DNA of 64,000 nucleotides from Chryseobacterium sp. KLBC 52 (GTDB taxonomy: Bacteria; Bacteroidota; Bacteroidia; Flavobacteriales; Weeksellaceae). Of the stretch, positions 1-64,000 are shown piece by piece. Made by a program: the position numbers and the translations under genes. The DNA lies in NCBI RefSeq assembly GCF_003347605.1, contig NZ_QDFZ01000009.1:1-64000 (forward strand). Direction: 5' to 3'. The notes beneath the pieces are model-generated. The model made no database searches and was not told where the DNA came from. It saw only the letters and a list, made by a program, of their open reading frames with translations. The stretch's first letter is position 1, and each line of letters starts with the position of its first letter.

Positions 1-465
1 ACAGAATTTAACGTTTCGGGCAGTAAATTGTATCTTTCGCCGATAATTGACCTTTACAATGGCGAGATTATCAGTTACGATCTCTCAGAAAGGCCTGCCT
101 TTGCGCAGGTTGTGAATATGCTCAAAAAAGGATTCAGAAAAATTAAAAATACTGAAAACCTCATTATCCACTCTGATCAAGGCTGGCAATATCAGATGAA
201 AGCCTATCAGCACCTGTTAAAAGAAAAAGGCATTATCCAAAGTATGTCCCGCAAAGGAAACTGTCTGGATAATGCAGTAATAGAAAACTTCTTTGGAACT
301 TTAAAATCTGAAATGTTCTATACTAAGAAATTTAAAACCATTGATGAGCTCAAAAAAGAAATAAAGAAGTATATCAAGTATTACAATAACGACAGGATAA
401 GACTTAATCTAAAAGGAAAGAGTCCGGTACAGTACCGAACTCTTTCATATAATAATATTGTTTAA
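1..465 (+). CDS. IS3-family transposase, C-terminal part
   Basis: The reading frame is open from base 1, so the gene begins outside the window. It encodes the C-terminal half of an IS3/IS150-type DDE integrase-like transposase. Visible motifs are TEFNVSGSKLYLSPIIDLY just after the missing first Asp, HSDQGWQY with the second catalytic Asp, and NAVIENFFGTLKSE with the catalytic Glu. The tail SPVQYRTL is typical of the family C-terminus. A right-end inverted repeat follows 3 bases after the stop. The upstream orfA and left end lie outside, so completeness cannot be judged. Confidence 0.93.
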   Translation, partial: TEFNVSGSKLYLSPIIDLYNGEIISYDLSERPAFAQVVNMLKKGFRKIKNTENLIIHSDQGWQYQMKAYQHLLKEKGIIQSMSRKGNCLDNAVIENFFGTLKSEMFYTKKFKTIDELKKEIKKYIKYYNNDRIRLNLKGKSPVQYRTLSYNNIV

Positions 466-468
466 TTT

Positions 469-493
469 TGTCTAAACTTTTGGGTGCAGTCTA
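469..493 (+). repeat. Right terminal inverted repeat of the IS3 element
   Basis: The sequence TGTCTAAACTTTTGGGTGCA followed by GTCTA resembles the right end of IS150-group elements, whose left ends start near TGNACTGCACCC. It lies immediately 3' of the transposase stop, as expected. The exact last base and the target duplication cannot be fixed without the left end. Confidence 0.65.
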
Positions 494-527
494 AATTCCG
501 GAGGCTTTTATATTATTTTAAATGTGA

Positions 528-1571
528 TTATTTTTCGTCCAATTCTTCCTTCTTCTCTTCTTCTTTTTCAGGGAAGATGATCGATAAAAGAACAGAGATG
601 ACCAATACTCCTCCTACGATTCCCAATGAAACCGGAGACGGAATATGAATCCATGGTGCAATAAGCATTTTAACCCCAATAAAGGATAGGATAATCGCCA
701 ATCCGTATGGAAGTTTGCTGAACATATGGATAAAGTTCGCTAACAGGAAGTATAATGATCTTAATCCTAAAATTGCAAAGATATTCGATGTATAAAGGAT
801 AAACGGGTCATTTGAAATGGCGAAGATTGCCGGAATAGAGTCTACTGCAAAAAGAACGTCCGTAAACTCGATAACCCCAACCACTACTAGAAGAGGTGTT
901 GCCATTTTGATTCCGTTCTGGATGGTGAAAAACTTATCTCCATCGTAATTGTCTGAAACTTTCCAGAAACTCTTGATTAATCTTGCACCTGCCGTATTGC
1001 TGTAATCTTCATCATCGTCATCGTCACCGTCGCCCCAGGATTTGATCCCCGCATACACAAGGAATAATCCGAATAAGGTCATGACTACGTTGATTTTCAC
1101 TGCTTCTCCGAAGATATTCATTTCAGGAAGATATGTCAGGTTGATCAACCCAACTCCTGCAAAGATGAAGATCGCTCTGAAAATCAGGGCTCCGATAATC
1201 CCCCAGAAAAGGACTTTGTGATGAAGGTATTTCGGAACTTTAAAGAATCCGAAAACCAGGATAAAGACAAATAAGTTATCCACCGACAAGGCCTTTTCAA
1301 TCCAATAGGCAGCCTGATACTGTGTAAATTTCTCTACTGCCAAAGCATGACTTTCAGGACTTCCATCGGTATTGAATACCCAATATACCACTCCTGAAAA
1401 AACCATTGAAAGTGAGATCCATACGATAGACCAGATGGTAGCTTCTTTGGAAGATACTTCATGACTTTTTTTATTAAATACCCCTAAGTCCAGGAGCAGC
1501 ATGATAACAACTGTTACTGCAAATCCCCACACCAGACCAGGGTGCAGTTCTAAAATACTTTGATGTTCCAC
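528..1571 (-). CDS. TerC family integral membrane protein
   Basis: This is a multi-helix inner-membrane protein of the TerC family, implicated in tellurite resistance and in metal (Mn) export in characterised homologues. The diagnostic TerC segment EFTDVLFAVDSIPAIFA is present in the C-terminal half, and a second acidic membrane motif occurs in LLDLGVF and KALSVDNLFVFILVFGFF. An acidic loop (GDGDDDDDEDYSN) sits between helices. I chose the GTG start at 1571, giving a protein beginning MEHQSILELHPGL; a TTG start at 1619 adds 16 residues with no family likeness. It is the last gene of the ter operon, 85 bases after terD. Confidence 0.92.
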   Translation of the reverse strand: MEHQSILELHPGLVWGFAVTVVIMLLLDLGVFNKKSHEVSSKEATIWSIVWISLSMVFSGVVYWVFNTDGSPESHALAVEKFTQYQAAYWIEKALSVDNLFVFILVFGFFKVPKYLHHKVLFWGIIGALIFRAIFIFAGVGLINLTYLPEMNIFGEAVKINVVMTLFGLFLVYAGIKSWGDGDDDDDEDYSNTAGARLIKSFWKVSDNYDGDKFFTIQNGIKMATPLLVVVGVIEFTDVLFAVDSIPAIFAISNDPFILYTSNIFAILGLRSLYFLLANFIHMFSKLPYGLAIILSFIGVKMLIAPWIHIPSPVSLGIVGGVLVISVLLSIIFPEKEEEKKEELDEK

Positions 1572-1656
1572 TTGAGTTATGTTATTATATGATAAAAGCA
1601 ATAGATGCACAGCGTGCAAATATTGCTATTTTATTTATCTTTTGATTGTCAATTGA

Positions 1657-2265
1657 TTATAGATAATTCATCTGTACCGTCTGAATCGTCTGCTCCAGCT
1701 TTTTATCTGCTGTAGGATCTCCGATCGCGTTGAATTTCCACTCTCCGTTTCTCTTATAGAAAACACCCATTACCATAGCGACGTGTCCTCTGAAAGATGC
1801 GTCATTGGCAATATCATATTTTGCAAAAACTTCTCTTACATTGGTAGGTGATCCTTCATAAATACGGATAGAAGCAAAAGGAATTGTTCCGAAATCCTGA
1901 CCTCTGTAGCTGTTCAAAACCATTGCTACGTGCTCTACATTCGGTTCAAGCTGGCTGAAGTCTACTGTGATTACTTCGTTATCCAGTCCGTCATCACCAT
2001 CTACATCCCCGGTAAGATCATCTCCGCTGTGTCTTACAGATCCGTTTCTGGATTTAAGGTTTCCGAAATAAATTACTTCAGTAACGTTTTTGTTTGAATC
2101 ATATAAAATACAGCTTCCGTCTAAGTCTACTGCTTCTTTTTTAGTTCCAAAAAATCCTTTCTTTTCAATTGCTCCCCAGTTGATTCCTACACAAGCCTGG
2201 GAAAGTTCAGCTCCATTTTCTTTTTTAAGGTTTATTCTTTGACCTTTTTGTAAGTTGATAGCCAT
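1657..2265 (-). CDS. TerD family protein (long form)
   Basis: This 202-residue cytosolic protein opens with the TerD signature MAINLQKGQRINLKKENG and has the acidic Ca-binding motifs (DLDGSCILYD, HSGDDLTGDVDGDDGLDNE) of the TerD/TerZ beta-sandwich fold. It ends in the usual YKRNGEWKFNAIGDP segment. The VGINWGAIEKKGFFGTKK insert is characteristic of the TerZ-like branch. It sits in a minus-strand run with a second TerD, TelA and TerC. TerD proteins are thought to form Ca-dependent membrane-associated complexes with TerC in stress responses; that role is from the family, not from this sequence. Confidence 0.93.
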   Translation of the reverse strand: MAINLQKGQRINLKKENGAELSQACVGINWGAIEKKGFFGTKKEAVDLDGSCILYDSNKNVTEVIYFGNLKSRNGSVRHSGDDLTGDVDGDDGLDNEVITVDFSQLEPNVEHVAMVLNSYRGQDFGTIPFASIRIYEGSPTNVREVFAKYDIANDASFRGHVAMVMGVFYKRNGEWKFNAIGDPTADKKLEQTIQTVQMNYL

Positions 2266-2331
2266 CTTTTTATGTTTAGTTGTTATTTATTTTTTGCAAA
2301 AAAGTGAATCTTCTCTGCTTCAAATTTCGTT

Positions 2332-3279
2332 CTAGTTATTATTCAAATTCAAATTAAGCATTGCCCGCAGAATATTCGTCTCTTCATCGAAATCAAATAT
2401 CTTGCTCATAATGTCCATATTTTCCAGGTTTTTGATATAATCTTTCAAAACACCTTCTACTTCCGGCGGTAACGTACGTTTTCTTTCGTTCATACTGTGT
2501 TCCAATTGTTCATTTTTGCTTCTAAGCTGATCAATAATGGAACTCTGGTTAGACTGATTTTCAGAAGTATCCAGCTTATCCAGTTCTTTGTCAAAAAGAT
2601 ACAATTTCTTTTCGTCTACACTGAAAATAAAATGATCATCCGACTGAAAGATTTTAAAAAGCTCATAATCATGGGTTCCAATTAGGTAACCACAGACAAA
2701 ACGGACTTTAAATCCCTGTATATTAAGCCTTCCCAACAGTTTTCTTTCAATGGAATAATCCTTATACTGATAGGCCGGGAAAGAATCAGATTTCAGCAGC
2801 GTTTCATCTGCATCTGTTCTGTAAAATTCCTGAGCATATTTTTTATGAAAATACAGTACATTCTCCCAATTGGCTGTAAAGCTATCTTCTGTAAGATCTT
2901 TGTACAGTGTTTTCAGATGTTGGGAAAATACACCGCTGTACATTTTCCTGTCGGTCTGAAAGTTATCTGACTGTCTTTCTTCAAAACCTGAAATATATTT
3001 ACCGTTGATGTTAATTTCATTAATGACTGCCAGCATATCATTTTCCTTCTGCTTTTTAATTTTAGTCAGAAGCTCTATGAGGCTGTCCGTATACTGCAGG
3101 TGAAAAAGTTCCAGTTTATTATAATCTAGAGCCGTATTTTCCTGGAACAGATTGTGAATAATATCCGTTTTGATGTAAATAGATATAATATCAATATGTT
3201 CAAAAAAATTAGCGAGAAGCTTAAGCTTTGTTAATCTTCTTTTGCTTTGCGACAATATGGTTGCTGCATCATCCCCCAC
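2332..3279 (-). CDS. Hypothetical protein within ter operon
   Basis: I do not recognise a named family. The protein is about 315 residues, soluble and charged, with no signal peptide or membrane segment. A region near residues 245-275 (SSIIDQLRSKNEQLEHSMNE) looks like a short coiled coil. The first possible start is GTG at 3279; an in-frame TTG at residue 9 (LSQSKRRLTKLKLL) is also plausible, and no in-frame ATG lies nearby. It lies 16 bases downstream of the TelA-like gene and 66 bases upstream of terD, so it is almost certainly co-transcribed with the tellurite/Ter genes. Confidence 0.75.
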   Translation of the reverse strand: MGDDAATILSQSKRRLTKLKLLANFFEHIDIISIYIKTDIIHNLFQENTALDYNKLELFHLQYTDSLIELLTKIKKQKENDMLAVINEININGKYISGFEERQSDNFQTDRKMYSGVFSQHLKTLYKDLTEDSFTANWENVLYFHKKYAQEFYRTDADETLLKSDSFPAYQYKDYSIERKLLGRLNIQGFKVRFVCGYLIGTHDYELFKIFQSDDHFIFSVDEKKLYLFDKELDKLDTSENQSNQSSIIDQLRSKNEQLEHSMNERKRTLPPEVEGVLKDYIKNLENMDIMSKIFDFDEETNILRAMLNLNLNNN

Positions 3280-3295
3280 CTTAGTATGCTATAAA

Positions 3296-4471
3296 TTAAC
3301 CTCTGACATTAGCTTTAAGTTCATGCTCCAATGTCTGAAGATCCTGATCCAGTTTTCTTCTGTTATCTGCTCCCTGTTTCTGGATTTGTTTCACTTCATT
3401 CAATGTATTGATCAGCATTGATGTTGTTTCTCTCAATGTTTCCACAGATACGATAGTCTGCTCGTTCGCTCTGGCAACATTCACAGAATTCTGTCCAAGA
3501 CGTTCCGCATTCTTTCTTAAGATCTCTTCTGTAGTGGAAGATACTTTCTGCTGGATTTCAATATTCTGCTGTTGTCTGTACATTGCTACAGCCAGTGAAA
3601 GCTGGTTTTTCCAGACTGGAAGCGTAGTGGTAAGAATCGTCTGTGCCTTTTCAGCAATAGAAACGTTGTTGTTCTGTACGAGCCTGATCTGCGGAAGCGA
3701 CTGCATCATGATCACACGTACCACCTTAAGATCTGCCATTCTTCTGTCTAATCTTGCAATAAAATCTCTTTTATCTGCAATCTGATAATCCTGATAAATC
3801 TGCGGATTCGCTTCCATCTGAGCAAGCTCGCCTGCAGCTCTTTCCATTCTGATATTACCTGCAATGACAAGATCTTCAATCTGCTTGATAGAATTCACAT
3901 TGCTTTCAAAAATAGTCTGAAGTACAGCATTATCTTTTGTAGAGGTGATAATCCCAGCATTTACTTTATAAGAAATCTGCTCAATATTATTGATGATCTT
4001 GTCATATTTTGCGAATAAGTTTTCTACCTGAGTCATTACCTTCTTCATGAAGGGTAATTTGCTCAGGAAACTTTTCACTTTATTTCCGTTAAGCTCTTCT
4101 ACGTCAACATAGTTAAGCTCTACCAAAAGGTCGTTGATAAGCCCTCCTACTTCTCCTGAGTTTGATCTTCTTACATTTCCTAAGAAGCTGTCACTCTGGT
4201 TGGTTAAAGTTTTCTGAAGCTCTGCTCCAAAATTCACAATGGAACCTGGGTTTGCTTCATCAATAGAGTTCGCAAGAACTTCATATTTCTGACGTTCTTC
4301 TGACTGCAATTGCGTCAGGTTTACATTTCCTTCTCTATCCACAAGAACTGCCGGTGCTGCATTCTGAACAGGCTGAGCCGGAGTTGGAGGAACCATTGGA
4401 GTTGGTTCAAAGGTTTTAAGAGGTTCTATTGATCCTAGTGGATCTATCGGTTGATTTTCCTGATTGTCCAT
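3296..4471 (-). CDS. Toxic anion resistance protein, TelA-like
   Basis: The 391-residue product matches the TelA/KlaA (PF05816) pattern: a proline-rich N-terminus (residues 20-42), then long helical segments including FLSKLPFMKKVMTQVENLF, LDRRMADLKVVRVIMMQSLP and TTLPVWKNQLSLAVAMYRQQQ. These are characteristic of TelA proteins linked to tellurite and antimicrobial tolerance. Length agrees with the family (about 380-400 residues). It starts 2 bases after the stop of the upstream terD, consistent with translational coupling. Confidence 0.92.
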   Translation of the reverse strand: MDNQENQPIDPLGSIEPLKTFEPTPMVPPTPAQPVQNAAPAVLVDREGNVNLTQLQSEERQKYEVLANSIDEANPGSIVNFGAELQKTLTNQSDSFLGNVRRSNSGEVGGLINDLLVELNYVDVEELNGNKVKSFLSKLPFMKKVMTQVENLFAKYDKIINNIEQISYKVNAGIITSTKDNAVLQTIFESNVNSIKQIEDLVIAGNIRMERAAGELAQMEANPQIYQDYQIADKRDFIARLDRRMADLKVVRVIMMQSLPQIRLVQNNNVSIAEKAQTILTTTLPVWKNQLSLAVAMYRQQQNIEIQQKVSSTTEEILRKNAERLGQNSVNVARANEQTIVSVETLRETTSMLINTLNEVKQIQKQGADNRRKLDQDLQTLEHELKANVRG

Positions 4472-4473
4472 AA

Positions 4474-5031
4474 TTACTTCTGATAAATTGATACAAATTT
4501 CTCAAGGCCTTCTCTCTGTCCTGCCCCTACAGCCTCAAATTTCCATTCTCCGTTTCTATTGTAGATTCTTCCGAATTCTACAGCAGTTTCGATTGAGAAA
4601 TCTTCGTCTAATTCATATTTTAAGATCTCTTCATTCGTATCTGTATTGAAAATTCTGATGAAAGAATTTCTTACCTGTCCAAAGTTTTGCTTTCTTGAAT
4701 CAGCCTCGTGAATCGTTACTACTACTGTAATTTCTTTGATAGCGCTGTCAATTTTAGTAAGATCAATTTTGATCTGCTCATCGTCACCTGCACCTTCTCC
4801 TGTAAGGTTATCTCCTGTATGAATGACGGATTTGTCCGGAGACTCAAGATTGTTATAGAAAATAAAGTGATTATCTGAAACTAATTTTTTGTCGTCTCCA
4901 AGCAAAAATAAAGAAGCATCAAGGTCGAAAGCTGTTCCTGTAGAAGTATTATTGATATCCCATCCTAAACCTACAGTAAATTTAGGTGCGTTAATGTTTT
5001 CTCTTTGTCCTTTTTGTAAGTTAATAGCCAT
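4474..5031 (-). CDS. TerD family protein (short form)
   Basis: This canonical 185-residue TerD protein begins MAINLQKGQRENINAPKF. It continues through VGLGWDINNTSTGTAFDLDASLF and HTGDNLTGEGAGDDEQIKIDL, the two acidic Ca-binding loops, and ends in YNRNGEWKFEAVGAGQREGL. It overlaps the end of the PRTase gene by 11 bases. It is closer to classical TerD/TerE than the paralogue at 1657-2265, which carries an insertion. Confidence 0.95.
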   Translation of the reverse strand: MAINLQKGQRENINAPKFTVGLGWDINNTSTGTAFDLDASLFLLGDDKKLVSDNHFIFYNNLESPDKSVIHTGDNLTGEGAGDDEQIKIDLTKIDSAIKEITVVVTIHEADSRKQNFGQVRNSFIRIFNTDTNEEILKYELDEDFSIETAVEFGRIYNRNGEWKFEAVGAGQREGLEKFVSIYQK

Positions 5032-5845
5032 AATATAATTCCGTTTGTGTTAAAGTATTGATGTTATTTTCGTATTCTTTTATTAAATGATAATTGTTAC
5101 TGATTGCCAGCTCCAAAAGCAGGTCCATCTGTTCCTTTTTTACTTTAGACGTAAGATAATCAAAATTACTTGATTCCAGGCCTAAAATATATTTTACAAT
5201 CCTTGTATTGAACTGAAAACTTTCTTTATTCATCACTTCTGCAACATGTTTTACATTTTTTACGGCATAGTAATTAAAAAAGTTTTCAATTTTCGGGTCA
5301 AGGTCAAAATTCATCAGCTCTGCATAATACAGGAACATAAAATCTGCTTCCACGCTATATTGATTCAGGATTCTGTTCACTGTATATTCATGGCTTCCTG
5401 TGATTTTTATATCGTCTATAAAAATACAAAGTTTTCCTCTCAAAAAATCCTTATCGATATAATAAGTATCATTGGCAATCAGATTTTTGCGGTCTTCAAA
5501 ATTAAGATTCCCGTAATCTGTGATGTAAGTATGGTTTCTGTTGATTTTAGATAAAATACTTGATTTCTTTCCTTTCTGAAACAGATAAAAATCCAGGTGT
5601 TTTTTAAAGTAGAAACATAAAAAGTTGGATGCGGTAGGAATCGCCATATAAGGGCTTGGAAGCACTACAATCTCTCTTTCAGTATTTAAAAGTTCTTCAT
5701 TTTCGGAAATAAATCCGTCGAATAATTCTCTTGCAAATTTTTCAGCATACGACTTATCGCCATACTTGAAAAAGCTGTATTCCGCAGGAGAGAAAGTAAA
5801 CTCATCCGCCGAATGAATGTGGTGTAAGCTGTATCTTTTATTCAT
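5021..5845 (-). CDS. Ter-associated phosphoribosyltransferase-like protein
   Basis: A 274-residue soluble protein with the PRTase PRPP-binding signature: hydrophobic strand, two Asp, then Thr-Gly-Ser (CIFIDDIKITGSHEYTVN, about residues 139-156). An upstream VLPSPYMAIPTASNF segment fits the substrate-binding hood region. Orotate-PRTase-like proteins paired with HAD phosphatases are known companions of TerD genes in predicted nucleoside-like biosynthetic modules. Here it is sandwiched between the HAD gene (2-base gap) and terD (11-base overlap). The substrate cannot be inferred from the sequence. Confidence 0.8.
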   Translation of the reverse strand: MNKRYSLHHIHSADEFTFSPAEYSFFKYGDKSYAEKFARELFDGFISENEELLNTEREIVVLPSPYMAIPTASNFLCFYFKKHLDFYLFQKGKKSSILSKINRNHTYITDYGNLNFEDRKNLIANDTYYIDKDFLRGKLCIFIDDIKITGSHEYTVNRILNQYSVEADFMFLYYAELMNFDLDPKIENFFNYYAVKNVKHVAEVMNKESFQFNTRIVKYILGLESSNFDYLTSKVKKEQMDLLLELAISNNYHLIKEYENNINTLTQTELYYGY

Positions 5846-5847
5846 GT

Positions 5848-6522
5848 TTATGGATAGTGTTTAAGTAAATGGGCACTGAAACCGAAGTTCTTTGCTCCCT
5901 GATAATCTGCCACCGGATTGTCTCCGATGTGCAGAATCTGGTGCATGGGCAAATCCTGATCATTGATCCTGTTTTTCACTTCCTGAAAAATAAGCGGATT
6001 AGGTTTGGAACAGTTGATTTCATCAGAATAAATATGGAAATCTATGTACTGATCCAGGTTTTCATGAATCAGAAATTTTCTCATTGTTTTCCCTTTGATA
6101 AATCCGGTGTTACTCAGAATATTAATGGTCTTTCCCTGATTTTTGATATCCTCAAAAAAATCATGAATATTTTCAAAAATTACAACTGGTTTATATTCCA
6201 GAAACAATTCTTCACTTTTGTTGTAAAACCCATTGAGCTTTTCCTTATTCAAAAGCTTCACATCCACATCCAGAGCACCTAGAATCATCAGATAAATTTC
6301 AAAAGTATCGATATTTTTCCCTGTAACCTCATTGATGGTATTGCAAAGATCATCGTAATATTTTACAGTTTTCGCAACCTGTTCTATCGGTTTATCTACG
6401 TTGAAAAATGAGGAGAACAGCTCAACTCTTTTTGCTTTAAATTCAGGATGAGATTTGATTAAAGTGAGCCACAGATCAAAGGAAAAATGACAGTGGTTAT
6501 GGATGTCGATATCTGTTTTCAA
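5848..6522 (-). CDS. HAD superfamily hydrolase of the ter operon
   Basis: A 224-residue HAD phosphatase. Motif I is FDLWLTLI (nucleophile Asp, with Trp-Leu-Thr in place of the common G-T), motif II is the Ser in NILSNTGFI, the motif III Lys is in CSKPNPLIF, and motif IV is HIGDNPVADYQGA. A helical cap lies between motifs I and II. It is the first gene of the operon, downstream of a probable promoter at 6613-6620, and is translated just ahead of the PRTase, so the two probably act in one pathway (PRPP-dependent ribosylation followed by dephosphorylation). That pairing is inferred from context. Confidence 0.88.
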   Translation of the reverse strand: MKTDIDIHNHCHFSFDLWLTLIKSHPEFKAKRVELFSSFFNVDKPIEQVAKTVKYYDDLCNTINEVTGKNIDTFEIYLMILGALDVDVKLLNKEKLNGFYNKSEELFLEYKPVVIFENIHDFFEDIKNQGKTINILSNTGFIKGKTMRKFLIHENLDQYIDFHIYSDEINCSKPNPLIFQEVKNRINDQDLPMHQILHIGDNPVADYQGAKNFGFSAHLLKHYP

Positions 6523-6612
6523 TAGGTTTTAAGTTAAAAGTTTTTATTTAGCTTCCTGAAAAAGATTTAAAATTTTTTAATCATCAAAAAGTGTTTACCA
6601 TACTATTCTTCC

Positions 6613-6620
6613 CAAAGATA
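6613..6620 (-). promoter_or_regulatory. -7 box of the ter operon promoter
   Basis: On the minus strand the octamer is TATCTTTG, a perfect TAnnTTTG. It lies about 90 bases upstream of the HAD start codon. No clear TTG -33 element is visible at the usual distance, so strength is uncertain. Confidence 0.55.
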
Positions 6621-6758
6621 AAATATTTATCATAAAAGCATTACGTCCGTTATCTGTTTTAAGATATTTTTATGAAATTCTATGAATTTGAGAGGCTCAA
6701 AGTAGATAGATTACGAAGTGTTTAATATCCCTTTACAAAAAAATAATTTCAAAAATTC

Positions 6759-6788
6759 TTTGAAAATCAAAAAAAAATTATAATTTCG
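6759..6788 (+). promoter_or_regulatory. Promoter of EF-G paralog leader transcript
   Basis: TTTG at 6759-6762 and TAATTTCG at 6781-6788 are separated by 18 bases, matching the flavobacterial -33/-7 arrangement with one mismatch in the -7 box. Transcription would begin near 6795, about 15 bases before a short leader ORF. Confidence 0.65.
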
Positions 6789-6808
6789 CAACCGATTAAA
6801 AATCAACA

Positions 6809-6895
6809 ATGTCAACAAAAATGATAAATATTATAACTTTAAGCAATCCTGTCAGAGCTGTGTTCTTTGGCAGCAATGAATATTTATCTGAATAG
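6809..6895 (+). CDS. 28-residue leader peptide upstream of EF-G paralog
   Basis: A short ORF (MSTKMINIITLSNPVRAVFF then GSNEYLSE, stop TAG) lies directly behind a good promoter and 33 bases before a strong intrinsic terminator. Such a layout is typical of translation-attenuation leaders that sense ribosome stalling in front of ribosome-protection or antibiotic-resistance genes. That the peptide is translated is inference from position; codon 1 lies 14 bases or so from the predicted RNA start. Confidence 0.5.
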   Translation: MSTKMINIITLSNPVRAVFFGSNEYLSE

Positions 6896-6928
6896 TTCTA
6901 TAGATCTTTTATACCCAAAAATATATTA

Positions 6929-6958
6929 AAGACCTGTCTATTCGGATAGGTCTTTTTT
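6929..6958 (+). terminator. Attenuator/terminator before EF-G paralog
   Basis: A 10-bp stem, AAGACCTGTC paired with GGATAGGTCTT (one G-T), closes a 6-base loop TATTCG and is followed by TTTTTT. It lies between the leader ORF and the EF-G gene with no other gene in between, so it must act on the EF-G transcript itself. No competing antiterminator helix was obvious by eye. Confidence 0.7.
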
Positions 6959-7152
6959 GCTGCCCTATTTTCAGACTTTAACAATTCAACAAATTTGTGT
7001 TATTTGTTAAGATCTCTGAAAAATTTTCCTTTGATACGAAATACGAAAAATGTTTTGCCGGCTTTATAAGACCGGAGTGTATTTTGTGTTCATTTTTTTT
7101 CAGAATCTTTTCTAAACACAGATCTAAAAATCAACAATTTAAATCAAACAAA

Positions 7153-9219
7153 ATGAAATACAACACACGAAATATAGGGATTATAGCACACGTAGATGCA
7201 GGAAAAACAACGTTATCAGAAAGACTTCTGTATTACACAGGACTTATTCATAAAATCGGTAATGTAGATGATGGAAATACCACCATGGATAAAGACATCC
7301 AGGAAAGAAACAGAGGAATTACCATTTCTTCTGCTGCAGTTTCTACCCAATGGAAAAAAGGCGATAAAGTGTATAACATCAACATTATTGATACTCCGGG
7401 ACATATTGATTTTGCAGTAGAAGTGGAACGTTCATTAAGAGTCCTGGACAGTGTTGTCGCTGTTTTCTGTGCTTCTTCAGGAGTTCAGCCACAGACTGAA
7501 AATGTTTGGTTCCAGGCTGAAAAACATGGAACATCCAAAATCTGTTTCATCAATAAAATGGACAGAATCGGGGCAGATTTCTTTGCGGTTCTCAATGAGA
7601 TAAAAACCAAACTGAATGCTGTTCCTTTGGCTCTTCAGATTCCGATGGGTGCTGAAATACATTTTGAAGGCGTCATTGATCTTATCAAAATGAAAGCGTT
7701 ATACTGGGCCGATGAAAATGGTGAAACCATTGTGGAAAAGGAAATTCCCGATTATTATATTGCTGAAGCTGATGAATATAGAATGAAATTAATGGAAACG
7801 CTTGCAGAAAATGATGAGAAGTTCTTTGAGATGTTTATGGATACAGAACAAACCTTCACTGTTGAAATGATCTCGGAAGCGATACAAAGAGTCTGCAGAT
7901 CCGGATCAGCTGTTCCCGTTCTTTGTGGTTCTGCCTTTAAGAATAAGGGAATCCAGCCTCTTCTTGATGCTGTGGTCACTTATCTGCCCGCTCCGGATCA
8001 GCTTGCTGACCTGCAGGGAAGAGATCCTCAAACAGAAGAAACAGTAACATTGGAAAGAAATGAAGCGACTGCTTTTTCAGGGCTTGTCTTCAAGGTTGTG
8101 ATCGACAAACATATGGGAAGGCTGGCGATGCTTAGAGTGTATTCCGGAAGGATACAATCCGGAGATACTATATTGAACGTAAGGACGGGTGAAAGCTACA
8201 GGATTTCCAGAATTCTGCAGATGCAGTCCGATAAAACGTTATCACTGGAAGAAGCTAAAGCTGGAGATATTGTTGCCTTAACAGGAATAAAGGATGCCAA
8301 AACCGGAGATTCTTTATCGTCTACAGAGCAACCGGTTTTACTGGAAGCCATTACAATTCCGACTCCTGTGATCAGAGTGGCTATCGAGCCAAGAACAAAT
8401 GGTGATGAGAAATCTTTCGGATTGGTACTGGCAAAAATCCAGGAAGAAGATCCATCTTTGGTGGTTGAAAGAGATCCGCAGACCGGGGAAACTTTATTAA
8501 GTGGCTTGGGAGAACTTCATCTCGAGGTTACTCTGGAGAAAATCCGTCTGAATCATGGTATTGAAATCAATCAGGGAAAACCTAAAGTTTCTTATCGTGA
8601 GATCTTAACGGAAACGAGAGTTCACAGAGAAAAGCTTTCCAAGCAAAACGGCGGAAGCGGTCAGTTTGCTGATATCACTTTTGAAATCGGACCAGGAAAT
8701 GATCATGAACATGGACTGGAGTTTGTTAATATGATCAAAGGAGGTGTTATTCCTACTGAGTTTATCCCTTCTGTTGAAAAAGGTTTCAGAGAAGCTATGG
8801 AGCATGGCCCATTAAAAGGATATCCTCTGGAAAACATGAAGATCACTCTTCTTGATGGTTCTTTCCACGCTCAGGATTCTGCAGCATTTGATTTTGAAAT
8901 TGCAGCAAGAGAAGGATTCAAAGCAGCGGCAAAAGGATGTAGTCCTAAATTGATGGAACCTGTCATGCAGGTGGAAATTCAAAGCATTGAGGAATATACA
9001 GGTGCTGTCACTGCGGATATCAACAGAAGAAGAGGAATTATTACTTCTATTGATGAAAAGTCAGGAAGAAAGATTTTTGCTGCGGAAATCCCGTTAGCTT
9101 CAACTTTCGGGTACATTTCAGACTTAAGAACGCTGACAAGCGGAAGAGCATCTATTAACATGAAATTATCACACTATGCTTTAGTACCTGATTTTATCGC
9201 CAATACATTAATAACCTAA
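7153..9219 (+). CDS. EF-G-like translational GTPase (paralog)
   Basis: This 688-residue protein has the full EF-G domain order. G1 is AHVDAGKTT, G2 RGITISSAA, G3 DTPGHIDF with the catalytic His kept, G4 NKMD and G5 CGSAFKNKG. Domain II follows, then domain IV (GGSGQFADITFEIGP) and domain V. Sequence details (TTMDKDIQERNRGITISS) differ from the canonical EF-G of flavobacteria, so I read it as a second, EF-G2-like copy rather than fusA. The ATG at 7153 gives the conserved N-terminus MKYNTRNIGIIAHVDAG; a longer frame from 6997 has no EF-G likeness. Its leader and attenuator suggest induction when translation is impaired. Confidence 0.9.
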   Translation: MKYNTRNIGIIAHVDAGKTTLSERLLYYTGLIHKIGNVDDGNTTMDKDIQERNRGITISSAAVSTQWKKGDKVYNINIIDTPGHIDFAVEVERSLRVLDSVVAVFCASSGVQPQTENVWFQAEKHGTSKICFINKMDRIGADFFAVLNEIKTKLNAVPLALQIPMGAEIHFEGVIDLIKMKALYWADENGETIVEKEIPDYYIAEADEYRMKLMETLAENDEKFFEMFMDTEQTFTVEMISEAIQRVCRSGSAVPVLCGSAFKNKGIQPLLDAVVTYLPAPDQLADLQGRDPQTEETVTLERNEATAFSGLVFKVVIDKHMGRLAMLRVYSGRIQSGDTILNVRTGESYRISRILQMQSDKTLSLEEAKAGDIVALTGIKDAKTGDSLSSTEQPVLLEAITIPTPVIRVAIEPRTNGDEKSFGLVLAKIQEEDPSLVVERDPQTGETLLSGLGELHLEVTLEKIRLNHGIEINQGKPKVSYREILTETRVHREKLSKQNGGSGQFADITFEIGPGNDHEHGLEFVNMIKGGVIPTEFIPSVEKGFREAMEHGPLKGYPLENMKITLLDGSFHAQDSAAFDFEIAAREGFKAAAKGCSPKLMEPVMQVEIQSIEEYTGAVTADINRRRGIITSIDEKSGRKIFAAEIPLASTFGYISDLRTLTSGRASINMKLSHYALVPDFIANTLIT

Positions 9220-9224
9220 ACAAG

Positions 9225-9255
9225 CAAGGACTGTAGATTTTTCTTACAGTCCTTG
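9225..9255 (+). terminator. Terminator after EF-G paralog
   Basis: A perfect 11-bp inverted repeat (CAAGGACTGTA / TACAGTCCTTG) encloses a 9-base T-rich loop and is followed by TCTTGTT. It sits 6 bases after the stop codon. Confidence 0.75.
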
Positions 9256-9269
9256 TCTTGTTATTGGAA

Positions 9270-9316
9270 TATATTCTTGATAATTGATATTGATAATTGA
9301 TAATTGATAAACAATT
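9270..9316. repeat. TGATAATTGATA tandem minisatellite
   Basis: Four imperfect copies of TGATAATTGATA fill the gap between the two convergent genes. Similar AT-rich runs recur in this window (29462-29485 and 17468-17492) and appear to be filler in intergenic spaces. Confidence 0.6.
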
Positions 9317-9328
9317 CAATTTTATTTT

Positions 9329-10867
9329 CTATTTTTCCGGCATCACCTTATACGTTGGGTCATCCTGAATATTAACTTCCACCACAGCTTCTGCATTTTT
9401 AAGTATTTTCCTGCAGTCCTCACTGAGATGACGCAGATGAAGGGTTTTATGATTTTGCTTATAACGTTTGGATAATTTGTCCAGCGCATCTATGGCACTC
9501 ATATCTACAATACGGCTTTCTTTAAAATCGATAACCACCTGATCCGGGTCATTCATAGGATCAAATTTATCCGTAAACGCTGTTACTGAACCAAAAAACA
9601 AAGGTCCATATATTTCGTAGTACTTCACTCCGTTTTCATCCACATGTTTTCTTGCTCTGATTCTTTTAGCATTATCCCAGGCAAAAACCAATGCTGAAAT
9701 GATCACTCCAATTAAAACCGCTAAAGCAAGATTGTGTAAAATCACGGTAATTAAAGCTACGGTAACCCCCACGAAAATATCAGATTTCGGCATTTTATTC
9801 ACAATTCTGATGGATACCCACTGGAAGGTACTGATCGCAACCATCATCATGACTCCTACCAGAGCCGCCATAGGGATTTTCTCTATCACAGGTGCTCCAC
9901 ACAGAATGATGATTAAAATTAACAATGATGCTATTATCCCGGATAATCTGGCTCTGGAACCTGCGTTGAGATTCACCAGCGTTTGTGCAACCATGGCACA
10001 GCCACCCATTCCTCCAAAAAAACCATTGGTAATATTGGCTAATCCCTGAGCTACGGATTCTTTATTGGCACTTCCTTTTGTATTTGTAATTTCATCCACC
10101 ATAGATAATGTCAGAAGAGACTCTATCAGGCCTACTCCAGCCATAATCAAGGCATACGGGAAAATAATCTGTAAAGTTTCCAGAGAAAAAGGAATCTCAG
10201 GGATATGGAAACTCGGAAGATTTCCACTGATATGGGCGATATCTGCTACTGTTTTTGTTGGAATATTAAATCCGAGAACCACAGCAAAGACAATGATAAT
10301 GGCTACCAGAGAGGCAGGAACAGTTTTTGTGATTTTTGGAAAAAAATAGACTACAGCAATTGTAAGCGCCGTTAGTCCTGCCATGATGTATAAAGGCATT
10401 CCCTGCAGCCAGCTTACCGTTCCACTGCTATCTGTAATTTTGAATTGTTGTACCTGCGCCATAAAAATAATAATGGCAAGACCATTCAGGAATCCGTACA
10501 TAACAGGTTGCGGAATCAGTCTTACAAATTTCCCAAGTTTAAAGATTCCGACCGTCATTTGAAGGATTCCGGCAAGTGCAACAGTGGCAAAAAGATATTC
10601 TATCCCATGAGATTGTATCAAAGCAATCAGTACAACGATTGTTGCTCCTGCTCCACCGGAAACCATTCCCGGCCGACCTCCCAAAACAGCGGTTACAAGA
10701 CCCATCATAAAAGCTGCATAAAGACCTGTAAGCGGAGACAGACCGGCCAGGATAGCAAATGAAAGAGATTCGGGAATCATTGTCATCGCTACGGTAAAGC
10801 CAGCCAGCAGTTCATTTTTATAATTGATTTTTTTCGAAAAGTCGAATAAGCTTATAGTATTTTTCAT
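9329..10867 (-). CDS. SulP family anion transporter with STAS domain
   Basis: A 512-residue membrane protein with the SulP fold: about 10-12 hydrophobic segments from residue 20 to 400, the early signature MTMIPESLSFAILAGLSPLTGLYAA, and the mid-domain GGMGGCAMVAQTLVNLNAGS. The C-terminal STAS domain (residues about 410-505) contains DQVVIDFKESRIVDMSAIDAL. Substrates in the family are sulfate, bicarbonate or dicarboxylates; this sequence does not decide between them. A TACCTTTG -7 box lies 8 bases upstream of the start codon, so the mRNA leader is very short or absent. Confidence 0.92.
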   Translation of the reverse strand: MKNTISLFDFSKKINYKNELLAGFTVAMTMIPESLSFAILAGLSPLTGLYAAFMMGLVTAVLGGRPGMVSGGAGATIVVLIALIQSHGIEYLFATVALAGILQMTVGIFKLGKFVRLIPQPVMYGFLNGLAIIIFMAQVQQFKITDSSGTVSWLQGMPLYIMAGLTALTIAVVYFFPKITKTVPASLVAIIIVFAVVLGFNIPTKTVADIAHISGNLPSFHIPEIPFSLETLQIIFPYALIMAGVGLIESLLTLSMVDEITNTKGSANKESVAQGLANITNGFFGGMGGCAMVAQTLVNLNAGSRARLSGIIASLLILIIILCGAPVIEKIPMAALVGVMMMVAISTFQWVSIRIVNKMPKSDIFVGVTVALITVILHNLALAVLIGVIISALVFAWDNAKRIRARKHVDENGVKYYEIYGPLFFGSVTAFTDKFDPMNDPDQVVIDFKESRIVDMSAIDALDKLSKRYKQNHKTLHLRHLSEDCRKILKNAEAVVEVNIQDDPTYKVMPEK

Positions 10868-10874
10868 TGATTTG

Positions 10875-10882
10875 CAAAGGTA
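10875..10882 (-). promoter_or_regulatory. -7 box of sulP
   Basis: Minus-strand TACCTTTG followed by CA. It is only 8 bases from the ATG, implying a nearly leaderless mRNA or a start slightly downstream. Confidence 0.5.
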
Positions 10883-11486
10883 TGGACTGTCCGGATGGTA
10901 TACAATTTTTTCTTTTTATGTTTTTTCACAGGCAAATATGTTACTTTAAATAATTCACACATCAGTTCTTATAATATGTTAATTTTAATTAAAATAAATA
11001 CATAAGACATAATTTTTATATTTATGATTGTTTTTACGTCTTATTTTTGTCTACATTTGAAAACGAATAAGCAATTATTTGGTACTAATTAAAAATTCAA
11101 CGGGTAAAAAGCTGTATATCAATCTATCTGCAGCTTTAATCATAGAATTGTGTAAAACCTTAATAGGTTATATATTATTTCACACAAATGGCAGGAAAAG
11201 AAGTTTGAAAAAAAAGAAGAGGAAACCATTGAAAATAAAGAATATAATCCAAGTACGTTAAGGTGATCCCTACCCACCTGTTTTTAAGATATTTGGCAAA
11301 ATACAGATTTAGTTTTATAGGATATATGGTCTTATTAAATCTGTCGTAAGATTCTTACATCATTATTTCTCCTTCATATCAATTTCAAATTTCTGTGAAT
11401 TATTTCCCGTTATGTAAAATAATATATATCACCTATTCTCGTTTTTTTATATATAAGTTTAAACAAAAGAACAATATTTAGTAAAA
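10883..11486. other. Non-coding, AT-rich spacer
   Basis: About 600 bases without a convincing gene. A 60-residue plus-strand frame at 11079-11261 has low-complexity Lys/Arg composition and no promoter, and I do not call it. A small stem-loop (AGGTG...CACCT, then TTTTT) lies near 11260-11285 and could be a weak terminator. Confidence 0.5.
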
Positions 11487-11915
11487 ATGTTATATAAAGA
11501 AATCCATATTGGGAAATTTATTAAGGAAAGAGTTGATGAAAATGAAATTACAGTAGAGAGGATATGTAAATTTTTAAGTAAAGATGAAGAGGCTGTCGAA
11601 ATGATGTATGACAGCAGATCAATGGATACGGATCTTCTTTTAAGATGGAGCAAATTGCTGGAATATGATTTTTTCAGACTGTACAGCTCACATTTGATTT
11701 TATACGCTCCTCCTTCCGCTATTAACAAAAACCAGCAGAAGTCCGAGAAAACACCTTATTTCAGGAAAAATATTTATACACAGGAAATTAAAGACTTTAT
11801 CATGAAAAGGATTCTTTCCGGTGAAATGACTCAAAGTGAAGTTATTAAAGAGTATTCTATTCCAAAAAGTACTCTTCACAGATGGCTTCAGAAGAGTGAT
11901 AATGCAAACGGATAA
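11487..11915 (+). CDS. Two-HTH DNA-binding protein (transposase-like C-terminal helix-turn-helix)
   Basis: A 142-residue protein. The N-terminal 75 residues (MLYKEIHIGKFIKERVDENE ... LLRWSKLLEYDFFRLYSSH) look like an XRE-type helical domain that I associate with Flavobacteriales. The C-terminus (FIMKRILSGEMTQSEVIKEY then SIPKSTLHRWLQKS) is a homeodomain-like HTH of the type found in transposase orfA proteins. There is no DDE partner nearby. It overlaps the next gene by 14 bases, so the two are made together. Function unknown; regulator or domesticated IS remnant are both possible. Confidence 0.7.
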   Translation: MLYKEIHIGKFIKERVDENEITVERICKFLSKDEEAVEMMYDSRSMDTDLLLRWSKLLEYDFFRLYSSHLILYAPPSAINKNQQKSEKTPYFRKNIYTQEIKDFIMKRILSGEMTQSEVIKEYSIPKSTLHRWLQKSDNANG

Positions 11916-12264
11916 ACAGATAAAGATGCGCCCAAATTACAAAAAGATTTACCAGGATATGCTGAGGATGGAATATCCCGAAAAGCTTAAAGATCCAAAA
12001 ATTAAAGATCTTCTTGAAAAGCTTCATACGAGCGAAGATGTCCTTAAGTTCAATGAAAAACTGTTCAAGCAATCCAGAGAAAATCAAAAACTTAAAACCT
12101 ATGACAGGCAGACTATGCTGAAACTGCTTCAGTATCAAAAAAAGCATGGTCATTCTACAAGCTATATGTCACGAAAATATAAAATAAGCCGAACAACGCT
12201 TTCAAAATGGAAAGGAATGTTTGAAGAAGAGCTTGAAAATACAATGAAAAATGCCGGTAAGTAA
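11902..12264 (+). CDS. HTH protein coupled to the upstream HTH gene
   Basis: A 120-residue basic protein starting at ATG 11902 (MQTDKQIKMRPNYKKIYQDM); the longer upstream frame only reads through the previous gene. The last 50 residues (TMLKLLQYQKKHGHSTSYMS then RKYKISRTTLSKWKGMF) form a second helix-turn-helix of the transposase type. A strong terminator follows directly. The close pairing of two small HTH proteins with no catalytic ORF is the main clue; function is not known. Confidence 0.7.
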   Translation: MQTDKQIKMRPNYKKIYQDMLRMEYPEKLKDPKIKDLLEKLHTSEDVLKFNEKLFKQSRENQKLKTYDRQTMLKLLQYQKKHGHSTSYMSRKYKISRTTLSKWKGMFEEELENTMKNAGK

Positions 12265-12280
12265 TCTACCGGCATTTTTT
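12247..12280. terminator. Bidirectional terminator between HTH gene and Y RNA cluster
   Basis: AAAAATGCCGGTA and TACCGGCATTTTT form a 13-bp stem with a 7-base loop. T-tracts on both strands let it end the plus-strand HTH transcript and the minus-strand Y RNA transcript, whose last predicted stem abuts it at 12279. Confidence 0.8.
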
Positions 12281-12414
12281 TAAAGGTAATAGTAAGGAAA
12301 AAACCGGGCTAAACGTTTGCCGGAGTCGAACCGGATAACCTTGCCGGAGTGACCGGCTTCGCTATTCCTCCCATAGTTGTGTTACGATGAATTTTTTCCT
12401 AACGACACTTCAAA
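12279..12414 (-). ncRNA. Candidate Y RNA C (T-arm mimic)
   Basis: The minus-strand RNA has an outer helix TTTGAAG/CTTTAAA, then the conserved bulge strand TGTCGTTAG shared by the cluster, then an inner helix GGAAAAAA/TTTTTTCC. The head contains two hairpins, GCCGG-TCACT-CCGGC and CCGG-TTCGACT-CCGG; the second has the T-loop sequence TTCGA. This matches a Ro-binding stem with a partial tRNA-like head. It lies downstream of Y RNA F. Confidence 0.6.
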
Positions 12415-12427
12415 ATGGTAATATAAA

Positions 12428-12534
12428 GAAGCTGGAAGTGGGCAGAAGAAAGGGGTTAAAGCCTGAAAATCTATCTGACTTTATAGAAAATTATGATACA
12501 AAGATCTTTCAACCTCCCACTTCCGGCTTCTTGT
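12428..12534. repeat. Inverted-repeat element with GAAGCTGGAAGTGGG ends
   Basis: GAAGCTGGAAGTGGG at the left and CCCACTTCCGGCTTC at the right are inverted copies with one mismatch, about 105 bases end to end. Related GGAAGCYGGAAG ends recur at 48628-48786 and in single copies near 26085 and 28920, so this looks like a small dispersed palindromic element. Confidence 0.55.
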
Positions 12535-12546
12535 ATGTTTTAAAAA

Positions 12547-12693
12547 CAAGGCTAAAAACGAATAATGTAGTCGTGCTCTAACCAACTGAGCTACTCTTCC
12601 TATATAGACCGTGTTTTTTTGTTGTGGAAGAGACGGGATTCGAACCCGTGACCCCGTCGTGATGAGCGAAGTAACATTTTTCTACGGCACTTG
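12547..12693 (-). ncRNA. Candidate Y RNA F with permuted tRNA-like module (YrlA type)
   Basis: On the minus strand the order is CAAG, conserved TGCCGTAG, A-run, then a tRNA 3' half (variable loop GGGTC, T-arm ACGGG-TTCGAAT-CCCGT, acceptor CTCTTCC), a 24-base linker, and a tRNA 5' half (acceptor GGAAGAG, TA, D-arm GCTC-AGTTGGTTA-GAGC). The RNA closes with TTTTT and CTTG. Acceptor strands pair 7/7. The tRNA body is thus circularly permuted and opened at the anticodon, where the Ro-binding stem is attached. It follows the SUKH gene by 8 bases. Confidence 0.75.
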
Positions 12694-12700
12694 TTTGTTT

Positions 12701-13540
12701 TTATTTTTCTTCTTCAGCAATATATGTTTTGACAATAGGATGAATCCGGGCATCTTCAGAATAATAGCTTAAACCAAACCCACGCCATCCGGAGGACCAA
12801 TAGAGAATCATTTCTTTCAGATAAGGAATGTCTTTGGTTTCATCATACTTAAAGTTTTCATTGAATATTTGTTGTACCTCATCAATAAGTTCCGGATAAA
12901 ACCTCTTATCTTCTTCATCATATACGTCTGTATAAATATCAAGATGATCTCTTAGTTCATATAGTAAGTATGTTCTGAAATCCCAACCCAGAATAACAAC
13001 ATCCGAACCACTAACGCTTACTACAGGATTCCATTTTAAATTGTTGTTTTCTACAACACAAGCTGAATCCCTGACAGGTAATAATTGGGGAAGCTTTGAA
13101 AACCATTCATCAAAAATTTCTTTTTTTCTCTCCAAAGATTTAGGCTTTATTCCCCAGGATTTCAACCAAACGTGATTGACACTCATAATATCATCCCACA
13201 TCCATTTATAAACAGAATTTATCTGACTGATAATTTCTGTTTCATTCTCTAACCAATTATAAAAGAAAGTACATTCTTCTGCAATCAGTGTCCCTTCATC
13301 TTCATATTCAACAATTTCTTTTTTGTCAATTGCATGAAGAATCTTTAGAAATTCTCTGTGTTCAGACGTAAAGCTCACCTCATATTTTCTTTCAACCTGA
13401 TCAATCTGTTCTTCAGAAAGCCCTTGCCATTTGGCTCCGTAAAATCCTTTTGGACAATTTTCATCATTTACAGACCACAATTTTTCTGTGCGTTCTTTGA
13501 CCCAGTGTAAAAATTCAGTCAGATTACTTGGTATATGCAT
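12701..13540 (-). CDS. SMI1/KNR4 (SUKH) family protein
   Basis: A 279-residue soluble protein. The N-terminal part (WQGLSEEQIDQVERKYEVSF then TSEHREFLKIL) is the typical start of a SUKH/SMI1-KNR4 domain, and the strand-rich middle with VVSVSGSDVVILGWDFRTYL fits the rest of the fold. SUKH proteins are often immunity proteins or partners in conflict systems. Here it is embedded between Y RNA genes in the Ro60 locus rather than beside a toxin, which is unusual. It is probably co-transcribed with Y RNAs A and B upstream and F and C downstream. Confidence 0.75.
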   Translation of the reverse strand: MHIPSNLTEFLHWVKERTEKLWSVNDENCPKGFYGAKWQGLSEEQIDQVERKYEVSFTSEHREFLKILHAIDKKEIVEYEDEGTLIAEECTFFYNWLENETEIISQINSVYKWMWDDIMSVNHVWLKSWGIKPKSLERKKEIFDEWFSKLPQLLPVRDSACVVENNNLKWNPVVSVSGSDVVILGWDFRTYLLYELRDHLDIYTDVYDEEDKRFYPELIDEVQQIFNENFKYDETKDIPYLKEMILYWSSGWRGFGLSYYSEDARIHPIVKTYIAEEEK

Positions 13541-13554
13541 GGTTATTCATTTTA

Positions 13555-13662
13555 AAATAAAAAAGAGGCAAGATTCGAAAAGACTTGTACAAGATCACTT
13601 TCATGACCTTCTGGAGTCGAACCAAATTAAACCGAAGTAGGCCTTTTCTACGGCACTCTTTT
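13555..13662 (-). ncRNA. Candidate Y RNA B
   Basis: Outer helix AAAAGAG/CTCTTTT, conserved strand TGCCGTAG, inner helix AAAAG/CTTTT. The head has a 5-bp T-arm mimic TTTGG-TTCGACT-CCAGA. The RNA ends in TTTTTT (13555-13560) directly after the outer helix, giving an intrinsic terminator. It follows Y RNA A with only a few bases between. Confidence 0.65.
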
Positions 13663-13668
13663 ACAAAT

Positions 13669-13807
13669 CAAGGTAATATTTTTCAGAATCTTCCGTGCAT
13701 TTGCTCTACCTGCTGAGCTACCTCTCCTTTTCGAGGGAGAAGGCAGGATTCGAACCTGCGACCCAATGTTTACTCAATCTCGAAGTATGATTCTAAGACG
13801 ACACTTG
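13669..13807 (-). ncRNA. Candidate Y RNA A with permuted tRNA-like module (YrlA type)
   Basis: Outer helix CAAG/CTTG, conserved strand TGTCGTCTTAG, inner helix AGAATC/GATTCT. The head is a permuted tRNA: variable loop GGGTC, T-arm GCAGG-TTCGAAT-CCTGC, acceptor CTTCTCC, an 8-base linker CTCGAAAA, then acceptor GGAGAGG, TA and D-arm GCTC-AGCAGGTA-GAGC. All 7 acceptor pairs form (one G-T). The short linker and the independent sequence compared with Y RNA F show the architecture is conserved, not accidental. Confidence 0.8.
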
Positions 13808-13835
13808 ATTTTAATTATTCATAGTTATTAGTTTT

Positions 13836-13850
13836 CTTTTTACGCAGTTA
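13836..13850 (-). promoter_or_regulatory. Half copy of the Ro/Y-RNA operator before Y RNA A
   Basis: Minus-strand AACTGCGTAAAAAG matches the distal half of the 19-bp dyad found at three other sites; the TTGCGYA half is not present. It lies about 30 bases upstream of Y RNA A. Confidence 0.45.
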
Positions 13851-13862
13851 TTTTTTATTAAA

Positions 13863-13939
13863 AACCAAGCAAAGAATTATAAGAGTAGCTGATGTTCAAT
13901 TGAAAGTTGACGATGAAACTCTTATTAACGGCATTGGTT
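13863..13939 (-). ncRNA. Candidate Y RNA E
   Basis: Outer helix AACCAA/TTGGTT, conserved strand TGCCGTTAAT, inner helix TAAGAGT/ACTCTTA (7 bp, perfect), and a head of about 30 bases. The outer helix is followed by TTTTTAATAAAAAA, so it doubles as a terminator. It lies 14 bases downstream of Y RNA D in the same transcript. Confidence 0.65.
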
Positions 13940-13953
13940 AGCTACCGGGCAAT

Positions 13954-14008
13954 CTGGTGAAAGACTCTGTCAGTTTGGAATCGAAGGAGGTCTTTCTAAC
14001 GGCACCAG
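13954..14008 (-). ncRNA. Candidate Y RNA D, minimal form
   Basis: This 55-base unit shows the cluster's core most clearly: CTGGTG pairs with CACCAG, CCGTTAG is bulged on the 5' strand, and AAAGAC pairs with GTCTTT. The head is only about 24 bases and includes TTCGATT. It is preceded by a -7 box and the 19-bp dyad, so it is the promoter-proximal member. Confidence 0.7.
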
Positions 14009-14022
14009 TATTATTAACACTG

Positions 14023-14030
14023 CAAAATTA
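14023..14030 (-). promoter_or_regulatory. -7 box for the Y RNA D/E transcript
   Basis: Minus-strand TAATTTTG followed by CA, 9 bases downstream of the dyad at 14040-14058. Transcription would start near 14016, a few bases before the first Y stem. Confidence 0.65.
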
Positions 14031-14039
14031 TATTGTAAG

Positions 14040-14058
14040 TACGCAATCTTTTTACGTA
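14040..14058 (-). promoter_or_regulatory. 19-bp dyad operator, Y RNA promoter
   Basis: Minus strand TACGTAA-AAAGA-TTGCGTA. It is the same palindrome as at 17248-17266 (Ro60) and 43962-43980, and sits at the same distance from the -7 box. It probably binds a dimeric regulator. Confidence 0.7.
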
Positions 14059-14069
14059 GTTTAAATTTA

Positions 14070-14594
14070 TTAAGAAAATAATGATGAAATCATTTCAAAA
14101 AGTTTAAAAATACCTAACAGAGGAAGTGATATAATAAATCCTACGATTAAACAAATTCCGATTTTACTTAAAAAGCCTGTTTTGTTTTCTGAATAGTTTT
14201 CTTTCTCTCTTGTTTTGGCTTTGAAAACAGGAATATGTTTTGTGATTTTAAGACTATGTTGTTCAAGTTCAGTGATTACTTTCAATGCAGATTCATCAAG
14301 CAGATTTTTATCTCCTCTGAAAACAATATCTTTTAAAATAGCATTTCCTGAATTGCTTAAAGACTTTCTATAAATCTCTACTGCATTTTCCATTTCGTTA
14401 TTCTCCGGTGTAGACAGAATCCAGAACTTACCTGCTTCATCAAGAAATCCTGCTTCAAAATAAATCTGTCCTAATTTTTTTCTTAGGGAAAGATCATTAG
14501 GAAACTGATTGATCATATTTCTTAATCTGTCGCATGCTTTTTTCTTTCTGCCTTCTTTAAGATCCTTTTCAATTCTGTAAAATAGATTTCCCAT
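14070..14594 (-). CDS. Hypothetical protein, TPR-like with C-terminal membrane helix
   Basis: A 174-residue protein. Residues 1-75 (LRNMINQFPNDLSLRKKLGQ then IYFEAGFLDEAGKFW) resemble two tetratricopeptide-type helical hairpins. One hydrophobic segment near the C-terminus (IGICLIVGFIISLPLLGIF) would anchor it in the membrane with the TPR part in the cytosol. It lies between the Y RNA promoter and a 219-residue unknown, downstream of Ro60. No known family was recognised. Confidence 0.65.
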   Translation of the reverse strand: MGNLFYRIEKDLKEGRKKKACDRLRNMINQFPNDLSLRKKLGQIYFEAGFLDEAGKFWILSTPENNEMENAVEIYRKSLSNSGNAILKDIVFRGDKNLLDESALKVITELEQHSLKITKHIPVFKAKTREKENYSENKTGFLSKIGICLIVGFIISLPLLGIFKLFEMISSLFS

Positions 14595-14599
14595 TGTTT

Positions 14600-14830
14600 T
14601 TTAAGCAGTTTTATTTTTCATTTACATATTCGTTCGTTTTACCTTGAAGCAAAAGAACCAAAAGTTCAAGACCTGGAAACTCCGGCTAAAAATAACCTAC
14701 ACGCTCTAAAAATTCTAAAACTTGCGCGAATCTAATGTTACTTTTTCATTTCACTTTCTGTCTCGCGCTTCAAACAGTAGAATTTTCTTAACGTTCGTAT
14801 AGCTTATTTTCTTAACGCCTCCGTTTCCTA
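14600..14830. repeat. Probable dispersed palindromic repeat
   Basis: The gap holds paired motifs, including AAAATTCTA/TAGAATTTT and two copies of CGTTAAGAAAAT, and a segment around AAAACTTGCGCGAATCTAAT that looks like a common chryseobacterial intergenic repeat. I see no gene here. Genus-wide recurrence is from memory and should be searched. Confidence 0.4.
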
Positions 14831-14835
14831 TGTCA

Positions 14836-15495
14836 TTATTTAATTCCAGCCAATTGTTTTGAAATTTTCTCGGAATATTTATAATTCATCGTTTTTAAAA
14901 CAGATAATATTCTGCTTTTTAAATTGACTTGTTGCATGGTTACTTTTTCCAACTCAGTTTTAAGTTCGGATTCTTCTACTTCTGCAACAATTTTTATATT
15001 TTCAACATCTTCAACATTGGATTCTGTATATTCTGAGAAAAAGACTTTCCCATTTTCTCTTTTGTAAAACACCCACGGATGTCCTATCCAAAGCATTCTC
15101 CATTCTGAAGTTGGTGTCTTAAAAATATTTTCCCAATCTTCAATATTACTTATATCACTACAACAGTTAGGTTGTATCAGTATTTTATCTTCTATTTTTA
15201 ATACAATTCCGCCGTCAAAGGCCATGATACCAATATCTTCTTCAGATTCGTCTGATTCCATATCTTCTATTTTGGCTTCTACAATCATCTTAAGATTTTC
15301 ATCATCGATGGTTTCAATATCCACCAGGCAAGATCCTTTCTCAATAGCCTCAAAATTAAAATTCAGCTGAGAAACTACTTCTTCCCATTTGGCAAACCAT
15401 TCTTCGGGATCGGGATAATCTGAAATTTCCGGCAATTCGAATTCTTCTTTGGAATATCGTAAAGGACTAATTTCAATGGTATTAATGAGTTTCAT
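14836..15495 (-). CDS. Hypothetical protein downstream of Ro60
   Basis: A 219-residue acidic, soluble protein with no signal or membrane segment. Strand-rich middle with WRMLWIGHPWVFYKRENGKV and a helical C-terminus. The pattern is reminiscent of small immunity-type proteins, but I cannot assign a family. It lies about 160 bases downstream of the Ro60 stop on the same strand; the gap holds a palindromic repeat. Confidence 0.65.
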   Translation of the reverse strand: MKLINTIEISPLRYSKEEFELPEISDYPDPEEWFAKWEEVVSQLNFNFEAIEKGSCLVDIETIDDENLKMIVEAKIEDMESDESEEDIGIMAFDGGIVLKIEDKILIQPNCCSDISNIEDWENIFKTPTSEWRMLWIGHPWVFYKRENGKVFFSEYTESNVEDVENIKIVAEVEESELKTELEKVTMQQVNLKSRILSVLKTMNYKYSEKISKQLAGIK

Positions 15496-15519
15496 AGTAT
15501 ATAGTATATTGTTTAATTT

Positions 15520-15605
15520 CTAGCCCCGATTGCAACGGCATCCTTTTTCTAAAGGGCTTGAAGAAAGCTTTGGCGAAAAAGATAAAGTGGAAAGCGGGAT
15601 TAAGC
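15520..15605. repeat. REP-like palindromic element (TAGCCCCGATTGCAACGG type)
   Basis: The stretch running from TAGCCCCGATTGCAACGGCA to GGAAAGCGGGATTAAGCTCC has imperfectly inverted ends and resembles a palindromic repeat that I recall as common in flavobacterial genomes. It lies between Ro60 and the next gene and may act as a transcript end. Confidence 0.5.
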
Positions 15606-15652
15606 TCCTGAATATATTGATTGTTTTTTCTATATTTTAAAAGCAGTGCCTG

Positions 15653-17170
15653 TTACAGCACTACTTTTTGAATCATTTTCACTGCAGATTTTTTGTCTTC
15701 CAAAGCATTCAATACATCGAAAATTTTGTCTGACCAACCTGCAATAAGGTGTACATCATCCTTTCTGATATCAAGCGGCTGCGTACCATAACCTGCAAGG
15801 TCAAAAATATACAGCTTTGCATGAGGTGCGATGGCTTTGTATTTTTTCCACACGTCTTCAAAGGAGTTTCTGTTTCCTGTGCTATCCCACATCTGAGTAT
15901 CGGTGAACAGCATTACTTTATCTACCTGCTCTCTTCTTTTGATGAGATCTTCAATTACCAGGTAACCATTGGTGGAATATCCTACCTCACCTTCACGTTT
16001 GTAGAATGCATCTACATTCCTTAAAATACCGTTTTTCGGCATGGGAACTCTCAGCCAACGGTCACCGAAGATACCTGTCACCACATTTTTACACTGTGAC
16101 TGGAGGATCATAGACATCAGCAAACCGATATCATACAGTAAAATTTTACTTTTGCGGGAAACTGCTTTCTGCATAGAACCCGACACGTCCGCTGCGATTA
16201 CCACTGAAGTATCAAAACCAAAGCCTTTGATATTTCTGGCACTTATCACAACAGCATATTCCAATGCTTCCAGTACTGAGGACAAATACGGAGAATCAAA
16301 GTTTTTTAATTCTCTGTAAGCCGCCAGGAATCGGAATGGGAGCTGTTTTGAATTGGTTACGGCTCTCTCATCGGAAAGATATCTGCACACTTTGTTCATC
16401 GCATCAGAAGATACTTTAGCTTCCAGAATATTCCTCAGGTTTCTCATGGTTGCCATATAGCCCAGTTTGTTGCTGAAGATCAATTCTTCCCATTTATTTT
16501 TGACAGCCAGTTTTCTTTCTGCATCATTTGCAAATTTCGTCTGACCCAAAACGGAAAGCTCCACTTCCCATGTATAAGGAGTTTCCAGGGTATTGTTAGC
16601 AATTTTGTTGAAAACTGCCTGCTGGTTGTCATCTTTAGCTTTCGGGTGAACCAGGAATAATGCATCTTTCAGCGTTACTTCTGATTTTCTGTTGTATTTG
16701 GCAAACTGGTATTCATCAAACTTATTGAATGATTTCACCAGACCTTTCTGAATCTGTTTGGACAGTTTGTTCAGTTTCTTGGTATCTGTTCTTTGATTGG
16801 CAAGCTGGTAGTAAGCCAATAATTCTGTGATTTCATCTGCTCTCTGAACGACTCCATCTACTGTTTTGCTTACAAGGTCTGTACCTGAAGTCTGCTTTGC
16901 CAATTCAGTTGTCAAAACCAATGGGATAGATCTCAGATACATATCTTTTCTTGCATATACGGCCAGCTTTGCCACAAATTCGGGATCATTTTTTTTGATC
17001 AGAGACTGGATTCTTCCTAATCTGTCATTTCCTTTTTCATAGTTGGCATCTGACAGTCCTGTTGTAACAACAGCACTATACAATTCTTCTGCAGGCGTCA
17101 TGGCATAAGCTTTTGCACCTTCGTAGTTCTGTACTACTTTATTTTCTTTTTTTAAAAAATTAAATTTCAT
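15653..17170 (-). CDS. Ro60-type RNA-binding protein (TROVE and vWA domains)
   Basis: A 505-residue bacterial Ro60/Rsr homologue. The N-terminal two-thirds is the helical-repeat TROVE ring (LGRIQSLIKKNDPEFVAKLA then VYARKDMYLRSIPLVLTTEL), which in characterised Ro proteins binds Y RNA on its outer surface and RNA 3' ends in its cavity. The C-terminus is a vWA domain with an intact MIDAS: VVIAADVSGSMQ and MLFTDTQMWDS. I chose ATG 17170 (MKFNFLKKENK) because the upstream frame overlaps the dyad operator and -7 box. Y RNA candidates lie downstream on the same strand, as expected for a Ro locus. Confidence 0.95.
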   Translation of the reverse strand: MKFNFLKKENKVVQNYEGAKAYAMTPAEELYSAVVTTGLSDANYEKGNDRLGRIQSLIKKNDPEFVAKLAVYARKDMYLRSIPLVLTTELAKQTSGTDLVSKTVDGVVQRADEITELLAYYQLANQRTDTKKLNKLSKQIQKGLVKSFNKFDEYQFAKYNRKSEVTLKDALFLVHPKAKDDNQQAVFNKIANNTLETPYTWEVELSVLGQTKFANDAERKLAVKNKWEELIFSNKLGYMATMRNLRNILEAKVSSDAMNKVCRYLSDERAVTNSKQLPFRFLAAYRELKNFDSPYLSSVLEALEYAVVISARNIKGFGFDTSVVIAADVSGSMQKAVSRKSKILLYDIGLLMSMILQSQCKNVVTGIFGDRWLRVPMPKNGILRNVDAFYKREGEVGYSTNGYLVIEDLIKRREQVDKVMLFTDTQMWDSTGNRNSFEDVWKKYKAIAPHAKLYIFDLAGYGTQPLDIRKDDVHLIAGWSDKIFDVLNALEDKKSAVKMIQKVVL

Positions 17171-17230
17171 GGTTACTGTTTTTATTGTTAAACATGGGAA
17201 GGATTGATACTTCCTCTCTGATTTCTGATG

Positions 17231-17237
17231 CAAAGTA
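17231..17237 (-). promoter_or_regulatory. -7 box of the Ro60 gene
   Basis: Minus-strand TACTTTG followed by CA, 10 bases downstream of the dyad at 17248-17266 and about 60 bases upstream of the chosen start codon. Confidence 0.6.
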
Positions 17238-17247
17238 AAAACAGTGT

Positions 17248-17266
17248 TGCGCAACCTTTTTGCGTA
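17248..17266 (-). promoter_or_regulatory. 19-bp dyad operator of the Ro60 gene
   Basis: Minus strand TACGCAA-AAAGG-TTGCGCA. Half-sites match six of seven positions as an inverted repeat. The same element precedes the Y RNA D/E unit and the promoter near 43.95 kb. Confidence 0.7.
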
Positions 17267-17274
17267 GTTTATTT

Positions 17275-17585
17275 TTCTTTGATTTTTTTATTTTTTTAAA
17301 TGATTCTCGCAGATTATTCAGGATTACGCAGATTTTAAGTTTTGGCTAAGCCGAATGAAAGGTGCTCTATTTGAAAGGCGGGCTAAAGCCCACCGCTATT
17401 GAACAGTATTGATTTATAGAATTTATTTTAACCACAGATTAGCATAGATGTTGTGGCGATAAATAGAATTCATCATTAATCATTAATCATTATAAAATCC
17501 TTCTATCATTCATTTTCATTAAAGAAATCGCGTATAGAGCGTTTCCAGATGAGAGTTTTCTAGCTTTGTTATTATTAAAATTAAG
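17275..17585. other. Spacer with palindromic repeats
   Basis: No gene seen. It holds a small GGGCTAAAGCCC palindrome near 17385 and a TCATTAATCATTAATCATTA run near 17470, both typical filler of this genome. Confidence 0.4.
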
Positions 17586-17587
17586 CT

Positions 17588-18040
17588 ATGATTAAAGGAA
17601 TATATGAGACTCATGTTCAGGTGAGCAATCTGGAAAATGCAATACAATTTTACACCGATATATTAGGACTGAAGCTCGCTCACAGGGATGAAACCAGACC
17701 TATTGCTTTTTTATGGGTGGGAAAAGGAAAAGAGTTTATGCTGGGGCTTTGGGAGCAGAAGGAGAATCTTCAGACCAGACATTTTGCTTTTTCCAGCAGT
17801 AAGGAGGATATTTTGAATTATTCTGTGGAGTTTCTTGAAAAGAAGGATTTAAAACCTTACAATTTTCTGAAAAACGGAACTGTAGAGCCTATGGTATTTT
17901 CATGGATGCCTGCATTGGCTATTTATTTTAATGATCCAGATGGAAACCAGCTTGAATTTATTTCTATTCTGGAGGGTGAAGGCAGACCGGAACTGGGAGT
18001 ACTGAGCTATGAGGAATGGATGAAGCAGACTGGTCATTAA
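17588..18040 (+). CDS. VOC (glyoxalase/dioxygenase) superfamily protein
   Basis: A 150-residue protein of the vicinal-oxygen-chelate fold. The start IYETHVQVSNLENAIQFYTD places the first metal-ligand His in the first strand, and the ending NDPDGNQLEFISILEGE supplies the usual terminal Glu. Two beta-alpha-beta-beta-beta modules are discernible. The substrate cannot be inferred. It stands alone on the plus strand between the Ro60 and SWIM loci. Confidence 0.85.
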   Translation: MIKGIYETHVQVSNLENAIQFYTDILGLKLAHRDETRPIAFLWVGKGKEFMLGLWEQKENLQTRHFAFSSSKEDILNYSVEFLEKKDLKPYNFLKNGTVEPMVFSWMPALAIYFNDPDGNQLEFISILEGEGRPELGVLSYEEWMKQTGH

Positions 18041-18122
18041 TAAGACACTCATACAACACAGTGGCGCAAGATGTTGCGCCTTTGTGTTGCTCAACAAAAT
18101 GATCAGATGAGCATCAGCAGTA

Positions 18123-19469
18123 TTAAACATTAACCAGTTTTTTCACTGCCAATACATGTTTACAAGGGCCTCTTTCCCCTTGATACTTACTGAACCACTC
18201 GCAGGTACAGCGTTCTTTTTCTTCCTGAATGATTACTGTATGATCTACACCGGTTCCTTTTACTCTGGCTTCTGTTCTTTCTTTATTATTATTCAAGATT
18301 TCTACTTTTCCGTCTTCGATCAGTTTTTCCGCATTTTTTATGCGGGGATTAAGCCCGATAATACGGCTTAATTTAAAAGGAAGTCTACGATAGAAAAATT
18401 CTCCGTCATTGAGATCGTAACCAAGTAATCCCATTGCAGCGAGTCTGCCAGTACTATTTTCAATTTTTTCAAAACTGATATTCTCTTCCAAAGCAATTCT
18501 GCCAGGATTAAAAGTCTGATTGGCATAGGCATATTTATCCAACGCATCAATCCACTCATCAGGGACATCTGAAATCAGGCTATCCAACACTGCTCCCTCA
18601 CCTGAAAAACCTCTCCAGCATTCTCGTGATAAAGAAAAACTGAACCGGATATTTCCCATAGTGAGCTGCCATGTGGTAGACTGCATATGAGCATGTGCAA
18701 AAACCTGCAACCCATCAATATAAGGAAGAAGAGGTTCTAATAGGCGCAGTCTGTGAAGTCCTCCTATACAAACAGAATCTGCAGATTTTACCGGAGAAAA
18801 AACAGGTTTATTTCCTCTCACAATTAAATAATAATCTGACTTCACCACTCCTTTCGGCATTCCTCTGAACAATTGCTGTGTCTGGATTTTGTTGAAGGTA
18901 TTATGACGCTTTTCGGATTCTGATAAATACACCTGAACAGTTCCCAGTCCTCTGATCCATTTAGCAGGCAATGGTACTTTTCTTTCTATTATTTTGCTTT
19001 CCCCCTTGTATAGCCCTACTTCTTTTTGCCCTACAGAAAGCATAATTTTTTCATTCGGACGAATACTTCCCAAAGCTGTTATCATAGGCTGATTGAAATC
19101 CACATTCGTAGTTCCGTTTTCAAGAAACTCCCCATCTAAGCCCTCTGGCAGCACATCTACTCTTGCATACACTCCCGCACAATGAGAAAAACCTTCAAAC
19201 CTTACTCTTTCATTTCCTGCTGTCACAATAGGATCTTTAAGAAGCGACATCTGAAAAGGCGACAGGTTAAAACTGGATTTCACAATGTTGGAAAGTGTGA
19301 TCAGACATCGGGCCAAAATAAAGGGTTGCCTTACATCTCCCCAGAAAAAGCAGGGAACATCGGTATTTTTATCAATCTCACTGTATTGGGCAAGAAATAG
19401 TTCTTCAAGTGCACCTCTCCTGACTAAAGAGGACGTTCCTGAATAGTTATAACTAAGTATATCTTCCAT
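18123..19469 (-). CDS. SWIM zinc finger family protein
   Basis: A 448-residue soluble protein. Its C-terminus contains a SWIM zinc-finger pattern CxCxnCxH (CTCEWFSKYQGERGPCKHVL, residues about 422-441), which binds nucleic acid or protein in other families. The N-terminal 400 residues are not recognised by motif. It follows the 898-residue gene with a 3-base gap, so the two are translationally coupled. SWIM proteins paired with large repeat proteins are recurrent in bacteria, but the function of the pair is not established here. Confidence 0.88.
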   Translation of the reverse strand: MEDILSYNYSGTSSLVRRGALEELFLAQYSEIDKNTDVPCFFWGDVRQPFILARCLITLSNIVKSSFNLSPFQMSLLKDPIVTAGNERVRFEGFSHCAGVYARVDVLPEGLDGEFLENGTTNVDFNQPMITALGSIRPNEKIMLSVGQKEVGLYKGESKIIERKVPLPAKWIRGLGTVQVYLSESEKRHNTFNKIQTQQLFRGMPKGVVKSDYYLIVRGNKPVFSPVKSADSVCIGGLHRLRLLEPLLPYIDGLQVFAHAHMQSTTWQLTMGNIRFSFSLSRECWRGFSGEGAVLDSLISDVPDEWIDALDKYAYANQTFNPGRIALEENISFEKIENSTGRLAAMGLLGYDLNDGEFFYRRLPFKLSRIIGLNPRIKNAEKLIEDGKVEILNNNKERTEARVKGTGVDHTVIIQEEKERCTCEWFSKYQGERGPCKHVLAVKKLVNV

Positions 19470-19472
19470 GAT

Positions 19473-22169
19473 CTATTTTTTCAGAAGAAGATTACATATT
19501 TTTTTAAGACTCGAATTTTCTTTCCAGTTGTTTAATTTTTCAACGACTTCCTGATGTACTGAGGAATGATTCAAAGCCAATACTTCATGGTAGATTTCCA
19601 GAATTCTTTTCAGATTGGTAACCGGTTCTTCCATTTGGAGTAAAATATTGAAAATCAATTCTTCGAGCGCTGCATTATGATTTTTACTTACATTAAGCAT
19701 GTGGTGCTGCATCAGATCGGTTAATCTTTTCACCGGTGCCCATTCTAATTTTTCGTGCAGGCCAATCACTCTTCCCAGTCTTGCATTATCCATCATCTGA
19801 CCAGAAACATGTTCAAGCCAGATTTCAGCAGCTGTTCCACGAATAGTTTTGTCACTGTCCAGGAAAATAGTTCCAAGAAACAGATACCCAATTTCATCCA
19901 GAGGTTTTTTGATCTGATACAACGTATTTGCAGTATTCAGAACAAGGCTTCTTTCAAAAACTTCTGCAATTCCTGAATAGAAAAGGCAGTATTTAATTAC
20001 TTTCGCTAACGCATTTGCAGGTGTATTGGGGAAGCAAAGCATCAGCGCAGGAATTTCATTAAGCTCTTTCTGCTCGGCAACAAAATATTCCATGAACAAA
20101 GGTTCTGTTCTTTTTTCAAGATGATATTTTGGAATTGTAATGTTCAGCTCTACCGGATAATATGAGTTTTTCTTATTGTCAATAGTTTTCCATTGATAAT
20201 CCCCTGAAAAGAATTCTGTGGGAATATTATCATATCCGAAATTTTTAAATTCCTCAAAAACAGCTTCCGGTGAACGGGTAATTCCAGCTGTCATCCACCA
20301 TGAAGGGTGTATAAACTTACCTTCCGGCTTTTCATTTTTTCCAAAGAAGAAAAGCAGTAATTCTTTATACTCACCTTTTAATCTTTTCTCTGTTTCTTCA
20401 ATAGCTTTTGAAGTATCATCTAAAGCACAACGTTGCAGGGCCAGCTGAATATCCAGATGGTGAGGCTCTGCATTATTATTCTGATAACTCTCCAATCTCT
20501 CAACCAGCGTTACAGGAGAAATCCAGCATGGTGCATGGGTGATTGGGAATAACAACGGAAGTTTGTCTCCTGATTTTATTTTTTCAATTGCATAGATAGC
20601 AATCTCCTTAAATGCTTGTCGTGCAGGGCAATCTGCTCCTACATCTTCTATCGGACCCAATTTTTTCTGATAATTGGAGTAAGACTCTCTCGTAGCTTCC
20701 TCCTCTTTGGTTTTCTGGTATATTTTTTCCAGACTCTTTAGCTGAATCGGATATTTTTCCATTAAAGCCAGCCCATAATTGATGATTGCATTGCATAGTA
20801 AAACATTCAGATAAGGAACTTCCCATTTTGCAATGGTTTTACAGGCTTTCAAAAACACAGGTTCCATCAGTTTTACAGATTCTTCATCCACGTCTCCGGC
20901 AAACCTGATAAATCCTGTCAAAGCAATATCACAATGGTAGCTATACGGATCGTCCATTGCTAAAGGCAGATAGAACATGAGATCTTCAAAGTTCTGAAGT
21001 ATCTGCACTGCATTTTCATCTGAAGTCAGCAATAATTTTTCTGATGCTATCGCCTCAAGTTCCGGCTGTTTCTCTTCAATATATTTTACCAGAAGAGGAC
21101 GTACATTGGTTAATATATTATCTGAATAATGAGAAAGGGCGACTATCATATTTTCTGAAGCCGGAATGTATTTCAGGATGATCTTCGCTGCTTTTGATTG
21201 GATCCCATCATCTTTACTGACAAATGCTGTACTTAAAGCCATCCCAAGCATGTCCAGATCCATTTTCTTTCTCTGGAATATTTTTTCCGTAAGCCCCAGA
21301 CTGGAAACCACTACTGTTTTTACCTCAGAGCTTAGAAGATTCGGAAGATAATGTGAAAATTCTTCATTCTTAAATTCTGAAGTTCCCACAATTTTTTTCA
21401 AGTGGGATAATATTGTATTCACGGCTTTTGACTGTGAAGAAACAAGCCCTGCAAGAAGCTCATCCTGCAGATCAGATAATTCTTCTTCCGTTGGTTTTAA
21501 TGAGGTAAACGCATCCATAAACCAACCTGTGACATTTTTATTAAAATTCCTGTTGGCAGCCAGAAGGCACTCTTTCAGGAACCTTTTTCTTTCAATTTTC
21601 TTATCTGTAATAAGTTTTTGAACAATAGGAAACCATTCTTTGCGGAAAGGTAAAGATTTGGAAGGAAATTCGCACAAATACCAAAAATGAGTATTGAGTG
21701 TTTCAGGATGGCGGTCAAGATCTGCCGGATAATTGCTCAGATGATGTCCCAACAATTCTGGTTTGGGCTGTACATATCCTTTCTCCGTCCATCCTAAAAT
21801 ATCTTTATAATTAAATGCTGTAAATTCAGCTTCAACAGATTCATTGATAAAGTCTGAAAACCAATCCGGACATCCCCATTCCAGGATCTGATCAGTCTGT
21901 TCTACGTTGCGGAAAAGACTCCAGTAGTTTTTACCAAAATTCTTTTTGTCCATGCAGACAAATGAAGCAATATCTATAATGGAATGCTGATTTACAGATC
22001 CTGCCGTATGGTAGGAGTTTTTAGTCATTACAATTTTACTGATCTCACGGTCCATTTTCTTGATAGATGGTACCAGGGTTTTCCTCTCTTCAATACTAAG
22101 CTCTTTTAGAAAGGGAATAATCTCATGTATTTTTTCCTCATTAAGGATCTCATAAAGTCTTTCTTTCAT
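19473..22169 (-). CDS. Large helical-repeat protein coupled to SWIM protein (DUF6493-like)
   Basis: An 898-residue soluble protein without signal peptide. Most of its length is predicted alpha-helical, with repeated patterns resembling HEAT-type solenoids (for example LSSEVKTVVVSSLGLTEKIF and SKAAKIILKYIPASENMIVA). I recall DUF6493-type proteins beside SWIM zinc-finger genes in this position; that label is from memory, not a search. It precedes the SWIM gene with a 3-base gap. A scaffold or conflict-system role is plausible but unproven. Confidence 0.75.
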   Translation of the reverse strand: MKERLYEILNEEKIHEIIPFLKELSIEERKTLVPSIKKMDREISKIVMTKNSYHTAGSVNQHSIIDIASFVCMDKKNFGKNYWSLFRNVEQTDQILEWGCPDWFSDFINESVEAEFTAFNYKDILGWTEKGYVQPKPELLGHHLSNYPADLDRHPETLNTHFWYLCEFPSKSLPFRKEWFPIVQKLITDKKIERKRFLKECLLAANRNFNKNVTGWFMDAFTSLKPTEEELSDLQDELLAGLVSSQSKAVNTILSHLKKIVGTSEFKNEEFSHYLPNLLSSEVKTVVVSSLGLTEKIFQRKKMDLDMLGMALSTAFVSKDDGIQSKAAKIILKYIPASENMIVALSHYSDNILTNVRPLLVKYIEEKQPELEAIASEKLLLTSDENAVQILQNFEDLMFYLPLAMDDPYSYHCDIALTGFIRFAGDVDEESVKLMEPVFLKACKTIAKWEVPYLNVLLCNAIINYGLALMEKYPIQLKSLEKIYQKTKEEEATRESYSNYQKKLGPIEDVGADCPARQAFKEIAIYAIEKIKSGDKLPLLFPITHAPCWISPVTLVERLESYQNNNAEPHHLDIQLALQRCALDDTSKAIEETEKRLKGEYKELLLFFFGKNEKPEGKFIHPSWWMTAGITRSPEAVFEEFKNFGYDNIPTEFFSGDYQWKTIDNKKNSYYPVELNITIPKYHLEKRTEPLFMEYFVAEQKELNEIPALMLCFPNTPANALAKVIKYCLFYSGIAEVFERSLVLNTANTLYQIKKPLDEIGYLFLGTIFLDSDKTIRGTAAEIWLEHVSGQMMDNARLGRVIGLHEKLEWAPVKRLTDLMQHHMLNVSKNHNAALEELIFNILLQMEEPVTNLKRILEIYHEVLALNHSSVHQEVVEKLNNWKENSSLKKICNLLLKK

Positions 22170-22174
22170 GTGCT

Positions 22175-22468
22175 TTAATTTGATGTATAAATTTGTTTCA
22201 GGTTATTCATTTTATGCCATTCTTTACTCTGCATGACAAGATTTTTTTTCATCCCGGCATCATTTTGTTTGATCCGTTCATGATCAGGTTCAAAGAACCT
22301 TACAGGATTCTGAACTGTTTTTTCAACTGTTGAAAGAATGGATATCAGCAGTTTTCCGAAAGCAATATAGCAACTGGTAATCAGAATGATAAGTTTTGGA
22401 ATTTCATGCATAAATCCTTTTATCTGATTCCGTTTAAAACTTAATTTTTTACCGGTTATTGTTCCCAC
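22175..22468 (-). CDS. Doubtful small ORF
   Basis: A frame of up to 97 residues upstream of the large repeat protein. The likeliest start would be the ATG at about 22411 (MHEIPKLIILITSCYIAFGK). Composition is not clearly coding and there is no -7 box close by. I include it only because the 1.1-kb gap otherwise holds nothing. Confidence 0.2.
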   Translation of the reverse strand: MGTITGKKLSFKRNQIKGFMHEIPKLIILITSCYIAFGKLLISILSTVEKTVQNPVRFFEPDHERIKQNDAGMKKNLVMQSKEWHKMNNLKQIYTSN

Positions 22469-22469
22469 T

Positions 22470-23229
22470 TCATTTCTTTAAAATTATTTAAAATCATCCT
22501 GGTTTTAGGGCTTCAAAAGCCGTACCACATAGCGTTTGATAATATTAAACAGTCCCGAAAAAAGGATTATATAAAGCCTTTTCAGGAAAGGGTATTCTGT
22601 TTCATTAAAATATTCACAAACATAATTCCCGTTCAAATAAAACACTGATATTCAAAACCTGACAAGTTTTACTATTTTTCACCTGTCAAAGCAGAGTCTG
22701 AAAAAACAGGAAATTCTATACAAATTCTATTCAGCTGGTTATCATAAACACCTTGAAAAAATGGAATGAATTATAAAAAAAAGAAGCACTTTCAGGATAT
22801 AAAGATCAAAGAATGTACTTACAATATCAACTGATGTTTTATCATATCCGTAATCTTATTCTTTGTACCCTTTTCCTCTTTTGCCATAAGCCAACAGTTT
22901 AAGTTTTTCACCTGAAAACCTTTACCAATAAGCATAAATTCATTCTTATCGGCTAAAATAAAAAAAATTGACTGAGAGACAGTAAATTATCCCTTAAAAG
23001 TGATTTTTTTAACAAATATTAAGTTAATGAAACAATCACTAATAAAGCATTTAACAGGATAAAAATAAATCCCTGTTTAAAGATATATCAATAGAAAAGT
23101 AGCTAAATGCTGTCTAGGATGATATTTACACAACATTTGGTGTCTTATTTTCAGGATTTGTGATCGCCCACAACACAATCAATTTACCACACGGATACGT
23201 TAATTTTTTTTAAAATAATAAATGTAGGA
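22470..23229. other. Non-coding spacer
   Basis: AT-rich sequence, with no ORF, tRNA or obvious hairpin that I can support. It separates the divergent SWIM and MarR operons. Confidence 0.5.
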
Positions 23230-23257
23230 TTGTAATTCGTTAAATTTTATATATTTG
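23230..23257 (+). promoter_or_regulatory. Promoter of marR operon
   Basis: TTG at 23230-23232 and TATATTTG at 23250-23257 with a 17-base spacer: a textbook flavobacterial promoter. It lies about 35 bases upstream of the MarR start. Confidence 0.75.
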
Positions 23258-23292
23258 CAGAACAAAATACTTGACAACTCAAATACTTTTCA

Positions 23293-23718
23293 ATGATTAG
23301 CACGGAATTATTATTTTTAATCAACATCAATAAACTACAGTCTGTAATTACCAGAAAATTTGATTCTCTGAGTGTTCATGGACTGGGATTCAATGACTTT
23401 GTGATTCTTTATGTGCTTTATTCTTCCTCTGAGAGCAGAATGAGAAGAATAGATCTTGCTGAAAAAATAGGTCTGACCGCATCGGGAGTCACCCGTTTAT
23501 TGAATCCATTGGAAAAAATCGGGCTGGTAGCCAGAGAAACCAACGAAAGAGATGCCCGGGTAAGTTATGTGGTCATCACTCCTAATGGTAAAAAGATATT
23601 TGAAGAAGCTAGGCTAAGCGCTGAAAATAGTACTAAAGAAATCCTTTCATCCAAAAAAAATAAATCGCTGCGCATGGTCAATGAGTTTTTATTTGATTTA
23701 GGAGGAAATATACAATAA
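23293..23718 (+). CDS. MarR family transcriptional regulator
   Basis: A 141-residue winged-helix protein: the recognition region RIDLAEKIGLTASGVTRLLN then PLEKIGLVARE, followed by the wing NERDARVSYVVITPNGKKIF, is characteristic of MarR. It heads a four-gene plus-strand operon (GIY-YIG-like, DUF1330-like, alpha/beta hydrolase) and probably autoregulates it. The ligand is unknown. Confidence 0.92.
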   Translation: MISTELLFLININKLQSVITRKFDSLSVHGLGFNDFVILYVLYSSSESRMRRIDLAEKIGLTASGVTRLLNPLEKIGLVARETNERDARVSYVVITPNGKKIFEEARLSAENSTKEILSSKKNKSLRMVNEFLFDLGGNIQ

Positions 23719-23725
23719 TGAAAAG

Positions 23726-24064
23726 ATGAAAAATGCGTTAAAGAAACAGCTAAGAGAAAAGGCAAAAGACCATACAACAACAATGGGAGTACTTGCTGTT
23801 ACCAACACTTTAAACGGGAAAAAATACGTTCAGGCTTCTTTAAACCTGGAAGCACTGGTGAACAAGATGAAATTTCTTTTAAACGGAGGATTATTTACCC
23901 ATTCACAATTACAAAAGGAGTGGACTGAGTTGGGAAGTGATTCTTTTACTTTTGAGTTTGCAGTCGTTGTTCCTGATCAGAACAATGAATTTATCAACTA
24001 TCGTAAAGAGATTCAAAAGGCTGAACAGTTTTATATTTCCGGACTAACTACAGAATTGTATTAA
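23726..24064 (+). CDS. GIY-YIG nuclease family-like protein
   Basis: A 112-residue protein with a degenerate GIY-YIG core: MGVLAVTNTLNGKKYVQASL replaces the usual GxYxIxNxxNGKxYVGxS, so the second catalytic Tyr is kept in KKYVQAS while the first motif reads GVL. Catalysis is therefore doubtful. It starts 7 bases after marR. Short proteins of this type are commonly seen beside MarR-like regulators in flavobacteria; their role is not known to me. Confidence 0.7.
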   Translation: MKNALKKQLREKAKDHTTTMGVLAVTNTLNGKKYVQASLNLEALVNKMKFLLNGGLFTHSQLQKEWTELGSDSFTFEFAVVVPDQNNEFINYRKEIQKAEQFYISGLTTELY

Positions 24065-24065
24065 A

Positions 24066-24506
24066 GTGATGGCAAAAAAATATCTATCTCCTACTTTTGA
24101 GGCAGGAAAGCACCTGTTTGCGAAAAATATACAAGGAGCCATTATTAATCTTAATCTCATCAGATTAAAGAAGGAAGCAGATTATTCTGAATATCCGGAT
24201 TTGAAACCTCACGAGAAAACAAGCGGCAGGGATGCCTATCTTACTTATATCAGGGAAACTGAACCCTATTTAAAGGAAAGTGGTGGAGAAATTCTATTTA
24301 TTGGAAAAGGAGATCAGTTTCTGATAGGTCCTGAAAGTGAATATTGGGATTTGTGCCTCTTAATCAAACAAAAAAGTGTCAATGATTTTTTCGGTTTCGA
24401 AAAAAATGAAGATTATATGAAGATTATGGGTCATAGAATGGCTGCAGTAGAGGATTCAAGGCTTTTACCATTGGAAGAAATAGTATTAAATATACAAAGA
24501 GATTAA
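24066..24506 (+). CDS. DUF1330-like hypothetical protein
   Basis: A 146-residue soluble protein. The middle (GEILFIGKGDQFLIGPESEY then WDLCLLIKQ) and the spacing HRMAAVEDSRLLPLEEI resemble ferredoxin-like DUF1330/EthD-type dimeric folds. The evidence is shape more than motif. It lies within the MarR operon, 1 base after the GIY-YIG-like gene and directly abutting the hydrolase. Confidence 0.65.
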   Translation: MMAKKYLSPTFEAGKHLFAKNIQGAIINLNLIRLKKEADYSEYPDLKPHEKTSGRDAYLTYIRETEPYLKESGGEILFIGKGDQFLIGPESEYWDLCLLIKQKSVNDFFGFEKNEDYMKIMGHRMAAVEDSRLLPLEEIVLNIQRD

Positions 24507-25391
24507 ATGAAAACAGTCAAAATGAATGAGGCGGAATTATGCTATGAGGAATTTGGCGAGAAAAATTCTGATACCATTGTATTAATTTCCGGATTAGGAA
24601 GCCAGATGATCCGTTGGGATATTACATTCTGTGATCTGTTGGTTGAAAAAGGATTCAGGGTGATTCGGTTTGATAACAGAGATTCGGGAGTTTCTGTTTT
24701 TAATGCAAAAAGAGAAATTCCTGCTGGTAAAAGCATTGAAGAGGTTTTCGGGAATCTCAGTAACGAAGGGATTCCTTATTCTTTAATGGATATGGCGAAT
24801 GATGTTATTGGTCTTCTTAATTATTTAAATATTGAAAAAGCTCATATTGCAGGGCGTTCCATGGGAGGAATTATTGCACAGCTTTTAGGTTCCTGTTATC
24901 CTGAAAGAGTTTTATCATTGACGATCATCATGTCAACATCCTTAAATCCTTCCCTTCCCAAACCTGATCCGGAAGTGATGGCTATGATGACACAGGTGTC
25001 CGCTGATCCTGTTCTTCAGAAAGAAAAGTATTTGAAGGAAAAGATCCGTTTTGCAAAAAAAATATCGGGTTCGGGATATATTTTTGATTCGAATCTGGAA
25101 AAAGCTTTGCTTGAAGAGGAACTTATCCGTTCCAGAACCAAAAACGGAATTATCCGACAGCTTTTAGCGATGGGTTCCTTTCAATATAATCCTGAAGTAT
25201 TGAAGAAAATATCGGCTCCGGCTTTAATCATCCATGGAACAGACGATCTGATCTTTCATCCTGATTGCGGAAAAGATATTGCGGATTCTATTCCGGGTGC
25301 CGAATGGCTGCTTATTGAAGGAATGGGACATTCTATTCCTATTGAGCTTTACAGTTTTATTAGTGACAGGATATCTGATTTAACAAAATAA
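24507..25391 (+). CDS. Alpha/beta hydrolase
   Basis: A 294-residue alpha/beta-hydrolase. The nucleophile elbow is AGRSMGG (about residues 115-121), the oxyanion region ISGLGSQMIRWD, the acid IIHGTDDLIFHPD, and the catalytic His GMGHSIP near residue 276. The family includes esterases and polyketide or lactone hydrolases; nothing specifies the substrate. It is the last gene of the MarR operon, which ends in a hairpin at 25397. Confidence 0.9.
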   Translation: MKTVKMNEAELCYEEFGEKNSDTIVLISGLGSQMIRWDITFCDLLVEKGFRVIRFDNRDSGVSVFNAKREIPAGKSIEEVFGNLSNEGIPYSLMDMANDVIGLLNYLNIEKAHIAGRSMGGIIAQLLGSCYPERVLSLTIIMSTSLNPSLPKPDPEVMAMMTQVSADPVLQKEKYLKEKIRFAKKISGSGYIFDSNLEKALLEEELIRSRTKNGIIRQLLAMGSFQYNPEVLKKISAPALIIHGTDDLIFHPDCGKDIADSIPGAEWLLIEGMGHSIPIELYSFISDRISDLTK

Positions 25392-25396
25392 AAAAA

Positions 25397-25430
25397 GGCT
25401 GCCTCAACATTTGAGACAGTCTTCATTTTT
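25397..25430. terminator. Terminator between convergent genes
   Basis: GGCTGCCTCAA and TTGAGACAGTC form an imperfect 11-bp stem around CAT. A T-rich stretch lies downstream on the plus strand and A-rich sequence on the other side, so it can serve both the hydrolase and the exonuclease operon. Confidence 0.6.
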
Positions 25431-25456
25431 AAATATCTGTTTCTATTTCAGAGTAT

Positions 25457-26008
25457 TTAATAATTCTTAAGACACCAATGCAGAATCTTTGCAATGTTTT
25501 TGGCGTCATCTACACCTCTGTGGTGGGTACCTTCTAAAGTCATACCCAATTCTCCCAAAGCTCTGTTCATTCCTACACTTTTCCTGATCGTAGGATGAAT
25601 TTCACCAAATAATGTCTTCACATTGATGTGGTCATCGCTCATGGGATAATCTGTGTAGAATCTTCTTGCCTGGTTTTGAAGCATATTCAGATCGTAGTTT
25701 CCGTAGCTCGCCCAAGTCAGTTCTTCCGAATCATATTCTGCTCTCAGGATATCGAAAGCATCATCCAGCATAATGCCTTCATGATCCAGCATATTTTGGG
25801 TAATAGTAGTCAACTCTGTACAGAACGAACTTACTTTTGAATACTGGGGTTTTACTAAAATTCCTTCATTTTTAGAGATCTTACCTGTTTTTGCATTCAT
25901 AATGCATACCCCGATTTCAATGATTTCGCTTTCCTGACCTCTTGGCGGGCGGTTTTCCCAACACGTTGCTTCGAGGTCTACTATTAATATATTGTCTGTT
26001 GTTTTCAC
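25457..26008 (-). CDS. 3'-5' exonuclease, ERI1/KapD-like DEDDh
   Basis: A 183-residue DEDDh exonuclease. ExoI is LIVDLEATCWE (Asp, Glu), ExoII SYGNYDLNML with its Asp, and ExoIII HHRGVDDAKNIAKI with catalytic His and Asp. The ATCWE variant and the FCTELTTITQNML stretch are typical of the ERI1/KapD branch, whose members trim structured RNA 3' ends. It is the last gene of the RNA-repair operon and a diverged paralogue of the next gene upstream. Confidence 0.9.
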   Translation of the reverse strand: MKTTDNILIVDLEATCWENRPPRGQESEIIEIGVCIMNAKTGKISKNEGILVKPQYSKVSSFCTELTTITQNMLDHEGIMLDDAFDILRAEYDSEELTWASYGNYDLNMLQNQARRFYTDYPMSDDHINVKTLFGEIHPTIRKSVGMNRALGELGMTLEGTHHRGVDDAKNIAKILHWCLKNY

Positions 26009-26117
26009 TTGTTTTAAATTTAATTGTTAAAGCATGGATGATGTGGGATTGAAGAAGTTTTTATAACGTCTCATTTACTTCCAGCCTCCAGCATCAATCT
26101 TCCAGCCTATTGATTAT

Positions 26118-26660
26118 TTACAGAATCTTACTTAAAATTCTGGCTGTATTATAAGCATCGTCTGCTCCGCTGTGATGGGTGCCTTCAAAATCCATATTCA
26201 AATAATGTAAAGCTCTTTTAAGCCCTATTTGTTTATGCAATTTGAAATGTCTTTTAAATTCATGCATCACATTCATATAGTTTTCTGAAAAAGGATTGGT
26301 TATCCCGAGCCAGTCACATTGTTCTATGATCTGCTCTCCGTCGAAGTTTCCATATCCTGCCCAGGTAAGCGGTGCGGAATGGTATTGATCTCTGATTAAT
26401 TCACAGGCTTCTTCGAAATAAATTCCTTTTTCTTCTATCAGTTGTGGCGTAATTCCGGTCAATTGTGTACAGAATCTGTTGATTTCTGAACGTTCCGGAA
26501 TAACATAAATGCATTGTTTCTGGGAAATTGCCTTTGATGTTAAGTTTAATTTGCAAATTCCTATTTCTATAATATCGACCTGTTGCCCAATGGGAATTCT
26601 GTCGTTTTCCCAGCATGTGGCTTCCAGATCGATGATGATCATCTCATTGGTTGTTTTCAT
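26118..26660 (-). CDS. 3'-5' exonuclease, ERI1/KapD-like paralogue
   Basis: A 180-residue DEDDh exonuclease with ExoI IIDLEATCWENDRIP, ExoII GYGNFDGEQII and ExoIII HHSGADDAYNTARI. All catalytic positions are kept. It is clearly related to the neighbouring exonuclease at 25457-26008, suggesting an old duplication with division of substrates. RNA end trimming is inferred from the ERI1 family and from the operon context with an RNA ligase. Confidence 0.9.
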   Translation of the reverse strand: MKTTNEMIIIDLEATCWENDRIPIGQQVDIIEIGICKLNLTSKAISQKQCIYVIPERSEINRFCTQLTGITPQLIEEKGIYFEEACELIRDQYHSAPLTWAGYGNFDGEQIIEQCDWLGITNPFSENYMNVMHEFKRHFKLHKQIGLKRALHYLNMDFEGTHHSGADDAYNTARILSKIL

Positions 26661-26740
26661 GATTTTTTTAGAATTAGAAGCTAGAGGTTAGTTCGGTTTA
26701 TACTTCTCATATCCTCAAGCTTCATTTTCATCGTTAATTG

Positions 26741-27304
26741 TTAATTTCTGGGAGCAAATGGAGGCGTCCATTTTTTCCTCTTCATTATTTCTTTGACTTC
26801 CTCGTAGGAAACCGGATAAAAATTGTGGCAGTCTACTCCAACATCAAAACTCAGTGCCATCTCATCATCCGGCAAGGTTCCGTGTGAATGGCCGTATAAT
26901 TGCCAGACCCCGCGATGTGAGCCATTCCATGTACGCATGGCGTAATGGAAAAGAATGATTTTCTGTTTGCCATTACTTTGATCCGGTTCATCAATTCTCA
27001 GTTCATGGTAATCTCTGATGGAAGCAAATCGTTTGGGATACGTTAAAGCAGCTCCTTCATGATTACCTTTGATCAGATGAATATTGCCATGTAACTGGTC
27101 TAAAATCTCCTTTGTAAAATCCGGTTTTCCTAAACTCATGTCTCCTAAATGGTATACCGTATCACCGGGCTCAACTTTCTCGTTCCATCTTTTAATGAGC
27201 TCTTCATTCATATAGTCCAGAGATTCAAAAGGCCGCTCTGAAAATTTTATAATATTCTCATGACCAAAATGATGGTCTGCTGTAAAAAATATATTGGGTT
27301 TCAT
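26741..27304 (-). CDS. Calcineurin-like metallophosphoesterase
   Basis: A 187-residue phosphoesterase with all metal motifs: FFTADHHFGHENII, YHLGDMSLGK, IKGNHEG, LFHYAMRTWNGSHRG and YGHSHGT. Small enzymes of this type accompany RNA and DNA ligases in several phages and repair islands, where they can remove 2',3'-cyclic or terminal phosphates. Which bond it cuts here is not shown by sequence. It lies between the ligase and the exonucleases on the same strand. Confidence 0.9.
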   Translation of the reverse strand: MKPNIFFTADHHFGHENIIKFSERPFESLDYMNEELIKRWNEKVEPGDTVYHLGDMSLGKPDFTKEILDQLHGNIHLIKGNHEGAALTYPKRFASIRDYHELRIDEPDQSNGKQKIILFHYAMRTWNGSHRGVWQLYGHSHGTLPDDEMALSFDVGVDCHNFYPVSYEEVKEIMKRKKWTPPFAPRN

Positions 27305-27321
27305 TTTTTTAATTTTTTTTT

Positions 27322-27378
27322 AAACCACCCCATCAAAAATTCTTTGAATTTTCGCCAACCCTCCAAAGGATGGGAATT
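27322..27378. repeat. 55-bp dispersed repeat, copy 1
   Basis: AAACCACCCCATCAAAAATT through CTCCAAAGGATGGGAAT recurs almost identically at 45538-45596. It contains the palindrome AAAATTC-TTT-GAATTTT. Two near-identical copies in one window suggest a small mobile or MITE-like element. Confidence 0.7.
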
Positions 27379-27490
27379 GTCACACTTTCAGTAGTTCTAT
27401 TTCTCTTAAATACAATGAAGTGTTTTCGTTATTCTGACTTTGATGGTTACTTGTTATACATAAAAAAGTTTCGGTAAAAAATTACCGAAA

Positions 27491-28507
27491 CTATACTTTG
27501 AGCGTCATTAACTCTTCTTTTATAAAATCAATGACTAGAGAATTCAACTTTTTGTTGATCCTTTTCTGCTCTTCTTTTTCAATAGCTGCAAAAGCTGCCG
27601 GGAAGTCTTTCTGGAAATCCTCTAAAATATCCTGTGAAAAAAGACCAATGACCTTACCTATCATTTTAGGTTCAAATTCACCGATTTTGCTTACCACATT
27701 ATTCAATCTGTTGGCTGTAGCATATTTTTGGATTTCTTCCCAGATCTCCTGCGCTTTTTCGCTGAAGTGAATCTGTTTTTGAACAGTTTTACCCTCTTTT
27801 TTAACCATTTTGGACTTTTCGACCCATTTTTCATTCTTATTTTTCAGAATAATTCTGGCACCGTTACCAAAATATCTGGTTTTCAAAGTTTTTACGATGG
27901 TACCTTCACACCTATTGTCTTCCAATTCAGGTAATCCAAGCCAAACCGGAATTTTTGAATTGAAAACATTAGGGAATTTCAAAGCTTCCTCAAGAGTTCC
28001 CTGAAACAAAATTTTTGCATAGAAAAATCCTGTCTCTTCAAAAATCTGATTGACCACTTCTGTATCCAAATAGGTAATTCCATTCAGTTTAATATCGAAA
28101 GCGTAAAATTCGTTGTAAGGTGCATATTCAATACCTTTCTGTACTTTCACAGCATCTTTTACGGGCTCTACTTCTTTATGTTTGTAACCACCACCGAACA
28201 ATTCACCGTAGATCACTACAGTTTCTACATCCGGGTAAATGGTTTTCACTTTTTGAAACACTTCTATTACATTTTTTCTGTAGCGTTCCAATATCTGATG
28301 GGCATTGAAAAATTTCTCATCTTTTTCGATAAAAGCAGTTCTCTTCGCGATTTTAATTTCCTTTCCGTCGGTAAAGAAAGAGAAATTAGCTCCGTGAACT
28401 TTTTCCTGTACGATGAAAACCTCATCCCCAAAACCCTGCATCCTGATCTGTTCGATCACGCGGGCCTGGTAAGCATTTTCTATAGCGTTATATGTTTTGA
28501 AAATCAT
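27491..28507 (-). CDS. RNA ligase, Rnl2-like nucleotidyltransferase
   Basis: A 338-residue ATP-dependent RNA ligase. Motif I is QEKVHGANFSF (nucleophile Lys near residue 35), followed by AKRTAFI. Motif III is VIYGELFGG, motif IIIa FYAFDIKL, motif IV EGTIVKTL and motif V ILKNKNEKWVEK, the order expected in Rnl2-type ligases. The C-terminal 100 residues are helical, as in editing or Rnl2 ligases. Rnl2 enzymes seal 3'-OH/5'-PO4 nicks in RNA duplexes or tRNA anticodon breaks. It sits in a six-gene RNA-processing operon right behind the tRNA array. Confidence 0.92.
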   Translation of the reverse strand: MIFKTYNAIENAYQARVIEQIRMQGFGDEVFIVQEKVHGANFSFFTDGKEIKIAKRTAFIEKDEKFFNAHQILERYRKNVIEVFQKVKTIYPDVETVVIYGELFGGGYKHKEVEPVKDAVKVQKGIEYAPYNEFYAFDIKLNGITYLDTEVVNQIFEETGFFYAKILFQGTLEEALKFPNVFNSKIPVWLGLPELEDNRCEGTIVKTLKTRYFGNGARIILKNKNEKWVEKSKMVKKEGKTVQKQIHFSEKAQEIWEEIQKYATANRLNNVVSKIGEFEPKMIGKVIGLFSQDILEDFQKDFPAAFAAIEKEEQKRINKKLNSLVIDFIKEELMTLKV

Positions 28508-28522
28508 TTTGTTTTAGTTTTT

Positions 28523-28894
28523 TTAATTGTTTCTAAAATTTTTTAAAAGGTTTAGAATATTTTCCTTTCCTACCGGATTCATGGAATGGCAATAGAATTC
28601 AGGAAGGCCCAGATCATTGTCCATGCAATATTCTATCAGCCATTTGGCACAGTCATATCCTGTTTTTTCAACAAATTCCTGAGAATCCTGTTTCAGATAG
28701 TGTTCATCCGCCAGATCATGGTCAAAAGAGATCATTTCCGGAAGTCCTTTTTCCAAAATCCTGTTGACAAACTGTTCGTAATTCCGAGCAATGTGCCAGT
28801 CGCTTCTGAGGAAAATATCCTGTTTTGTATAATGATAAGCCTCAATCGGGTATCTTATATCATCCAGAAATAGTAATCTTTTTGTTTTTTCCAT
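28523..28894 (-). CDS. cREC-type receiver-like protein (cyclic-phosphate processing)
   Basis: A 123-residue receiver-fold protein with the paired acids LFLDDIRYP and a second acidic strand ISFDHDLADEHY, but no response-regulator output domain or typical lysine motif. This matches the cREC family that comparative genomics placed in RNA-repair neighbourhoods and predicted to act on cyclic phosphate ends. It lies 15 bases upstream of the RNA ligase gene, which supports that reading. Enzymatic activity is unproven. Confidence 0.8.
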   Translation of the reverse strand: MEKTKRLLFLDDIRYPIEAYHYTKQDIFLRSDWHIARNYEQFVNRILEKGLPEMISFDHDLADEHYLKQDSQEFVEKTGYDCAKWLIEYCMDNDLGLPEFYCHSMNPVGKENILNLLKNFRNN

Positions 28895-28944
28895 GAGTTA
28901 ATTTTTATAATTTTTAAGCTTCCTGCATCTTGCTTCCAGCTTTA

Positions 28945-29430
28945 TTACACCATCATATCAGCACAGTTGGAACTGGCGAAAGCGTAAGGCTTTGCTTTAA
29001 ACACATATCCCATTCCCAGAATATATCCCATAGCATCTTTCAGTGCAACATTGGATTTAAAATCCGGGTCGGTATTAATGTCTGCGTGTACCTCCATTTC
29101 CACACCATAAGCATCCAACACAGAGCAGATTGCGTATGCAATTTCAACAGATTTGTTGACTTCATTCAGCATTCGCTCCTTGATACTGATACTCTGTATT
29201 TCTCTTTCTTTTCTGATAAAGGTAAACGCTCCTTTTCCCTCACGAATAAATACTACTGCCGTAGCATAGTTGATGGCATCTCCGTATACATGGGAGTCTG
29301 ATCCCACACATACTTTCAGACGGTGTCCGTTGGCCTGTTCGCGGAGGATGGCTTCTTCTACCAGCTGTGTGATAGAGTGTTGGAAAATTTTCCCATTCAT
29401 ATTCTGCCATGTTTGTTGTTGCGTTTCCAT
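28945..29430 (-). CDS. RNase H-like YkuK/DUF458 family protein
   Basis: A 161-residue protein of the YkuK/DUF458 RNase H-like family: VCVGSDSHVYGDAINYATAV with a leading acidic position, then VEMEVHADINTDPDFKSN and GMGYVFKAKPYAFASSNCAD. I chose ATG 29430 (METQQQTWQNMNGKIF), because the frame further upstream runs through the tRNA-Trp gene. It is the first protein gene downstream of the tRNA array. A role in RNA or RNA-DNA processing is plausible from the fold only. Confidence 0.85.
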   Translation of the reverse strand: METQQQTWQNMNGKIFQHSITQLVEEAILREQANGHRLKVCVGSDSHVYGDAINYATAVVFIREGKGAFTFIRKEREIQSISIKERMLNEVNKSVEIAYAICSVLDAYGVEMEVHADINTDPDFKSNVALKDAMGYILGMGYVFKAKPYAFASSNCADMMV

Positions 29431-29461
29431 TTTTTCTACATGTTTTAAATTTATAAATGAT

Positions 29462-29486
29462 TGTTGATAATTGATAAATGATAACT
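29462..29486. repeat. TGATAA repeat run
   Basis: Short TTGATAATTGATAAATGATA run in the gap between the RNase H-like gene and tRNA-Trp, like the one at 9270-9316. Confidence 0.5.
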
Positions 29487-29508
29487 GTCTATTGGTTGCC
29501 ATTTTGAG

Positions 29509-29579
29509 CACTCCGAACCGGACTCGAACCGATACCATCAGTTTTGGAGACTGAGATGCTGCCATTACACCATCAGAGT
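29509..29579 (-). tRNA. tRNA-Trp (CCA anticodon), divergent
   Basis: Acceptor ACTCTGA/TCGGAGT pairs fully; anticodon arm TCAGT-CTCCAAA-ACTGA; T-arm with TTCGAGT. The D-arm (TGGTGTAATGGCAGCA) is of the short Gln/Glu-like kind, not the usual bacterial Trp type. CCA is not encoded. Promoter-distal member of the array. Confidence 0.85.
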
Positions 29580-29586
29580 AAATGCT

Positions 29587-29660
29587 GTTGATTCATTAGG
29601 ACTCGAACCTAAACTCCAAGAATCAAAATCTTGTGTGCTGCCAATTACACTATGAATCAA
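29587..29660 (-). tRNA. tRNA-Gln (TTG anticodon)
   Basis: Acceptor TTGATTC/GAATCAA is perfect; anticodon arm CAAGA-TTTTGAT-TCTTG; T-arm TTAGG-TTCGAGT-CCTAA. The body resembles its neighbour tRNA-Trp in the D-arm, suggesting array members were derived from one another. Confidence 0.88.
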
Positions 29661-29756
29661 TTTCATGAGCAATAAGTAATTGGTAATGAGTAATATCAGA
29701 AATCAGTCGGGTATCAATGATTGTTCATTGCTTATTACTTATCATTCATGTTTTTG

Positions 29757-29829
29757 TGGAACAGACAGGAATTGAACCTGTACCTTTAGTTTTTCAGACT
29801 AACGTGCAGACCTTCTACACCACTCTTCC
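29757..29829 (-). tRNA. tRNA-Phe (GAA anticodon)
   Basis: Acceptor GGAAGAG/CTGTTCC has one G-G mismatch at pair 5. Anticodon arm TTAGT-CTGAAAA-ACTAA; T-arm ACAGG-TTCAATT-CCTGT. The acceptor is followed by ACA rather than ACCA. Confidence 0.82.
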
Positions 29830-29917
29830 GGATTTTATAAGTAATGAGTAATTGGTAATGAGTAATTTTCACACTACAACATTACTTATTGCTCATTGCT
29901 TATCATTTATATTTTGG

Positions 29918-29990
29918 TACGGGAAGAGGGATTCGAACCCCCAAAAGCTTGATCCTAAATCAAGAGTGTCTACCATTCCACCATTCCCGC
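29918..29990 (-). tRNA. tRNA-Leu-like (TAG anticodon), short variable loop
   Basis: Acceptor GCGGGAA/TTCCCGT; anticodon arm CTTGA-TTTAGGA-TCAAG; T-loop TTCGAAT. Only about 5 bases lie between anticodon and T stems, whereas Leu tRNAs normally have a long class II arm. Followed by ACCA. The 3' CCA and the anticodon are clear; charging by LeuRS is doubtful. Confidence 0.8.
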
Positions 29991-30081
29991 AGGTTTTTTA
30001 TAAGTAATGAGTAATTGGTAATGAGTAATATTTTCTATTTTCATTATTACTCATTGCTCATTACTTATTACTCATATTATG

Positions 30082-30155
30082 TACCTCTCCCCAGATTCGA
30101 ACTGGGACTTTACGGGGTTTAAAGCCGTTTTCTCTGCCAATTGGAATAGAGAGGC
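30082..30155 (-). tRNA. tRNA-Leu-like (TAA anticodon probable)
   Basis: Acceptor GCCTCTC/GAGAGGT pairs (one G-T). With a 5-base variable loop AAAGT before T-stem CCCAG, the anticodon stem is ACGGC/CCCGT with a C-C mismatch at the top and the loop is TTTAAAC, giving anticodon TAA. The D-arm is weak. It lacks a class II arm, so as a Leu tRNA it is abnormal. Confidence 0.7.
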
Positions 30156-30294
30156 GTAATTTATTAGTAATGAGTAATCGGTAATGAGTAATTTGAAAAT
30201 CTATGGTTATTACTTATTGCTCATTGCTTATTACTTATTGCTCATTGCTTATTACTTATTGCTCATTGTTTATTACTTATGTCATGCTAGGTTT

Positions 30295-30369
30295 GAGAAA
30301 GCTCTGTCTGTTGATAAACTATGCCTGTTAGTGTTTGTAAAGATCTTCTGCGCTTGACAAACCTTTCTC
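30295..30369 (-). ncRNA. Array stem-loop RNA R1 (GCGCAGAAGATC family)
   Basis: Minus strand: GAGAAAGGTTTGTC pairs with GACAGAGCTTTCTC (14 bp, one mismatch). Immediately inside the 5' strand is the conserved core AAGCGCAGAAGATCTTTA. The largest loop of the five copies. Confidence 0.7.
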
Positions 30370-30400
30370 GTTTCCTAATTGTATTTTGTTTTAAAAAAGT

Positions 30401-30454
30401 AAAAGGCTGTCTGTTTTTATTGACTAAAGATCTTCTGCGCTCGACAGTCCTTTT
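30401..30454 (-). ncRNA. Array stem-loop RNA R2
   Basis: Minus strand: AAAAGG-A-CTGTC pairs with GACAG-CCTTTT (11 bp, 1-base bulge), then core GAGCGCAGAAGATCTTTA. Stem bases differ from R1, R3, R4 and R5 but still pair. Confidence 0.75.
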
Positions 30455-30564
30455 TTCTCTTTTCTTCATTTTTTGTGTGAATGGTAACTGGCCAATTTTT
30501 TAAAAAAATCTGAACTTTCATGGTATTATTATCAATTCAATATTGACCAGCTATTCACATCCAG

Positions 30565-30636
30565 TACTCTATAAGGGAATCGAACCCTTGTTTTCTGCTC
30601 GAAAGGCAGGCGTCCTCACCATTAGACGAATAGAGC
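30565..30636 (-). tRNA. tRNA-Glu (TTC anticodon), copy 1
   Basis: Acceptor GCTCTAT/ATAGAGT; D-arm GTCTAATGGTGAGGAC is Glu-like; anticodon loop CTTTCGA with four of five stem pairs; T-arm AAGGG-TTCGATT-CCCTT. Promoter-proximal to R2. Confidence 0.85.
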
Positions 30637-30641
30637 GTTAA

Positions 30642-30712
30642 TCCACAAACCAGGAATCGAACCTGGACAACAAGAGTACATTTCCTGCATGCTGCCATTA
30701 CATTATCTGTGG
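30642..30712 (-). tRNA. Degenerate tRNA (TGT anticodon by position, Thr?)
   Basis: Acceptor CCACAGA/TTTGTGG and T-arm CCAGG-TTCGATT-CCTGG are sound. The anticodon arm CAGGA-AATGTAC-TCTTG puts A at position 33, where U is nearly universal, so decoding is unlikely. Positions 34-36 read TGT. Confidence 0.65.
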
Positions 30713-30716
30713 TTGG

Positions 30717-30800
30717 TGGAAGTAGTAGGATTCGAACCTACTCAGCAATGAAGCAACAGATTTACAGTCTGCCCCGACTCTCCAACCTCGGCGTACTTCC
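30717..30800 (-). tRNA. tRNA-Tyr (GTA anticodon), class II
   Basis: Acceptor GGAAGTA/TACTTCC is perfect, followed by ACCA. Anticodon loop CTGTAAA; long variable arm with GC-TTCATT-GC; T-arm GTAGG-TTCGAAT-CCTAC. The best preserved tRNA of the array. Confidence 0.93.
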
Positions 30801-30848
30801 GGATTTTTATGAGTAATTAATAAGTAATTCCTCATTTTTCCTTTTAAA

Positions 30849-30913
30849 AAGAAAAGGTCTGTCTTTATTGAATGTTTGATTAAAGATCTTCTGCGCTCGA
30901 CAGCCTTTTTCTT
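30849..30913 (-). ncRNA. Array stem-loop RNA R3
   Basis: Minus strand: AAGAAAAAGG-CTGTC pairs with GACAG-A-CCTTTTCTT, then core GAGCGCAGAAGATCTTTA. Lies between the Tyr and Cys tRNAs. Confidence 0.75.
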
Positions 30914-30996
30914 TTATTAATAAAGGATATTCTTTGCTATAGATGATAAAAGATCATTGATAAAAGATTCTTATATTTCCTATAGTTTCTACTTTG

Positions 30997-31078
30997 AGAT
31001 GGCTATGGGATTCAAACCCACTCAGTTTACACAACGGTTTTGCAGACCGCCCCGACTCTTCCACTTCGGCGAACCATC
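30997..31078 (-). tRNA. tRNA-Cys-like (GCA anticodon) on a Tyr-type class II body
   Basis: Acceptor GATGGTT/AGCCATC; anticodon arm GCGGT-CTGCAAA-ACCGT; T-loop TTTGAAT. The 5' half (GCCGAAGTGGAAGAGTCGGG) and the long variable arm match the neighbouring tRNA-Tyr, whereas normal Cys tRNAs are class I. It looks like a Tyr gene re-purposed by anticodon change. Confidence 0.82.
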
Positions 31079-31085
31079 AGATTAA

Positions 31086-31147
31086 AAAATAAAGTCTGTC
31101 TTCATTTGTTTGATATAAGAACTTCTGCGCTTGACAAACTTTATTTT
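31086..31147 (-). ncRNA. Array stem-loop RNA R4
   Basis: Minus strand: AAAATAAAGTTTGTC pairs with GACAGACTTTATTTT over 15 bp (one G-T), then core AAGCGCAGAAGTTCTTA. The stem is entirely different from R2 and R3 outside the GTC/GAC end. Confidence 0.78.
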
Positions 31148-31189
31148 ACCTAAAAATTTATAAATGATATTCCTACTTTTAATTCATCC

Positions 31190-31269
31190 GGAGAGAAGAA
31201 AAGCCTGTCTCTATTTTTCGTGTTTGGCGTAAAGATCTTCTGCTCTCGACAAACTTTTGCTTTTTCTCC
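31190..31269 (-). ncRNA. Array stem-loop RNA R5
   Basis: Minus strand: AAAAGTTTGTC pairs with GACAGGCTTTT (two G-T), flanked by GGAGA/TCTCC pairing; core GAGAGCAGAAGATCTTTA. Lies between the Cys and Asn tRNAs. Confidence 0.72.
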
Positions 31270-31295
31270 TGAAACAATTAACAATTAGTTACCTG

Positions 31296-31367
31296 CGATT
31301 CTGGAAAGACTCGAACTTTCAACTTCCGGTTTAACAGACCGGTGCTCTGCCATTGAGCTACAAAATC
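31296..31367 (-). tRNA. tRNA-Asn (GTT anticodon)
   Basis: Acceptor GATTTTG/CAGAATC; D-arm GCTC-AATGGCA-GAGC; anticodon arm CCGGT-CTGTTAA-ACCGG; T-arm GAAAG-TTCGAGT-CTTTC. Discriminator G. Confidence 0.92.
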
Positions 31368-31371
31368 ATTG

Positions 31372-31445
31372 TAATTCCGGAAGGACTCGAACCTTCAACC
31401 TTCGGTGTATCAGACCGACACTCTAACCACTTGAGCTACGAAATC
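31372..31445 (-). tRNA. tRNA-Ile (GAT anticodon)
   Basis: Acceptor GATTTCG/CGGAATT; anticodon arm TCGGT-CTGATAC-ACCGA; T-arm GAAGG-TTCGAGT-CCTTC; followed by ACA. Body closely similar to the Arg(ACG) and Lys members. Confidence 0.92.
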
Positions 31446-31450
31446 ATTTG

Positions 31451-31522
31451 TATTCCATAAGGGGATCGAACCCTTGTCGTCCGGTAGAAAGCCGGATGCA
31501 CTTGCCACTATGCTAATGGAAC
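31451..31522 (-). tRNA. tRNA-Glu-like (TTC anticodon), copy 2
   Basis: Acceptor GTTCCAT/ATGGAAT; anticodon arm TCCGG-CTTTCTA-CCGGA; T-arm CAAGG-GTTCGATC-CCCTT region intact. Position 37 is T, which is rare. Different body from copy 1, so not a recent duplicate. Confidence 0.78.
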
Positions 31523-31528
31523 CAATTG

Positions 31529-31600
31529 TCTGGAAAGCAAGATTCGAACTTGCGACCTCCCGCGTCCAAGACGGGTAAACAACCACCGTTATCTTTCCAG
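31529..31600 (-). tRNA. tRNA-Pro (TGG anticodon)
   Basis: Acceptor CTGGAAA/TTTCCAG is perfect; anticodon arm CCCGT-CTTGGAC-GCGGG; T-arm GCAAG-TTCGAAT-CTTGC; followed by ACA. Confidence 0.9.
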
Positions 31601-31606
31601 CTTTGG

Positions 31607-31662
31607 GGTTCACTTCTGTTTCTTTTCCGGGAGACAGCCGGATGGGAAATTTTCCATGAACC
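31607..31662 (-). tRNA. Armless mini tRNA-like RNA (GTC anticodon, Asp-type)
   Basis: Minus strand of 56 bases: acceptor GGTTCA/TGAACC, a tiny GGAAA/TTTCC arm, then an anticodon arm TCCGG-CTGTCTC-CCGGA with a loop very like tRNA-Asp. There is no T-arm and no TTCGA. It fits exactly in register between tRNA-Pro and tRNA-Arg, with the same 6-7 base spacing as its neighbours. Confidence 0.6.
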
Positions 31663-31668
31663 TTTTTG

Positions 31669-31742
31669 TGATTCCGAGAGGACTCGAACCTCTAACCCTG
31701 GGTTTAGAAAACCCATGCTCTGTCCAGTTGAGCTACGGAACC
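31669..31742 (-). tRNA. tRNA-Arg (TCT anticodon)
   Basis: Acceptor GGTTCCG/CGGAATC; D-arm GCTC-AACTGGACA-GAGC; anticodon arm TGGGT-TTTCTAA-ACCCA; T-arm AGAGG-TTCGAGT-CCTCT; followed by ACA. Confidence 0.92.
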
Positions 31743-31749
31743 GTTTTTG

Positions 31750-31823
31750 TAACCCCAGAAAGATTTGAACTTTCAACCCCCGGTTTAAAAGACCGGTGCT
31801 CTAACCATTTGAGCTATGAGATT
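31750..31823 (-). tRNA. tRNA-Lys (TTT anticodon)
   Basis: Acceptor AATCTCA/TGGGGTT with two G-T pairs; anticodon arm CCGGT-CTTTTAA-ACCGG; T-loop TTCAAAT; followed by ACA. Confidence 0.9.
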
Positions 31824-31833
31824 GTTTTGGTTT

Positions 31834-31884
31834 TGTGAATCATCAATAATCAATTTGCTTGACTTGCTAATTTTAAAATTCACA
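31834..31884 (-). ncRNA. Second armless tRNA-like stem-loop
   Basis: Minus strand of 51 bases: TGTGAAT/ATTCACA 7-bp closing stem, and an internal arm AATTAGC-AAGTCAA-GCAAATT (6 of 7 pairs) whose 7-base loop centres on GTC. No D- or T-arm. It lies between the Lys and Arg tRNAs, in array register. Weaker than the Asp-type mini-tRNA. Confidence 0.4.
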
Positions 31885-31891
31885 TTCTTTG

Positions 31892-31965
31892 TAATCTCAG
31901 AAGGACTCGAACCTTCAACCTTCGGTGTCGTAAACCGACGCTCTATCCAATTGAGCCATGAGATT
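31892..31965 (-). tRNA. tRNA-Arg (ACG anticodon)
   Basis: Acceptor AATCTCA/TGAGATT is perfect; anticodon arm TCGGT-TTACGAC-ACCGA; T-arm GAAGG-TTCGAGT-CCTTC; followed by ACA. Confidence 0.92.
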
Positions 31966-31974
31966 TTCTCCTTT

Positions 31975-32047
31975 GGGTATCTCCGGGGATCGAACCCTGT
32001 TCTCCGGTTCCACAGACCGGCGCTTTACCAAATAAGCTAAAGAAACC
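31975..32047 (-). tRNA. tRNA-His-like (GTG anticodon)
   Basis: Acceptor GGTTTCT/AGATACC with one T-T mismatch; anticodon arm CCGGT-CTGTGGA-ACCGG; T-stem has one A-G mismatch. The G(-1) that marks His tRNAs is not encoded, although the discriminator is C. First tRNA of the array, 3 bases after a terminator T-run. Confidence 0.82.
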
Positions 32048-32049
32048 AT

Positions 32050-32080
32050 AAAAAAAAGCGCCTCTTTTCGGGAGGCGCTT
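32050..32080 (-). terminator. Strong terminator at array entrance
   Basis: Minus strand AAGCGCCTC-(CCGAAAA)-GAGGCGCTT followed by seven T. It separates the 41-residue ORF upstream from tRNA-His, so either the array has its own promoter or readthrough is controlled here. Confidence 0.8.
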
Positions 32081-32104
32081 CATCTATTTAAACGTAAGAG
32101 ATCA

Positions 32105-32230
32105 TTAAATGACCCACGTATATAAGCACCTTTTATCCACAATTCCACTTTCAAGAATACACGCAACACCTGTCGGCTCCTGTCCGAATAGTCTTGAATA
32201 TTGATTGAATATGTTGTGTAACTGTTTCAT
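32105..32230 (-). CDS. 41-residue ORF upstream of the tRNA array
   Basis: Protein beginning MKQLHNIFNQYSRLFGQEPT and ending CLYTWVI. It has its own promoter (32300-32332) and a strong terminator 25 bases after the stop, which argues that it is a real small gene or a leader. No family recognised. A frame extended to 32290 overlaps the promoter-proximal leader and is less likely. Confidence 0.5.
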   Translation of the reverse strand: MKQLHNIFNQYSRLFGQEPTGVACILESGIVDKRCLYTWVI

Positions 32231-32299
32231 TTTATTTTTGTTTGTTTCTAAATTATTTTTAATTGAATCCTGAAAACCTGTTGCTTTCAATTTTCGGTT

Positions 32300-32332
32300 G
32301 CAAAGTAAATATGAATTTTTCGAATCTGCAAA
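32300..32332 (-). promoter_or_regulatory. Promoter before the 41-residue ORF and array
   Basis: Minus strand TTTG (329-332), 20-base spacer, then TTACTTTGC (300-308). It is the nearest promoter-like sequence upstream of the tRNA array. Confidence 0.6.
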
Positions 32333-32560
32333 TAAATTTTCGAATTAAAACATTGAAAATCAATTAATTACGCATTAAATTTAGAATAGAGAATTTCTGT
32401 CCGCAATATTTTGCAGATATCTTAATTACCTAAATGACTGTCTCTCACCGGGTTGCTTATCACTCTATTTTATCGTATTAAAGTTTCATTGTTGATTAAA
32501 AATTTTTCATGTTTATGGTTATTTTTTTTCATTCTAAATAATTTCTGACCTAAAAAACAA

Positions 32561-32587
32561 AAAACGCCTCGGTTTTCCGAGGCGTTT
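32561..32587 (-). terminator. Terminator after the 42-residue ORF
   Basis: AAACGCCTCGG-TTTT-CCGAGGCGTTT is an 11-bp perfect stem; on the minus strand it is followed by TGTTTTTTAGG. Confidence 0.75.
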
Positions 32588-32617
32588 CTGTTGTATTTTG
32601 ATTAATTTTTTACAGGT

Positions 32618-32746
32618 TTATAGTAAATAATTTCCAAAGTCAGCACATTTCGCCTCATTCCATATCACCTCATCATATCCGAATAATCCTTTATTAGAAG
32701 GACTTTTGAATAGTTCTGCATTGATATGTGCTCTTTGTATTGTCAT
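32618..32746 (-). CDS. 42-residue ORF
   Basis: Protein starts MTIQRAHINAELFKSPSNKG and ends CADFGNYLL. A -7 box TATCTTTG lies 13 bases upstream of the ATG and a perfect terminator follows, so it is a self-contained small transcription unit. No similarity recognised. Its layout mirrors the 41-residue ORF next to the array. Confidence 0.55.
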   Translation of the reverse strand: MTIQRAHINAELFKSPSNKGLFGYDEVIWNEAKCADFGNYLL

Positions 32747-32758
32747 AATTTTCTGGTG

Positions 32759-32766
32759 CAAAGATA
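32759..32766 (-). promoter_or_regulatory. -7 box of the 42-residue ORF
   Basis: Minus-strand TATCTTTG followed by C; no good TTG at the usual distance. Confidence 0.5.
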
Positions 32767-32769
32767 AAT

Positions 32770-33236
32770 CTTTTTTAATATTATTTTATAATATTCACAA
32801 TCTCGGGAAGGTTTTCAGCATGCAAAGGCGCAATATGACATCAAAAAATGGTTATAAGGCGCAAGGATTTTAATTGCGATAAAATTAAATACTTTTTATT
32901 TTTTATGACAACTAATACAAATTTACACCATTGTCATTCTGACGAAGGAAGAATCCCATGTAAAGCTTAGATTCTTCATTTCACTGCGTTACATTCAGAA
33001 TGACAGAGGATAGCAGGATTAATGTAAATTGTATATAAATAACTTTTATTATATACTTACTGAAAATCTTTGCGACTTTGCGATTTTCCAACAAAACAAA
33101 ATTATTATGTTATCTTCAACGCAAGGTTTTAATTTCAGGAGTTTCTTATTTTAGGGAGCTAAGAAGAATCAATTACGAATTGATTTGATGAAGCAGACGT
33201 TTTATTTAATTTTTAAATTATTCAATCTTTACATAT
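32770..33236. other. Spacer with GTCATTCTGA palindromic repeat
   Basis: No gene seen. From about 32934 to 33005, TGTCATTCTGACGAAGGAAG at one end is mirrored by TTCAGAATGACA at the other, with GAAGAATC/GATTCTTC inside, a common Bacteroidota intergenic palindrome. Confidence 0.5.
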
Positions 33237-34265
33237 TTAATTCCTGAACATTTTATTTCTTCCTGTCTTAAATCTTGAAATATCTTTCAAAATCACTGCG
33301 TCATCAGGATTAAAAAATTTCAGTTCGTTTACAATTTCAGAATGGGTGTTTACTTTTTCTGCAATGATTTCGTAGGCTATTTTTCTGGTTGCTGCATGCA
33401 GCTTCGGATCTTTTTTAAATTCATATTTTATCGCTTCCAGAAAAGTAATCTTTTTATAGGCTGGAGTGTTTTCATATAAATTCAGAATTTCAGATTCTAA
33501 TTTTTTAATGTCAAAGATATTGGCAAAGTAGTTATTCAAACAATTGAAAGCATCTTTATCTTCTTCCCATCCTTTCATTAGAACCTTCTGAGCATCTTTT
33601 GGCTGCTCCATTTTTTTACGGTACACCAAAGAAGCTTTTACCATCTGGTTGTTTTTCACATAATCGTCCGCTACTATCTGATAATAATAATGGGCATTTT
33701 TAAGATCGTTGATTTCTTTATAAAGATCTCCTACCTTTTCTTTCTGTTCCATTTCTTTGTAAAGGTCAATGGCTTTCTTATGTTGTTTTGCTTTTTCATA
33801 GCAGGCTGCAGCATCGGATTTATTATTGAGTTTTTTAAGGTATACAACTGCTGCTTCATTGTAGAATCCCCCATTTTCCAGGGTCTTTGCTCCTCTGTAG
33901 TTGTCATGCAGAAGATTCATATAGACTCTCGCTGCTTTTTTATAGTCTTTTTCGGCAATGTATTTTTCGGCAAGTTCTTCATATTTGCTCCGGATCCTGT
34001 CGAAAAGTGAATTTTCCAGATAAAAACTGCTGCTTCCCCGGCCTTTTTTTCCGGCTGAATTTCTGTCGTTTTGTTCTTTGTCTTTTAAAGAAGTAATCAC
34101 AAGGAGAATGATAAAAGCCACAATTAAGAAAACTCCTAATGTTCCGATAACACTCCAGAAACTTTCATGGAATAACTGGGCTACAATTCCGACAATCTTA
34201 AACATGGCCAACAGCACGAATGCCGCCATGAATTTGTCTATAAATTTCTGTTTATTCATCATCAT
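33237..34265 (-). CDS. bpX-system membrane/TPR protein
   Basis: A 342-residue protein with two N-terminal hydrophobic helices (AAFVLLAMFKIVGIVAQLF; VIGTLGVFLIVAFIILLVIT), a short basic linker, then TPR-like helical repeats (AARVYMNLLHDNYRGAKTLE then NGGFYNEAAVVYLKK). It is the last gene of the MoxR-vWA-propeller operon and overlaps the preceding gene by 14 bases. I place it among the bpX accessory components by context; no individual family is certain. Confidence 0.75.
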   Translation of the reverse strand: MMMNKQKFIDKFMAAFVLLAMFKIVGIVAQLFHESFWSVIGTLGVFLIVAFIILLVITSLKDKEQNDRNSAGKKGRGSSSFYLENSLFDRIRSKYEELAEKYIAEKDYKKAARVYMNLLHDNYRGAKTLENGGFYNEAAVVYLKKLNNKSDAAACYEKAKQHKKAIDLYKEMEQKEKVGDLYKEINDLKNAHYYYQIVADDYVKNNQMVKASLVYRKKMEQPKDAQKVLMKGWEEDKDAFNCLNNYFANIFDIKKLESEILNLYENTPAYKKITFLEAIKYEFKKDPKLHAATRKIAYEIIAEKVNTHSEIVNELKFFNPDDAVILKDISRFKTGRNKMFRN

Positions 34266-35949
34266 CTGAGTTTAAAATGGTTTTATCTTCTCTAAACAGA
34301 CGATAAAGGAGTAACAGCACACAAATTACCAGAATCCATACAAACCAGTTGTATCCAAACATTTCTACCAGCGGGTAAAATAAATATACCAGCATCGCTA
34401 CAAGAATGGTTATTAAAATAAATTTCACCCAGCCAGGTACATAATCACCGCCAAGGTTTAATGATTTATTTTTAAACAGAAATGAATACAATCCTACTCC
34501 GGCAATCATCAGAATTACCATATACAGAATATCGGAAACCGGGGCCTTTTTTTCTAAAGAAGTTCCGTCTGTACCCAAACCTTTTACTTTCGATTTGTCA
34601 ATGGACGCAGAAGAAGGATCTACGATATCCAGCGTACCGTAAAGTTTTCCTAATGAATCCGCCATCAGGGCTTTCTTCTTTTTCAGAAGATATTTTACAA
34701 CATCACCATTCACTGCTTTCCCTTTAGTGTATTGCTTTAAAGAATCTGAAATTTTACGTTTCAGATTTTCATTTTTCTGTTCAAGATGTTTTGTAATTTT
34801 TTTAGTATAAATACTTTTTAGGGAATCTCTGCTCTGTTTTTCTTTATTAACAAGATTCTCTATGTCTCTTCCTATTTCACTTACGTTTCTTCCTCCCGTT
34901 TTTTTATAGTTCTCATTATCTTCTTTTGTTTTGAATTTTGAGATTCGCCCCTTAACAACCTCTTTGGATAATGCTTTTCTCTGCTGATGGTACATTGAAT
35001 CTATCTTAAGATCAATTTCCGAAGTTCCGGACTGGAAAGCTATCATATCTGAAGATTCTTTTATGGCATTGTCTACAATAGTTCCAGATGAACTCGTGTT
35101 TGGTTCCTGTTCTGAACTACTATTATCTGCAGGTAATGCTATCTTTAAAACAATGGCCGCAACAATGATCCCCCAAAATACTCTGCGAAAATTTCTGGTT
35201 CCTGCACTTTCTTTTTTACCTCCTGTGCCACCGCCAAACAATCCTTCAAGCCATGTAAATTTACCAAAACCATCTCCTCTGGAAGTTCCCATTACATCCA
35301 GAGAAACACCTAATTCAACAGCTCTTTCGGGGTATTTTTCAATATATTTTAAGTATTTTTCTATTTCCTTTTTATTTCCTGACATTACTTTTTTAAGATC
35401 AAATGGCAGATCTTTCATCCATTCTTCTTCGGTTTGTTTGGGCTGTAATGCTTCCAATACTTTTTCATCATCCATTTCCACCGTATAGCTTTCTATTTTT
35501 TGAGGAATTGAAACGCCATTCAGTGGTTTACGGATACTTTCAGTTATCGATCCCGGCTGTTGAATCAATGCGGTCCAGTCGATTTCATCAGACAGTTTTA
35601 CCCAGCCGAATTCGGGATGCATAATCAGAAAACGGCAATCAAGTTGTGTCCAGTCTTCAGGATTTATTTTGGGATAGAAGGTTGTATTTTCAGGAATAAA
35701 AAGCCTGTCGTCCACACTTTGAAAGTAAGCATTTCTGCCTATTTCATGCGGAGCATGATCATTAAAAATGAGAAAGCAACCGTACAGCACATGGGGATGA
35801 TCTGCCGGAATCGCAAAAGATTTTACCTGACTTAAGCTGATCCCAAGGATTTCCATTTCCTGAAGCCATACCACAGGTGAAGATCCCCTGATTAAAAGTC
35901 CTTTTTTGGGATAAGTATTTTTCGGGAAAGGTTTTATTCTAAGCTCCAT
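34252..35949 (-). CDS. bpX-system membrane protein
   Basis: A 565-residue protein. The N-terminal 150 residues are a soluble domain (LRIKPFPKNTYPKKGLLIRG and following), with one hydrophobic helix near residue 255 (VFWGIIVAAIVLKIALP) and several at the C-terminus (DILYMVILMIAGVGLYSFLF; WVKFILITILVAMLVYLFYP; WFVWILVICVLLLLYRLF). It overlaps the upstream vWA gene by 11 bases. Similar proteins form part of the MoxR-vWA-beta-propeller ternary systems; the exact bpX number is not assignable by eye. Confidence 0.75.
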   Translation of the reverse strand: MELRIKPFPKNTYPKKGLLIRGSSPVVWLQEMEILGISLSQVKSFAIPADHPHVLYGCFLIFNDHAPHEIGRNAYFQSVDDRLFIPENTTFYPKINPEDWTQLDCRFLIMHPEFGWVKLSDEIDWTALIQQPGSITESIRKPLNGVSIPQKIESYTVEMDDEKVLEALQPKQTEEEWMKDLPFDLKKVMSGNKKEIEKYLKYIEKYPERAVELGVSLDVMGTSRGDGFGKFTWLEGLFGGGTGGKKESAGTRNFRRVFWGIIVAAIVLKIALPADNSSSEQEPNTSSSGTIVDNAIKESSDMIAFQSGTSEIDLKIDSMYHQQRKALSKEVVKGRISKFKTKEDNENYKKTGGRNVSEIGRDIENLVNKEKQSRDSLKSIYTKKITKHLEQKNENLKRKISDSLKQYTKGKAVNGDVVKYLLKKKKALMADSLGKLYGTLDIVDPSSASIDKSKVKGLGTDGTSLEKKAPVSDILYMVILMIAGVGLYSFLFKNKSLNLGGDYVPGWVKFILITILVAMLVYLFYPLVEMFGYNWFVWILVICVLLLLYRLFREDKTILNSDDDE

Positions 35950-38317
35950 AATCCAAAATCTGTTCTATAAAAGGTTTTAAAAACCTGTCATACATATCAT
36001 CCATTGTTTTTACTTTCAACAGGGCGTGTTCCGGAAGATAATATTCTGATCCTCCAAATTCCGTATAGGTAGCCAACGAGAGAAAACCACCCAGTGTGGA
36101 CGGAATAAAGAACTCCTCAATACTCTTGTTGCTGCTTCTGAAAGTCAGCATTCCCCTTGAATCAGTAATAATCTCACTTCCATCAGGAAATGTGAATTTA
36201 TTTTTATTCTGTTCTGCGGAAACTCTGATATCATATTTGTTTTTAGAAAAATTAAGTGTGTTTTCGGAGGCACTGTACAGCTCACTCCCGGAAACAACAA
36301 GGTTTTCATTCTGGTTAATTCCTATTTTATTGAAATTATTGATTATCCTCAATCCGCTTTTTTTCAGCTTGGCGACCTCAGCTTCGGCTTTTATGATATT
36401 TTTTTCAAATCTTTCTTCTTTTCCGGTCGTAGGCTGCACAGAAATATTCCCGTCAATATTGATTTTGTAATGGGTAACATTGTCCGGATGATACAGATAA
36501 AAGCTCCGGCCAAAATAAATCAACCGGTAATATTCGGGAATATTCATTCCTGTAAGGTTCTGCTCAGAATATTCTCCGGTGTTAAGATTAATCTTTGAAA
36601 CTAATTTCTGAACAGACTGATACTGGCACAGAATAAAATGCTGCTGTCTGTTTTTTGCGAGAGCAAACTGTCCTTTCGGCTTTATAGAGATCTTATCAAA
36701 GAGCACTTCACAGCCATGATGGGTTTTATAATAATCATAGGAGTGTCTGTCATAATAATTATCGGAAAGATACGTTTTCAGCAATTGTTTTTTTGAACTC
36801 AGAATAAAAAATTCTCCATCATATAAAAATTTAGCAATCTTATTAACAGGTGTTGGGAATAAAATCGGATAGTTTTGCGGAAGATCAGTTTTCTTTCCGT
36901 TGAAGTTCTGAGTGGATTGTTTTTGCTGGGGCGGATTGGCCCACAGCTCATGCAGTGGAAGTTTTATTTTCTGGATATGCTTTCTTGCTCCTTTATGGTG
37001 TTTGTAAAAATTGATCTCCCCATCGGAAGCCGTTGTTACTAAAAATTTCAGCTGATTCCTTTTCTGATGTACAACCCTCTGAATTTCCTCATCAGCCATA
37101 TTATCCTGATGGGTAATGAAGAAAACTTCAATATCTTTTTCTGAACGGTATTCATTAAAAAACTTTTCCAGTGCGTCCGAAACTTCCAGAACGGCACTTA
37201 CCTGATTAAGATTTTCCACCACATCTTCCACTTTGTTCAGCGCAATAGGAGTCGCCGCCTGTCCCAAAGCAAGAACTTTACATTCTGAATGGGCTTTTGG
37301 ATGTTTAATAACAGCTATTGCAGAAGCATAAGCCAATACTTTTGGTGTTCCCCAGTTTCTAAGGGAGGTATCGATTAAGATAATTCTTTCAAAAATATTC
37401 TCTTCAGGCGGAATTTCTCTTTGAATATAAAGTGCTTCGTTGTTGACTACTCGATTCATAAAAACCTCATCTTCACTTGCAAATTCGGAAATAAGCATCC
37501 TGTGAAAATCGCCTTTGTTAGTTATATCAGAAATTCCTCCGATAGGCTGTTCACCTGGTGAGAGATGACGCATTGGAATTTTAAGACCGCTCCAGATTCT
37601 TTTGATCAGGCTTCCTACCTGAAAAGTCTTGGGCTCATCCTCTAATTCTTTGATAAAATCTTTAGTGGAATCTGCCGTTGTTTCTTCTTCTACGACCTCA
37701 TCATATAGCTCTGGCTCATGCATCAATCCTTTCATGGCTTCAATGATGGCTTGTACCGTAGGGAACTTTTCGTTCAGGTTCAAAGCACTTAAATCTTTGT
37801 TTAAAGCTGATGACCCATCATCATGTTTTTCTGCACTGGAAGCAAGTTCATGCGGTCTTTTATAATAGAATCTCAGGAAACCATCGGAAAGGCTTGGGGA
37901 CAATCTGTTGTGCCCGTTTTCAAAAAGAGTCTGCAGCAGTACAATTCTGTTCTGTCTCTGTTTATAGGCTTTGGGAAGTTCTTTAATTTTTTCAAGAAAT
38001 TCAATTTGTTTTTCCACATTGAATTCAAAATCTTCTCCACTATAAAACTCTGCTGTACGTCTTAACGGGTCCGCAAAATCAGTATAGCCGTCCTGCATTG
38101 CATACAAAACCATAAGCAATGCCCCGAAAGGAGGCCATCCTACGGGCTGAAGATAATTTAAAATCTCCATGACATAGGGTCTGTAAGCAATGGCACCTAC
38201 TCCCGGTACCGAGAGGAGATTATGATCATGATAACCGGAATCTCCGGGAACATCTTCATCTGTTTTCCATTCCCAAAAGTAATTTTCGTAGGATTGGAAG
38301 TAAGTATTTAGTTCCAT
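35939..38317 (-). CDS. vWA-type and beta-propeller protein of a ternary conflict system
   Basis: A 792-residue protein. After a helical N-terminal part, residues about 300-450 form a vWA-like domain with a degenerate MIDAS (RIILIDTSLRNWGTPKVLAY, ... VEVFFITHQD). The C-terminal 300 residues contain repeated short strands with FALAKNRQQHFILCQYQS-type blades, fitting a beta-propeller. This combination defines the MoxR-vWA-beta-propeller ternary systems described as NTP-dependent conflict systems. Overlaps the next gene upstream by 10 bases. Confidence 0.8.
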   Translation of the reverse strand: MELNTYFQSYENYFWEWKTDEDVPGDSGYHDHNLLSVPGVGAIAYRPYVMEILNYLQPVGWPPFGALLMVLYAMQDGYTDFADPLRRTAEFYSGEDFEFNVEKQIEFLEKIKELPKAYKQRQNRIVLLQTLFENGHNRLSPSLSDGFLRFYYKRPHELASSAEKHDDGSSALNKDLSALNLNEKFPTVQAIIEAMKGLMHEPELYDEVVEEETTADSTKDFIKELEDEPKTFQVGSLIKRIWSGLKIPMRHLSPGEQPIGGISDITNKGDFHRMLISEFASEDEVFMNRVVNNEALYIQREIPPEENIFERIILIDTSLRNWGTPKVLAYASAIAVIKHPKAHSECKVLALGQAATPIALNKVEDVVENLNQVSAVLEVSDALEKFFNEYRSEKDIEVFFITHQDNMADEEIQRVVHQKRNQLKFLVTTASDGEINFYKHHKGARKHIQKIKLPLHELWANPPQQKQSTQNFNGKKTDLPQNYPILFPTPVNKIAKFLYDGEFFILSSKKQLLKTYLSDNYYDRHSYDYYKTHHGCEVLFDKISIKPKGQFALAKNRQQHFILCQYQSVQKLVSKINLNTGEYSEQNLTGMNIPEYYRLIYFGRSFYLYHPDNVTHYKINIDGNISVQPTTGKEERFEKNIIKAEAEVAKLKKSGLRIINNFNKIGINQNENLVVSGSELYSASENTLNFSKNKYDIRVSAEQNKNKFTFPDGSEIITDSRGMLTFRSSNKSIEEFFIPSTLGGFLSLATYTEFGGSEYYLPEHALLKVKTMDDMYDRFLKPFIEQILDYGA

Positions 38318-39051
38318 TCTCTTGATTTTTCGGTAAGGCGGAATGAGCTTACGGACAAAGCACGGAAATCGGCATTTTTTATTAAAATACAGTTCCCATT
38401 TTCATCCCATAACAGCCACCCTTCCTGCTCTTTATTATATTTCTGCTGCAACAGTGGGCTTACATTTTTAAATTCAAAATCCAGACCTGCGGGCAGCAAA
38501 TGTCTGTCTTTGGTCCAATAGGTTTTTCCGGGTAAGCTTAGCAGGGGAACACCTACAAACAGGGCTTTATCTCCCAGCAAAGTCCATTGTATATTTTCAA
38601 GTTTAAATTTGGGCAGTGCCACAATATTTTCTTTAATATCATCAATATTGCTAAGTAAGGCAATCACCGGCTGTTCTTCATTACTTTCTTTTAGTTGTAT
38701 CTGAACCTGTTCCTGAATTCCAAAATAATTTTGGTTCGAAGGGGGCAGGCTAAGCTGCAATGCTTTGTTGATAGGAATCCAGAGTAATGCTGTTCTCATT
38801 TTTTTATGGGGAACCAAGGCCTCTTTTCTGAATAAAAGCCCATCACGAAGTTCGTATAAAATAAAATCCGGCAACTGTTGTAATTCTGAGGCAGCGGCCT
38901 GTTCTTCAGTAAAGCCTTTCAGCCAGATTGTATCATCATCTACAGCAAACTGAATATTTTGCCAGTCTCTGATTGAGCCCAGAAAATCTTCATCATTACG
39001 GGGAATTTCCGCCCGGAATTCTTTTAAACGCTTTGAAGGATCTTCTGCCAT
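38308..39051 (-). CDS. bpX-system accessory protein
   Basis: A 247-residue soluble, strand-rich protein (GKTYWTKDRHLLPAGLDFEF; WLLWDENGNCILIKNADFRA) without known motifs. It overlaps both the AAA gene (28 bases) and the vWA-propeller gene (10 bases), so the genes are tightly coupled. Probably a beta-rich adaptor of the ternary system. Function is inferred only from operon position. Confidence 0.75.
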   Translation of the reverse strand: MAEDPSKRLKEFRAEIPRNDEDFLGSIRDWQNIQFAVDDDTIWLKGFTEEQAAASELQQLPDFILYELRDGLLFRKEALVPHKKMRTALLWIPINKALQLSLPPSNQNYFGIQEQVQIQLKESNEEQPVIALLSNIDDIKENIVALPKFKLENIQWTLLGDKALFVGVPLLSLPGKTYWTKDRHLLPAGLDFEFKNVSPLLQQKYNKEQEGWLLWDENGNCILIKNADFRALSVSSFRLTEKSREWN

Positions 39052-40157
39052 AAGCTTTCAATTTCTTGCTGGATATACTGCTTCTGTTCCGTATTCCTGA
39101 TCCAGTCGCAACGCGTCTGCAGGTATCTCAGTTTATCTTTAATTACATTCTGTTCTTCAAAGCTCAGTGTTCCTTCATTCCATTTTTCCACAAGAATTTT
39201 CACGTCTTTCATGACTTCTTCGGGATTGGGAGTTTTGTTTTGCATAGCCTGTGGATGAGAAGCCGGATGATCATCTTTCTCGATCGTTCTGTTGATAATT
39301 CCTTCCAGAATTTCAATCTGTTCTTCTGTATCCCAGATATGTTTCAAAACCCACAAATCAGAAAGTACAGCTTCTTTTCTTCCGCAGATCAGAGCGCTTG
39401 CAGCAATCAGGTTCTGAAGTTTCACCGCTCTACGGTCTGAAATGGCAATCCCGGTATTTCTGAGGCTTATGATGGTATTCAGATAAACTTCATAAATGGG
39501 TTTAAGATCTATTGTTTTGCACAAGCTCTGAAGCTGTCTGATTTCGTCCGCATGGATTTCCGGAATGTTCGTTTCCTCCTGGATTTCCAGTTTTCTTCCT
39601 GCCAAAAGTACCTGTTGTAAGAGTTCAGGATTCACGTAATTTACATTAATTCTTACCAGAAAACGGTCAAATAAGGCGTTCAATGCTTCATCTTCCGGAA
39701 GAACATTACTGGCTCCTACAAACATCAGTGCAGGAAGATGTTTGGTTTCTTTACCTCTTTTAAATATTTTTTCGTTGAGAGCTGTCAGAAGTGAATTTAA
39801 AATAGCTGAGTTGGCATTGAAGATCTCATCAAAAAAGACCATAGAGGCTTCAGGCATCATTCCTTCTGTATTGGTAAGGAGCTCACCTTCTTTCAGTTTT
39901 CTTATATCAAAAGGTCCGAAAATTTCGTTCGGTTCTGTAAAACGAGTTAATAAATATTCAAAATTATTTCCATCTTTAACTGTTTTAGCCAGCGTTCTGA
40001 CAATTGCAGATTTTGCAGTGCCGGGAGGTCCGTACAAAAAGGCATTTTCTCTTGCCAGCAGGCATATTCCCAACAGATCTACGACATCATTTTTACCTAC
40101 AAAAGTATCTTTCACGTAGGTAAGGACTGTATTAAGCTGATTGATATTCTGGTTCAT
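39024..40157 (-). CDS. MoxR-family AAA+ ATPase
   Basis: A 377-residue MoxR-type AAA ATPase: Walker A GPPGTAKSAIVR (residues about 40-51), Walker B SMVFFDEIFNANSAILNSLL, sensor 1 MFVGASNVLPEDEALNALFD and the arginine finger just after (DRFLVRINV). The C-terminal lid and a helical tail follow. MoxR ATPases remodel partner proteins together with vWA proteins. It drives the ternary system encoded around it. Confidence 0.94.
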   Translation of the reverse strand: MNQNINQLNTVLTYVKDTFVGKNDVVDLLGICLLARENAFLYGPPGTAKSAIVRTLAKTVKDGNNFEYLLTRFTEPNEIFGPFDIRKLKEGELLTNTEGMMPEASMVFFDEIFNANSAILNSLLTALNEKIFKRGKETKHLPALMFVGASNVLPEDEALNALFDRFLVRINVNYVNPELLQQVLLAGRKLEIQEETNIPEIHADEIRQLQSLCKTIDLKPIYEVYLNTIISLRNTGIAISDRRAVKLQNLIAASALICGRKEAVLSDLWVLKHIWDTEEQIEILEGIINRTIEKDDHPASHPQAMQNKTPNPEEVMKDVKILVEKWNEGTLSFEEQNVIKDKLRYLQTRCDWIRNTEQKQYIQQEIESLWQKILQSV

Positions 40158-40169
40158 TGATTTAAAAAA

Positions 40170-40751
40170 TTAAAATTTCCACCACTTTTTCTTCAGGATT
40201 TTCTCTTCTTCTTTACTTTCTGCCTGTCCATTTCTTTTATTAAATGAAAAAGCCAGTCTCTGATAAGGCACTCTGATATCGAAATACAGCTGAGTTCCGT
40301 CATCCAGTGTGAGTGCATCCATAATTCGATCTCCATCTTTGATCAAACTTTGTGATACATCCTGTTTATTGAAGTGATGTCTGATCAGATCTCTTTCATC
40401 GGAAATTCTTGTGATCATATAAGGAGAATCTTTGGTTCCGTCTCCAGTTTTTTCAAGGCATTCAAAAATAAGCTGTGCTATGGTCATTTCAATATTCCTT
40501 CCTTTGTCGTCCCCCAATTCTTTGTAAGCAAAATATTTACAGATATGCGCTCTGGGACTCAGTAGAATGTTGACATTAACATATTGTATAACCTCTTCAA
40601 ATTTTCCTTCATTTAATAAATCCTGCATGTTTTCAATATCTTCCGAATAGGGATCATATTGCGGATCATGAATCACCAGTTCACGGCATTTCAGGAATGT
40701 TTCTTTTGTAGGGTCAGTTAAAAATTCAAATACTTTCTCATATGCTTTCAT
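40170..40751 (-). CDS. bpX-system hypothetical protein
   Basis: A 193-residue soluble protein (YEKVFEFLTDPTKETFLKCR, ... GDGTKDSPYMITRISDERDL). The TKDSPYMI segment with a following Asp/Glu/Asp tail resembles metal-dependent or immunity-like proteins, but I recognise no family. It overlaps its upstream neighbour by 14 bases and precedes the AAA gene by 12 bases. Confidence 0.7.
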   Translation of the reverse strand: MKAYEKVFEFLTDPTKETFLKCRELVIHDPQYDPYSEDIENMQDLLNEGKFEEVIQYVNVNILLSPRAHICKYFAYKELGDDKGRNIEMTIAQLIFECLEKTGDGTKDSPYMITRISDERDLIRHHFNKQDVSQSLIKDGDRIMDALTLDDGTQLYFDIRVPYQRLAFSFNKRNGQAESKEEEKILKKKWWKF

Positions 40752-41394
40752 TGTGGTCTTCGGTTATAGTTTTTAGTTCCCGCCAGAATGCCTCTTTGTG
40801 CATTCCGAATTCGGCTATTAGTATTTTATTGATAAACGGAATTTCCGCCAGTTTATAATCTCTTTTTTCAACAATTCTTTCCAGGTAAAGTTTTCTGTAC
40901 GTGTTGTCATTCAGTTCTTCCTGCCAGTTCACATTCCTCAAGTCAAGATCGTATCCTATTCCGGAATAGTGAAACTGCATCAGAATATTTTCCAGCATAG
41001 CAATCAGTGGATCTTCAGGATCAATTGTATGTAATGCAACGATGACCTGTGGTAAAAATCTCAGTGATAAGTCAGCAGATAAGATAGAAGGAATATCCCG
41101 GATTCCTTTGAATCCGGGAACAAGATTTTCAATATTTTTTTCTGTATTTTCTCTGATGAGGTAGAGTTGTGCGCTATGGTAGAGCACTTTGGCAGCCCAA
41201 ACAGCAGTTTCTTTGCTGCAGGTAAATTGATCAGACAAAAACTCAAGTCGTTCTTTTTCAAATTCTGTTTCAAAATAATCTCCTGCTTCCACCTCTTCCT
41301 GAGGGGAAATTTGCTGTAAGCTTGAAAAAAGAGTAATACATTCTTCCTTACGAAGCAAAAAGATTGTGTCTAAAAACGGTGACCTGGTTTCCAT
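40738..41394 (-). CDS. bpX-system helical protein (bpX0-like)
   Basis: A 218-residue, largely helical soluble protein and the first gene of the operon. Segments such as FSSLQQISPQEEVEAGDYFE and KETAVWAAKVLYHSAQLYLI fit the N-terminal adaptor position usually held by bpX0 proteins. The assignment rests on gene order next to MoxR; sequence alone would not prove it. Confidence 0.7.
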   Translation of the reverse strand: METRSPFLDTIFLLRKEECITLFSSLQQISPQEEVEAGDYFETEFEKERLEFLSDQFTCSKETAVWAAKVLYHSAQLYLIRENTEKNIENLVPGFKGIRDIPSILSADLSLRFLPQVIVALHTIDPEDPLIAMLENILMQFHYSGIGYDLDLRNVNWQEELNDNTYRKLYLERIVEKRDYKLAEIPFINKILIAEFGMHKEAFWRELKTITEDHNESI

Positions 41395-41547
41395 GATCTA
41401 ACAAAAATAAAATTATTTCGCTGAGAATAAAATTTTTATGAAGAAGATTCTTGTTAAATATGGAATTAAAGTGTTGGAAAACGCAAAGATGCAAAGGTTA
41501 TAAGCATTATGCCGTTTTTAAGGTGCAAGAAAATCTTACAATCTAAA

Positions 41548-41582
41548 CCTTATAGGTTTTAAAAACCTATAAGGTTTGAAAT
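41548..41582. terminator. Long palindrome AACCTTATAGGTTT
   Basis: AAACCTTATAGGTTTT and AAAACCTATAAGGTTT are near-perfect inverted copies. It lies between two minus-strand genes and resembles a common Bacteroidota palindromic repeat that can act as a terminator. Confidence 0.5.
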
Positions 41583-41636
41583 TACGTATTCATTACTACT
41601 AAAGATCGCCTCGGCGCTAAAGCTCCTCGCAATGAC

Positions 41637-42029
41637 TTACTGGGATACGATTTCGATGATATTATTTTCAGGATCAAGAATCACGCTTTCGTAATAGCCA
41701 TCTCCCGTAGTACGGGGTTCGCCGGCTACTTTATATCCGTCTTTTCTCAATATTTCTGTAAGTTCATCTACTTTTTGTTTGTTATCCACAGAGAATGCAA
41801 GATGAATAATTCCATACTGCTGGGATTCATAAGAGTTTTCGCTTTCTTTGATATCCGGTCTGGTCATGATTTCAAGACGGCAGCCATTTTCAAAACTTAA
41901 AAAATAGGATTGAAAATTTTTAACAGGATTATGGTATTTTTCATTAGAAACCGCTCCGAAATATTTCTGATAAAATGCTCTGGATTTTTCAAGATCTTTC
42001 ACCCAGATGGCAATATGTTCGATTTTCAT
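41637..42029 (-). CDS. VOC family protein
   Basis: A 130-residue vicinal-oxygen-chelate protein: MKIEHIAIWVKDLEKSRAFY starts the first module with the His ligand, and GDGYYESVILDPENNIIEIV ends the second with the Glu ligand. Glyoxalase-I-like in length. The substrate is not predictable. Stands alone between the bpX operon and deoD. Confidence 0.9.
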   Translation of the reverse strand: MKIEHIAIWVKDLEKSRAFYQKYFGAVSNEKYHNPVKNFQSYFLSFENGCRLEIMTRPDIKESENSYESQQYGIIHLAFSVDNKQKVDELTEILRKDGYKVAGEPRTTGDGYYESVILDPENNIIEIVSQ

Positions 42030-42257
42030 TTTTAAAGATTTTTACTTCTGCAAAAGTAGCCGGACTGCTTTCACTATACCCGCTCTATGTTATTATTTTG
42101 TTGTTCTGTATTTACAAGGTGAGGTTTTGGATTATACAAAGGACTTTATTAAAAATATTATTTAAGGCATTTATTAATAACATCTTATATATTTTATTAA
42201 TAAGAGGTCGTTTCATTGTTTCCATTTTCGTAATTAGAGAAACAAACTAAAAGTTAT

Positions 42258-42265
42258 TATCTTTG
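42258..42265 (+). promoter_or_regulatory. -7 box of deoD
   Basis: TATCTTTG, 18 bases upstream of the deoD start; no obvious TTG at the usual spacing. Confidence 0.55.
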
Positions 42266-42284
42266 TCGCATTCAAAAAAACATT

Positions 42285-42995
42285 ATGAGTATTCACATCA
42301 GTGCAAAAAAAGGAGAAATTGCTAAAGTAGTATTGCAGCCGGGGGATCCGCTTCGTGCACAGTATATTGCTGAAAATTATTTAGAAAATGCTAAACTGGT
42401 AAGCAAAACCAGAGGTATTTTTTATTATACAGGACTTTATAAAGGGAAAGAAATCACTGTAGGAGCAAGTGGAATGGGTTTTCCAAGTATCGGAATTTAT
42501 TCTTTTGAGTTGTTTACAGAATATGAAGTAGATACGATCATCAGAATCGGAACTTGTGGTGCTTACAATACAGATCTTCAACTTTTTGATATTTTAAATA
42601 TTGATAAAGCTGCCAGCGAAAGTACGTACGCTAAATATGCATGGGGAATTGAAGACGAAATCCTTTCTCACCAGGGGAATATCTTTAACACCATTAATGA
42701 AACGGCTAAAGATTTATCTTTGAATGCTAAAGCCATCAATATCCACAGTAGTGATATTTTCTACAGAAAAGATCCTAACACTCCGGAAATTGCTACCAAA
42801 TATAACTGTCCTGCAGTAGAAATGGAAGCTTTTGGTTTATTTGCCAATGCCCAGCATTTAGGAAAAAATGCAGCAACTATTCTTACGGTAACGGATATTA
42901 TTCCTACCCACGAAAAAATCTCTGCTGATGAAAGAGAAACAGCTTTGAATCCTATGATGGAACTGGCTTTGGAATCGGCTATAAAAAGTTTGTAA
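42285..42995 (+). CDS. deoD: Purine-nucleoside phosphorylase, DeoD type
   Basis: A 236-residue NP-I family enzyme that splits purine (deoxy)nucleosides with phosphate. Motifs: VLQPGDPLRAQYIAENYL at the start, GASGMGFPSIGIYSFEL, IRIGTCGAY for phosphate binding, AVEMEAFGLFANA for ribose binding, and LTVTDIIPTHE with the catalytic Asp. Length and N-terminus match hexameric DeoD. It is monocistronic, with its own -7 box and a following terminator. Confidence 0.96.
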   Translation: MSIHISAKKGEIAKVVLQPGDPLRAQYIAENYLENAKLVSKTRGIFYYTGLYKGKEITVGASGMGFPSIGIYSFELFTEYEVDTIIRIGTCGAYNTDLQLFDILNIDKAASESTYAKYAWGIEDEILSHQGNIFNTINETAKDLSLNAKAINIHSSDIFYRKDPNTPEIATKYNCPAVEMEAFGLFANAQHLGKNAATILTVTDIIPTHEKISADERETALNPMMELALESAIKSL

Positions 42996-43012
42996 GAACT
43001 CAATTCATTATA

Positions 43013-43049
43013 AAAAAAGAGCTTTACTTCATCAGTAGAGCTCTTTTTT
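43013..43049. terminator. Bidirectional terminator, deoD/tatD
   Basis: AAAAAAGAGCT and AGCTCTTTTTT form an 11-bp stem with a 15-base loop and T-runs on both strands; it serves convergent deoD and tatD. Confidence 0.8.
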
Positions 43050-43833
43050 ATAGTCTGAAAAAATTTCTGGCAGTTTCTGTAGTCTCATCTGCCACTTCAG
43101 AAATGCTGATCTTCTTCAGATGGGCAACGGTTTGTGCTACATAAGATAAGAATGAAGGTTCATTTCGTCTGTTATGTATTCTCGGCATATTCTTCGGAAG
43201 CATAAAAGGGGCGTCTGTTTCAATCATCATCCGGTCAAGAGGTGTATATTTTATAACGTCTTCAAGGTGTTTAAATCTTTTCTCATCACTGATAGCGCCT
43301 GTAAATCCTAAATAAAATCCTTTATCCAGATAGGTCTTTGCCTCATTCAAGGTTCCGGTAAAGCAGTGTACAACGGCTTCAGGTAGCTTTGAAAGATAGT
43401 TATCTGTGATTTCATTAAACCTTTTAAATGCGGATCTTTCATGAAGAAAAAGGGGTTTATTTGTTTCTACGGCGAGTTCCAGCTGTGCCTGATAACATTT
43501 TTCCTGCAGAGATCTCGGGGAGAAATCACGGTCAAAGTCAAGACCGCACTCTCCTACGGAAATCACATGATCCTGCTTTAATAGTTTTCTGAGCTCATCA
43601 ATACTTTGTTCATTAAAAGATTTGGCATCATGGGGATGAATTCCGGCTGTTGAAAATAAAATTTCGGGATATTCTTCTGCAATTTCCGCCGACTCTCTGC
43701 TTCCACGTATGCTGGTTCCGGTGAGAATCATATGTTCAACACCCTCGTCCAAAGCGCGGTTAATAATTTCTTCGTGTTCGTTATAGAACTGTTTATTGGT
43801 CAGATTAATGCCAATATCAATATAAGCGTTCAT
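43048..43833 (-). CDS. TatD family metal-dependent hydrolase
   Basis: A 261-residue TIM-barrel nuclease. Metal ligands: DIGINLTN (here DIGIN replaces the common DxHxH, so the two His are substituted), SVGECGLDF with Glu, HERSAF and HCFTG with His, and METDAPFM with Asp. Loss of the first HxH motif is as seen in eukaryote-like TATDN1 proteins. TatD enzymes are 3'-5' exonucleases on DNA and RNA. It lies downstream of the 19-bp dyad shared with Ro60, suggesting a link to the RNA-damage genes. Confidence 0.9.
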   Translation of the reverse strand: MNAYIDIGINLTNKQFYNEHEEIINRALDEGVEHMILTGTSIRGSRESAEIAEEYPEILFSTAGIHPHDAKSFNEQSIDELRKLLKQDHVISVGECGLDFDRDFSPRSLQEKCYQAQLELAVETNKPLFLHERSAFKRFNEITDNYLSKLPEAVVHCFTGTLNEAKTYLDKGFYLGFTGAISDEKRFKHLEDVIKYTPLDRMMIETDAPFMLPKNMPRIHNRRNEPSFLSYVAQTVAHLKKISISEVADETTETARNFFRL

Positions 43834-43847
43834 ATATTTTTTACTTT

Positions 43848-43925
43848 TTATTCGATGTTAATTTCTGAATATAAAATGGAAACTGACAGAATTCTGTTAG
43901 AAAATTTTTGTTCTGATTGATTCAT
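43848..43925 (-). CDS. 25-residue ORF between the Ro-type promoter and tatD
   Basis: The minus-strand ORF MNQSEQKFSNRILSVSILYS plus EINIE begins 20 bases downstream of a TAGTTTTG -7 box and stops 15 bases before tatD. It could be a leader peptide or a small protein. There is no similarity to suggest a function, and it may simply be 5' UTR. Confidence 0.3.
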   Translation of the reverse strand: MNQSEQKFSNRILSVSILYSEINIE

Positions 43926-43944
43926 AGCTTCTGTTTCTTGTCTG

Positions 43945-43952
43945 CAAAACTA
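43945..43952 (-). promoter_or_regulatory. -7 box, tatD upstream promoter
   Basis: Minus-strand TAGTTTTG followed by CA, 9 bases from the dyad at 43962-43980. Confidence 0.6.
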
Positions 43953-43961
43953 GAAGCATGG

Positions 43962-43980
43962 TGCGCAATGTTTTTACGCA
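43962..43980 (-). promoter_or_regulatory. 19-bp dyad operator upstream of tatD
   Basis: Minus strand TGCGTAA-AAACA-TTGCGCA. Third copy of the element found at the Ro60 and Y RNA promoters, at the same distance from its -7 box. Confidence 0.7.
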
Positions 43981-44107
43981 GTTAAAAAGAAGAAAAGTAA
44001 AAAGACAAAATACTTTTAAGATTAAAAAATCTGCATAATCTGCATAATCTGTGAGCGTTTTTATTTTCCCACGGATTTCACAGATGGCGCAGATGTTTGT
44101 GGATAAC

Positions 44108-44758
44108 TTATTCGTTGATAAATTTTTCGAGAAAACCAATCAGCTTTGTTCCTCCGTGGCTCCAGCGGATTCCATGGCCTTCTTTTTCCCGAACTTCAAA
44201 AACCAACCCATGCTTGTAATGGAAGAAAACATTCCACCAGGTTTTATGATCAAAAATATCATTGATTTTTGCCATTACTTTTTCCTGCTTCTGTTGGTTA
44301 TTTCCTTTTATGTCTCCCCAAAAATCATCATCCATTCTTCCAATATGCTTTTCCCAGGCTCTTTGTGCAATGGTAATTTCATTGTTGAATGGTTCTTTGC
44401 AGGCATTGATCAGCATTGCTTTCAATGGCGGAACAGCATTTTCATCACGGATGCTGGCAGAGGTAAGTCTTTGTCCCAAAACATTCAGCCAATGCTCAAA
44501 AGGAATTGCTTCCAGAAGTTGAACTTTTACCTCATCTGAATCATTATCATCAAGAATTTTCAAGAATTTTTCAAAGCTTTCCTGTCTGTTGATCTTTATT
44601 TCTTCATTAAAATAGGGAAAATCCCAATCTAAGATTCCTTCTTTAAATCTGTGAATATTTTTCTCCAGGTTTTCCAGATGTTCTTTTGCTAAAAGAGCTT
44701 TGTATTGATCTTTCCATGGTTCGGAAAACAGAGCAATATAAGGTTCGAACATATTCAT
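44108..44758 (-). CDS. Hypothetical protein
   Basis: A 216-residue soluble, mostly helical protein with an aromatic-rich C-terminus (KTWWNVFFHYKHGLVFEVRE then KEGHGIRWSHGGTKLIGFL). No family recognised. It lies 3 bases downstream of the DUF434 gene, so the pair are co-translated. Confidence 0.75.
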   Translation of the reverse strand: MNMFEPYIALFSEPWKDQYKALLAKEHLENLEKNIHRFKEGILDWDFPYFNEEIKINRQESFEKFLKILDDNDSDEVKVQLLEAIPFEHWLNVLGQRLTSASIRDENAVPPLKAMLINACKEPFNNEITIAQRAWEKHIGRMDDDFWGDIKGNNQQKQEKVMAKINDIFDHKTWWNVFFHYKHGLVFEVREKEGHGIRWSHGGTKLIGFLEKFINE

Positions 44759-44761
44759 ATT

Positions 44762-45481
44762 TTACGTCATTTTGATCAGATTAGCAGGAAGTCGTTCTTC
44801 TGTGATCAGGTAGCTGATCAGATTAAACCATTCTTTACAATGATCCAGAATCCAGGCATCTGAGGAAATAACGATTGCGGAACTTTCTGCCAGGAATTTA
44901 TCCGGATTGTATTGCAGATCTGCCTCCCAGTTAAGATGATATTCTTCGGCAAATTCCAGAATAATCTGTTTGATTCTTCCACTGTTGGAAACCGGCTTAT
45001 CAAATATCCATATCAGTTGATCAATCTGATTTTTCCTGTAAAAAGAAGCTACCAATTCGACTGCTCTTAAGGTTTGATTCACTCTTTTATAAGTTCCATG
45101 TACACCTGAAAGATCTCGGATGCAGCCATCCAATCCTTCAAAAACATAAGCTTCTGAAAGCAGACTTTCCAGTAAGATAAGAATATTGAACCCATCAAGA
45201 TATACCGTTTTATCTTTTAAATCTGAAGCATCAACATGCTTTAACTGTCTGTTATGAAGCTGTTGAATAGATGCTGATGCTCCCCGAAGAGCTTGTATCT
45301 GGCGGGTTTTCAATCTATATCTGTTACCCACAAGATCTGAAGCCGCTTTTTCCGGATACTCTCTGCTTAACAGGTACTGCATGTCTTCAACAGCCATTTT
45401 CAGCTTACTGATCTGTTTTTCTGAGCCAAATAAGGTATCATCACCTGTATTTTTTCCACGGTTTCTGTTATTCATACTCAA
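44762..45481 (-). CDS. DUF434 protein with PIN-like C-terminal domain
   Basis: A 239-residue protein. The N-terminus (YLLSREYPEKAASDLVGNRY, RQIQALRGAS) matches DUF434; the C-terminus (TVYLDGFNILILLESLLS, LIWIFDKPVSNSGRIKQIIL, AIVISSDAWILDHC) has the acidic positions of a PIN/NYN-type nuclease fold. Homologues are known mainly from archaea and bacteria without defined function. With an adjacent unknown gene and the Ro-type operator downstream, an RNA-cleaving role is possible but inferred. Confidence 0.82.
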   Translation of the reverse strand: MSMNNRNRGKNTGDDTLFGSEKQISKLKMAVEDMQYLLSREYPEKAASDLVGNRYRLKTRQIQALRGASASIQQLHNRQLKHVDASDLKDKTVYLDGFNILILLESLLSEAYVFEGLDGCIRDLSGVHGTYKRVNQTLRAVELVASFYRKNQIDQLIWIFDKPVSNSGRIKQIILEFAEEYHLNWEADLQYNPDKFLAESSAIVISSDAWILDHCKEWFNLISYLITEERLPANLIKMT

Positions 45482-45537
45482 AAATAGAGTTTTTGGTGAA
45501 TTTTTATGGTAAGAAATTGATTTTAATAGGTAATGCT

Positions 45538-45596
45538 AAAAACCACCCCGTCAAAAATTCTTTGAATTTTCGCCACCCCTCCAGAGGATGGGAATC
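45538..45596. repeat. 55-bp dispersed repeat, copy 2
   Basis: AACCACCCCGTCAAAAATTC through CTCCAGAGGATGGGAAT; near-identical to 27322-27378. Same orientation. Confidence 0.7.
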
Positions 45597-45714
45597 GGGT
45601 ACTTTTGATGCAAATTTTGCCCATAATATTATTTTTCTCATTCTGAATTGGGATCTGTTATGTTTTCTACAACAAAAGAGATATTTCGTACAACATATTG
45701 ATGTTTATTAGAAA

Positions 45715-45722
45715 TAAGTTTG
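45715..45722 (+). promoter_or_regulatory. -7 box of DUF4822 lipoprotein
   Basis: TAAGTTTG followed by C, 21 bases upstream of the start codon. TTG at 45698-45700 is closer than usual (14-base spacer). Confidence 0.5.
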
Positions 45723-45743
45723 CAAAGACTTAAAAATACCCTT

Positions 45744-46583
45744 ATGAATACACTGAAAAAATTATGCTACCTGTCTGCTGCTATACTGTTATCAGTATCT
45801 TTTGTTTCATGCTCAAATGATGATAATGAAATAAGTATTGAACAACAGACCCCCTCACAGGTATTGTCTTCTACTCCATGGGAAACTACAGGAGCCAGAG
45901 ATAAAAGTGGAAACAATGTAGCCCTTACTGATGCCAGCGTGGCAGGATATGTAGGTTTTGCTTATTTCAAAGCAGATGGAAAGTTTGCGATTTATAATCT
46001 GACTGACGTATTAAGATCCATGGGAACATGGTCTGTAGATGCTCAGGGAAAGACCAGAACTATTGCAGCATTAAACCCGGATGGGACAACTATTTTTACC
46101 CGTGATGTTGAAATTCTTGTTTTGAACAAAAATGAGTTCACTTACAGAATTCGTCCTAATTCCAGTGATCAGTCAGTTTATTATGATATCATCCACACAA
46201 GAACCACTCATGCAGAGCCAGCCAATGGGCAGCTTACTTTGGCTTCTACTCCATGGGAAACTACTGGTGCTAAGGATAAAAGTGGGAATAATGTTGCATT
46301 AAATGATGCGAGTGTAGCCGGATTTGTGGGATATTCTTACTTCAAAGCCAACGGTACTTTTAAAATTTTCGGTTTAAATGATGTGTTAAGATCTGAAGGA
46401 ACATGGTCTATCTCTCCGGATGGAAAGAAGAGAACCCTTACCACTCCTACTTTTACGCGCGTTGTCGATATTCTGGTTCTGAACGAAACGACATTTACTT
46501 ACAGAATTACGCCTGATGCTGGTAACCCATCTGTGTTTTACGATATTATTCATACTAAGGTTAACCATAAGGAGCCTTTGTAG
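45744..46583 (+). CDS. Lipoprotein with two DUF4822-like repeats
   Basis: A 279-residue exported lipoprotein: signal peptide MNTLKKLCYLSAAILLSVSF with lipobox Cys in FVSCSNDD. Two tandem domains of about 125 residues start SSTPWETTGARDKSGNNVAL and ASTPWETTGAKDKSGNNVAL and are highly alike, each ending in a FTYRI...YYDIIHT/FYDIIHT strand. A TTG start 8 codons upstream is less likely because it falls on the -7 box. Cell-surface location; function unknown. Confidence 0.88.
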   Translation: MNTLKKLCYLSAAILLSVSFVSCSNDDNEISIEQQTPSQVLSSTPWETTGARDKSGNNVALTDASVAGYVGFAYFKADGKFAIYNLTDVLRSMGTWSVDAQGKTRTIAALNPDGTTIFTRDVEILVLNKNEFTYRIRPNSSDQSVYYDIIHTRTTHAEPANGQLTLASTPWETTGAKDKSGNNVALNDASVAGFVGYSYFKANGTFKIFGLNDVLRSEGTWSISPDGKKRTLTTPTFTRVVDILVLNETTFTYRITPDAGNPSVFYDIIHTKVNHKEPL

Positions 46584-46676
46584 TGATTATTTTTTGATAA
46601 GAAGGAAGAAACCTGCTCAATGATGGGCAGGTCTTTATATTTTAAAATTAAAAAGGATGTATTATTGGTAAGTTAT

Positions 46677-47726
46677 TTATCTGTATTCTTCCCACCATTT
46701 TTTCCAGATTGTAGTTCCCAGTTGATCCAGATTGACTTTTTCTCCCATCATCGGAAGGGTTATTGGTACCTTATTTTCTTCTGCATGTTTTGAAGCCAAC
46801 TCTAAAGGTTCGTACCATGTATGCTGAGCCAGCCTGAATTTGGAATGGTGTACCGGGATAAAGTTTTGGGCTTTCAGTTCTTTTATTTCGGTCATCAATT
46901 GCTCCGGTAATGTATGGATATAAGGCCACTTTTCGTTATACTGTCCATTTTCCATTACGGCTAAATCAAATGGTCCGTATTTTTCTCCAATTTCTGCAAA
47001 ATGGTTTCCATAGCCGCTGTCACCTCCTAAAAACAGATTTTTAGTCGGAGTTTTTAAAACAAAAGAAGTCCATAGTGAGATATTGCGGTTCAGCAATCTT
47101 CCGGAAAAATGTCTTGCGGGAGTGAGTGTAACCCTGAAGCCTTCTGCAATGTCTATACTTTCCCACCAGTTTTTTTCAATAATGGTATCAAAGCTCCAGC
47201 CCCAATATTCAAAGTGCTGTCCGGTTCCCAGGCCACAAATAACTTTACCTACTTTATCTTTTAATTCCTGAACGGTTTTATAATCAAGATGATCCCAATG
47301 GTCATGGGAGATGAGCAGAAAATCTATATCCGGCATATGTTCCGGTTTGTAATAATCTGCCCCCTGAAAAGCTTTTATAGAACCGGGCATCGGGGATGCA
47401 TTACCACTGAAAACCGGGTCTATCAGGAATTTCTTTCCGTCAACCTGTATGAAATAGGAGCTGTGTCCGAACCATACCAACACATTTTCATCCGGCTGAA
47501 GATTCTTAAGATCAGTCACTACATACGGAAGAGCTGTTTTCGGTGATGTATTTTCTATTTTGCACAGGCTTTTGAGAAGCAATTTGGTCATGCTTTCTCC
47601 TTCTAACAGTGCCGGGGTTGTTAATATATTCTGAAATCGTCCGTTGAGATAATTGGGCAGTGTACTGAAATATTCTTTTCTTTTCTCATCGGGAAACTGT
47701 CCCAGCTGTTTTTTTAAACTTTTCAT
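46677..47726 (-). CDS. MBL-fold metal-dependent hydrolase
   Basis: A 349-residue metallo-beta-lactamase-fold protein with the HxHxDH metal motif LLISHDHWDHLDY and the second-shell sequence LGGDSGYGNHF, ending in the conserved IPVHHSKFRLAQHTWYEPL. The pattern is close to UlaG/NAPE-PLD-like hydrolases, which use the pattern VWFGHSSYFIQVDGKKFLID at the start. Cytosolic; the substrate is unknown. Single gene. Confidence 0.9.
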   Translation of the reverse strand: MKSLKKQLGQFPDEKRKEYFSTLPNYLNGRFQNILTTPALLEGESMTKLLLKSLCKIENTSPKTALPYVVTDLKNLQPDENVLVWFGHSSYFIQVDGKKFLIDPVFSGNASPMPGSIKAFQGADYYKPEHMPDIDFLLISHDHWDHLDYKTVQELKDKVGKVICGLGTGQHFEYWGWSFDTIIEKNWWESIDIAEGFRVTLTPARHFSGRLLNRNISLWTSFVLKTPTKNLFLGGDSGYGNHFAEIGEKYGPFDLAVMENGQYNEKWPYIHTLPEQLMTEIKELKAQNFIPVHHSKFRLAQHTWYEPLELASKHAEENKVPITLPMMGEKVNLDQLGTTIWKKWWEEYR

Positions 47727-47889
47727 TCATTTAATTTTAAATCCAGCCATAGCTCTTAGAGAAATACACTCTATTTTATTGACCGGCAAATCTTACTATA
47801 AAATAAATATAAGCATAAGATTTTGAGATGTAAAAATAAAATTTAAAAGGATATGAAATTTAAATTATTCATTAATCAATGACAGATTC

Positions 47890-48585
47890 TTAAAAAAGCC
47901 ATTTAACCAATCCGATCATGATGGTTCCTAATACTAAACAGAATAGTATCATTACCGCAAAAATCTTCCCAAATTCTGTCCAAAACTTTTTATGATCAAA
48001 AGTAAAATCAACAGGGTTAATATAATAGACCTCATAAACCAAAGGATTTATACGCAAATCTGGTCGAAAATGCACAATTCCCTGAATATATCTTCTTCGT
48101 AAAGCTCTCAGATTTCCAATATAAGTACTGTAACCTGCATCCATTCCATTAAAATCAACTTCTGTTACCGAGCCATTATTATTTACTTTCAATATATAAG
48201 TTTTATGCCTTGGACTCACACTCACATCATATTCATCAGAAAAGGAATATTTTTTCAGATTATTGTACAAGATCTCATCTATCGTTCCATCGGCTCTTTC
48301 GTAGTGAATTCCTCTATCATCAACCTCTATCGTTCTGACTATTCTTTTTCTGATTCTCCGCCGGTAAAGAAAAAAACGGTATAAACCGAAAGCAAGCGCC
48401 GGATAGTATAGTATGGCTACAATAATAAATATGATTAGTTTATCGCTCATCACAACAGGTAATCCTGCTATGATCATAAACGCTGCCAACAATAAAAGTA
48501 TTCCAAAAGTCCTGGTTATCCAGGTCATGAACCACCATGTTTTAGATGTTAATGGCAAAAAATCTTTTCTTATATCCTCTTGCAT
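47890..48585 (-). CDS. Hypothetical membrane protein
   Basis: A 231-residue protein from ATG 48585 (MQEDIRKDFLPLTSKTWW). Two membrane helices near the N-terminus (TFGILLLLAAFMIIAGLPVV; LIIFIIVAILYYPALAFGLY), a basic loop RRRIRKRIVRTI, a soluble strand-rich central part, and one C-terminal helix. The longer frame upstream reads a palindromic repeat. Likely a YcxB-type or unknown membrane protein; no motif decides. Confidence 0.7.
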   Translation of the reverse strand: MQEDIRKDFLPLTSKTWWFMTWITRTFGILLLLAAFMIIAGLPVVMSDKLIIFIIVAILYYPALAFGLYRFFLYRRRIRKRIVRTIEVDDRGIHYERADGTIDEILYNNLKKYSFSDEYDVSVSPRHKTYILKVNNNGSVTEVDFNGMDAGYSTYIGNLRALRRRYIQGIVHFRPDLRINPLVYEVYYINPVDFTFDHKKFWTEFGKIFAVMILFCLVLGTIMIGLVKWLF

Positions 48586-48627
48586 CTGTTCAAGATACGA
48601 AAAAATTAAGTAAACTCTGGTAAAAAC

Positions 48628-48786
48628 GGAAGCTGGAAGAGTGAAGCTGGAGGCAACTGTTAGTCTGATAATGTCTGTTGTTACCACAAACTCAATGAAA
48701 TTTTTCCTTAAAAAGATGATAGGTTTTTGAGAGTCTCTTTTGTTATGATTTCAATACCTTCCCTCCTCCGGCTTCCGGCTTCCCAA
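48628..48786. repeat. Inverted-repeat element with GGAAGCYGGAAG ends
   Basis: GGAAGCTGGAAGAGTGAAGC at one end is mirrored by GCTTCCGGCTTCCC at the other, with a T-rich interior. Same end type as 12428-12534; a member of a dispersed palindromic family. Confidence 0.5.
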
Positions 48787-48859
48787 CTATAGTACAAAAG
48801 AGCCACAGCAGCACCATGACTCTTTTTACCAAATTGAAAATAAGATATAATTATTGAAA

Positions 48860-50608
48860 CTACGAAATCGTATAGGTCTTTTCTGTTGTGGTATTGTAGG
48901 TATCGGAAATCACATTGTCTACAAACCTCCATTCTGCAGTAGAACTTCCGGTGGTAAATTTCACATGGAGATAGCCTCTTTTATAAAGATTGGCATAATC
49001 CAGATCATCAATCAGTAGTGAAAATGCCTGGGCCAGTTCTATTGCTTTTGTTGGATCTGAAGTAATCCCCAGATATCCTTCCAGGCCAGGAGAAGAAACT
49101 GAACTGCAGGCAAGCTCTGTCCCTATAAATTTACCCTGTGCATCGGTTAGTTTTCCCAGCCATGCATTATGGGTATCTCCTGCTAATACCACTACATTTT
49201 TGCCTGCAAGAAGGGAATAAAGCTGTTCTCTTTCCATGAAATATCCATCCCATGCATCGAGATTGTAGGGTAAAGTAGTTTTGATTCTTGCAATTTCCTG
49301 CGGAGTCAGTGTTGGATCCTGCTGCTGGTGTCTTGTTTTAAGAATAATCAGTTGAGTGATGGTATTCTGAAGAGCCTGCATGGTAGCTGGCTGTGCGCTT
49401 CCATGTTGTTTAATTTCTGCCAGAATCTGATTCAACAGCATCAATAACTCTGCTGGAACCATCATTTTAGTCATTAAAATCTGCTGCCCCAATACCTTCC
49501 ATTTTGCAGTATCGCTGTTGATCTGAGAGCCCAGCCATGCCATTTGCTCATTACCGATCAGTCTTCTGTTAGTACTTAAAAAATCTGTTTTAAACTGTAT
49601 CTGATTAAAATTTCCTGTGCTATCAATATAATCGGAATATTCCATTTGCTTATCTCTGGCAATCACCCTTGTATCCATCATGTAAAGGGAAACGATATTG
49701 CCGAAGTTAAAGCTTCTGTAAATTCTCATATCTTTCCCTGTTTTAAGAGGAATATATTCGCTGTAAGCCTGAAAAGCTGCCATTTTTCTTGCCTGAAAAT
49801 CTCCTTCGTTAGGCTGATGGTTTTCTGCTCCGGATTTATAGGTATCATTGGCAAATTCATGGTCATCCCAAACACAGATGAACGGTTTTTTCTGATGAAG
49901 AAGCTGAAGATTCTTATCTCCTCTGTATTGTCTGTAGCGTTCTCTGTAATCGCTGAGGTTAAGAATTTCCTTCGCCGGCTGATGGGCTCTTCCCAATTGA
50001 TTGGTGTAAGGGTTTGTCCCGTATTGTCCCGGCGCATATTCATAAATATAATCTCCAAGGTGTACTACAACATCTGCTTCAGATTTTGCAATTGCGCCGT
50101 ACACATTGAAAAGTCCTGCAGGAAAGTTGGAACAAGATACCACTGCCATTTTCACTTCACTTACAGCATCTGATTTTGAAGGTAAAGTAAGGGTTTCTCC
50201 TGTTACGCTGACTTCCTTGGTTTTACCGTTATAAAATCTATAGTAATATTTTGTATTGGAAGAGATATTCTGAACATCTACTGCTACAGTAAAATCGTTG
50301 ACAACTGTGGCATTTGCCTGCCCTCTTCTTACCACTTCTGAAAAGTTACTGTTCTTACTGATTTCCCACGTAATCTCGGCATCCGTTCCTTTTGAGTACC
50401 GGGTCCAGATAATAATTCCTGTTGCGCTGGGATCAAAACTTGCTACCCCGGATTCAAAACCTCCGTTTTTAAGATCATCGGGAGCATTTCCATTTTCAGT
50501 AAAATCGTCACTGCAGCTTTCAATGAGAGGAGCGAGAAAAATTCCTCCGGCTGCCAATAGTGAATTTTTAAGAAATCTTCTTCTGTTGAATTGGTGGTTG
50601 TTTTCCAT
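48860..50608 (-). CDS. PhoD-like alkaline phosphatase, Tat-exported lipoprotein
   Basis: A 582-residue phosphodiesterase/phosphatase of the PhoD family. The N-terminus NRRRFLKNSLLAAGGIFLAP is a Tat signal and is followed by a lipobox Cys (IESCSDD). Catalytic and metal motifs: VVSCSNFPAG with Cys-Ser region, HLGDYIYEYAPGQYG, VWDDHEFANDTYKSG, and the C-terminal VLAGDTHNAWLG. Expected to be periplasmic or surface, Ca/Fe dependent. Starts ATG at 50608; ATG one codon earlier is equally possible. Confidence 0.93.
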   Translation of the reverse strand: MENNHQFNRRRFLKNSLLAAGGIFLAPLIESCSDDFTENGNAPDDLKNGGFESGVASFDPSATGIIIWTRYSKGTDAEITWEISKNSNFSEVVRRGQANATVVNDFTVAVDVQNISSNTKYYYRFYNGKTKEVSVTGETLTLPSKSDAVSEVKMAVVSCSNFPAGLFNVYGAIAKSEADVVVHLGDYIYEYAPGQYGTNPYTNQLGRAHQPAKEILNLSDYRERYRQYRGDKNLQLLHQKKPFICVWDDHEFANDTYKSGAENHQPNEGDFQARKMAAFQAYSEYIPLKTGKDMRIYRSFNFGNIVSLYMMDTRVIARDKQMEYSDYIDSTGNFNQIQFKTDFLSTNRRLIGNEQMAWLGSQINSDTAKWKVLGQQILMTKMMVPAELLMLLNQILAEIKQHGSAQPATMQALQNTITQLIILKTRHQQQDPTLTPQEIARIKTTLPYNLDAWDGYFMEREQLYSLLAGKNVVVLAGDTHNAWLGKLTDAQGKFIGTELACSSVSSPGLEGYLGITSDPTKAIELAQAFSLLIDDLDYANLYKRGYLHVKFTTGSSTAEWRFVDNVISDTYNTTTEKTYTIS

Positions 50609-50848
50609 CATTACTTTTTTTGCAAAGCAACGGTATCTGGGAAAGAAGCTTGTTAACTGAATCTTAAATGTATTTTATGATTTTTTAAACAAATGTTTAA
50701 TGTTATACATAGTAAATTACATTTGCTATATACTGCTGTAATGGGCATAGACAAAAGGAAACCTTTGCCGGTTTCCTTTTGTCTGAAAGTTTCACAGGAG
50801 AAACTTTATTTTCATCAAATATATCATTTAAGGTCTCTCATTTTTCTT

Positions 50849-53035
50849 TTATTCCCCCAATTCCAGCTGGTTTCTGACCAAATTAAAATATTCTCCTTTT
50901 TTAGAAACTAATTCCTGATGGTTACCTTGCTCTACAACTTCACCCTTTTTCAAAACGATAATATTGTCTGCACTCTTTACGGTGGATAAACGGTGTGCAA
51001 TGATAACTACGGTTCTTCCTTTGAAAAACTCCTGCAAATTGTCGTGTATAATTTTTTCATTTTCCGCATCCAGTGCAGAGGTAGCTTCGTCAAAGAAAAT
51101 AAAATCAGGATTTTTATATACGGCTCTGGCAATGAGAATACGTTGTTTCTGCCCGCCACTTAAATCATCGCCTGCTGCGCCTATCTTGGTATTAAACCCC
51201 AGAGGAAGGCTTTGAATCATTTCGTAGATATTGGCAAGTTTGCATGCACTGATCAATAGTTCTTCATCTACATCTCCCTGCATTGCAATGTTCTCCTGTA
51301 TTGTTCCGCTGAAAATGTAAGAATCCTGAAGCACAACGCCACAATTGTCCCGCCACCAATCATGATTTATACGAAACAGCTCTTCATTTCCTATTTTTAA
51401 TTCTCCGTCTGAAGAGGGATAAAAGCCCAGCAACAGTTTAGATAAAGTGGTTTTTCCGCTACCACTTTCCCCAACGATTGCTACTACTTTCCCATTAGGA
51501 ATTTGAAAATTAATATTTTTTAAAACATAGGGCTGATGTCCTCCGGGATATTTGAACCACAGATTATTTAAGCTGATATCCTGACGCAGAAGGGTATGAT
51601 TTCCGTCTTTTAAATTTATATTTTCGTCAGTTTGCTGCAGTATTTCCTGCACTCTTTTATACACCAAACTTGAATCCTGAAATGAGCGGAAAAAAGCTAC
51701 CAGGTTTTCTATGGGAGCTGATGCAATACCTATTATATAACCTATACTCAGCATCTCTCCAACAGTCATTTTCCCAAGTGACACCCAATAAACACACAAG
51801 AAAGTGGTTGAAAATATAAATAATTGCTTAATTATACTGGTAACATTGGTCTGGTAAATATCCAGAGTAAGACTTTTTACTTTAGTCTTGTATATTTTTT
51901 TCTGAAGCTCCTCCCACTTTGATATTTTAGAAATGTGAGCATTACTGATTTTAACAGAAACCATTCCGGTAATCATCTCTACAAGATGATTTTTATTTTC
52001 TGAATTGAGTTTAAAGGCATAATAATCTATAATTCTCCTCTTATTATTGAACAGGTAAATCCAAACGGTGGAAAAAACAGCGAGGCCAATAAATCCCAAT
52101 GCAATATAATGATTGTATAGTAAAAGCCTTATAACCAATACAACCAGTAAAAATACTGATAAAACGTTAGACAGCAGCTGCCGGGTCAGTAACTGTTCTA
52201 TTTTGGCCTGTTCTTCTATTTTTTGTAACAAATCTGTATATAATCTGTTTTCAAAAAAAGATATGGGAAGCCTGACCGTCTTTTGCAGCAGATCATTCAA
52301 CATTTTGATACTTACCTGCGAGCTGAAATGTACACCCACAAAGTTCTGAAGAATAGTGATGAGTATTTGTCCGCCATATAAAAGCATTTGAAAGCCAAAG
52401 ATTCCAACAATAATTTTTCCTTCTTTTGACTTCATGCCTTCATCAAACATTTTTTGGATCAGCTGAGGAAAAATATACGAAATAACGGAACTGATTGTGA
52501 TTAAAAAAATCAAGAAACCTATTTTGAAGTTTTGTTTTTCTAACACAGAATGAATATAGCTTTTAAAGATCTTTAAATCTTTTTGTTCAAACGGAGGTTG
52601 AAATTCAACAAATTCTTCTGTTGGAATCAATTGTAATCCTATTCCTTCCTGATCAGATGAAGAGATCCAAAGTTTAGTAAACTGCTCTTTTTTAAGTCTT
52701 AATCTTCCGTATTTGGGGTCTGAAATATAATAAAAATCATTTTTGATCTTATAAAGTACAACAAAATGTTCCTGCTCCCAATGTAAGATGCATGGCAGAT
52801 GCACATCTTCGTTCAGCGTAGATAAATCTACCTTAAAAGGAGTGGTATGGAAATAAAGTTTTCTCCCGGCATCATTAATATCTGCCAAAGTAACACCGGA
52901 ACGCGTTACTTCGGTAAGATTTCTCAGAAATACCAGATCGCAGTTTTTGCCATAGTATTTTAAAATAATCTTCAGGCAAACCGGACCGCAATCCATCTGT
53001 TCTATTTGGGAATAAAAGGGAAATTTGTTGAACAC
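50849..53035 (-). CDS. Peptidase C39-containing ABC exporter (PCAT/LanT-type)
   Basis: A 728-residue exporter. Residues 1-135 are a C39 cysteine protease: QMDCGPVCLKIILKYYGK with the active Cys and the His in LHWEQEHFVVL. Six transmembrane helices follow (about residues 165-450), then the ATPase domain with Walker A GESGSGKTTLS, signature LSGGQKQRIL and Walker B FIFFDEATSAL. It would cut the double-glycine leaders of the five precursors and export the mature peptides. Last gene of the RiPP operon. Confidence 0.95.
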   Translation of the reverse strand: MFNKFPFYSQIEQMDCGPVCLKIILKYYGKNCDLVFLRNLTEVTRSGVTLADINDAGRKLYFHTTPFKVDLSTLNEDVHLPCILHWEQEHFVVLYKIKNDFYYISDPKYGRLRLKKEQFTKLWISSSDQEGIGLQLIPTEEFVEFQPPFEQKDLKIFKSYIHSVLEKQNFKIGFLIFLITISSVISYIFPQLIQKMFDEGMKSKEGKIIVGIFGFQMLLYGGQILITILQNFVGVHFSSQVSIKMLNDLLQKTVRLPISFFENRLYTDLLQKIEEQAKIEQLLTRQLLSNVLSVFLLVVLVIRLLLYNHYIALGFIGLAVFSTVWIYLFNNKRRIIDYYAFKLNSENKNHLVEMITGMVSVKISNAHISKISKWEELQKKIYKTKVKSLTLDIYQTNVTSIIKQLFIFSTTFLCVYWVSLGKMTVGEMLSIGYIIGIASAPIENLVAFFRSFQDSSLVYKRVQEILQQTDENINLKDGNHTLLRQDISLNNLWFKYPGGHQPYVLKNINFQIPNGKVVAIVGESGSGKTTLSKLLLGFYPSSDGELKIGNEELFRINHDWWRDNCGVVLQDSYIFSGTIQENIAMQGDVDEELLISACKLANIYEMIQSLPLGFNTKIGAAGDDLSGGQKQRILIARAVYKNPDFIFFDEATSALDAENEKIIHDNLQEFFKGRTVVIIAHRLSTVKSADNIIVLKKGEVVEQGNHQELVSKKGEYFNLVRNQLELGE

Positions 53036-53044
53036 AATAATAAG

Positions 53045-53962
53045 TTAAATTGTTATGCCTAGTGTTTTTAGCTTTTTAGTAAATTCTTCATCATTTACTA
53101 ACTGCTCGTTATTGGATATTTTATCTAAATAATTTTCAATTATAATTTTCACTAATTTCTGAGGAGAACTTTTAATATGAGAAAAATTTTCGTTCAGATA
53201 CTCTAAAAAGTCTTCATCATCAATTTTATCAATGCAGCACATGGCAGCCAGTAAATTTTCCTGATCTCCGGAATATTCATTGGATTTTACAAGCGAATGA
53301 AATATTTGCTGAAATATCCTTGCTGTTTTTTGATCATCCTGTATGGATTTCTGAATTGCAACATAAGAATTGTTAATGATATGCTTTAGCATTCCCTGCT
53401 TATCAATCAATGGCAAATCTTCAGCAATTTTTTGATAATGGGTATTTTCATGTTTGTTAAACATGAAAAAAGCAATGATTTTCAAAACTTCTTCCTTATA
53501 ACGCTCCTGATCTTTTACGCGTGCATAAATTCTGATTTTATTGAGTGACTGCTCACCAATAATGATAGCAAAATAAGGAAACGTTTTACTTTGAATTAAA
53601 GCACTTTCAATAGCCCTGTTAATATTTTCTTCTGCCAGTTCAAAATCATTTTCTACATAATTTTTATAAGCAAGCAAAGCATAATCTAAACTAATCATCC
53701 CATGTTCTATAGGATCGATGAAGTAACTCTGCAGATTCTGCATTTTTAAATAATGGTAGTTTCCTAAAGTAGCATTCCCCACACGAAAAGCAGAGAGTGA
53801 TTTTTCAGACAGGTTCATATAGTAAAACAACCCAGCCTGGATATCTTCCGGAATATCTTTTCTAAATTCCTCAATCAGATTTTCGAAAATATGTCTTGGC
53901 TTTTTCACCTCATATTCCCGGAATTCTACTGTTTTTATTTTGTCTAGAATTATTGTTTCCAT
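53045..53962 (-). CDS. RiPP-cluster hypothetical protein
   Basis: A 305-residue soluble, helical protein (FRKDIPEDIQAGLFYYMNLS, ... YALLAYKNYVENDFELAEEN) with TPR-like spacing in the middle. No motif identifies it. It lies 10 bases downstream of the radical SAM gene and 9 bases upstream of the exporter gene, so it belongs to the peptide pathway, perhaps as a partner of the maturase or the precursors. Confidence 0.8.
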   Translation of the reverse strand: METIILDKIKTVEFREYEVKKPRHIFENLIEEFRKDIPEDIQAGLFYYMNLSEKSLSAFRVGNATLGNYHYLKMQNLQSYFIDPIEHGMISLDYALLAYKNYVENDFELAEENINRAIESALIQSKTFPYFAIIIGEQSLNKIRIYARVKDQERYKEEVLKIIAFFMFNKHENTHYQKIAEDLPLIDKQGMLKHIINNSYVAIQKSIQDDQKTARIFQQIFHSLVKSNEYSGDQENLLAAMCCIDKIDDEDFLEYLNENFSHIKSSPQKLVKIIIENYLDKISNNEQLVNDEEFTKKLKTLGITI

Positions 53963-53972
53963 ACATTATTTG

Positions 53973-55328
53973 TTAAGAAAGCACAGCCTGTTCATTAATA
54001 TATCTCTGAAGAAGAATTCTATCATCAATATTAAATTTGAAGGAAGGACACGCAGGAATATTATCGTACCAGTTTTTCGGACATGCTCCACCGCATAAAG
54101 GAAGAAATTTACAGCTCTTGCACCATGAGTTATTATCTGGAATTTCATTAAACCAGTTTCTCATTACAATATTTTTACTGTCAACATCTTTATCTTTCAC
54201 GATATTACCTGCGTAGAACTCAGAGTTGTCATATTTTGGAGTGTACGGAATTTCCCAGCATGTAGAGACATTTCCGAAAGCATCAAATACTTCTGAAGTC
54301 TGGCTCACTACCATACATGGCTTTGTAACCCTTTCAGGAATGATCTGGGTTTTAAACTTTGCTTTTGATTGTAAAAGTTTCATATAAACTTCTATTTCAA
54401 GCTCTGCAAATTCTTCTTTTGAAACTCCTTTGATGGTTGCCTTATTATCACCCCAGTCGTGAATGGGTGCCAGGTAGAAACTTACATGTTCCAAAATACC
54501 TTCAGCTTCTAAATAATCAATAAAGTCTATTACATTGTAGCTGTTTTCTTTATCTACATTACATCTAATATTGAAGCTGGCTTCTTTTTGATACAATTCA
54601 GAATTGACAATTTCTTTTATATTCTTAATAATGATATCAAAACTGTTTGAACCGTTTTTCAGATATCTTCTCTTATCATGGAATTCCTGAGTTCCATCCA
54701 CAGTGATCTGATATTCTGTAATTCTGTAGTTTTTTACCAGTTTCTCAAAAAGTGAGTATTTAAGACTTAAAGCATTGGTGATAATTCTGGAAGAATATTT
54801 TAAGTTTTTTTCTTCACACAAACTGATCAAACGGGTTGACAAATTAGAAATCGCTGATAAGCCTGTTAAAGGTTCCCCTCCGTACCAGGTAATGCTTAAA
54901 TGTTCAAGATCACCCGATAAGTCCTCCATTTTATTAATGATTCTATCATAAGTAAGATCTAAAACTTCTTTAGACATACTTTTGTTGGTATGGAGCTGTC
55001 CACAATAGTGACATCCCAGCTGGCAGTTTCCGGATGGCTGAATCACATAAGAAAGTGTTTTAAGATCCTGATGATCTACAGACATGATATTGTCTGAAAG
55101 GATTTCTCTTAATTCATCTTCAAACTCAGGTACGTAAAATTCATTTTTTATAAGGTTGATAAAAATTTCTTCAGGAATTTCTGTGGTTTCAAGATTACAT
55201 ATTTTTTCGTATAATCCTTTTTTCACTTCAATAGATGTTCCGGAACGGGTAGAAAAAAGAATGATGTGATCATCTAAAATCTCTTCGTTTTCTATGGTAT
55301 GGATATATCTTGATAATTTGTATTTCAT
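53973..55328 (-). CDS. Radical SAM/SPASM peptide maturase
   Basis: A 451-residue enzyme. Residues near 105-115 carry the radical SAM cluster motif CxxxCxxC in GNCQLGCHYCGQLH. The C-terminal SPASM part has the auxiliary Fe-S cysteines CKSCKFLPLCGGACPKNW and CPSFKF. It is expected to modify the Cys- and Trp-rich cores of the precursors. A stem-loop at 55352-55375 separates it from the precursor genes. Confidence 0.94.
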   Translation of the reverse strand: MKYKLSRYIHTIENEEILDDHIILFSTRSGTSIEVKKGLYEKICNLETTEIPEEIFINLIKNEFYVPEFEDELREILSDNIMSVDHQDLKTLSYVIQPSGNCQLGCHYCGQLHTNKSMSKEVLDLTYDRIINKMEDLSGDLEHLSITWYGGEPLTGLSAISNLSTRLISLCEEKNLKYSSRIITNALSLKYSLFEKLVKNYRITEYQITVDGTQEFHDKRRYLKNGSNSFDIIIKNIKEIVNSELYQKEASFNIRCNVDKENSYNVIDFIDYLEAEGILEHVSFYLAPIHDWGDNKATIKGVSKEEFAELEIEVYMKLLQSKAKFKTQIIPERVTKPCMVVSQTSEVFDAFGNVSTCWEIPYTPKYDNSEFYAGNIVKDKDVDSKNIVMRNWFNEIPDNNSWCKSCKFLPLCGGACPKNWYDNIPACPSFKFNIDDRILLQRYINEQAVLS

Positions 55329-55351
55329 AATTATTTTTTTTTAACATTAAA

Positions 55352-55375
55352 TAGAGTAGCACGAATGCTACTCTA
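55352..55375 (-). promoter_or_regulatory. Stem-loop between precursors and maturase
   Basis: TAGAGTAGC-ACGAAT-GCTACTCTA is a 9-bp perfect stem with a 6-base loop. On the minus strand it lacks a clean T-run, so it probably lowers readthrough from precursors to enzyme genes rather than stopping it. Confidence 0.55.
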
Positions 55376-55384
55376 CTTTTTACT

Positions 55385-55585
55385 TTAGTTGTAACTCCAA
55401 CAGTCGTTACCACTGCAAGTTTGTGTACCTCCGAACCCCCAGCAGTCATTCTGGCTTGTGCAGGTTGCCGCTAATTCTAAAGGTAACTTACCTCCCTTGA
55501 TTGTCTTTACTGAATTTTCGCTCATTCCCTGTAGCTTGTTTTCAGTGATTTTTTTAGACAATTCAAACAATTTTTTGTTTTTCAT
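55385..55585 (-). CDS. RiPP precursor peptide 1
   Basis: 66 residues. Leader MKNKKLFELSKKITENKLQG followed by the double-Gly site IKGG, then a core with CTSQNDCWGFGGTQTCSGND and CWSYN. Four Cys and two CW pairs. 90 percent or so identical in leader to precursor 2. Confidence 0.88.
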   Translation of the reverse strand: MKNKKLFELSKKITENKLQGMSENSVKTIKGGKLPLELAATCTSQNDCWGFGGTQTCSGNDCWSYN

Positions 55586-55671
55586 AACAATAAATCTTAG
55601 GTTAATTTTTTTTCTTGTAAAGTTTTAATTCCACACAAGACCCTGCAGAACGTAATTGATGGAATCAGAGT

Positions 55672-55872
55672 TTAGTTATAACTCCAGCAGCTGTTACCAC
55701 TGCAAGTAGCTGTACCTCCAAATCCCCAGCAGCTGTTCTGGCTTGTGCAGTCTGCAGCTAGTTCTAGAGGCAGTTTACCTCCTTTGATTGTCTTTACTGA
55801 ATTTTCGCTCATTCCCTGTAGCTTGTTTTCAGTGATTTTTTTAGACAATTCAAACAATTTTTTGTTTTTCAT
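55672..55872 (-). CDS. RiPP precursor peptide 2
   Basis: 66 residues; leader identical to precursor 1, cleavage site IKGG, core with CTSQNSCWGFGGTATCSGNS and CWSYN. A tandem duplicate with four substitutions in the core, which suggests recent diversification. Confidence 0.88.
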   Translation of the reverse strand: MKNKKLFELSKKITENKLQGMSENSVKTIKGGKLPLELAADCTSQNSCWGFGGTATCSGNSCWSYN

Positions 55873-55948
55873 TACAATAAATTTTCATGGTTATCATTTC
55901 CCTGAACAGTTTTAATTCCACACAGGGCTATACAGAACACAAATTTCT

Positions 55949-56131
55949 TTATGAAAAGATCCAGCAATTAGGATCTGTGTGCAGATCCGGCCTGCACCCA
56001 CTACAGGTACATTGGCTACAATGGTAAGCGAATAAGCCACCGGTAATAAATACCAGGCCTTCTTTCTGCAGTTTTTTCATTTTGACATTTGTGATTTTTT
56101 TAGAAATCGTTTCAAGCTTTTTGTTTTTCAT
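55949..56131 (-). CDS. RiPP precursor peptide 3
   Basis: 60 residues from ATG 56131 (MKNKKLETISKKITNVKMKK). Leader ends FITGG; core HCSQCTCSGCRPDLHTDPNC then WIFS. Five Cys, and again a CW pair near the C-terminus. The longer frame adds non-leader residues. Confidence 0.85.
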   Translation of the reverse strand: MKNKKLETISKKITNVKMKKLQKEGLVFITGGLFAYHCSQCTCSGCRPDLHTDPNCWIFS

Positions 56132-56211
56132 AGAAATAAGTTTTTTATGTTTATTACGAGTCTTACCTCTATAAAAATTACTCAAGCTTAATAGATTATG
56201 ATTTTAAAGAA

Positions 56212-56430
56212 CTAATTTTCTTTTGTCATAAAATACCAGCACTCATTCTTGGAACAATCGCCAGCAGTACCTCCATATCCCCAGCATTCGTTCTCACGGC
56301 CGCATTCATTGGGTAATAATTCGAGAGACATGTTTCCCCCGGTAATAGTTCTTATTGAGTGGGCATCAGCTCCTAATAACTTGTTTTGCGTTATTTTTTT
56401 GGATAATTCATGTAATTTTTTATTCTTCAT
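56212..56430 (-). CDS. RiPP precursor peptide 4
   Basis: 72 residues from ATG 56430 (MKNKKLHELSKKITQNKLLG). Leader ends TITGG; core has CGRENECWGYGGTAGDCSKN and ECWYF, followed by MTKEN. Two CW pairs with the WGYGG variant of precursors 1 and 2. Confidence 0.85.
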   Translation of the reverse strand: MKNKKLHELSKKITQNKLLGADAHSIRTITGGNMSLELLPNECGRENECWGYGGTAGDCSKNECWYFMTKEN

Positions 56431-56500
56431 CCTGATAAGTTTCATGGTTAATAGTTTTTCCTGAAAAGTTCTGGCTTCAGAGAAGGCTCAATAAAAATCT

Positions 56501-56692
56501 TTATGAAAAGCTCCAGCAATCATTCGACGAGCAAACAAACGGACCACAGTAGGAATTACAATCAGGATGTCCGTAACAATCTCCAGTAATATTCTTTCCT
56601 GCATAGATTGTTAAAACTTCATGTTTTTCTAATTTTTTGATCTTACCAAGGGTTACCTTTTTGGATAACTCCACAAGTTTTTTGTTTTTCAT
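56501..56692 (-). CDS. RiPP precursor peptide 5
   Basis: 63 residues, MKNKKLVELSKKVTLGKIKK leader ending IYAG in place of a double Gly. Core CYGHPDCNSYCGPFVCSSND then CWSFS, five Cys and a single CW. First of the five precursors behind the outer-membrane gene. Confidence 0.85.
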   Translation of the reverse strand: MKNKKLVELSKKVTLGKIKKLEKHEVLTIYAGKNITGDCYGHPDCNSYCGPFVCSSNDCWSFS

Positions 56693-56742
56693 GGTTATTA
56701 GTTTTTATTCTTAGTGTATTAGTTTTGTAGTAAAAAAAAGGA

Positions 56743-58869
56743 TTATAGCCGCGGATTTTCGTTTTGAGTTCTACCCTTGTCTATATCGCCGGTATTCACC
56801 TTTTTTACTTTGTTGTTTCCAAATGTTTTGGATATGCTGAGTGATATGGATCTTAAATTGGATTGTGAAAGCGTTTCAATATATCCGTCATTATTATATT
56901 GCGTATTGCGGGAATTGGAAAGATTCAACAGATCTTTAACTGAAAGCTTGAATTTAAAATCTTTATAATTCTTTGAAATCTCAATCTGATTATTGATAAA
57001 ATATCCATTCCTCTTATTAACCAGTGTATATGGAGAGGTGTAACCGAAGTTGTAGCTTATGTTCCATCCTTTATTCCATAGGTTGTTTCCACTAATCGTG
57101 ACGGAAGAGTTATTATACCATGAACTCGGATGAACATCATAGATATCTGCATTATTGATATAATACATTCCTGTAGACAGATTGAACATCCATTTGTTTT
57201 CAAACAGTGGTTTGTTATAGTTCAATCCTACATAAAGACGTTTTACATTTCCTTCAAAGTTTTTGGGTCTTGTAATAGAAACATTATCTACGACCTCTGT
57301 ATAAGGAAGAATAGGATTTTTTACAATTCCGAAATTACTTACAAACACCCAAGTTCTTTTGATGCTGTAGCTGGCATTAAACAAATACATCTTTGCCACA
57401 TTCAGATCCGGGTTTCCTGTTTCCCACCAGGTTTCATTATTTTTATAAATAAATGGATTCAAATCATCTACATAAGGTCTCCATAATGCGGTTCTGTATC
57501 CAAGTGAAACTCTGTTATTTTTATTGATGGTATAGGACAAGTTGATGCTGGGTACAACATTATTGTAACTTCTGGAGAAATTCTCACTAACTGTATTTTG
57601 TTTTGCGTTGATGTTTGTATTTTCATAACGCAGCCCCAGGTTTACATCCAACGCCGAAAACAGTTTTTTCTTAACGTTGGTATATAACGCGTTGATATTT
57701 TCATGATACGTGAAATTATTAGAAAATATGGAGTTCAATGTACCGTCTGCATTGTAGTAAGCATAGGGGTTATCTGTAGAAAGCCAATTAAGCTTCCCTC
57801 CTGCTTCGAAACTAAGTTTTAATTTTTCAAAAGTCTTGGAGTAATCTACTCTTACCGTATAATTGTCCTTCTGATAATCGTTATATATTACATTAGAATA
57901 TGGATTTGTCAAATTGAAAAACTCTGTCGTATTGTCTCTGTGATGAGTATAATAATCAAAGTTGATATCAAGTCTTTTGGATTTTTTATCATCATTAAAG
58001 CTGTAATAAACATTTCCTCCGAAAAGATTCAGTTTATCATTTTGTGTATTTACCGTTCTGTTTTCAAAAATTCCTCCTGTAGTATCATAATAGATATTCC
58101 TGTTTTCAAGGGAAGATTCCGGCGTTTTGTGGTAATATTCCAGAATACCGCCTATGCTGCTTTTCTCATTAAGCTCATAATCAAAACCTGTATTGCCTCC
58201 AAAATTGGTTTCCTTCATCAGTGTATTTCCTATAATCTGATTTCTGCTGGATTTTGAGCTGTAATTATCAATGCTGTTTCTTTGCAGGTCATTATTATTT
58301 TCAAAAAACAACATGGTATTATTTGAAAATCTGTTTTTATGATAATTTAAAGCAATATTTGCCTGCTGGCTGTTTTTTCTGTTTTGTTTATCTGTAATGG
58401 TAAAACTTCCTTTCAGTCCATCTGTTTCCAGTTTCTTCAGCTTCAGATTAATAATCATGGCATCCTCCAAATCATATTTTGAGGAAGGATTGGTAATCAG
58501 CTCTATCTTTACAAGATTAGAAGCCGGCATAGCATTAAGATATTGTATTAAATCTTTTCCTTTTAGAATTGATTTTCTGTCATTGATATAAACAGAGGCG
58601 TTCGTTCCCAAAAGAGTAATTTTATTATCATCTACTTTTAACAATGGTGTTTGAGAAAGAACTTCAGATATGTGATTCCCTACAACTAAGTCACTGTTTT
58701 CAACATTAAAAACAAAGCGGTCATCTTTTTGCTCAAAAAAAGGTTTCTTTCCGCTAACTTTTATTTCTGCGATCTGTTTTTCGATGACTTTATTAATAGA
58801 GTCTTTCTTTTCCTGCGAGAAGGCAAACAAAGGCAGCAAAACACTCACACATATTAATATTTTCCTCAT
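56743..58869 (-). CDS. Outer membrane beta-barrel family protein
   Basis: A 708-residue exported protein: signal peptide MRKILICVSVLLPLFAFSQE, a plug-like domain (LVVGNHISEVLSQTPLLKVD, ... NASVYINDRKSILKGKDLIQ) and about 500 residues of strand pairs ending in SISLSISKTFGNN, as in the PF14905 barrel family. No TonB box is obvious. It precedes the precursor genes, so it may export or re-import the mature peptide or anchor it at the outer membrane. That role is inferred from position. Confidence 0.9.
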   Translation of the reverse strand: MRKILICVSVLLPLFAFSQEKKDSINKVIEKQIAEIKVSGKKPFFEQKDDRFVFNVENSDLVVGNHISEVLSQTPLLKVDDNKITLLGTNASVYINDRKSILKGKDLIQYLNAMPASNLVKIELITNPSSKYDLEDAMIINLKLKKLETDGLKGSFTITDKQNRKNSQQANIALNYHKNRFSNNTMLFFENNNDLQRNSIDNYSSKSSRNQIIGNTLMKETNFGGNTGFDYELNEKSSIGGILEYYHKTPESSLENRNIYYDTTGGIFENRTVNTQNDKLNLFGGNVYYSFNDDKKSKRLDINFDYYTHHRDNTTEFFNLTNPYSNVIYNDYQKDNYTVRVDYSKTFEKLKLSFEAGGKLNWLSTDNPYAYYNADGTLNSIFSNNFTYHENINALYTNVKKKLFSALDVNLGLRYENTNINAKQNTVSENFSRSYNNVVPSINLSYTINKNNRVSLGYRTALWRPYVDDLNPFIYKNNETWWETGNPDLNVAKMYLFNASYSIKRTWVFVSNFGIVKNPILPYTEVVDNVSITRPKNFEGNVKRLYVGLNYNKPLFENKWMFNLSTGMYYINNADIYDVHPSSWYNNSSVTISGNNLWNKGWNISYNFGYTSPYTLVNKRNGYFINNQIEISKNYKDFKFKLSVKDLLNLSNSRNTQYNNDGYIETLSQSNLRSISLSISKTFGNNKVKKVNTGDIDKGRTQNENPRL

Positions 58870-58879
58870 GGATATTTAA

Positions 58880-59055
58880 ATATTTCTAATGCAAACATCA
58901 TAATTTTAGAAAAAATCTGCAAGATTAATAACCCTAGATTGATAAATCCCGGCATATCCGGATACTAAAATTTATAAATTCACGATATTCAGCAGGAAAT
59001 ACATTTTGATTATCAACAACTTAGTTATTCAGCTATAAAATCCGGTGATATTTCA
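58880..59055. other. Divergent promoter region
   Basis: Between the outer-membrane gene and the TPR-HTH regulator. The plus-strand -7 box TAAATTTG lies at 59056-59063. No further motif is certain on the minus strand. Confidence 0.45.
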
Positions 59056-59063
59056 TAAATTTG
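59056..59063 (+). promoter_or_regulatory. -7 box of the TPR-HTH regulator
   Basis: TAAATTTG followed by CA; it sits just ahead of and partly excludes a start at 59065, supporting ATG 59080. Confidence 0.6.
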
Positions 59064-59079
59064 CATGTTATTTAGAAAT

Positions 59080-60810
59080 ATGAAGAAGATTCATTTGATA
59101 GTATTGGCAGTTTTCCCTGTTTTTTTCTTTTCCCAGAGTATAAGAGGATTGAATATTCCCGACTCATTAAAGAATAAAAGCGATAAATATTTTGATGATG
59201 CTTATAATAAGGTATTCCAAATTGATAATGACAAAGCAGAGCATTTGGCCAACTATATTTTAATAAAGGGAAAAAATGAGAATAATAAAAAGATTATCTT
59301 CGAAGGCTACTACAATATTGCCCGTGTAAAAAATCTCAAAAATGAGAACGGACATCCCTTTGCGGATTCCCTCATCAATGCCACTAAGAATGTTAGTAAC
59401 GCTGAATATCCTGCCAAATCTCATATTCTGAAGGGAATTCTGTTTAATAATGAGGGGAAATATAAAGAAGCTTTAAATGAATATACTGTTGCCCTCAATC
59501 TGAATAAGGCTGAAAACAAGGAACAATTTTATTACGTAAGCAAGCTTATTGCTATATTAAAAACTGCGACAGAGGAATATGAGGAAGCTTTGCCGCTTTT
59601 TATAAAATATTACGATTATGAAAGGGATAAAGTTAAAAATACAAACCTTGATGCTAAAAACTATATTTCGTCCATTTTTTCTCTAGCCAACATCTACACA
59701 AAATGCAAGGATTATAAAAAAAGTATCCAGTTTGCAGATCTCGGATTGGCAGAATGTAAAAAGTATAATGATTACTCCAATTACAATTATCTCCTGATGA
59801 TAAAAGGAATCAGCCTTTTTTATTTAAAGGATTTTTCGTCATCTGGTGTCATTTTATCCAACATTGAAAAAGGATTAATCAATAGTAAAGACTATATTAA
59901 TTTAGGTATTCTATACTATTATCTTGGAAAAATCGAATATGAAAATCACAAAGAAGAAGAAGCTGTAGAGTACTTTAAAAAAGCAGACTCTATTTCCTTT
60001 AATTTTAACGGCTTCGAGGCCATAAAGAGAGATGGATATGAAATTTTAATTGATTTTTATAAAAAGAAAGGGGACTTAAATAATCAGCTAAAGTACATTA
60101 ATAACCTGATGTATAGTGACAGTATAATAGCTGTGAACCGAAAAAATCTTTCAAAAGAAATTCTGAAAAAGTATGATACCCCTTTACTTATGAAAGAAAA
60201 GTTAAATATAATTGATAAACTGAACCATCAGAATATATGGTTAATAGTTTCTCTGTTATGTATTACTTTACTTTTCATATTTATTATCCGAAAAAACAGA
60301 AAAAAGATAAAAGAATACGAAAAACAGGCTAAAATACTGTTAGAAAAACCTGTAATAGCTCCTGCTCCTGTATTTGCAGAAGAAATAAAACCAGAAAGTA
60401 ATACAGCTCCTTCTGCTTCCGTTGAACGAAAAGAAAAGACCACCAAAAATGATCTCACTTCCAATTCAAAATTTAAAATATTAATTGACAAAATTGAGGA
60501 ATTTGAGAAGACGAACAGCTTCCTTGCGAAGAACATTACATTAGACTCTCTTTCAAAAGAGTTTGACACCAACAGAGACTACCTTTCTAAGCTTGTGAAT
60601 GAATTAAAAGGTAAAAACTTTTCACAATATCTGAACGAACTTAGAATTAATTATATCGTTGAAGAATTAAAATCGAACGAGAAAATTAGAAAACATACCA
60701 TTGCCGCCATTGCAAATGATATAGGCTACAACAACGCTGAATCTTTTACCAATGCTTTCAAAAAAATAACGGGGACTCTTCCTTCTTACTACATAAAAGC
60801 ACTCAGCTAA
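59080..60810 (+). CDS. Membrane-bound TPR and AraC-type HTH regulator
   Basis: A 576-residue sensor from ATG 59080. Signal peptide MKKIHLIVLAVFPVFFFSQS, about 350 residues of periplasmic TPR-like helices, one membrane helix (IWLIVSLLCITLLFIFIIRK), and a cytosolic AraC-type DNA-binding domain (SLSKEFDTNRDYLSKLVNEL, ... AIANDIGYNNAESFTNAFKK). This design is common in flavobacterial regulators that link an outer signal to transcription. It is divergent from the RiPP cluster and upstream of the lanthipeptide cluster, so it may control either. Confidence 0.9.
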   Translation: MKKIHLIVLAVFPVFFFSQSIRGLNIPDSLKNKSDKYFDDAYNKVFQIDNDKAEHLANYILIKGKNENNKKIIFEGYYNIARVKNLKNENGHPFADSLINATKNVSNAEYPAKSHILKGILFNNEGKYKEALNEYTVALNLNKAENKEQFYYVSKLIAILKTATEEYEEALPLFIKYYDYERDKVKNTNLDAKNYISSIFSLANIYTKCKDYKKSIQFADLGLAECKKYNDYSNYNYLLMIKGISLFYLKDFSSSGVILSNIEKGLINSKDYINLGILYYYLGKIEYENHKEEEAVEYFKKADSISFNFNGFEAIKRDGYEILIDFYKKKGDLNNQLKYINNLMYSDSIIAVNRKNLSKEILKKYDTPLLMKEKLNIIDKLNHQNIWLIVSLLCITLLFIFIIRKNRKKIKEYEKQAKILLEKPVIAPAPVFAEEIKPESNTAPSASVERKEKTTKNDLTSNSKFKILIDKIEEFEKTNSFLAKNITLDSLSKEFDTNRDYLSKLVNELKGKNFSQYLNELRINYIVEELKSNEKIRKHTIAAIANDIGYNNAESFTNAFKKITGTLPSYYIKALS

Positions 60811-60959
60811 ACACAAATAACAACACACTAATTAGCAATACGTTACAACCTCACCTTATCGAAATTTATCAATTCCGGTATATATATTTTCGTTCTTAGC
60901 AAGATTAGAACTTTATTTGTACATCAATTTATTAAATCAATTTTAAATCATTTTTACTA

Positions 60960-61154
60960 GTGAAAAAGCTTAAGAAAACAGAAAAAAAATTATCATTAAA
61001 CAAACTTCAAATGTCTAAAATAACACGCGGGCTGAATTCCATCAGGGGAGGTTTAGGTATGGATAACCTGGGTTTTGCAGGAGATAATGGAGCGAACGAC
61101 ACAGTTGTAAATAAAACACTTGATACGATCGATATCCAAACAGGAACAAACTAA
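60960..61154 (+). CDS. Cys-free class I lanthipeptide-like precursor
   Basis: 64 residues from a GTG start. Leader MKKLKKTEKKLSLNKLQMSK then ITRGLNSIRGG, core GLGMDNLGFAGDNGANDTVV and NKTLDTIDIQTGTN. There is no Cys; the core has four Thr. Location directly upstream of a dipeptidase-like enzyme and a LanB-type dehydratase gene supports a precursor role, since the dehydratase could dehydrate Thr. Confidence 0.7.
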   Translation: MKKLKKTEKKLSLNKLQMSKITRGLNSIRGGLGMDNLGFAGDNGANDTVVNKTLDTIDIQTGTN

Positions 61155-61218
61155 AAAATTAATAACCACTTCAACATTTTATCAGTAATTTTGGAAAAAA
61201 TTACTGATTTTTCATTCT

Positions 61219-63444
61219 ATGAAATACATACTAATTGTACCTTTCTTTTTATCGTTTACTATTATTTTTTCTCAAAAAATAAGCATTAAACAATTTAACG
61301 AATACAATATTGAAAAGATAGAACCTTTAATGTCATATTTAAGTTCTGAAATACAAAAAAAGTATGAAGAAAAAGATAAGGCCGCAAAGTATGATAATCT
61401 TTTCAGGGTAAATATGGCCGGAAAAAACTATGACGTTGCTTTAAGCCAGCTGGATTCTGTACGAAGTGTGTACAAAAAAAGTAATCCCTCTATTGCTCAT
61501 GCAATGGGAACGCAGTATGAGATCTTCATAAAAGCCAAAAAAAATAAAAATTCTCAAACAGACTTTCAGCAGGCATATAAGGAAGAATTCAAAAAAAAAT
61601 ATGAAAGTTTGCCTGTAAAGTCTCAGATTATACTTACCCGCTATTTTAGTGGTGATACGGAAAAAACAAAAAAAGATCTTCTGGCTTCTCTTAAAAATGA
61701 TGTGCAAAACAAGGACAGCATCGATTTAAAAAAAGCTATATTGCTGTGCAGAAGCTATAACGCCTACATAGCAGGACCTACTTTTGACATAGCCCTAAAA
61801 TACTTAAAAGATTTAGACTCCCGGAACTTTGAGGTAATGGACAGCTTACTGATCGACAACCAAATAAGTATAAGAGTTGTTTTAAATAAAAAAATTACCC
61901 ACCCCGAATCTACCATTTTAACCAATTCTATCTATCCTGATAATGAGGATGTAAATGACCAGAAGCAGCAGGCAAGTTATGGATATCATTCCGTATATAT
62001 CTATCCGCGGGGGAAATATACCAGCAACTCTGCAATAGAACCTTTTGAGCATGAACAGGAAGATATAAATAAGGTTATAGACTGGGTGATAAAACAGCCA
62101 TGGAGTAATGGTAAAACTGGAATGATCGGGGGAAGCTATCTGGGATTCAGCCAATGGGCTGCCGCTAAAAATATTCACCCAGCCCTGAAAACTATCATTC
62201 CGCAAGCTTCAGTGGGAATCGGAACAGTAGATTTCCCCATGAACAACAACATCTTCGCATCTTACTGTCTTCGCTGGATTAATTATGTTACCAATAACAA
62301 AATGCTTGATCAAGGCTTTGTGGATGAAGATAAATGGCATTCGGTTTTTAAAAAATGGTATGAAAGCGGTGAAGCATTCAACAGATTAGATTCTATTGCC
62401 GGTAAAAAGAGTGAAATTTTTCAACGCTGGCTAAAACATCCTTCATTTGATAATTACTGGCAAAAAATGATTCCTTATAAACGGGAGTATTCAAACATCA
62501 ATATCCCCGTTTTAACTATTACAGGATACTATGATTCTGATCAGCTGGGAGCATTATATTATTTAAGAAACCATTTTAAATATAACAAAAATGCCTATCA
62601 TTATGTCATTATTGGCCCCTATGATCATTCAGGAGCACAAGGTTATATTAAAAGTAATGTAAAAGGGTATACTATTGATCCTGCAGCCAATATTGATCTT
62701 GGAAATATGACAATGGAGTGGTTTGATTATATTCTGAAAGGTAAAGCAAAGCCATCTTTTCTTAAAGATAAAATTAATTACCAGGTAATGGGAGCCAATG
62801 AATGGAAAAGTACTTCCAACATTGATGATTTTGATAAAAATAAATTAAAATTCTATATCACAAGCCAGCATCAGCTTTCCTTACAAAAAGAAGCTCATAA
62901 GGATTTCACATCGATAAAAGTAGATTTAAAACAACGTTCCAATGCAGCTGAGCTTTTAAAACAGAATGATAATGTGATAGATACTCAAATAAATCATCCT
63001 GATGCAGTGGTATTTTCATCAGATCCATTTGACAAACCTTTTGAATATTCTGGAAATTTCAGGGGCCGTTTAAAACTGTCTGTTAATAAAAAAGATGTCG
63101 ATGTATACATGAAATTGTATGAGAAAACCCAGGAAGGTAAATATTTTTTACTGTCTACTTACTATGGAAGAGCAAGCTATGCTAAAAGCTCAGAGAAAAG
63201 AAAATTACTGCGTGAAAACAAAGAAACGGATATAACTGCTGTCAACAACGAATTTGTAAGTAAAAAAGTAGCAAAAGGCAGTACGCTTGTCTTGGTGCTG
63301 GGAGTTATAAAAAATCCACTTATGCAGATCAACTATGGAACTGGAAAAGATGTGAGCGAAGAAACCATCAAGGATGCTGCGGTTCCTGTAGAAATAAAAT
63401 TTTACAACAACAGTTTTATAGAAATCCCTATTTCACTTAAATAA
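61219..63444 (+). CDS. CocE/NonD-type hydrolase (S15 alpha/beta hydrolase)
   Basis: A 741-residue exported enzyme: signal peptide MKYILIVPFFLSFTIIFSQK, then a long N-terminal region, and an S15-type catalytic domain. The nucleophile is in GMIGGSYLGFSQWAAAKN, the acid in TGYYDSDQLGALYY and His in GPYDHSGAQGY. The C-terminal 200 residues form the jelly-roll usual for X-Pro dipeptidyl-peptidase-like and CocE enzymes. Sitting between a peptide precursor and the dehydratase, it may process the leader. Its stop overlaps the next start (TAATG). Confidence 0.9.
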   Translation: MKYILIVPFFLSFTIIFSQKISIKQFNEYNIEKIEPLMSYLSSEIQKKYEEKDKAAKYDNLFRVNMAGKNYDVALSQLDSVRSVYKKSNPSIAHAMGTQYEIFIKAKKNKNSQTDFQQAYKEEFKKKYESLPVKSQIILTRYFSGDTEKTKKDLLASLKNDVQNKDSIDLKKAILLCRSYNAYIAGPTFDIALKYLKDLDSRNFEVMDSLLIDNQISIRVVLNKKITHPESTILTNSIYPDNEDVNDQKQQASYGYHSVYIYPRGKYTSNSAIEPFEHEQEDINKVIDWVIKQPWSNGKTGMIGGSYLGFSQWAAAKNIHPALKTIIPQASVGIGTVDFPMNNNIFASYCLRWINYVTNNKMLDQGFVDEDKWHSVFKKWYESGEAFNRLDSIAGKKSEIFQRWLKHPSFDNYWQKMIPYKREYSNINIPVLTITGYYDSDQLGALYYLRNHFKYNKNAYHYVIIGPYDHSGAQGYIKSNVKGYTIDPAANIDLGNMTMEWFDYILKGKAKPSFLKDKINYQVMGANEWKSTSNIDDFDKNKLKFYITSQHQLSLQKEAHKDFTSIKVDLKQRSNAAELLKQNDNVIDTQINHPDAVVFSSDPFDKPFEYSGNFRGRLKLSVNKKDVDVYMKLYEKTQEGKYFLLSTYYGRASYAKSSEKRKLLRENKETDITAVNNEFVSKKVAKGSTLVLVLGVIKNPLMQINYGTGKDVSEETIKDAAVPVEIKFYNNSFIEIPISLK

Positions 63445-64000
63445 TGCCACGTTTTCCATTTCAGTTTTTTGACACATTTGTTGTGAGATCGCCGATTTTT
63501 TCCTACAAAGAATTTCAGGATAATTTCTCTGGTGAAAACATCACTAAGGGATCTTTAGAGAAATATTGCAACCATACAATTTTTAGAGAAGCCATTTATT
63601 TAGCTTCTCTTTCCTTATATGATGAGATAGAGAAATTGACGGATCGTGATCATACAATGTCTCATTTGCCCAATGAAAAAACAAAGATTTCATTATTAAA
63701 ATATTATAACCGTACAAGTACCCGTTCCACTCCATTTGGTTTATTTTCAGGAGTAAGCATCGGCCGATTTGAAAAGGAAAATACATTTCCGGTATTTTCA
63801 GAGGGCGTAAAAATACGAGATACAAAGCTTGACATGCATTTTCTGGTCGCTCTCTCCGAGCAGCTTATCTTCATTCCCCACATTAAAAACAGCCTTTTAT
63901 TTTTCCCTAACAACAGTATTCATCAGGTCGGAAGCAAAATCCGCTATATGGAATATGAAAATAATAATGGAAAAAGAGATTATGTAGTGTCTTCTGCACC
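63444..64000 (+). CDS. Lantibiotic dehydratase N-terminus, partial
   Basis: The reading frame from ATG 63444 (MPRFPFQFFDTFVVRSPIFS) runs off the window. It carries the typical LanB N-terminal segment YYNRTSTRSTPFGLFSGVSI and the following GRFEKENTF pattern. Such enzymes dehydrate Ser and Thr using glutamyl-tRNA. The start overlaps the hydrolase stop by one base. The cyclase is presumably downstream. Confidence 0.88.
   Translation, partial: MPRFPFQFFDTFVVRSPIFSYKEFQDNFSGENITKGSLEKYCNHTIFREAIYLASLSLYDEIEKLTDRDHTMSHLPNEKTKISLLKYYNRTSTRSTPFGLFSGVSIGRFEKENTFPVFSEGVKIRDTKLDMHFLVALSEQLIFIPHIKNSLLFFPNNSIHQVGSKIRYMEYENNNGKRDYVVSSA

Follow-up and report, generated by a model that had tools for sequence, protein, structure and literature searches.

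A tRNA array and RNA-repair genes in Chryseobacterium behind two putative tandem attenuators that jointly sample all 20 amino acids

The tRNA array and the genes behind it

We analysed a window of 64,000 nucleotides from Chryseobacterium sp. KLBC 52 (contig NZ_QDFZ01000009.1, assembly GCF_003347605.1). A sequence-only reading of this DNA had described 17 tandem tRNA or tRNA-like genes on one strand, and ARAGORN calls the same number (Table 1). In order, they are His, Arg(ACG), Lys, Arg(UCU), Pro, Glu, Ile, Asn, Cys, Tyr, a Thr-like RNA, Glu, Leu(UAA), Leu(UAG), Phe, Gln and Trp. In a scan of the whole window, 15 of these 17 genes pass the Rfam gathering score; the array tRNA-Cys reaches 35 bits against a cut-off of 29, and tRNA-Tyr is reported only by the tRNA-Sec model, under that model's cut-off. 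The whole genome contains 81 tRNA matches, one of them partial.

Six ORFs lie 3' of the array on the same strand, and profile matches agree with the earlier assignment of their products as RNase H-like, cREC, Rnl2, phosphoesterase and two exonucleases. Residues D45, E90 and D117 of the RNase H-like protein are invariant among 39 aligned sequences, its AlphaFold2 model has a mean pLDDT of 91, and its identity is 88-96% in an aligned sample of six genus genomes. The ligase belongs to the Rnl2 family, as it possesses the C-terminal domain (PF18043) and keeps the motif I lysine; its EKVHG motif aligns with EKIHG of T4 RNA ligase 2 (structure 2hvq, E 8.5e-33). No match to the RtcB ligase, the RtcA cyclase or the RtcR activator was found among the six operon proteins.

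Table 1. Features of the locus (positions in the window)
Feature	Positions	Strand	Evidence or remarks
TROVE/Ro60 protein	15653-17254	minus	PF05731, E 3.6e-28; linked, non-adjacent
RNase_T/KapD-like 3'-5' exonuclease	25457-26008	minus	PF00929, E 1.8e-17
RNase_T/KapD-like 3'-5' exonuclease	26118-26660	minus	PF00929, E 8.8e-14
Calcineurin-like phosphoesterase	26741-27304	minus	phrog_547, E 2.3e-53; Pfam Metallophos models slightly below cut-offs
Rnl2-family RNA ligase	27491-28507	minus	TIGR02307, 201.8 bits (cut-off 197.15)
cREC cyclic-phosphate-processing receiver-like protein	28523-28894	minus	cREC_REC PF20274, E 2.6e-22
RNase H-like protein (YkuK/DUF458 family)	28945-29430	minus	RNaseH_like PF04308, E 4.8e-31
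Array of 17 tRNA genes	29508-32047	minus	ARAGORN
Array hairpin copy 5	30295-30369	minus	covariance model R1, 59.4 bits
Array hairpin copy 4	30398-30456	minus	covariance model R1, 64.9 bits
tRNA-like RNA called Thr(UGU)	30642-30712	minus	no U33; anticodon arm nearly invariant, discriminator variable across relatives
Array hairpin copy 3	30850-30912	minus	covariance model R1, 71.0 bits
Array hairpin copy 2	31087-31146	minus	covariance model R1, 66.8 bits
Array hairpin copy 1	31196-31261	minus	covariance model R1, 75.7 bits
Intrinsic terminator 2	32050-32081	minus	immediately before first tRNA
Leader ORF 2, MKQLHNIFNQYSRLFGQEPTGVACILESGIVDKRCLYTWVI	32105-32230	minus	41 codons, all 20 amino acids
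Antiterminator strand 2, AGGTGCTT	32124-32131	minus	K-R-C-L codons of leader 2; pairs with AAGCGCCT of terminator 2
Possible second promoter (TTTG ... TACTTTG)	32301-32332	minus	weak, read by eye
Intrinsic terminator 1	32559-32589	minus	13 pairs, then T-run
Leader ORF 1, MTIQRAHINAELFKSPSNKGLFGYDEVIWNEAKCADFGNYLL	32618-32746	minus	42 codons, all 20 amino acids
Antiterminator strand 1, TGAGGCG	32651-32657	minus	leader-1 codons 30-32; pairs with terminator-1 5' arm CGCCTCG
-7 promoter box of leader 1, TATCTTTG	32755-32768	minus	TAnnTTTG motif

Divergent tRNAs and a recurrent hairpin

Judging from their sequences, the array tRNAs form a lineage that has diverged, and their anticodon loops are altered. 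Array and housekeeping loops differ in 15 of 19 isotypes; when the housekeeping loops of two families are compared, 16 of 19 are the same. Two of the 15 altered array loops (Phe and Ser) are identical to the loop of the other family's housekeeping tRNA. The discriminator bases in the relatives' loci are mostly isotype-correct (Asn G 34/35, Cys U 44/44, His C 40/41, Trp G 33/33, Asp G 20/20), with G found where the housekeeping tRNA has A in 9 of 75 Glu and 18 of 40 Phe copies. The sequence-only reading had left open whether the array supplies decoys or replacements. Because most discriminators are isotype-correct, usable replacements are favoured over inert decoys. Outside locus L105, array Leu(UAG) has a short variable arm in 41/41 copies (74-76 nt) and array Cys a long arm in 44/44 copies (83-85 nt). 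No tRNA for Ala, Gly or Val was found in the genus arrays, although the leaders described below contain those codons. In 47 loci, the Thr-like RNA is represented by 25 copies called Thr(UGU) and 3 variants called Ile(UAU).

Two mini-tRNAs proposed earlier could not be confirmed as such. In its non-tRNA spacers, the array holds five copies of a covarying hairpin RNA of 59-75 nt each, which the sequence-only reading had missed along with the tandem attenuators upstream. The hairpin is matched in 59/59 genus genomes sampled. Rfam Y-RNA models gave no match at cut-off: the best, YrlA (RF02553), reaches 31.6 bits against 69 and lies over tRNA genes rather than over the hairpin.

Two leader ORFs upstream of the array

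The region upstream of the array, at about 32050-32768, contains two leader ORFs in tandem, each followed by an intrinsic terminator. This control region, which would account for the locus, lies beyond the interval of the sequence-only reading, which ended at 32047.

Leader 1 was found in 71 of 78 loci, 70 of them through similarity and one (L219) chosen by hand. The TAnnTTTG motif, which we take to be the Bacteroidota -7 consensus, is present within 60 nt upstream of its ATG in 70/71 loci, compared with 22/390 control windows, and starts 20-21 nt before the ATG in 66 loci. Leader 1 contains 20 distinct amino acids in 41 loci, 19 in 27 and 18 in 3, and a terminator is located 24-34 nt past its stop codon in 71/71. 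In four of the seven loci where leader 1 was not recovered (L105, L187, L188 and L222), an unrelated leader is present that contains 19 amino acids. The diversity of leader 1 (60 distinct sequences) was attained by none of 1000 global-pool randomisations and by 1 of 1000 per-column randomisations.

Leader 2 was recovered in 66 of 77 loci and has 20 distinct residues in 26 of these, 19 in 23, 18 in 11 and 17 in 6. Its diversity does not exceed per-column randomisation, as 371 of 1000 reach the same value, and a 45-residue form (8 sequences) beats neither control (246/1000 and 570/1000). A terminator precedes the first tRNA in 64/77 loci; none was found after leader 2 in L187 and L188. An exact TTG-N18-24-TAnnTTTG promoter at -309 to -359 occurs in 25/77 loci and is absent from the window.

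In both leaders, terminator and antiterminator structures form in silico. The terminator stretches fold at -22.2 kcal/mol (32550-32595, z -6.1) and -17.4 kcal/mol (32048-32090, z -5.2); the antiterminator-2 fold represents a modest gain over shuffles (z -2.1, 5/200 equally good). A compensatory change preserves the leader-1 pairing in L089 (TGAAGCG with CGCTTCG), and leaders of unrelated sequence pair from the same codon region (codon 30 in L219 and L105, codon 27 in L187), with at most 4% of shuffles doing equally well. The leader-2 pairing with its terminator is equalled by at most 10% of shuffles in 61/64 loci (50 shuffles per locus). For L220 and L222 (both leaders) and L219 (second leader), the pairings are no better than shuffles, 20-35% of which do equally well.

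In the window, each leader alone covers 19 of the 20 amino acids, because the Cys codon of leader 1 and the Trp codon of leader 2 come after the antiterminator strand. The codons ahead of this strand in leaders 1 and 2 combined specify all 20 amino acids in 56 of the 62 loci; the other 6 reach 19. Among random 42-residue windows of the window's proteins, 3.8% reach 19 different residues (5.6% for the RNase H-like protein, 1.1% for the ligase) and 0.3% reach 20. Eight of the 116 ORFs of 36-46 residues in the window have at least 19 different residues, and only the two leaders also have a terminator. In a control of 800 kb elsewhere in the genome, 25 of 1306 such ORFs reach at least 19; a single one of these 25 has a hairpin, but no -7 box.

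Conservation of the locus in the genus

The sequence-only reading had made linkage of the array to the ligase in relatives its touchstone, and tRNAs do lie upstream on the same strand in 47/47 ligase loci fetched, though the loci compared are related and their counts are therefore not independent. Repair is not an obligatory part, as 47 of 148 genus genomes give no ligase match; array and RNase H-like gene are retained in 20/20 genus loci without ligase. The proposed coupling of tRNA supply to RNA repair stands as an idea, but across the genus loci examined it is the RNase H-like gene, not the ligase, that always accompanies the array.

A proposed mechanism and its alternatives

Ribosome-mediated attenuators are known for amino-acid operons (trp, his, leu, thr and pheS leaders). 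Their leaders repeat codons of one or few amino acids, and leader-peptide attenuation is textbook biology as a gauge of those amino acids. As in those operons, a short leader ORF in Chryseobacterium precedes an intrinsic terminator whose 5' arm can pair instead with an antiterminator strand, the two pairings excluding each other. In contrast, the Chryseobacterium leaders are not rich in codons for one regulated amino acid: each contains 17-20 different amino acids, close to a full set with about one of each, they stand in tandem, and what follows them is tRNAs and repair genes rather than biosynthesis genes. The presence of such leaders and terminators in the control region suggests that tRNA depletion is what is sensed. 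We consider it probable that the locus is an inducible backup-tRNA and RNA-repair operon under two tandem ribosome-mediated transcription attenuators that jointly sample all 20 amino acids. A leader testing the full tRNA pool would, if this is true, be a general alarm for tRNA loss, a weapon of many toxins and anti-phage systems, and would offer a codon-by-codon testable account of why a bacterium retains a second tRNA gene set.

The anatomy, conservation and pairings of the control region are evident from the sequences; from them we infer the following logic of induction and expression. In normal growth, both leaders would be fully translated and the ribosomes would mask the antiterminator strands inside the ORFs, so that transcription would end at terminator 1 or 2. 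Depletion of any tRNA, for instance by an anticodon nuclease, would stall a ribosome early in a leader, allowing TGAGGCG (leader 1) or AGGTGCTT (leader 2) to pair with the 5' arm of its own terminator. With that arm sequestered, RNA polymerase would continue through the array to the six genes that follow. The tRNAs thus added are probably chargeable, and their altered anticodon loops may evade the nuclease; cut tRNAs would be cleaned and resealed by cREC, the phosphoesterase, the exonucleases and Rnl2. The RNase H-like enzyme is likely to process or edit the RNA transcribed from the array, and the repeated hairpins may be where it acts. The broader view, an immune-like response to tRNA destruction in which a two-peptide universal sensor releases nuclease-evading tRNAs, RNase H-processed hairpin RNA and resealing enzymes, appears to us evenly balanced.

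Uncharged tRNAs would trigger the same leaders. The locus might therefore be a general switch for translation stress or amino-acid starvation, in which any slow translation acts on the leaders, the array merely adds tRNA capacity and breakage is not the natural signal. The passages of PMC10272220 on the Anabaena trn operon describe a large tRNA array that stays silent during normal growth; translational stress, including translation-targeting antibiotics, induces it. This reading is nonetheless unlikely: extra tRNA is useless if the amino acid is missing, the altered anticodon loops have no obvious use in starvation, and the ligase, cREC and phosphoesterase behind the array indicate broken RNA. 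According to the same passages, the Anabaena operon is plasmid-borne and repressed by a protein, TrcR, which also binds the promoter of the RNA ligase gene rtcB, with array and ligase at separate sites.

That the tRNAs are bait absorbing anticodon nucleases, with no need for a role in translation, would account for the odd bodies of Leu(UAG) and Cys, the missing U33 of the Thr-like RNA and the discriminator G of some Glu and Phe copies. We find this very improbable, since bait should retain the host anticodon loop, which most array tRNAs do not, and the other discriminators fit their isotypes, as decoys would not need.

The TROVE/Ro60 gene, the only TROVE match in the genome, raises the prospect, a slim one, of a Ro60/Y-RNA particle in which the tRNA-like RNA and the hairpins are Y-RNA-like partners of the TROVE protein, which directs RNA quality control. 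Of 30 genus genomes with the RNase H gene, 22 have TROVE, compared with 0/6 of those without it, and TROVE is the next ORF after this gene in L186, L218 and L224; moreover, one stretch of phage KVP40 joins the RNase H-like gene to a tRNA array and a DUF2828/DUF7788 'RNA-binding' gene. Against this, the hairpin is matched in all 8 TROVE-less genomes of those 30, and the Rfam Y-RNA matches all fall below cut-off. The combination of RNA-repair genes, Ro60 and tRNA-like RNA resembles the RtcR-regulated rtcBA operon, which tRNA damage switches on. There, however, RtcB and RtcA are controlled by an activator, RtcR, that carries a CARF-like domain, whereas Chryseobacterium has Rnl2 and apparently senses by leader translation.

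Phage tRNA arrays with Rnl2 and cREC likewise unite tRNA supply with ligase, cREC and phosphoesterase, and changes in phage anticodon loops were proposed to evade anticodon nucleases; the portions of PMC7824862, PMC9503650 and PMC10264068 that treat these arrays mention neither leaders nor the array hairpin. The Chryseobacterium array differs in being chromosomal and retained across a bacterial genus. A domesticated or decaying phage tRNA island, cargo without current role, is extremely improbable: the operon proteins have phage relatives and phage arrays with repair genes are common (PMC7824862), but the control region and hairpin are conserved, as is the RNase H-like protein in the six-genome sample, and ten flanking proteins scanned against PHROGs match no phage structural family.

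The locus adds a new conserved RNA element and would bring an uncharacterised RNase H-like family into tRNA biology. The section of PMC3985635 on YkuK/DUF458 proteins (PF04308) places them in an RNase H1-like clade with retained catalytic acids, as in the operon protein, and mentions no link to tRNA arrays. The PHROGs scan of 16 window proteins (6 operon and 10 flanking), which returned no phage structural family, gave weak homing-endonuclease and regulator-like matches at 23293-24064.

The tRNA array and its operon in the window

The sequence-only reading had described seventeen tandem tRNA or tRNA-like genes ahead of six operon genes. ARAGORN gives 17 tRNA genes. The identities proposed for the downstream genes were all borne out: they code for an RNase H-like protein (YkuK/DUF458, PF04308), a cREC protein, an Rnl2 ligase, a phosphoesterase and a pair of KapD-like exonucleases. 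The last tRNA gene ends 77 nt before the start codon of the RNase H gene. The window belongs to contig C36 of a 4.86-Mb genome, and its array represents about one fifth of the 81 tRNA matches of that genome. Its Rnl2 ligase shares 98% identity with the Chryseobacterium indologenes AA5 enzyme, in line with an origin of the window in Chryseobacterium.

Coordinates of the array, its control region and neighbouring features, with two tRNA-like RNAs of another genome
Feature	Position	Strand	Remark
Ter (tellurite/chemical-stress) genes	528-5845	-	TerC, two TerD, TelA, PRTase; downstream of array
Flavo-1 RNA (RF01705)	15518-15605	+	64.1 bits; just beyond the 3' end of TROVE/Ro60, opposite strand
TROVE/Ro60	15653-17254	-	downstream of array
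DUF6493/DUF7824/DUF7825 protein	19473-22169	-	898 aa
tRNA array	29508-32047	-	ARAGORN
Thr-like RNA	30642-30712	-	within array
Terminator 2	32050-32081		behind leader 2
Leader 2	32105-32230		
Terminator 1	32559-32589		behind leader 1
Leader 1	32618-32746		
MoxR-vWA-beta-propeller ternary conflict system	33237-40157	-	upstream of array
bpX3	34252-35949	-	part of ternary conflict system
bpX0/bpX1	35939-38317	-	part of ternary conflict system
bpX2	38308-39051	-	part of ternary conflict system
bpMoxR	39024-40157	-	part of ternary conflict system
tRNA-like RNA, 111 nt, locus L187	G234:C2 520639-520749	-	
tRNA-like RNA, 118 nt, locus L187	G234:C2 520822-520939	-	

The array and the RNase H gene as the conserved core

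Linkage of the array with the ligase, set beforehand as a claim that other strains could refute, holds: tRNA genes are found upstream on the same strand in all 47 ligase loci fetched from named contigs (46 of Chryseobacterium or near relatives and one of Psychroserpens), in numbers from 2, at a contig end, to 19. The order array, RNase H, cREC, Rnl2, phosphoesterase, exonucleases is mostly conserved in the 46 loci, with single genes absent in some, and optional insertions among the operon genes code for ATP-grasp, DinB, RLIG1-like ligase, metallo-beta-lactamase-fold and nucleoside-hydrolase proteins. Rnl2 ligase matches were found in 101 of 148 genus genomes, including a few broken copies; one of these 101 (G023) has a 33% paralog only. 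A second Rnl2 paralog, of roughly 33-39% identity, is present elsewhere in about two dozen genus genomes (e.g. G048:C9 and G094:C1).

The RNase H protein profile matches 39 of 395 genomes of the phylum and 104 of 246 of the family, and we surveyed the neighbourhoods of this gene in 60 regions fetched from profile-matched genomes. Between 3 and 17 tRNA genes precede it in all 20 ligase-less regions of the genus. Seven of nine regions from the family's other genera have 2-11 there, and both regions from a second family in the order have them too, 14 in one and 16 in the other. The core in this order is the array and the RNase H gene, and the repair genes vary in presence; retention of both in 20/20 genus loci without the ligase rules out the latter as the operon core. 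In the six genus genomes that gave no RNase H match, tRNA matches number 48-56. Among 29 RNase H regions belonging to other families within the class, a close upstream tRNA group was absent except in L211, which has four tRNAs; another of these regions (L205) has a single tRNA 4 kb from the RNase H gene. In L211 (G532:C5, distant family), tRNAs for Glu, Arg, Lys and Phe lie 1.2-1.4 kb upstream of a second RNase H-like copy, and the other copy (L202) has no tRNAs.

Leaders and terminators ahead of the array

An intrinsic terminator is located immediately ahead of the first tRNA gene in 64 of 77 loci, Psychroserpens included. Just upstream of it in the window is a 41-codon ORF (leader 2) that encodes all 20 amino acids, and approximately 500 nt farther upstream a 42-codon ORF (leader 1), also with all 20 amino acids, is followed by its own terminator. 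The -7 box TAnnTTTG starts 20-21 nt ahead of the leader-1 ATG in 66 loci and is found at most 60 nt ahead of it in 70 of 71 loci; among 390 control windows, 22 have such a box.

Of 78 loci, 71 yielded leader 1, which contains 18-20 different residues; in diverged versions, residues such as Trp are shifted and the set is maintained. Loci L105, L187, L188 and L222, which lack it, have unrelated leaders with 19 distinct amino acids, and the remaining loci without leader 1 are a contig end (L099), the distant-family locus L211 and L226. Under randomised substitutions, leader-1 diversity drops in 1000/1000 global-pool and 999/1000 per-column trials. Leader-2 diversity beats the global-pool control alone (7 of 1000 trials reach it), not the per-column control, and a 45-residue form of leader 2 does not beat the global-pool control.

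Near codon 30, each leader harbours an antiterminator strand able to pair with the 5' arm of its terminator, TGAGGCG with CGCCTCG for leader 1 and AGGTGCTT with AAGCGCCT for leader 2. One locus (L089) has a compensatory pair, using an alternative Glu codon spelling. The pairing site of unrelated leaders is at codon 30 (L219 and L105) or codon 27 (L187); five further distant leader pairings were not above shuffles, and no terminator 2 was found in two loci (L187 and L188). In silico folding yielded z values of -5.2 and -6.1 for the terminators and of -2.1 and -4.1 for the antiterminators. The codons ahead of the strand specify 19 amino acids in each window leader, Cys being missing from leader 1 and Trp from leader 2; together they cover all 20, as they do in 56 of the 62 loci having both leaders.

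None of 1306 leader-length ORFs in 800 kb of the genome outside the window has both a terminator and the -7 box. Across the window plus 107 loci, for the most part array regions, array leaders account for 134 of the 135 ORFs that pass, nested starts counted.

Proposed mechanism and enzyme roles

We propose that a ribosome stalled at any sampled leader codon would leave the antiterminator strand free, so that the terminator would be opened, and that this would release spare tRNAs together with end-healing and sealing enzymes. Because these are the released genes, tRNA breakage would fit better than starvation. A cREC-ligase linkage in RNA repair is proposed for phages and cells in two papers (PMC7824862, PMC9503650).

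In the RNase H-like protein, D45, E90 and D117 are invariant. Its structure model is RNase H-like but gave weak hits only, the best being an RNase H1-type domain (E 0.0096), and its profile had no match among PDB sequences; a published analysis places the family beside RNase H1 (PMC3985635). We infer that the array transcript is what this protein acts on.

Leader-peptide attenuation, tRNA arrays and Rnl2 repair are known kinds. Among the matches listed from the open-access literature, no title dealt with leaders that encode all 20 amino acids or with the linkage of a tRNA array to an Rnl2 operon in Bacteroidota, earlier mention of either being possible, and the array hairpin (see below) and the target of the tandem sensor were likewise absent.

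Array tRNAs

A discriminator survey of 630 array tRNAs from 47 loci, with the window and without Psychroserpens, showed the isotype-correct base in most of them (G for Asn, Trp, Asp and Ser, U for Cys, C for His and A for most others). G replaces the expected base in 9 of 75 Glu and 18 of 40 Phe array copies. The window array tRNAs share 51-75% identity with the same isotype elsewhere in their own genome; their best same-isotype matches in arrays of other genera reach 62-95%, with none there for Arg(UCU) and Thr. The variable arm is short in array Leu(UAG) and long in array Cys, the opposite of the housekeeping genes.

The commonest array anticodon loop is altered relative to the housekeeping one in 15 of 19 isotypes (unchanged in Lys, Asn, Trp and Met), with most changes at positions 32, 37 and 38. 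Flavobacteriaceae arrays share the changed loop for Arg-ACG, Glu, Ile, Tyr, Phe, Gln, Asp and Ser among 13 comparable altered isotypes, as in Asp (CTGTCTC versus CTGTCAC), and their Cys tRNAs have the housekeeping loop. Housekeeping loops are identical in 16 of 19 isotypes shared by this genome and one Flavobacteriaceae genome, whose set comprises the tRNAs from its 30 best-scoring places, minus array tRNAs. Evasion of anticodon nucleases through loop changes is argued for phage tRNAs (PMC10264068).

An array of decoys or pseudogenes is not favoured as the main reading, since the discriminators mostly fit the isotype and 8/13 comparable altered loops recur in arrays of a second family; the discriminators of Glu and Phe are partly off-isotype. 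The genus arrays have no Ala, Gly or Val tRNAs; Gly or Val tRNAs are present in Flavobacteriaceae arrays. The Thr-like RNA, called as Thr(UGU), and its relatives lack U33 and have any base as discriminator, and their anticodon arm is almost invariant (GCAGGAAATGTACTCTTGT in most copies).

A hairpin RNA in the array spacers

The array spacers harbour a hairpin with an outer stem of 10-14 bp and a loop that starts with RAGMGCAGAAGWTCTTTA. Standard pairs make up 90.7% of the pair cells across 53 copies, and two-sided changes occur in 43 pair cells versus 22.2 in shuffles, a signal lost on sliding the partner; the number of pairs showing such changes (6) is no higher than in shuffles. The hairpin alignment (A3) includes one mistrimmed copy (L085).

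A covariance model of the hairpin (R1) has hits in all 59 genus genomes sampled, among the matches listed and with places compared by eye, the weakest being G038 (E 0.004), as well as in 20 of 20 ligase-less genus loci and, with two copies each, in two loci of a sister genus. The R1 scan did not find the hairpin in L105, L187 and L188; matches are weak in L224 and in L221, a locus without an array (27.2 bits). Four of six RNase H-less genomes gave no match, and two gave short weak palindromes only. Over the loci searched, all 150 motif matches share the strand of the array, with 0 on the opposite one; one match in L209, which has no array, was left out of later hairpin counts.

A TROVE/Ro60 gene lies downstream of the array in the window, and TROVE is found in 22 of the 30 genus genomes with an array and in none of the 6 that lack the RNase H gene, the copy of G017 being only at another place. 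That the hairpin is a Y RNA of TROVE is not favoured, as TROVE is missing in 8 of 30 element-bearing genomes and no Rfam family matches the hairpin. The reading as a dispersed genomic repeat was rejected: all 4 matches to the exact motif in the whole genome are within the array, and all 119 strict copies in L061-L107 are inside arrays, with zero overlap with tRNAs.

Genomic surroundings and phage relations

The array is part of a stress or conflict island, with the ternary conflict system upstream of it and TROVE/Ro60 and the Ter genes downstream. Relatives of the Ter genes are near the array in several loci, and L232, L234 and L236 likewise have relatives of the DUF6493/DUF7824/DUF7825 protein behind the array operon. 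With ten window proteins, PADLOC matched only the two exonucleases, through a generic DEDDh model.

The two tRNA-like RNAs of L187 have, in place of the anticodon arm, a longer segment whose core is shared; they could be Y-RNA-like. Just downstream of them is a member of a protein family of ~594-613 aa that recurs in L105, L187 and L188.

Direct phage origin was ruled against, as no tRNAs occur in the stretches fetched from 14 IMG/VR contigs that encode the RNase H-like protein; the Rnl2 profile had one match among viral contigs. KVP40-type phages are a lead. Vibrio phage KVP40 (L261) has a tRNA array and, behind it on that strand, genes for first a DUF2828/DUF7788 'RNA-binding' protein and next a PF04308 RNase H-like protein, a set that parallels array, TROVE and RNase H.
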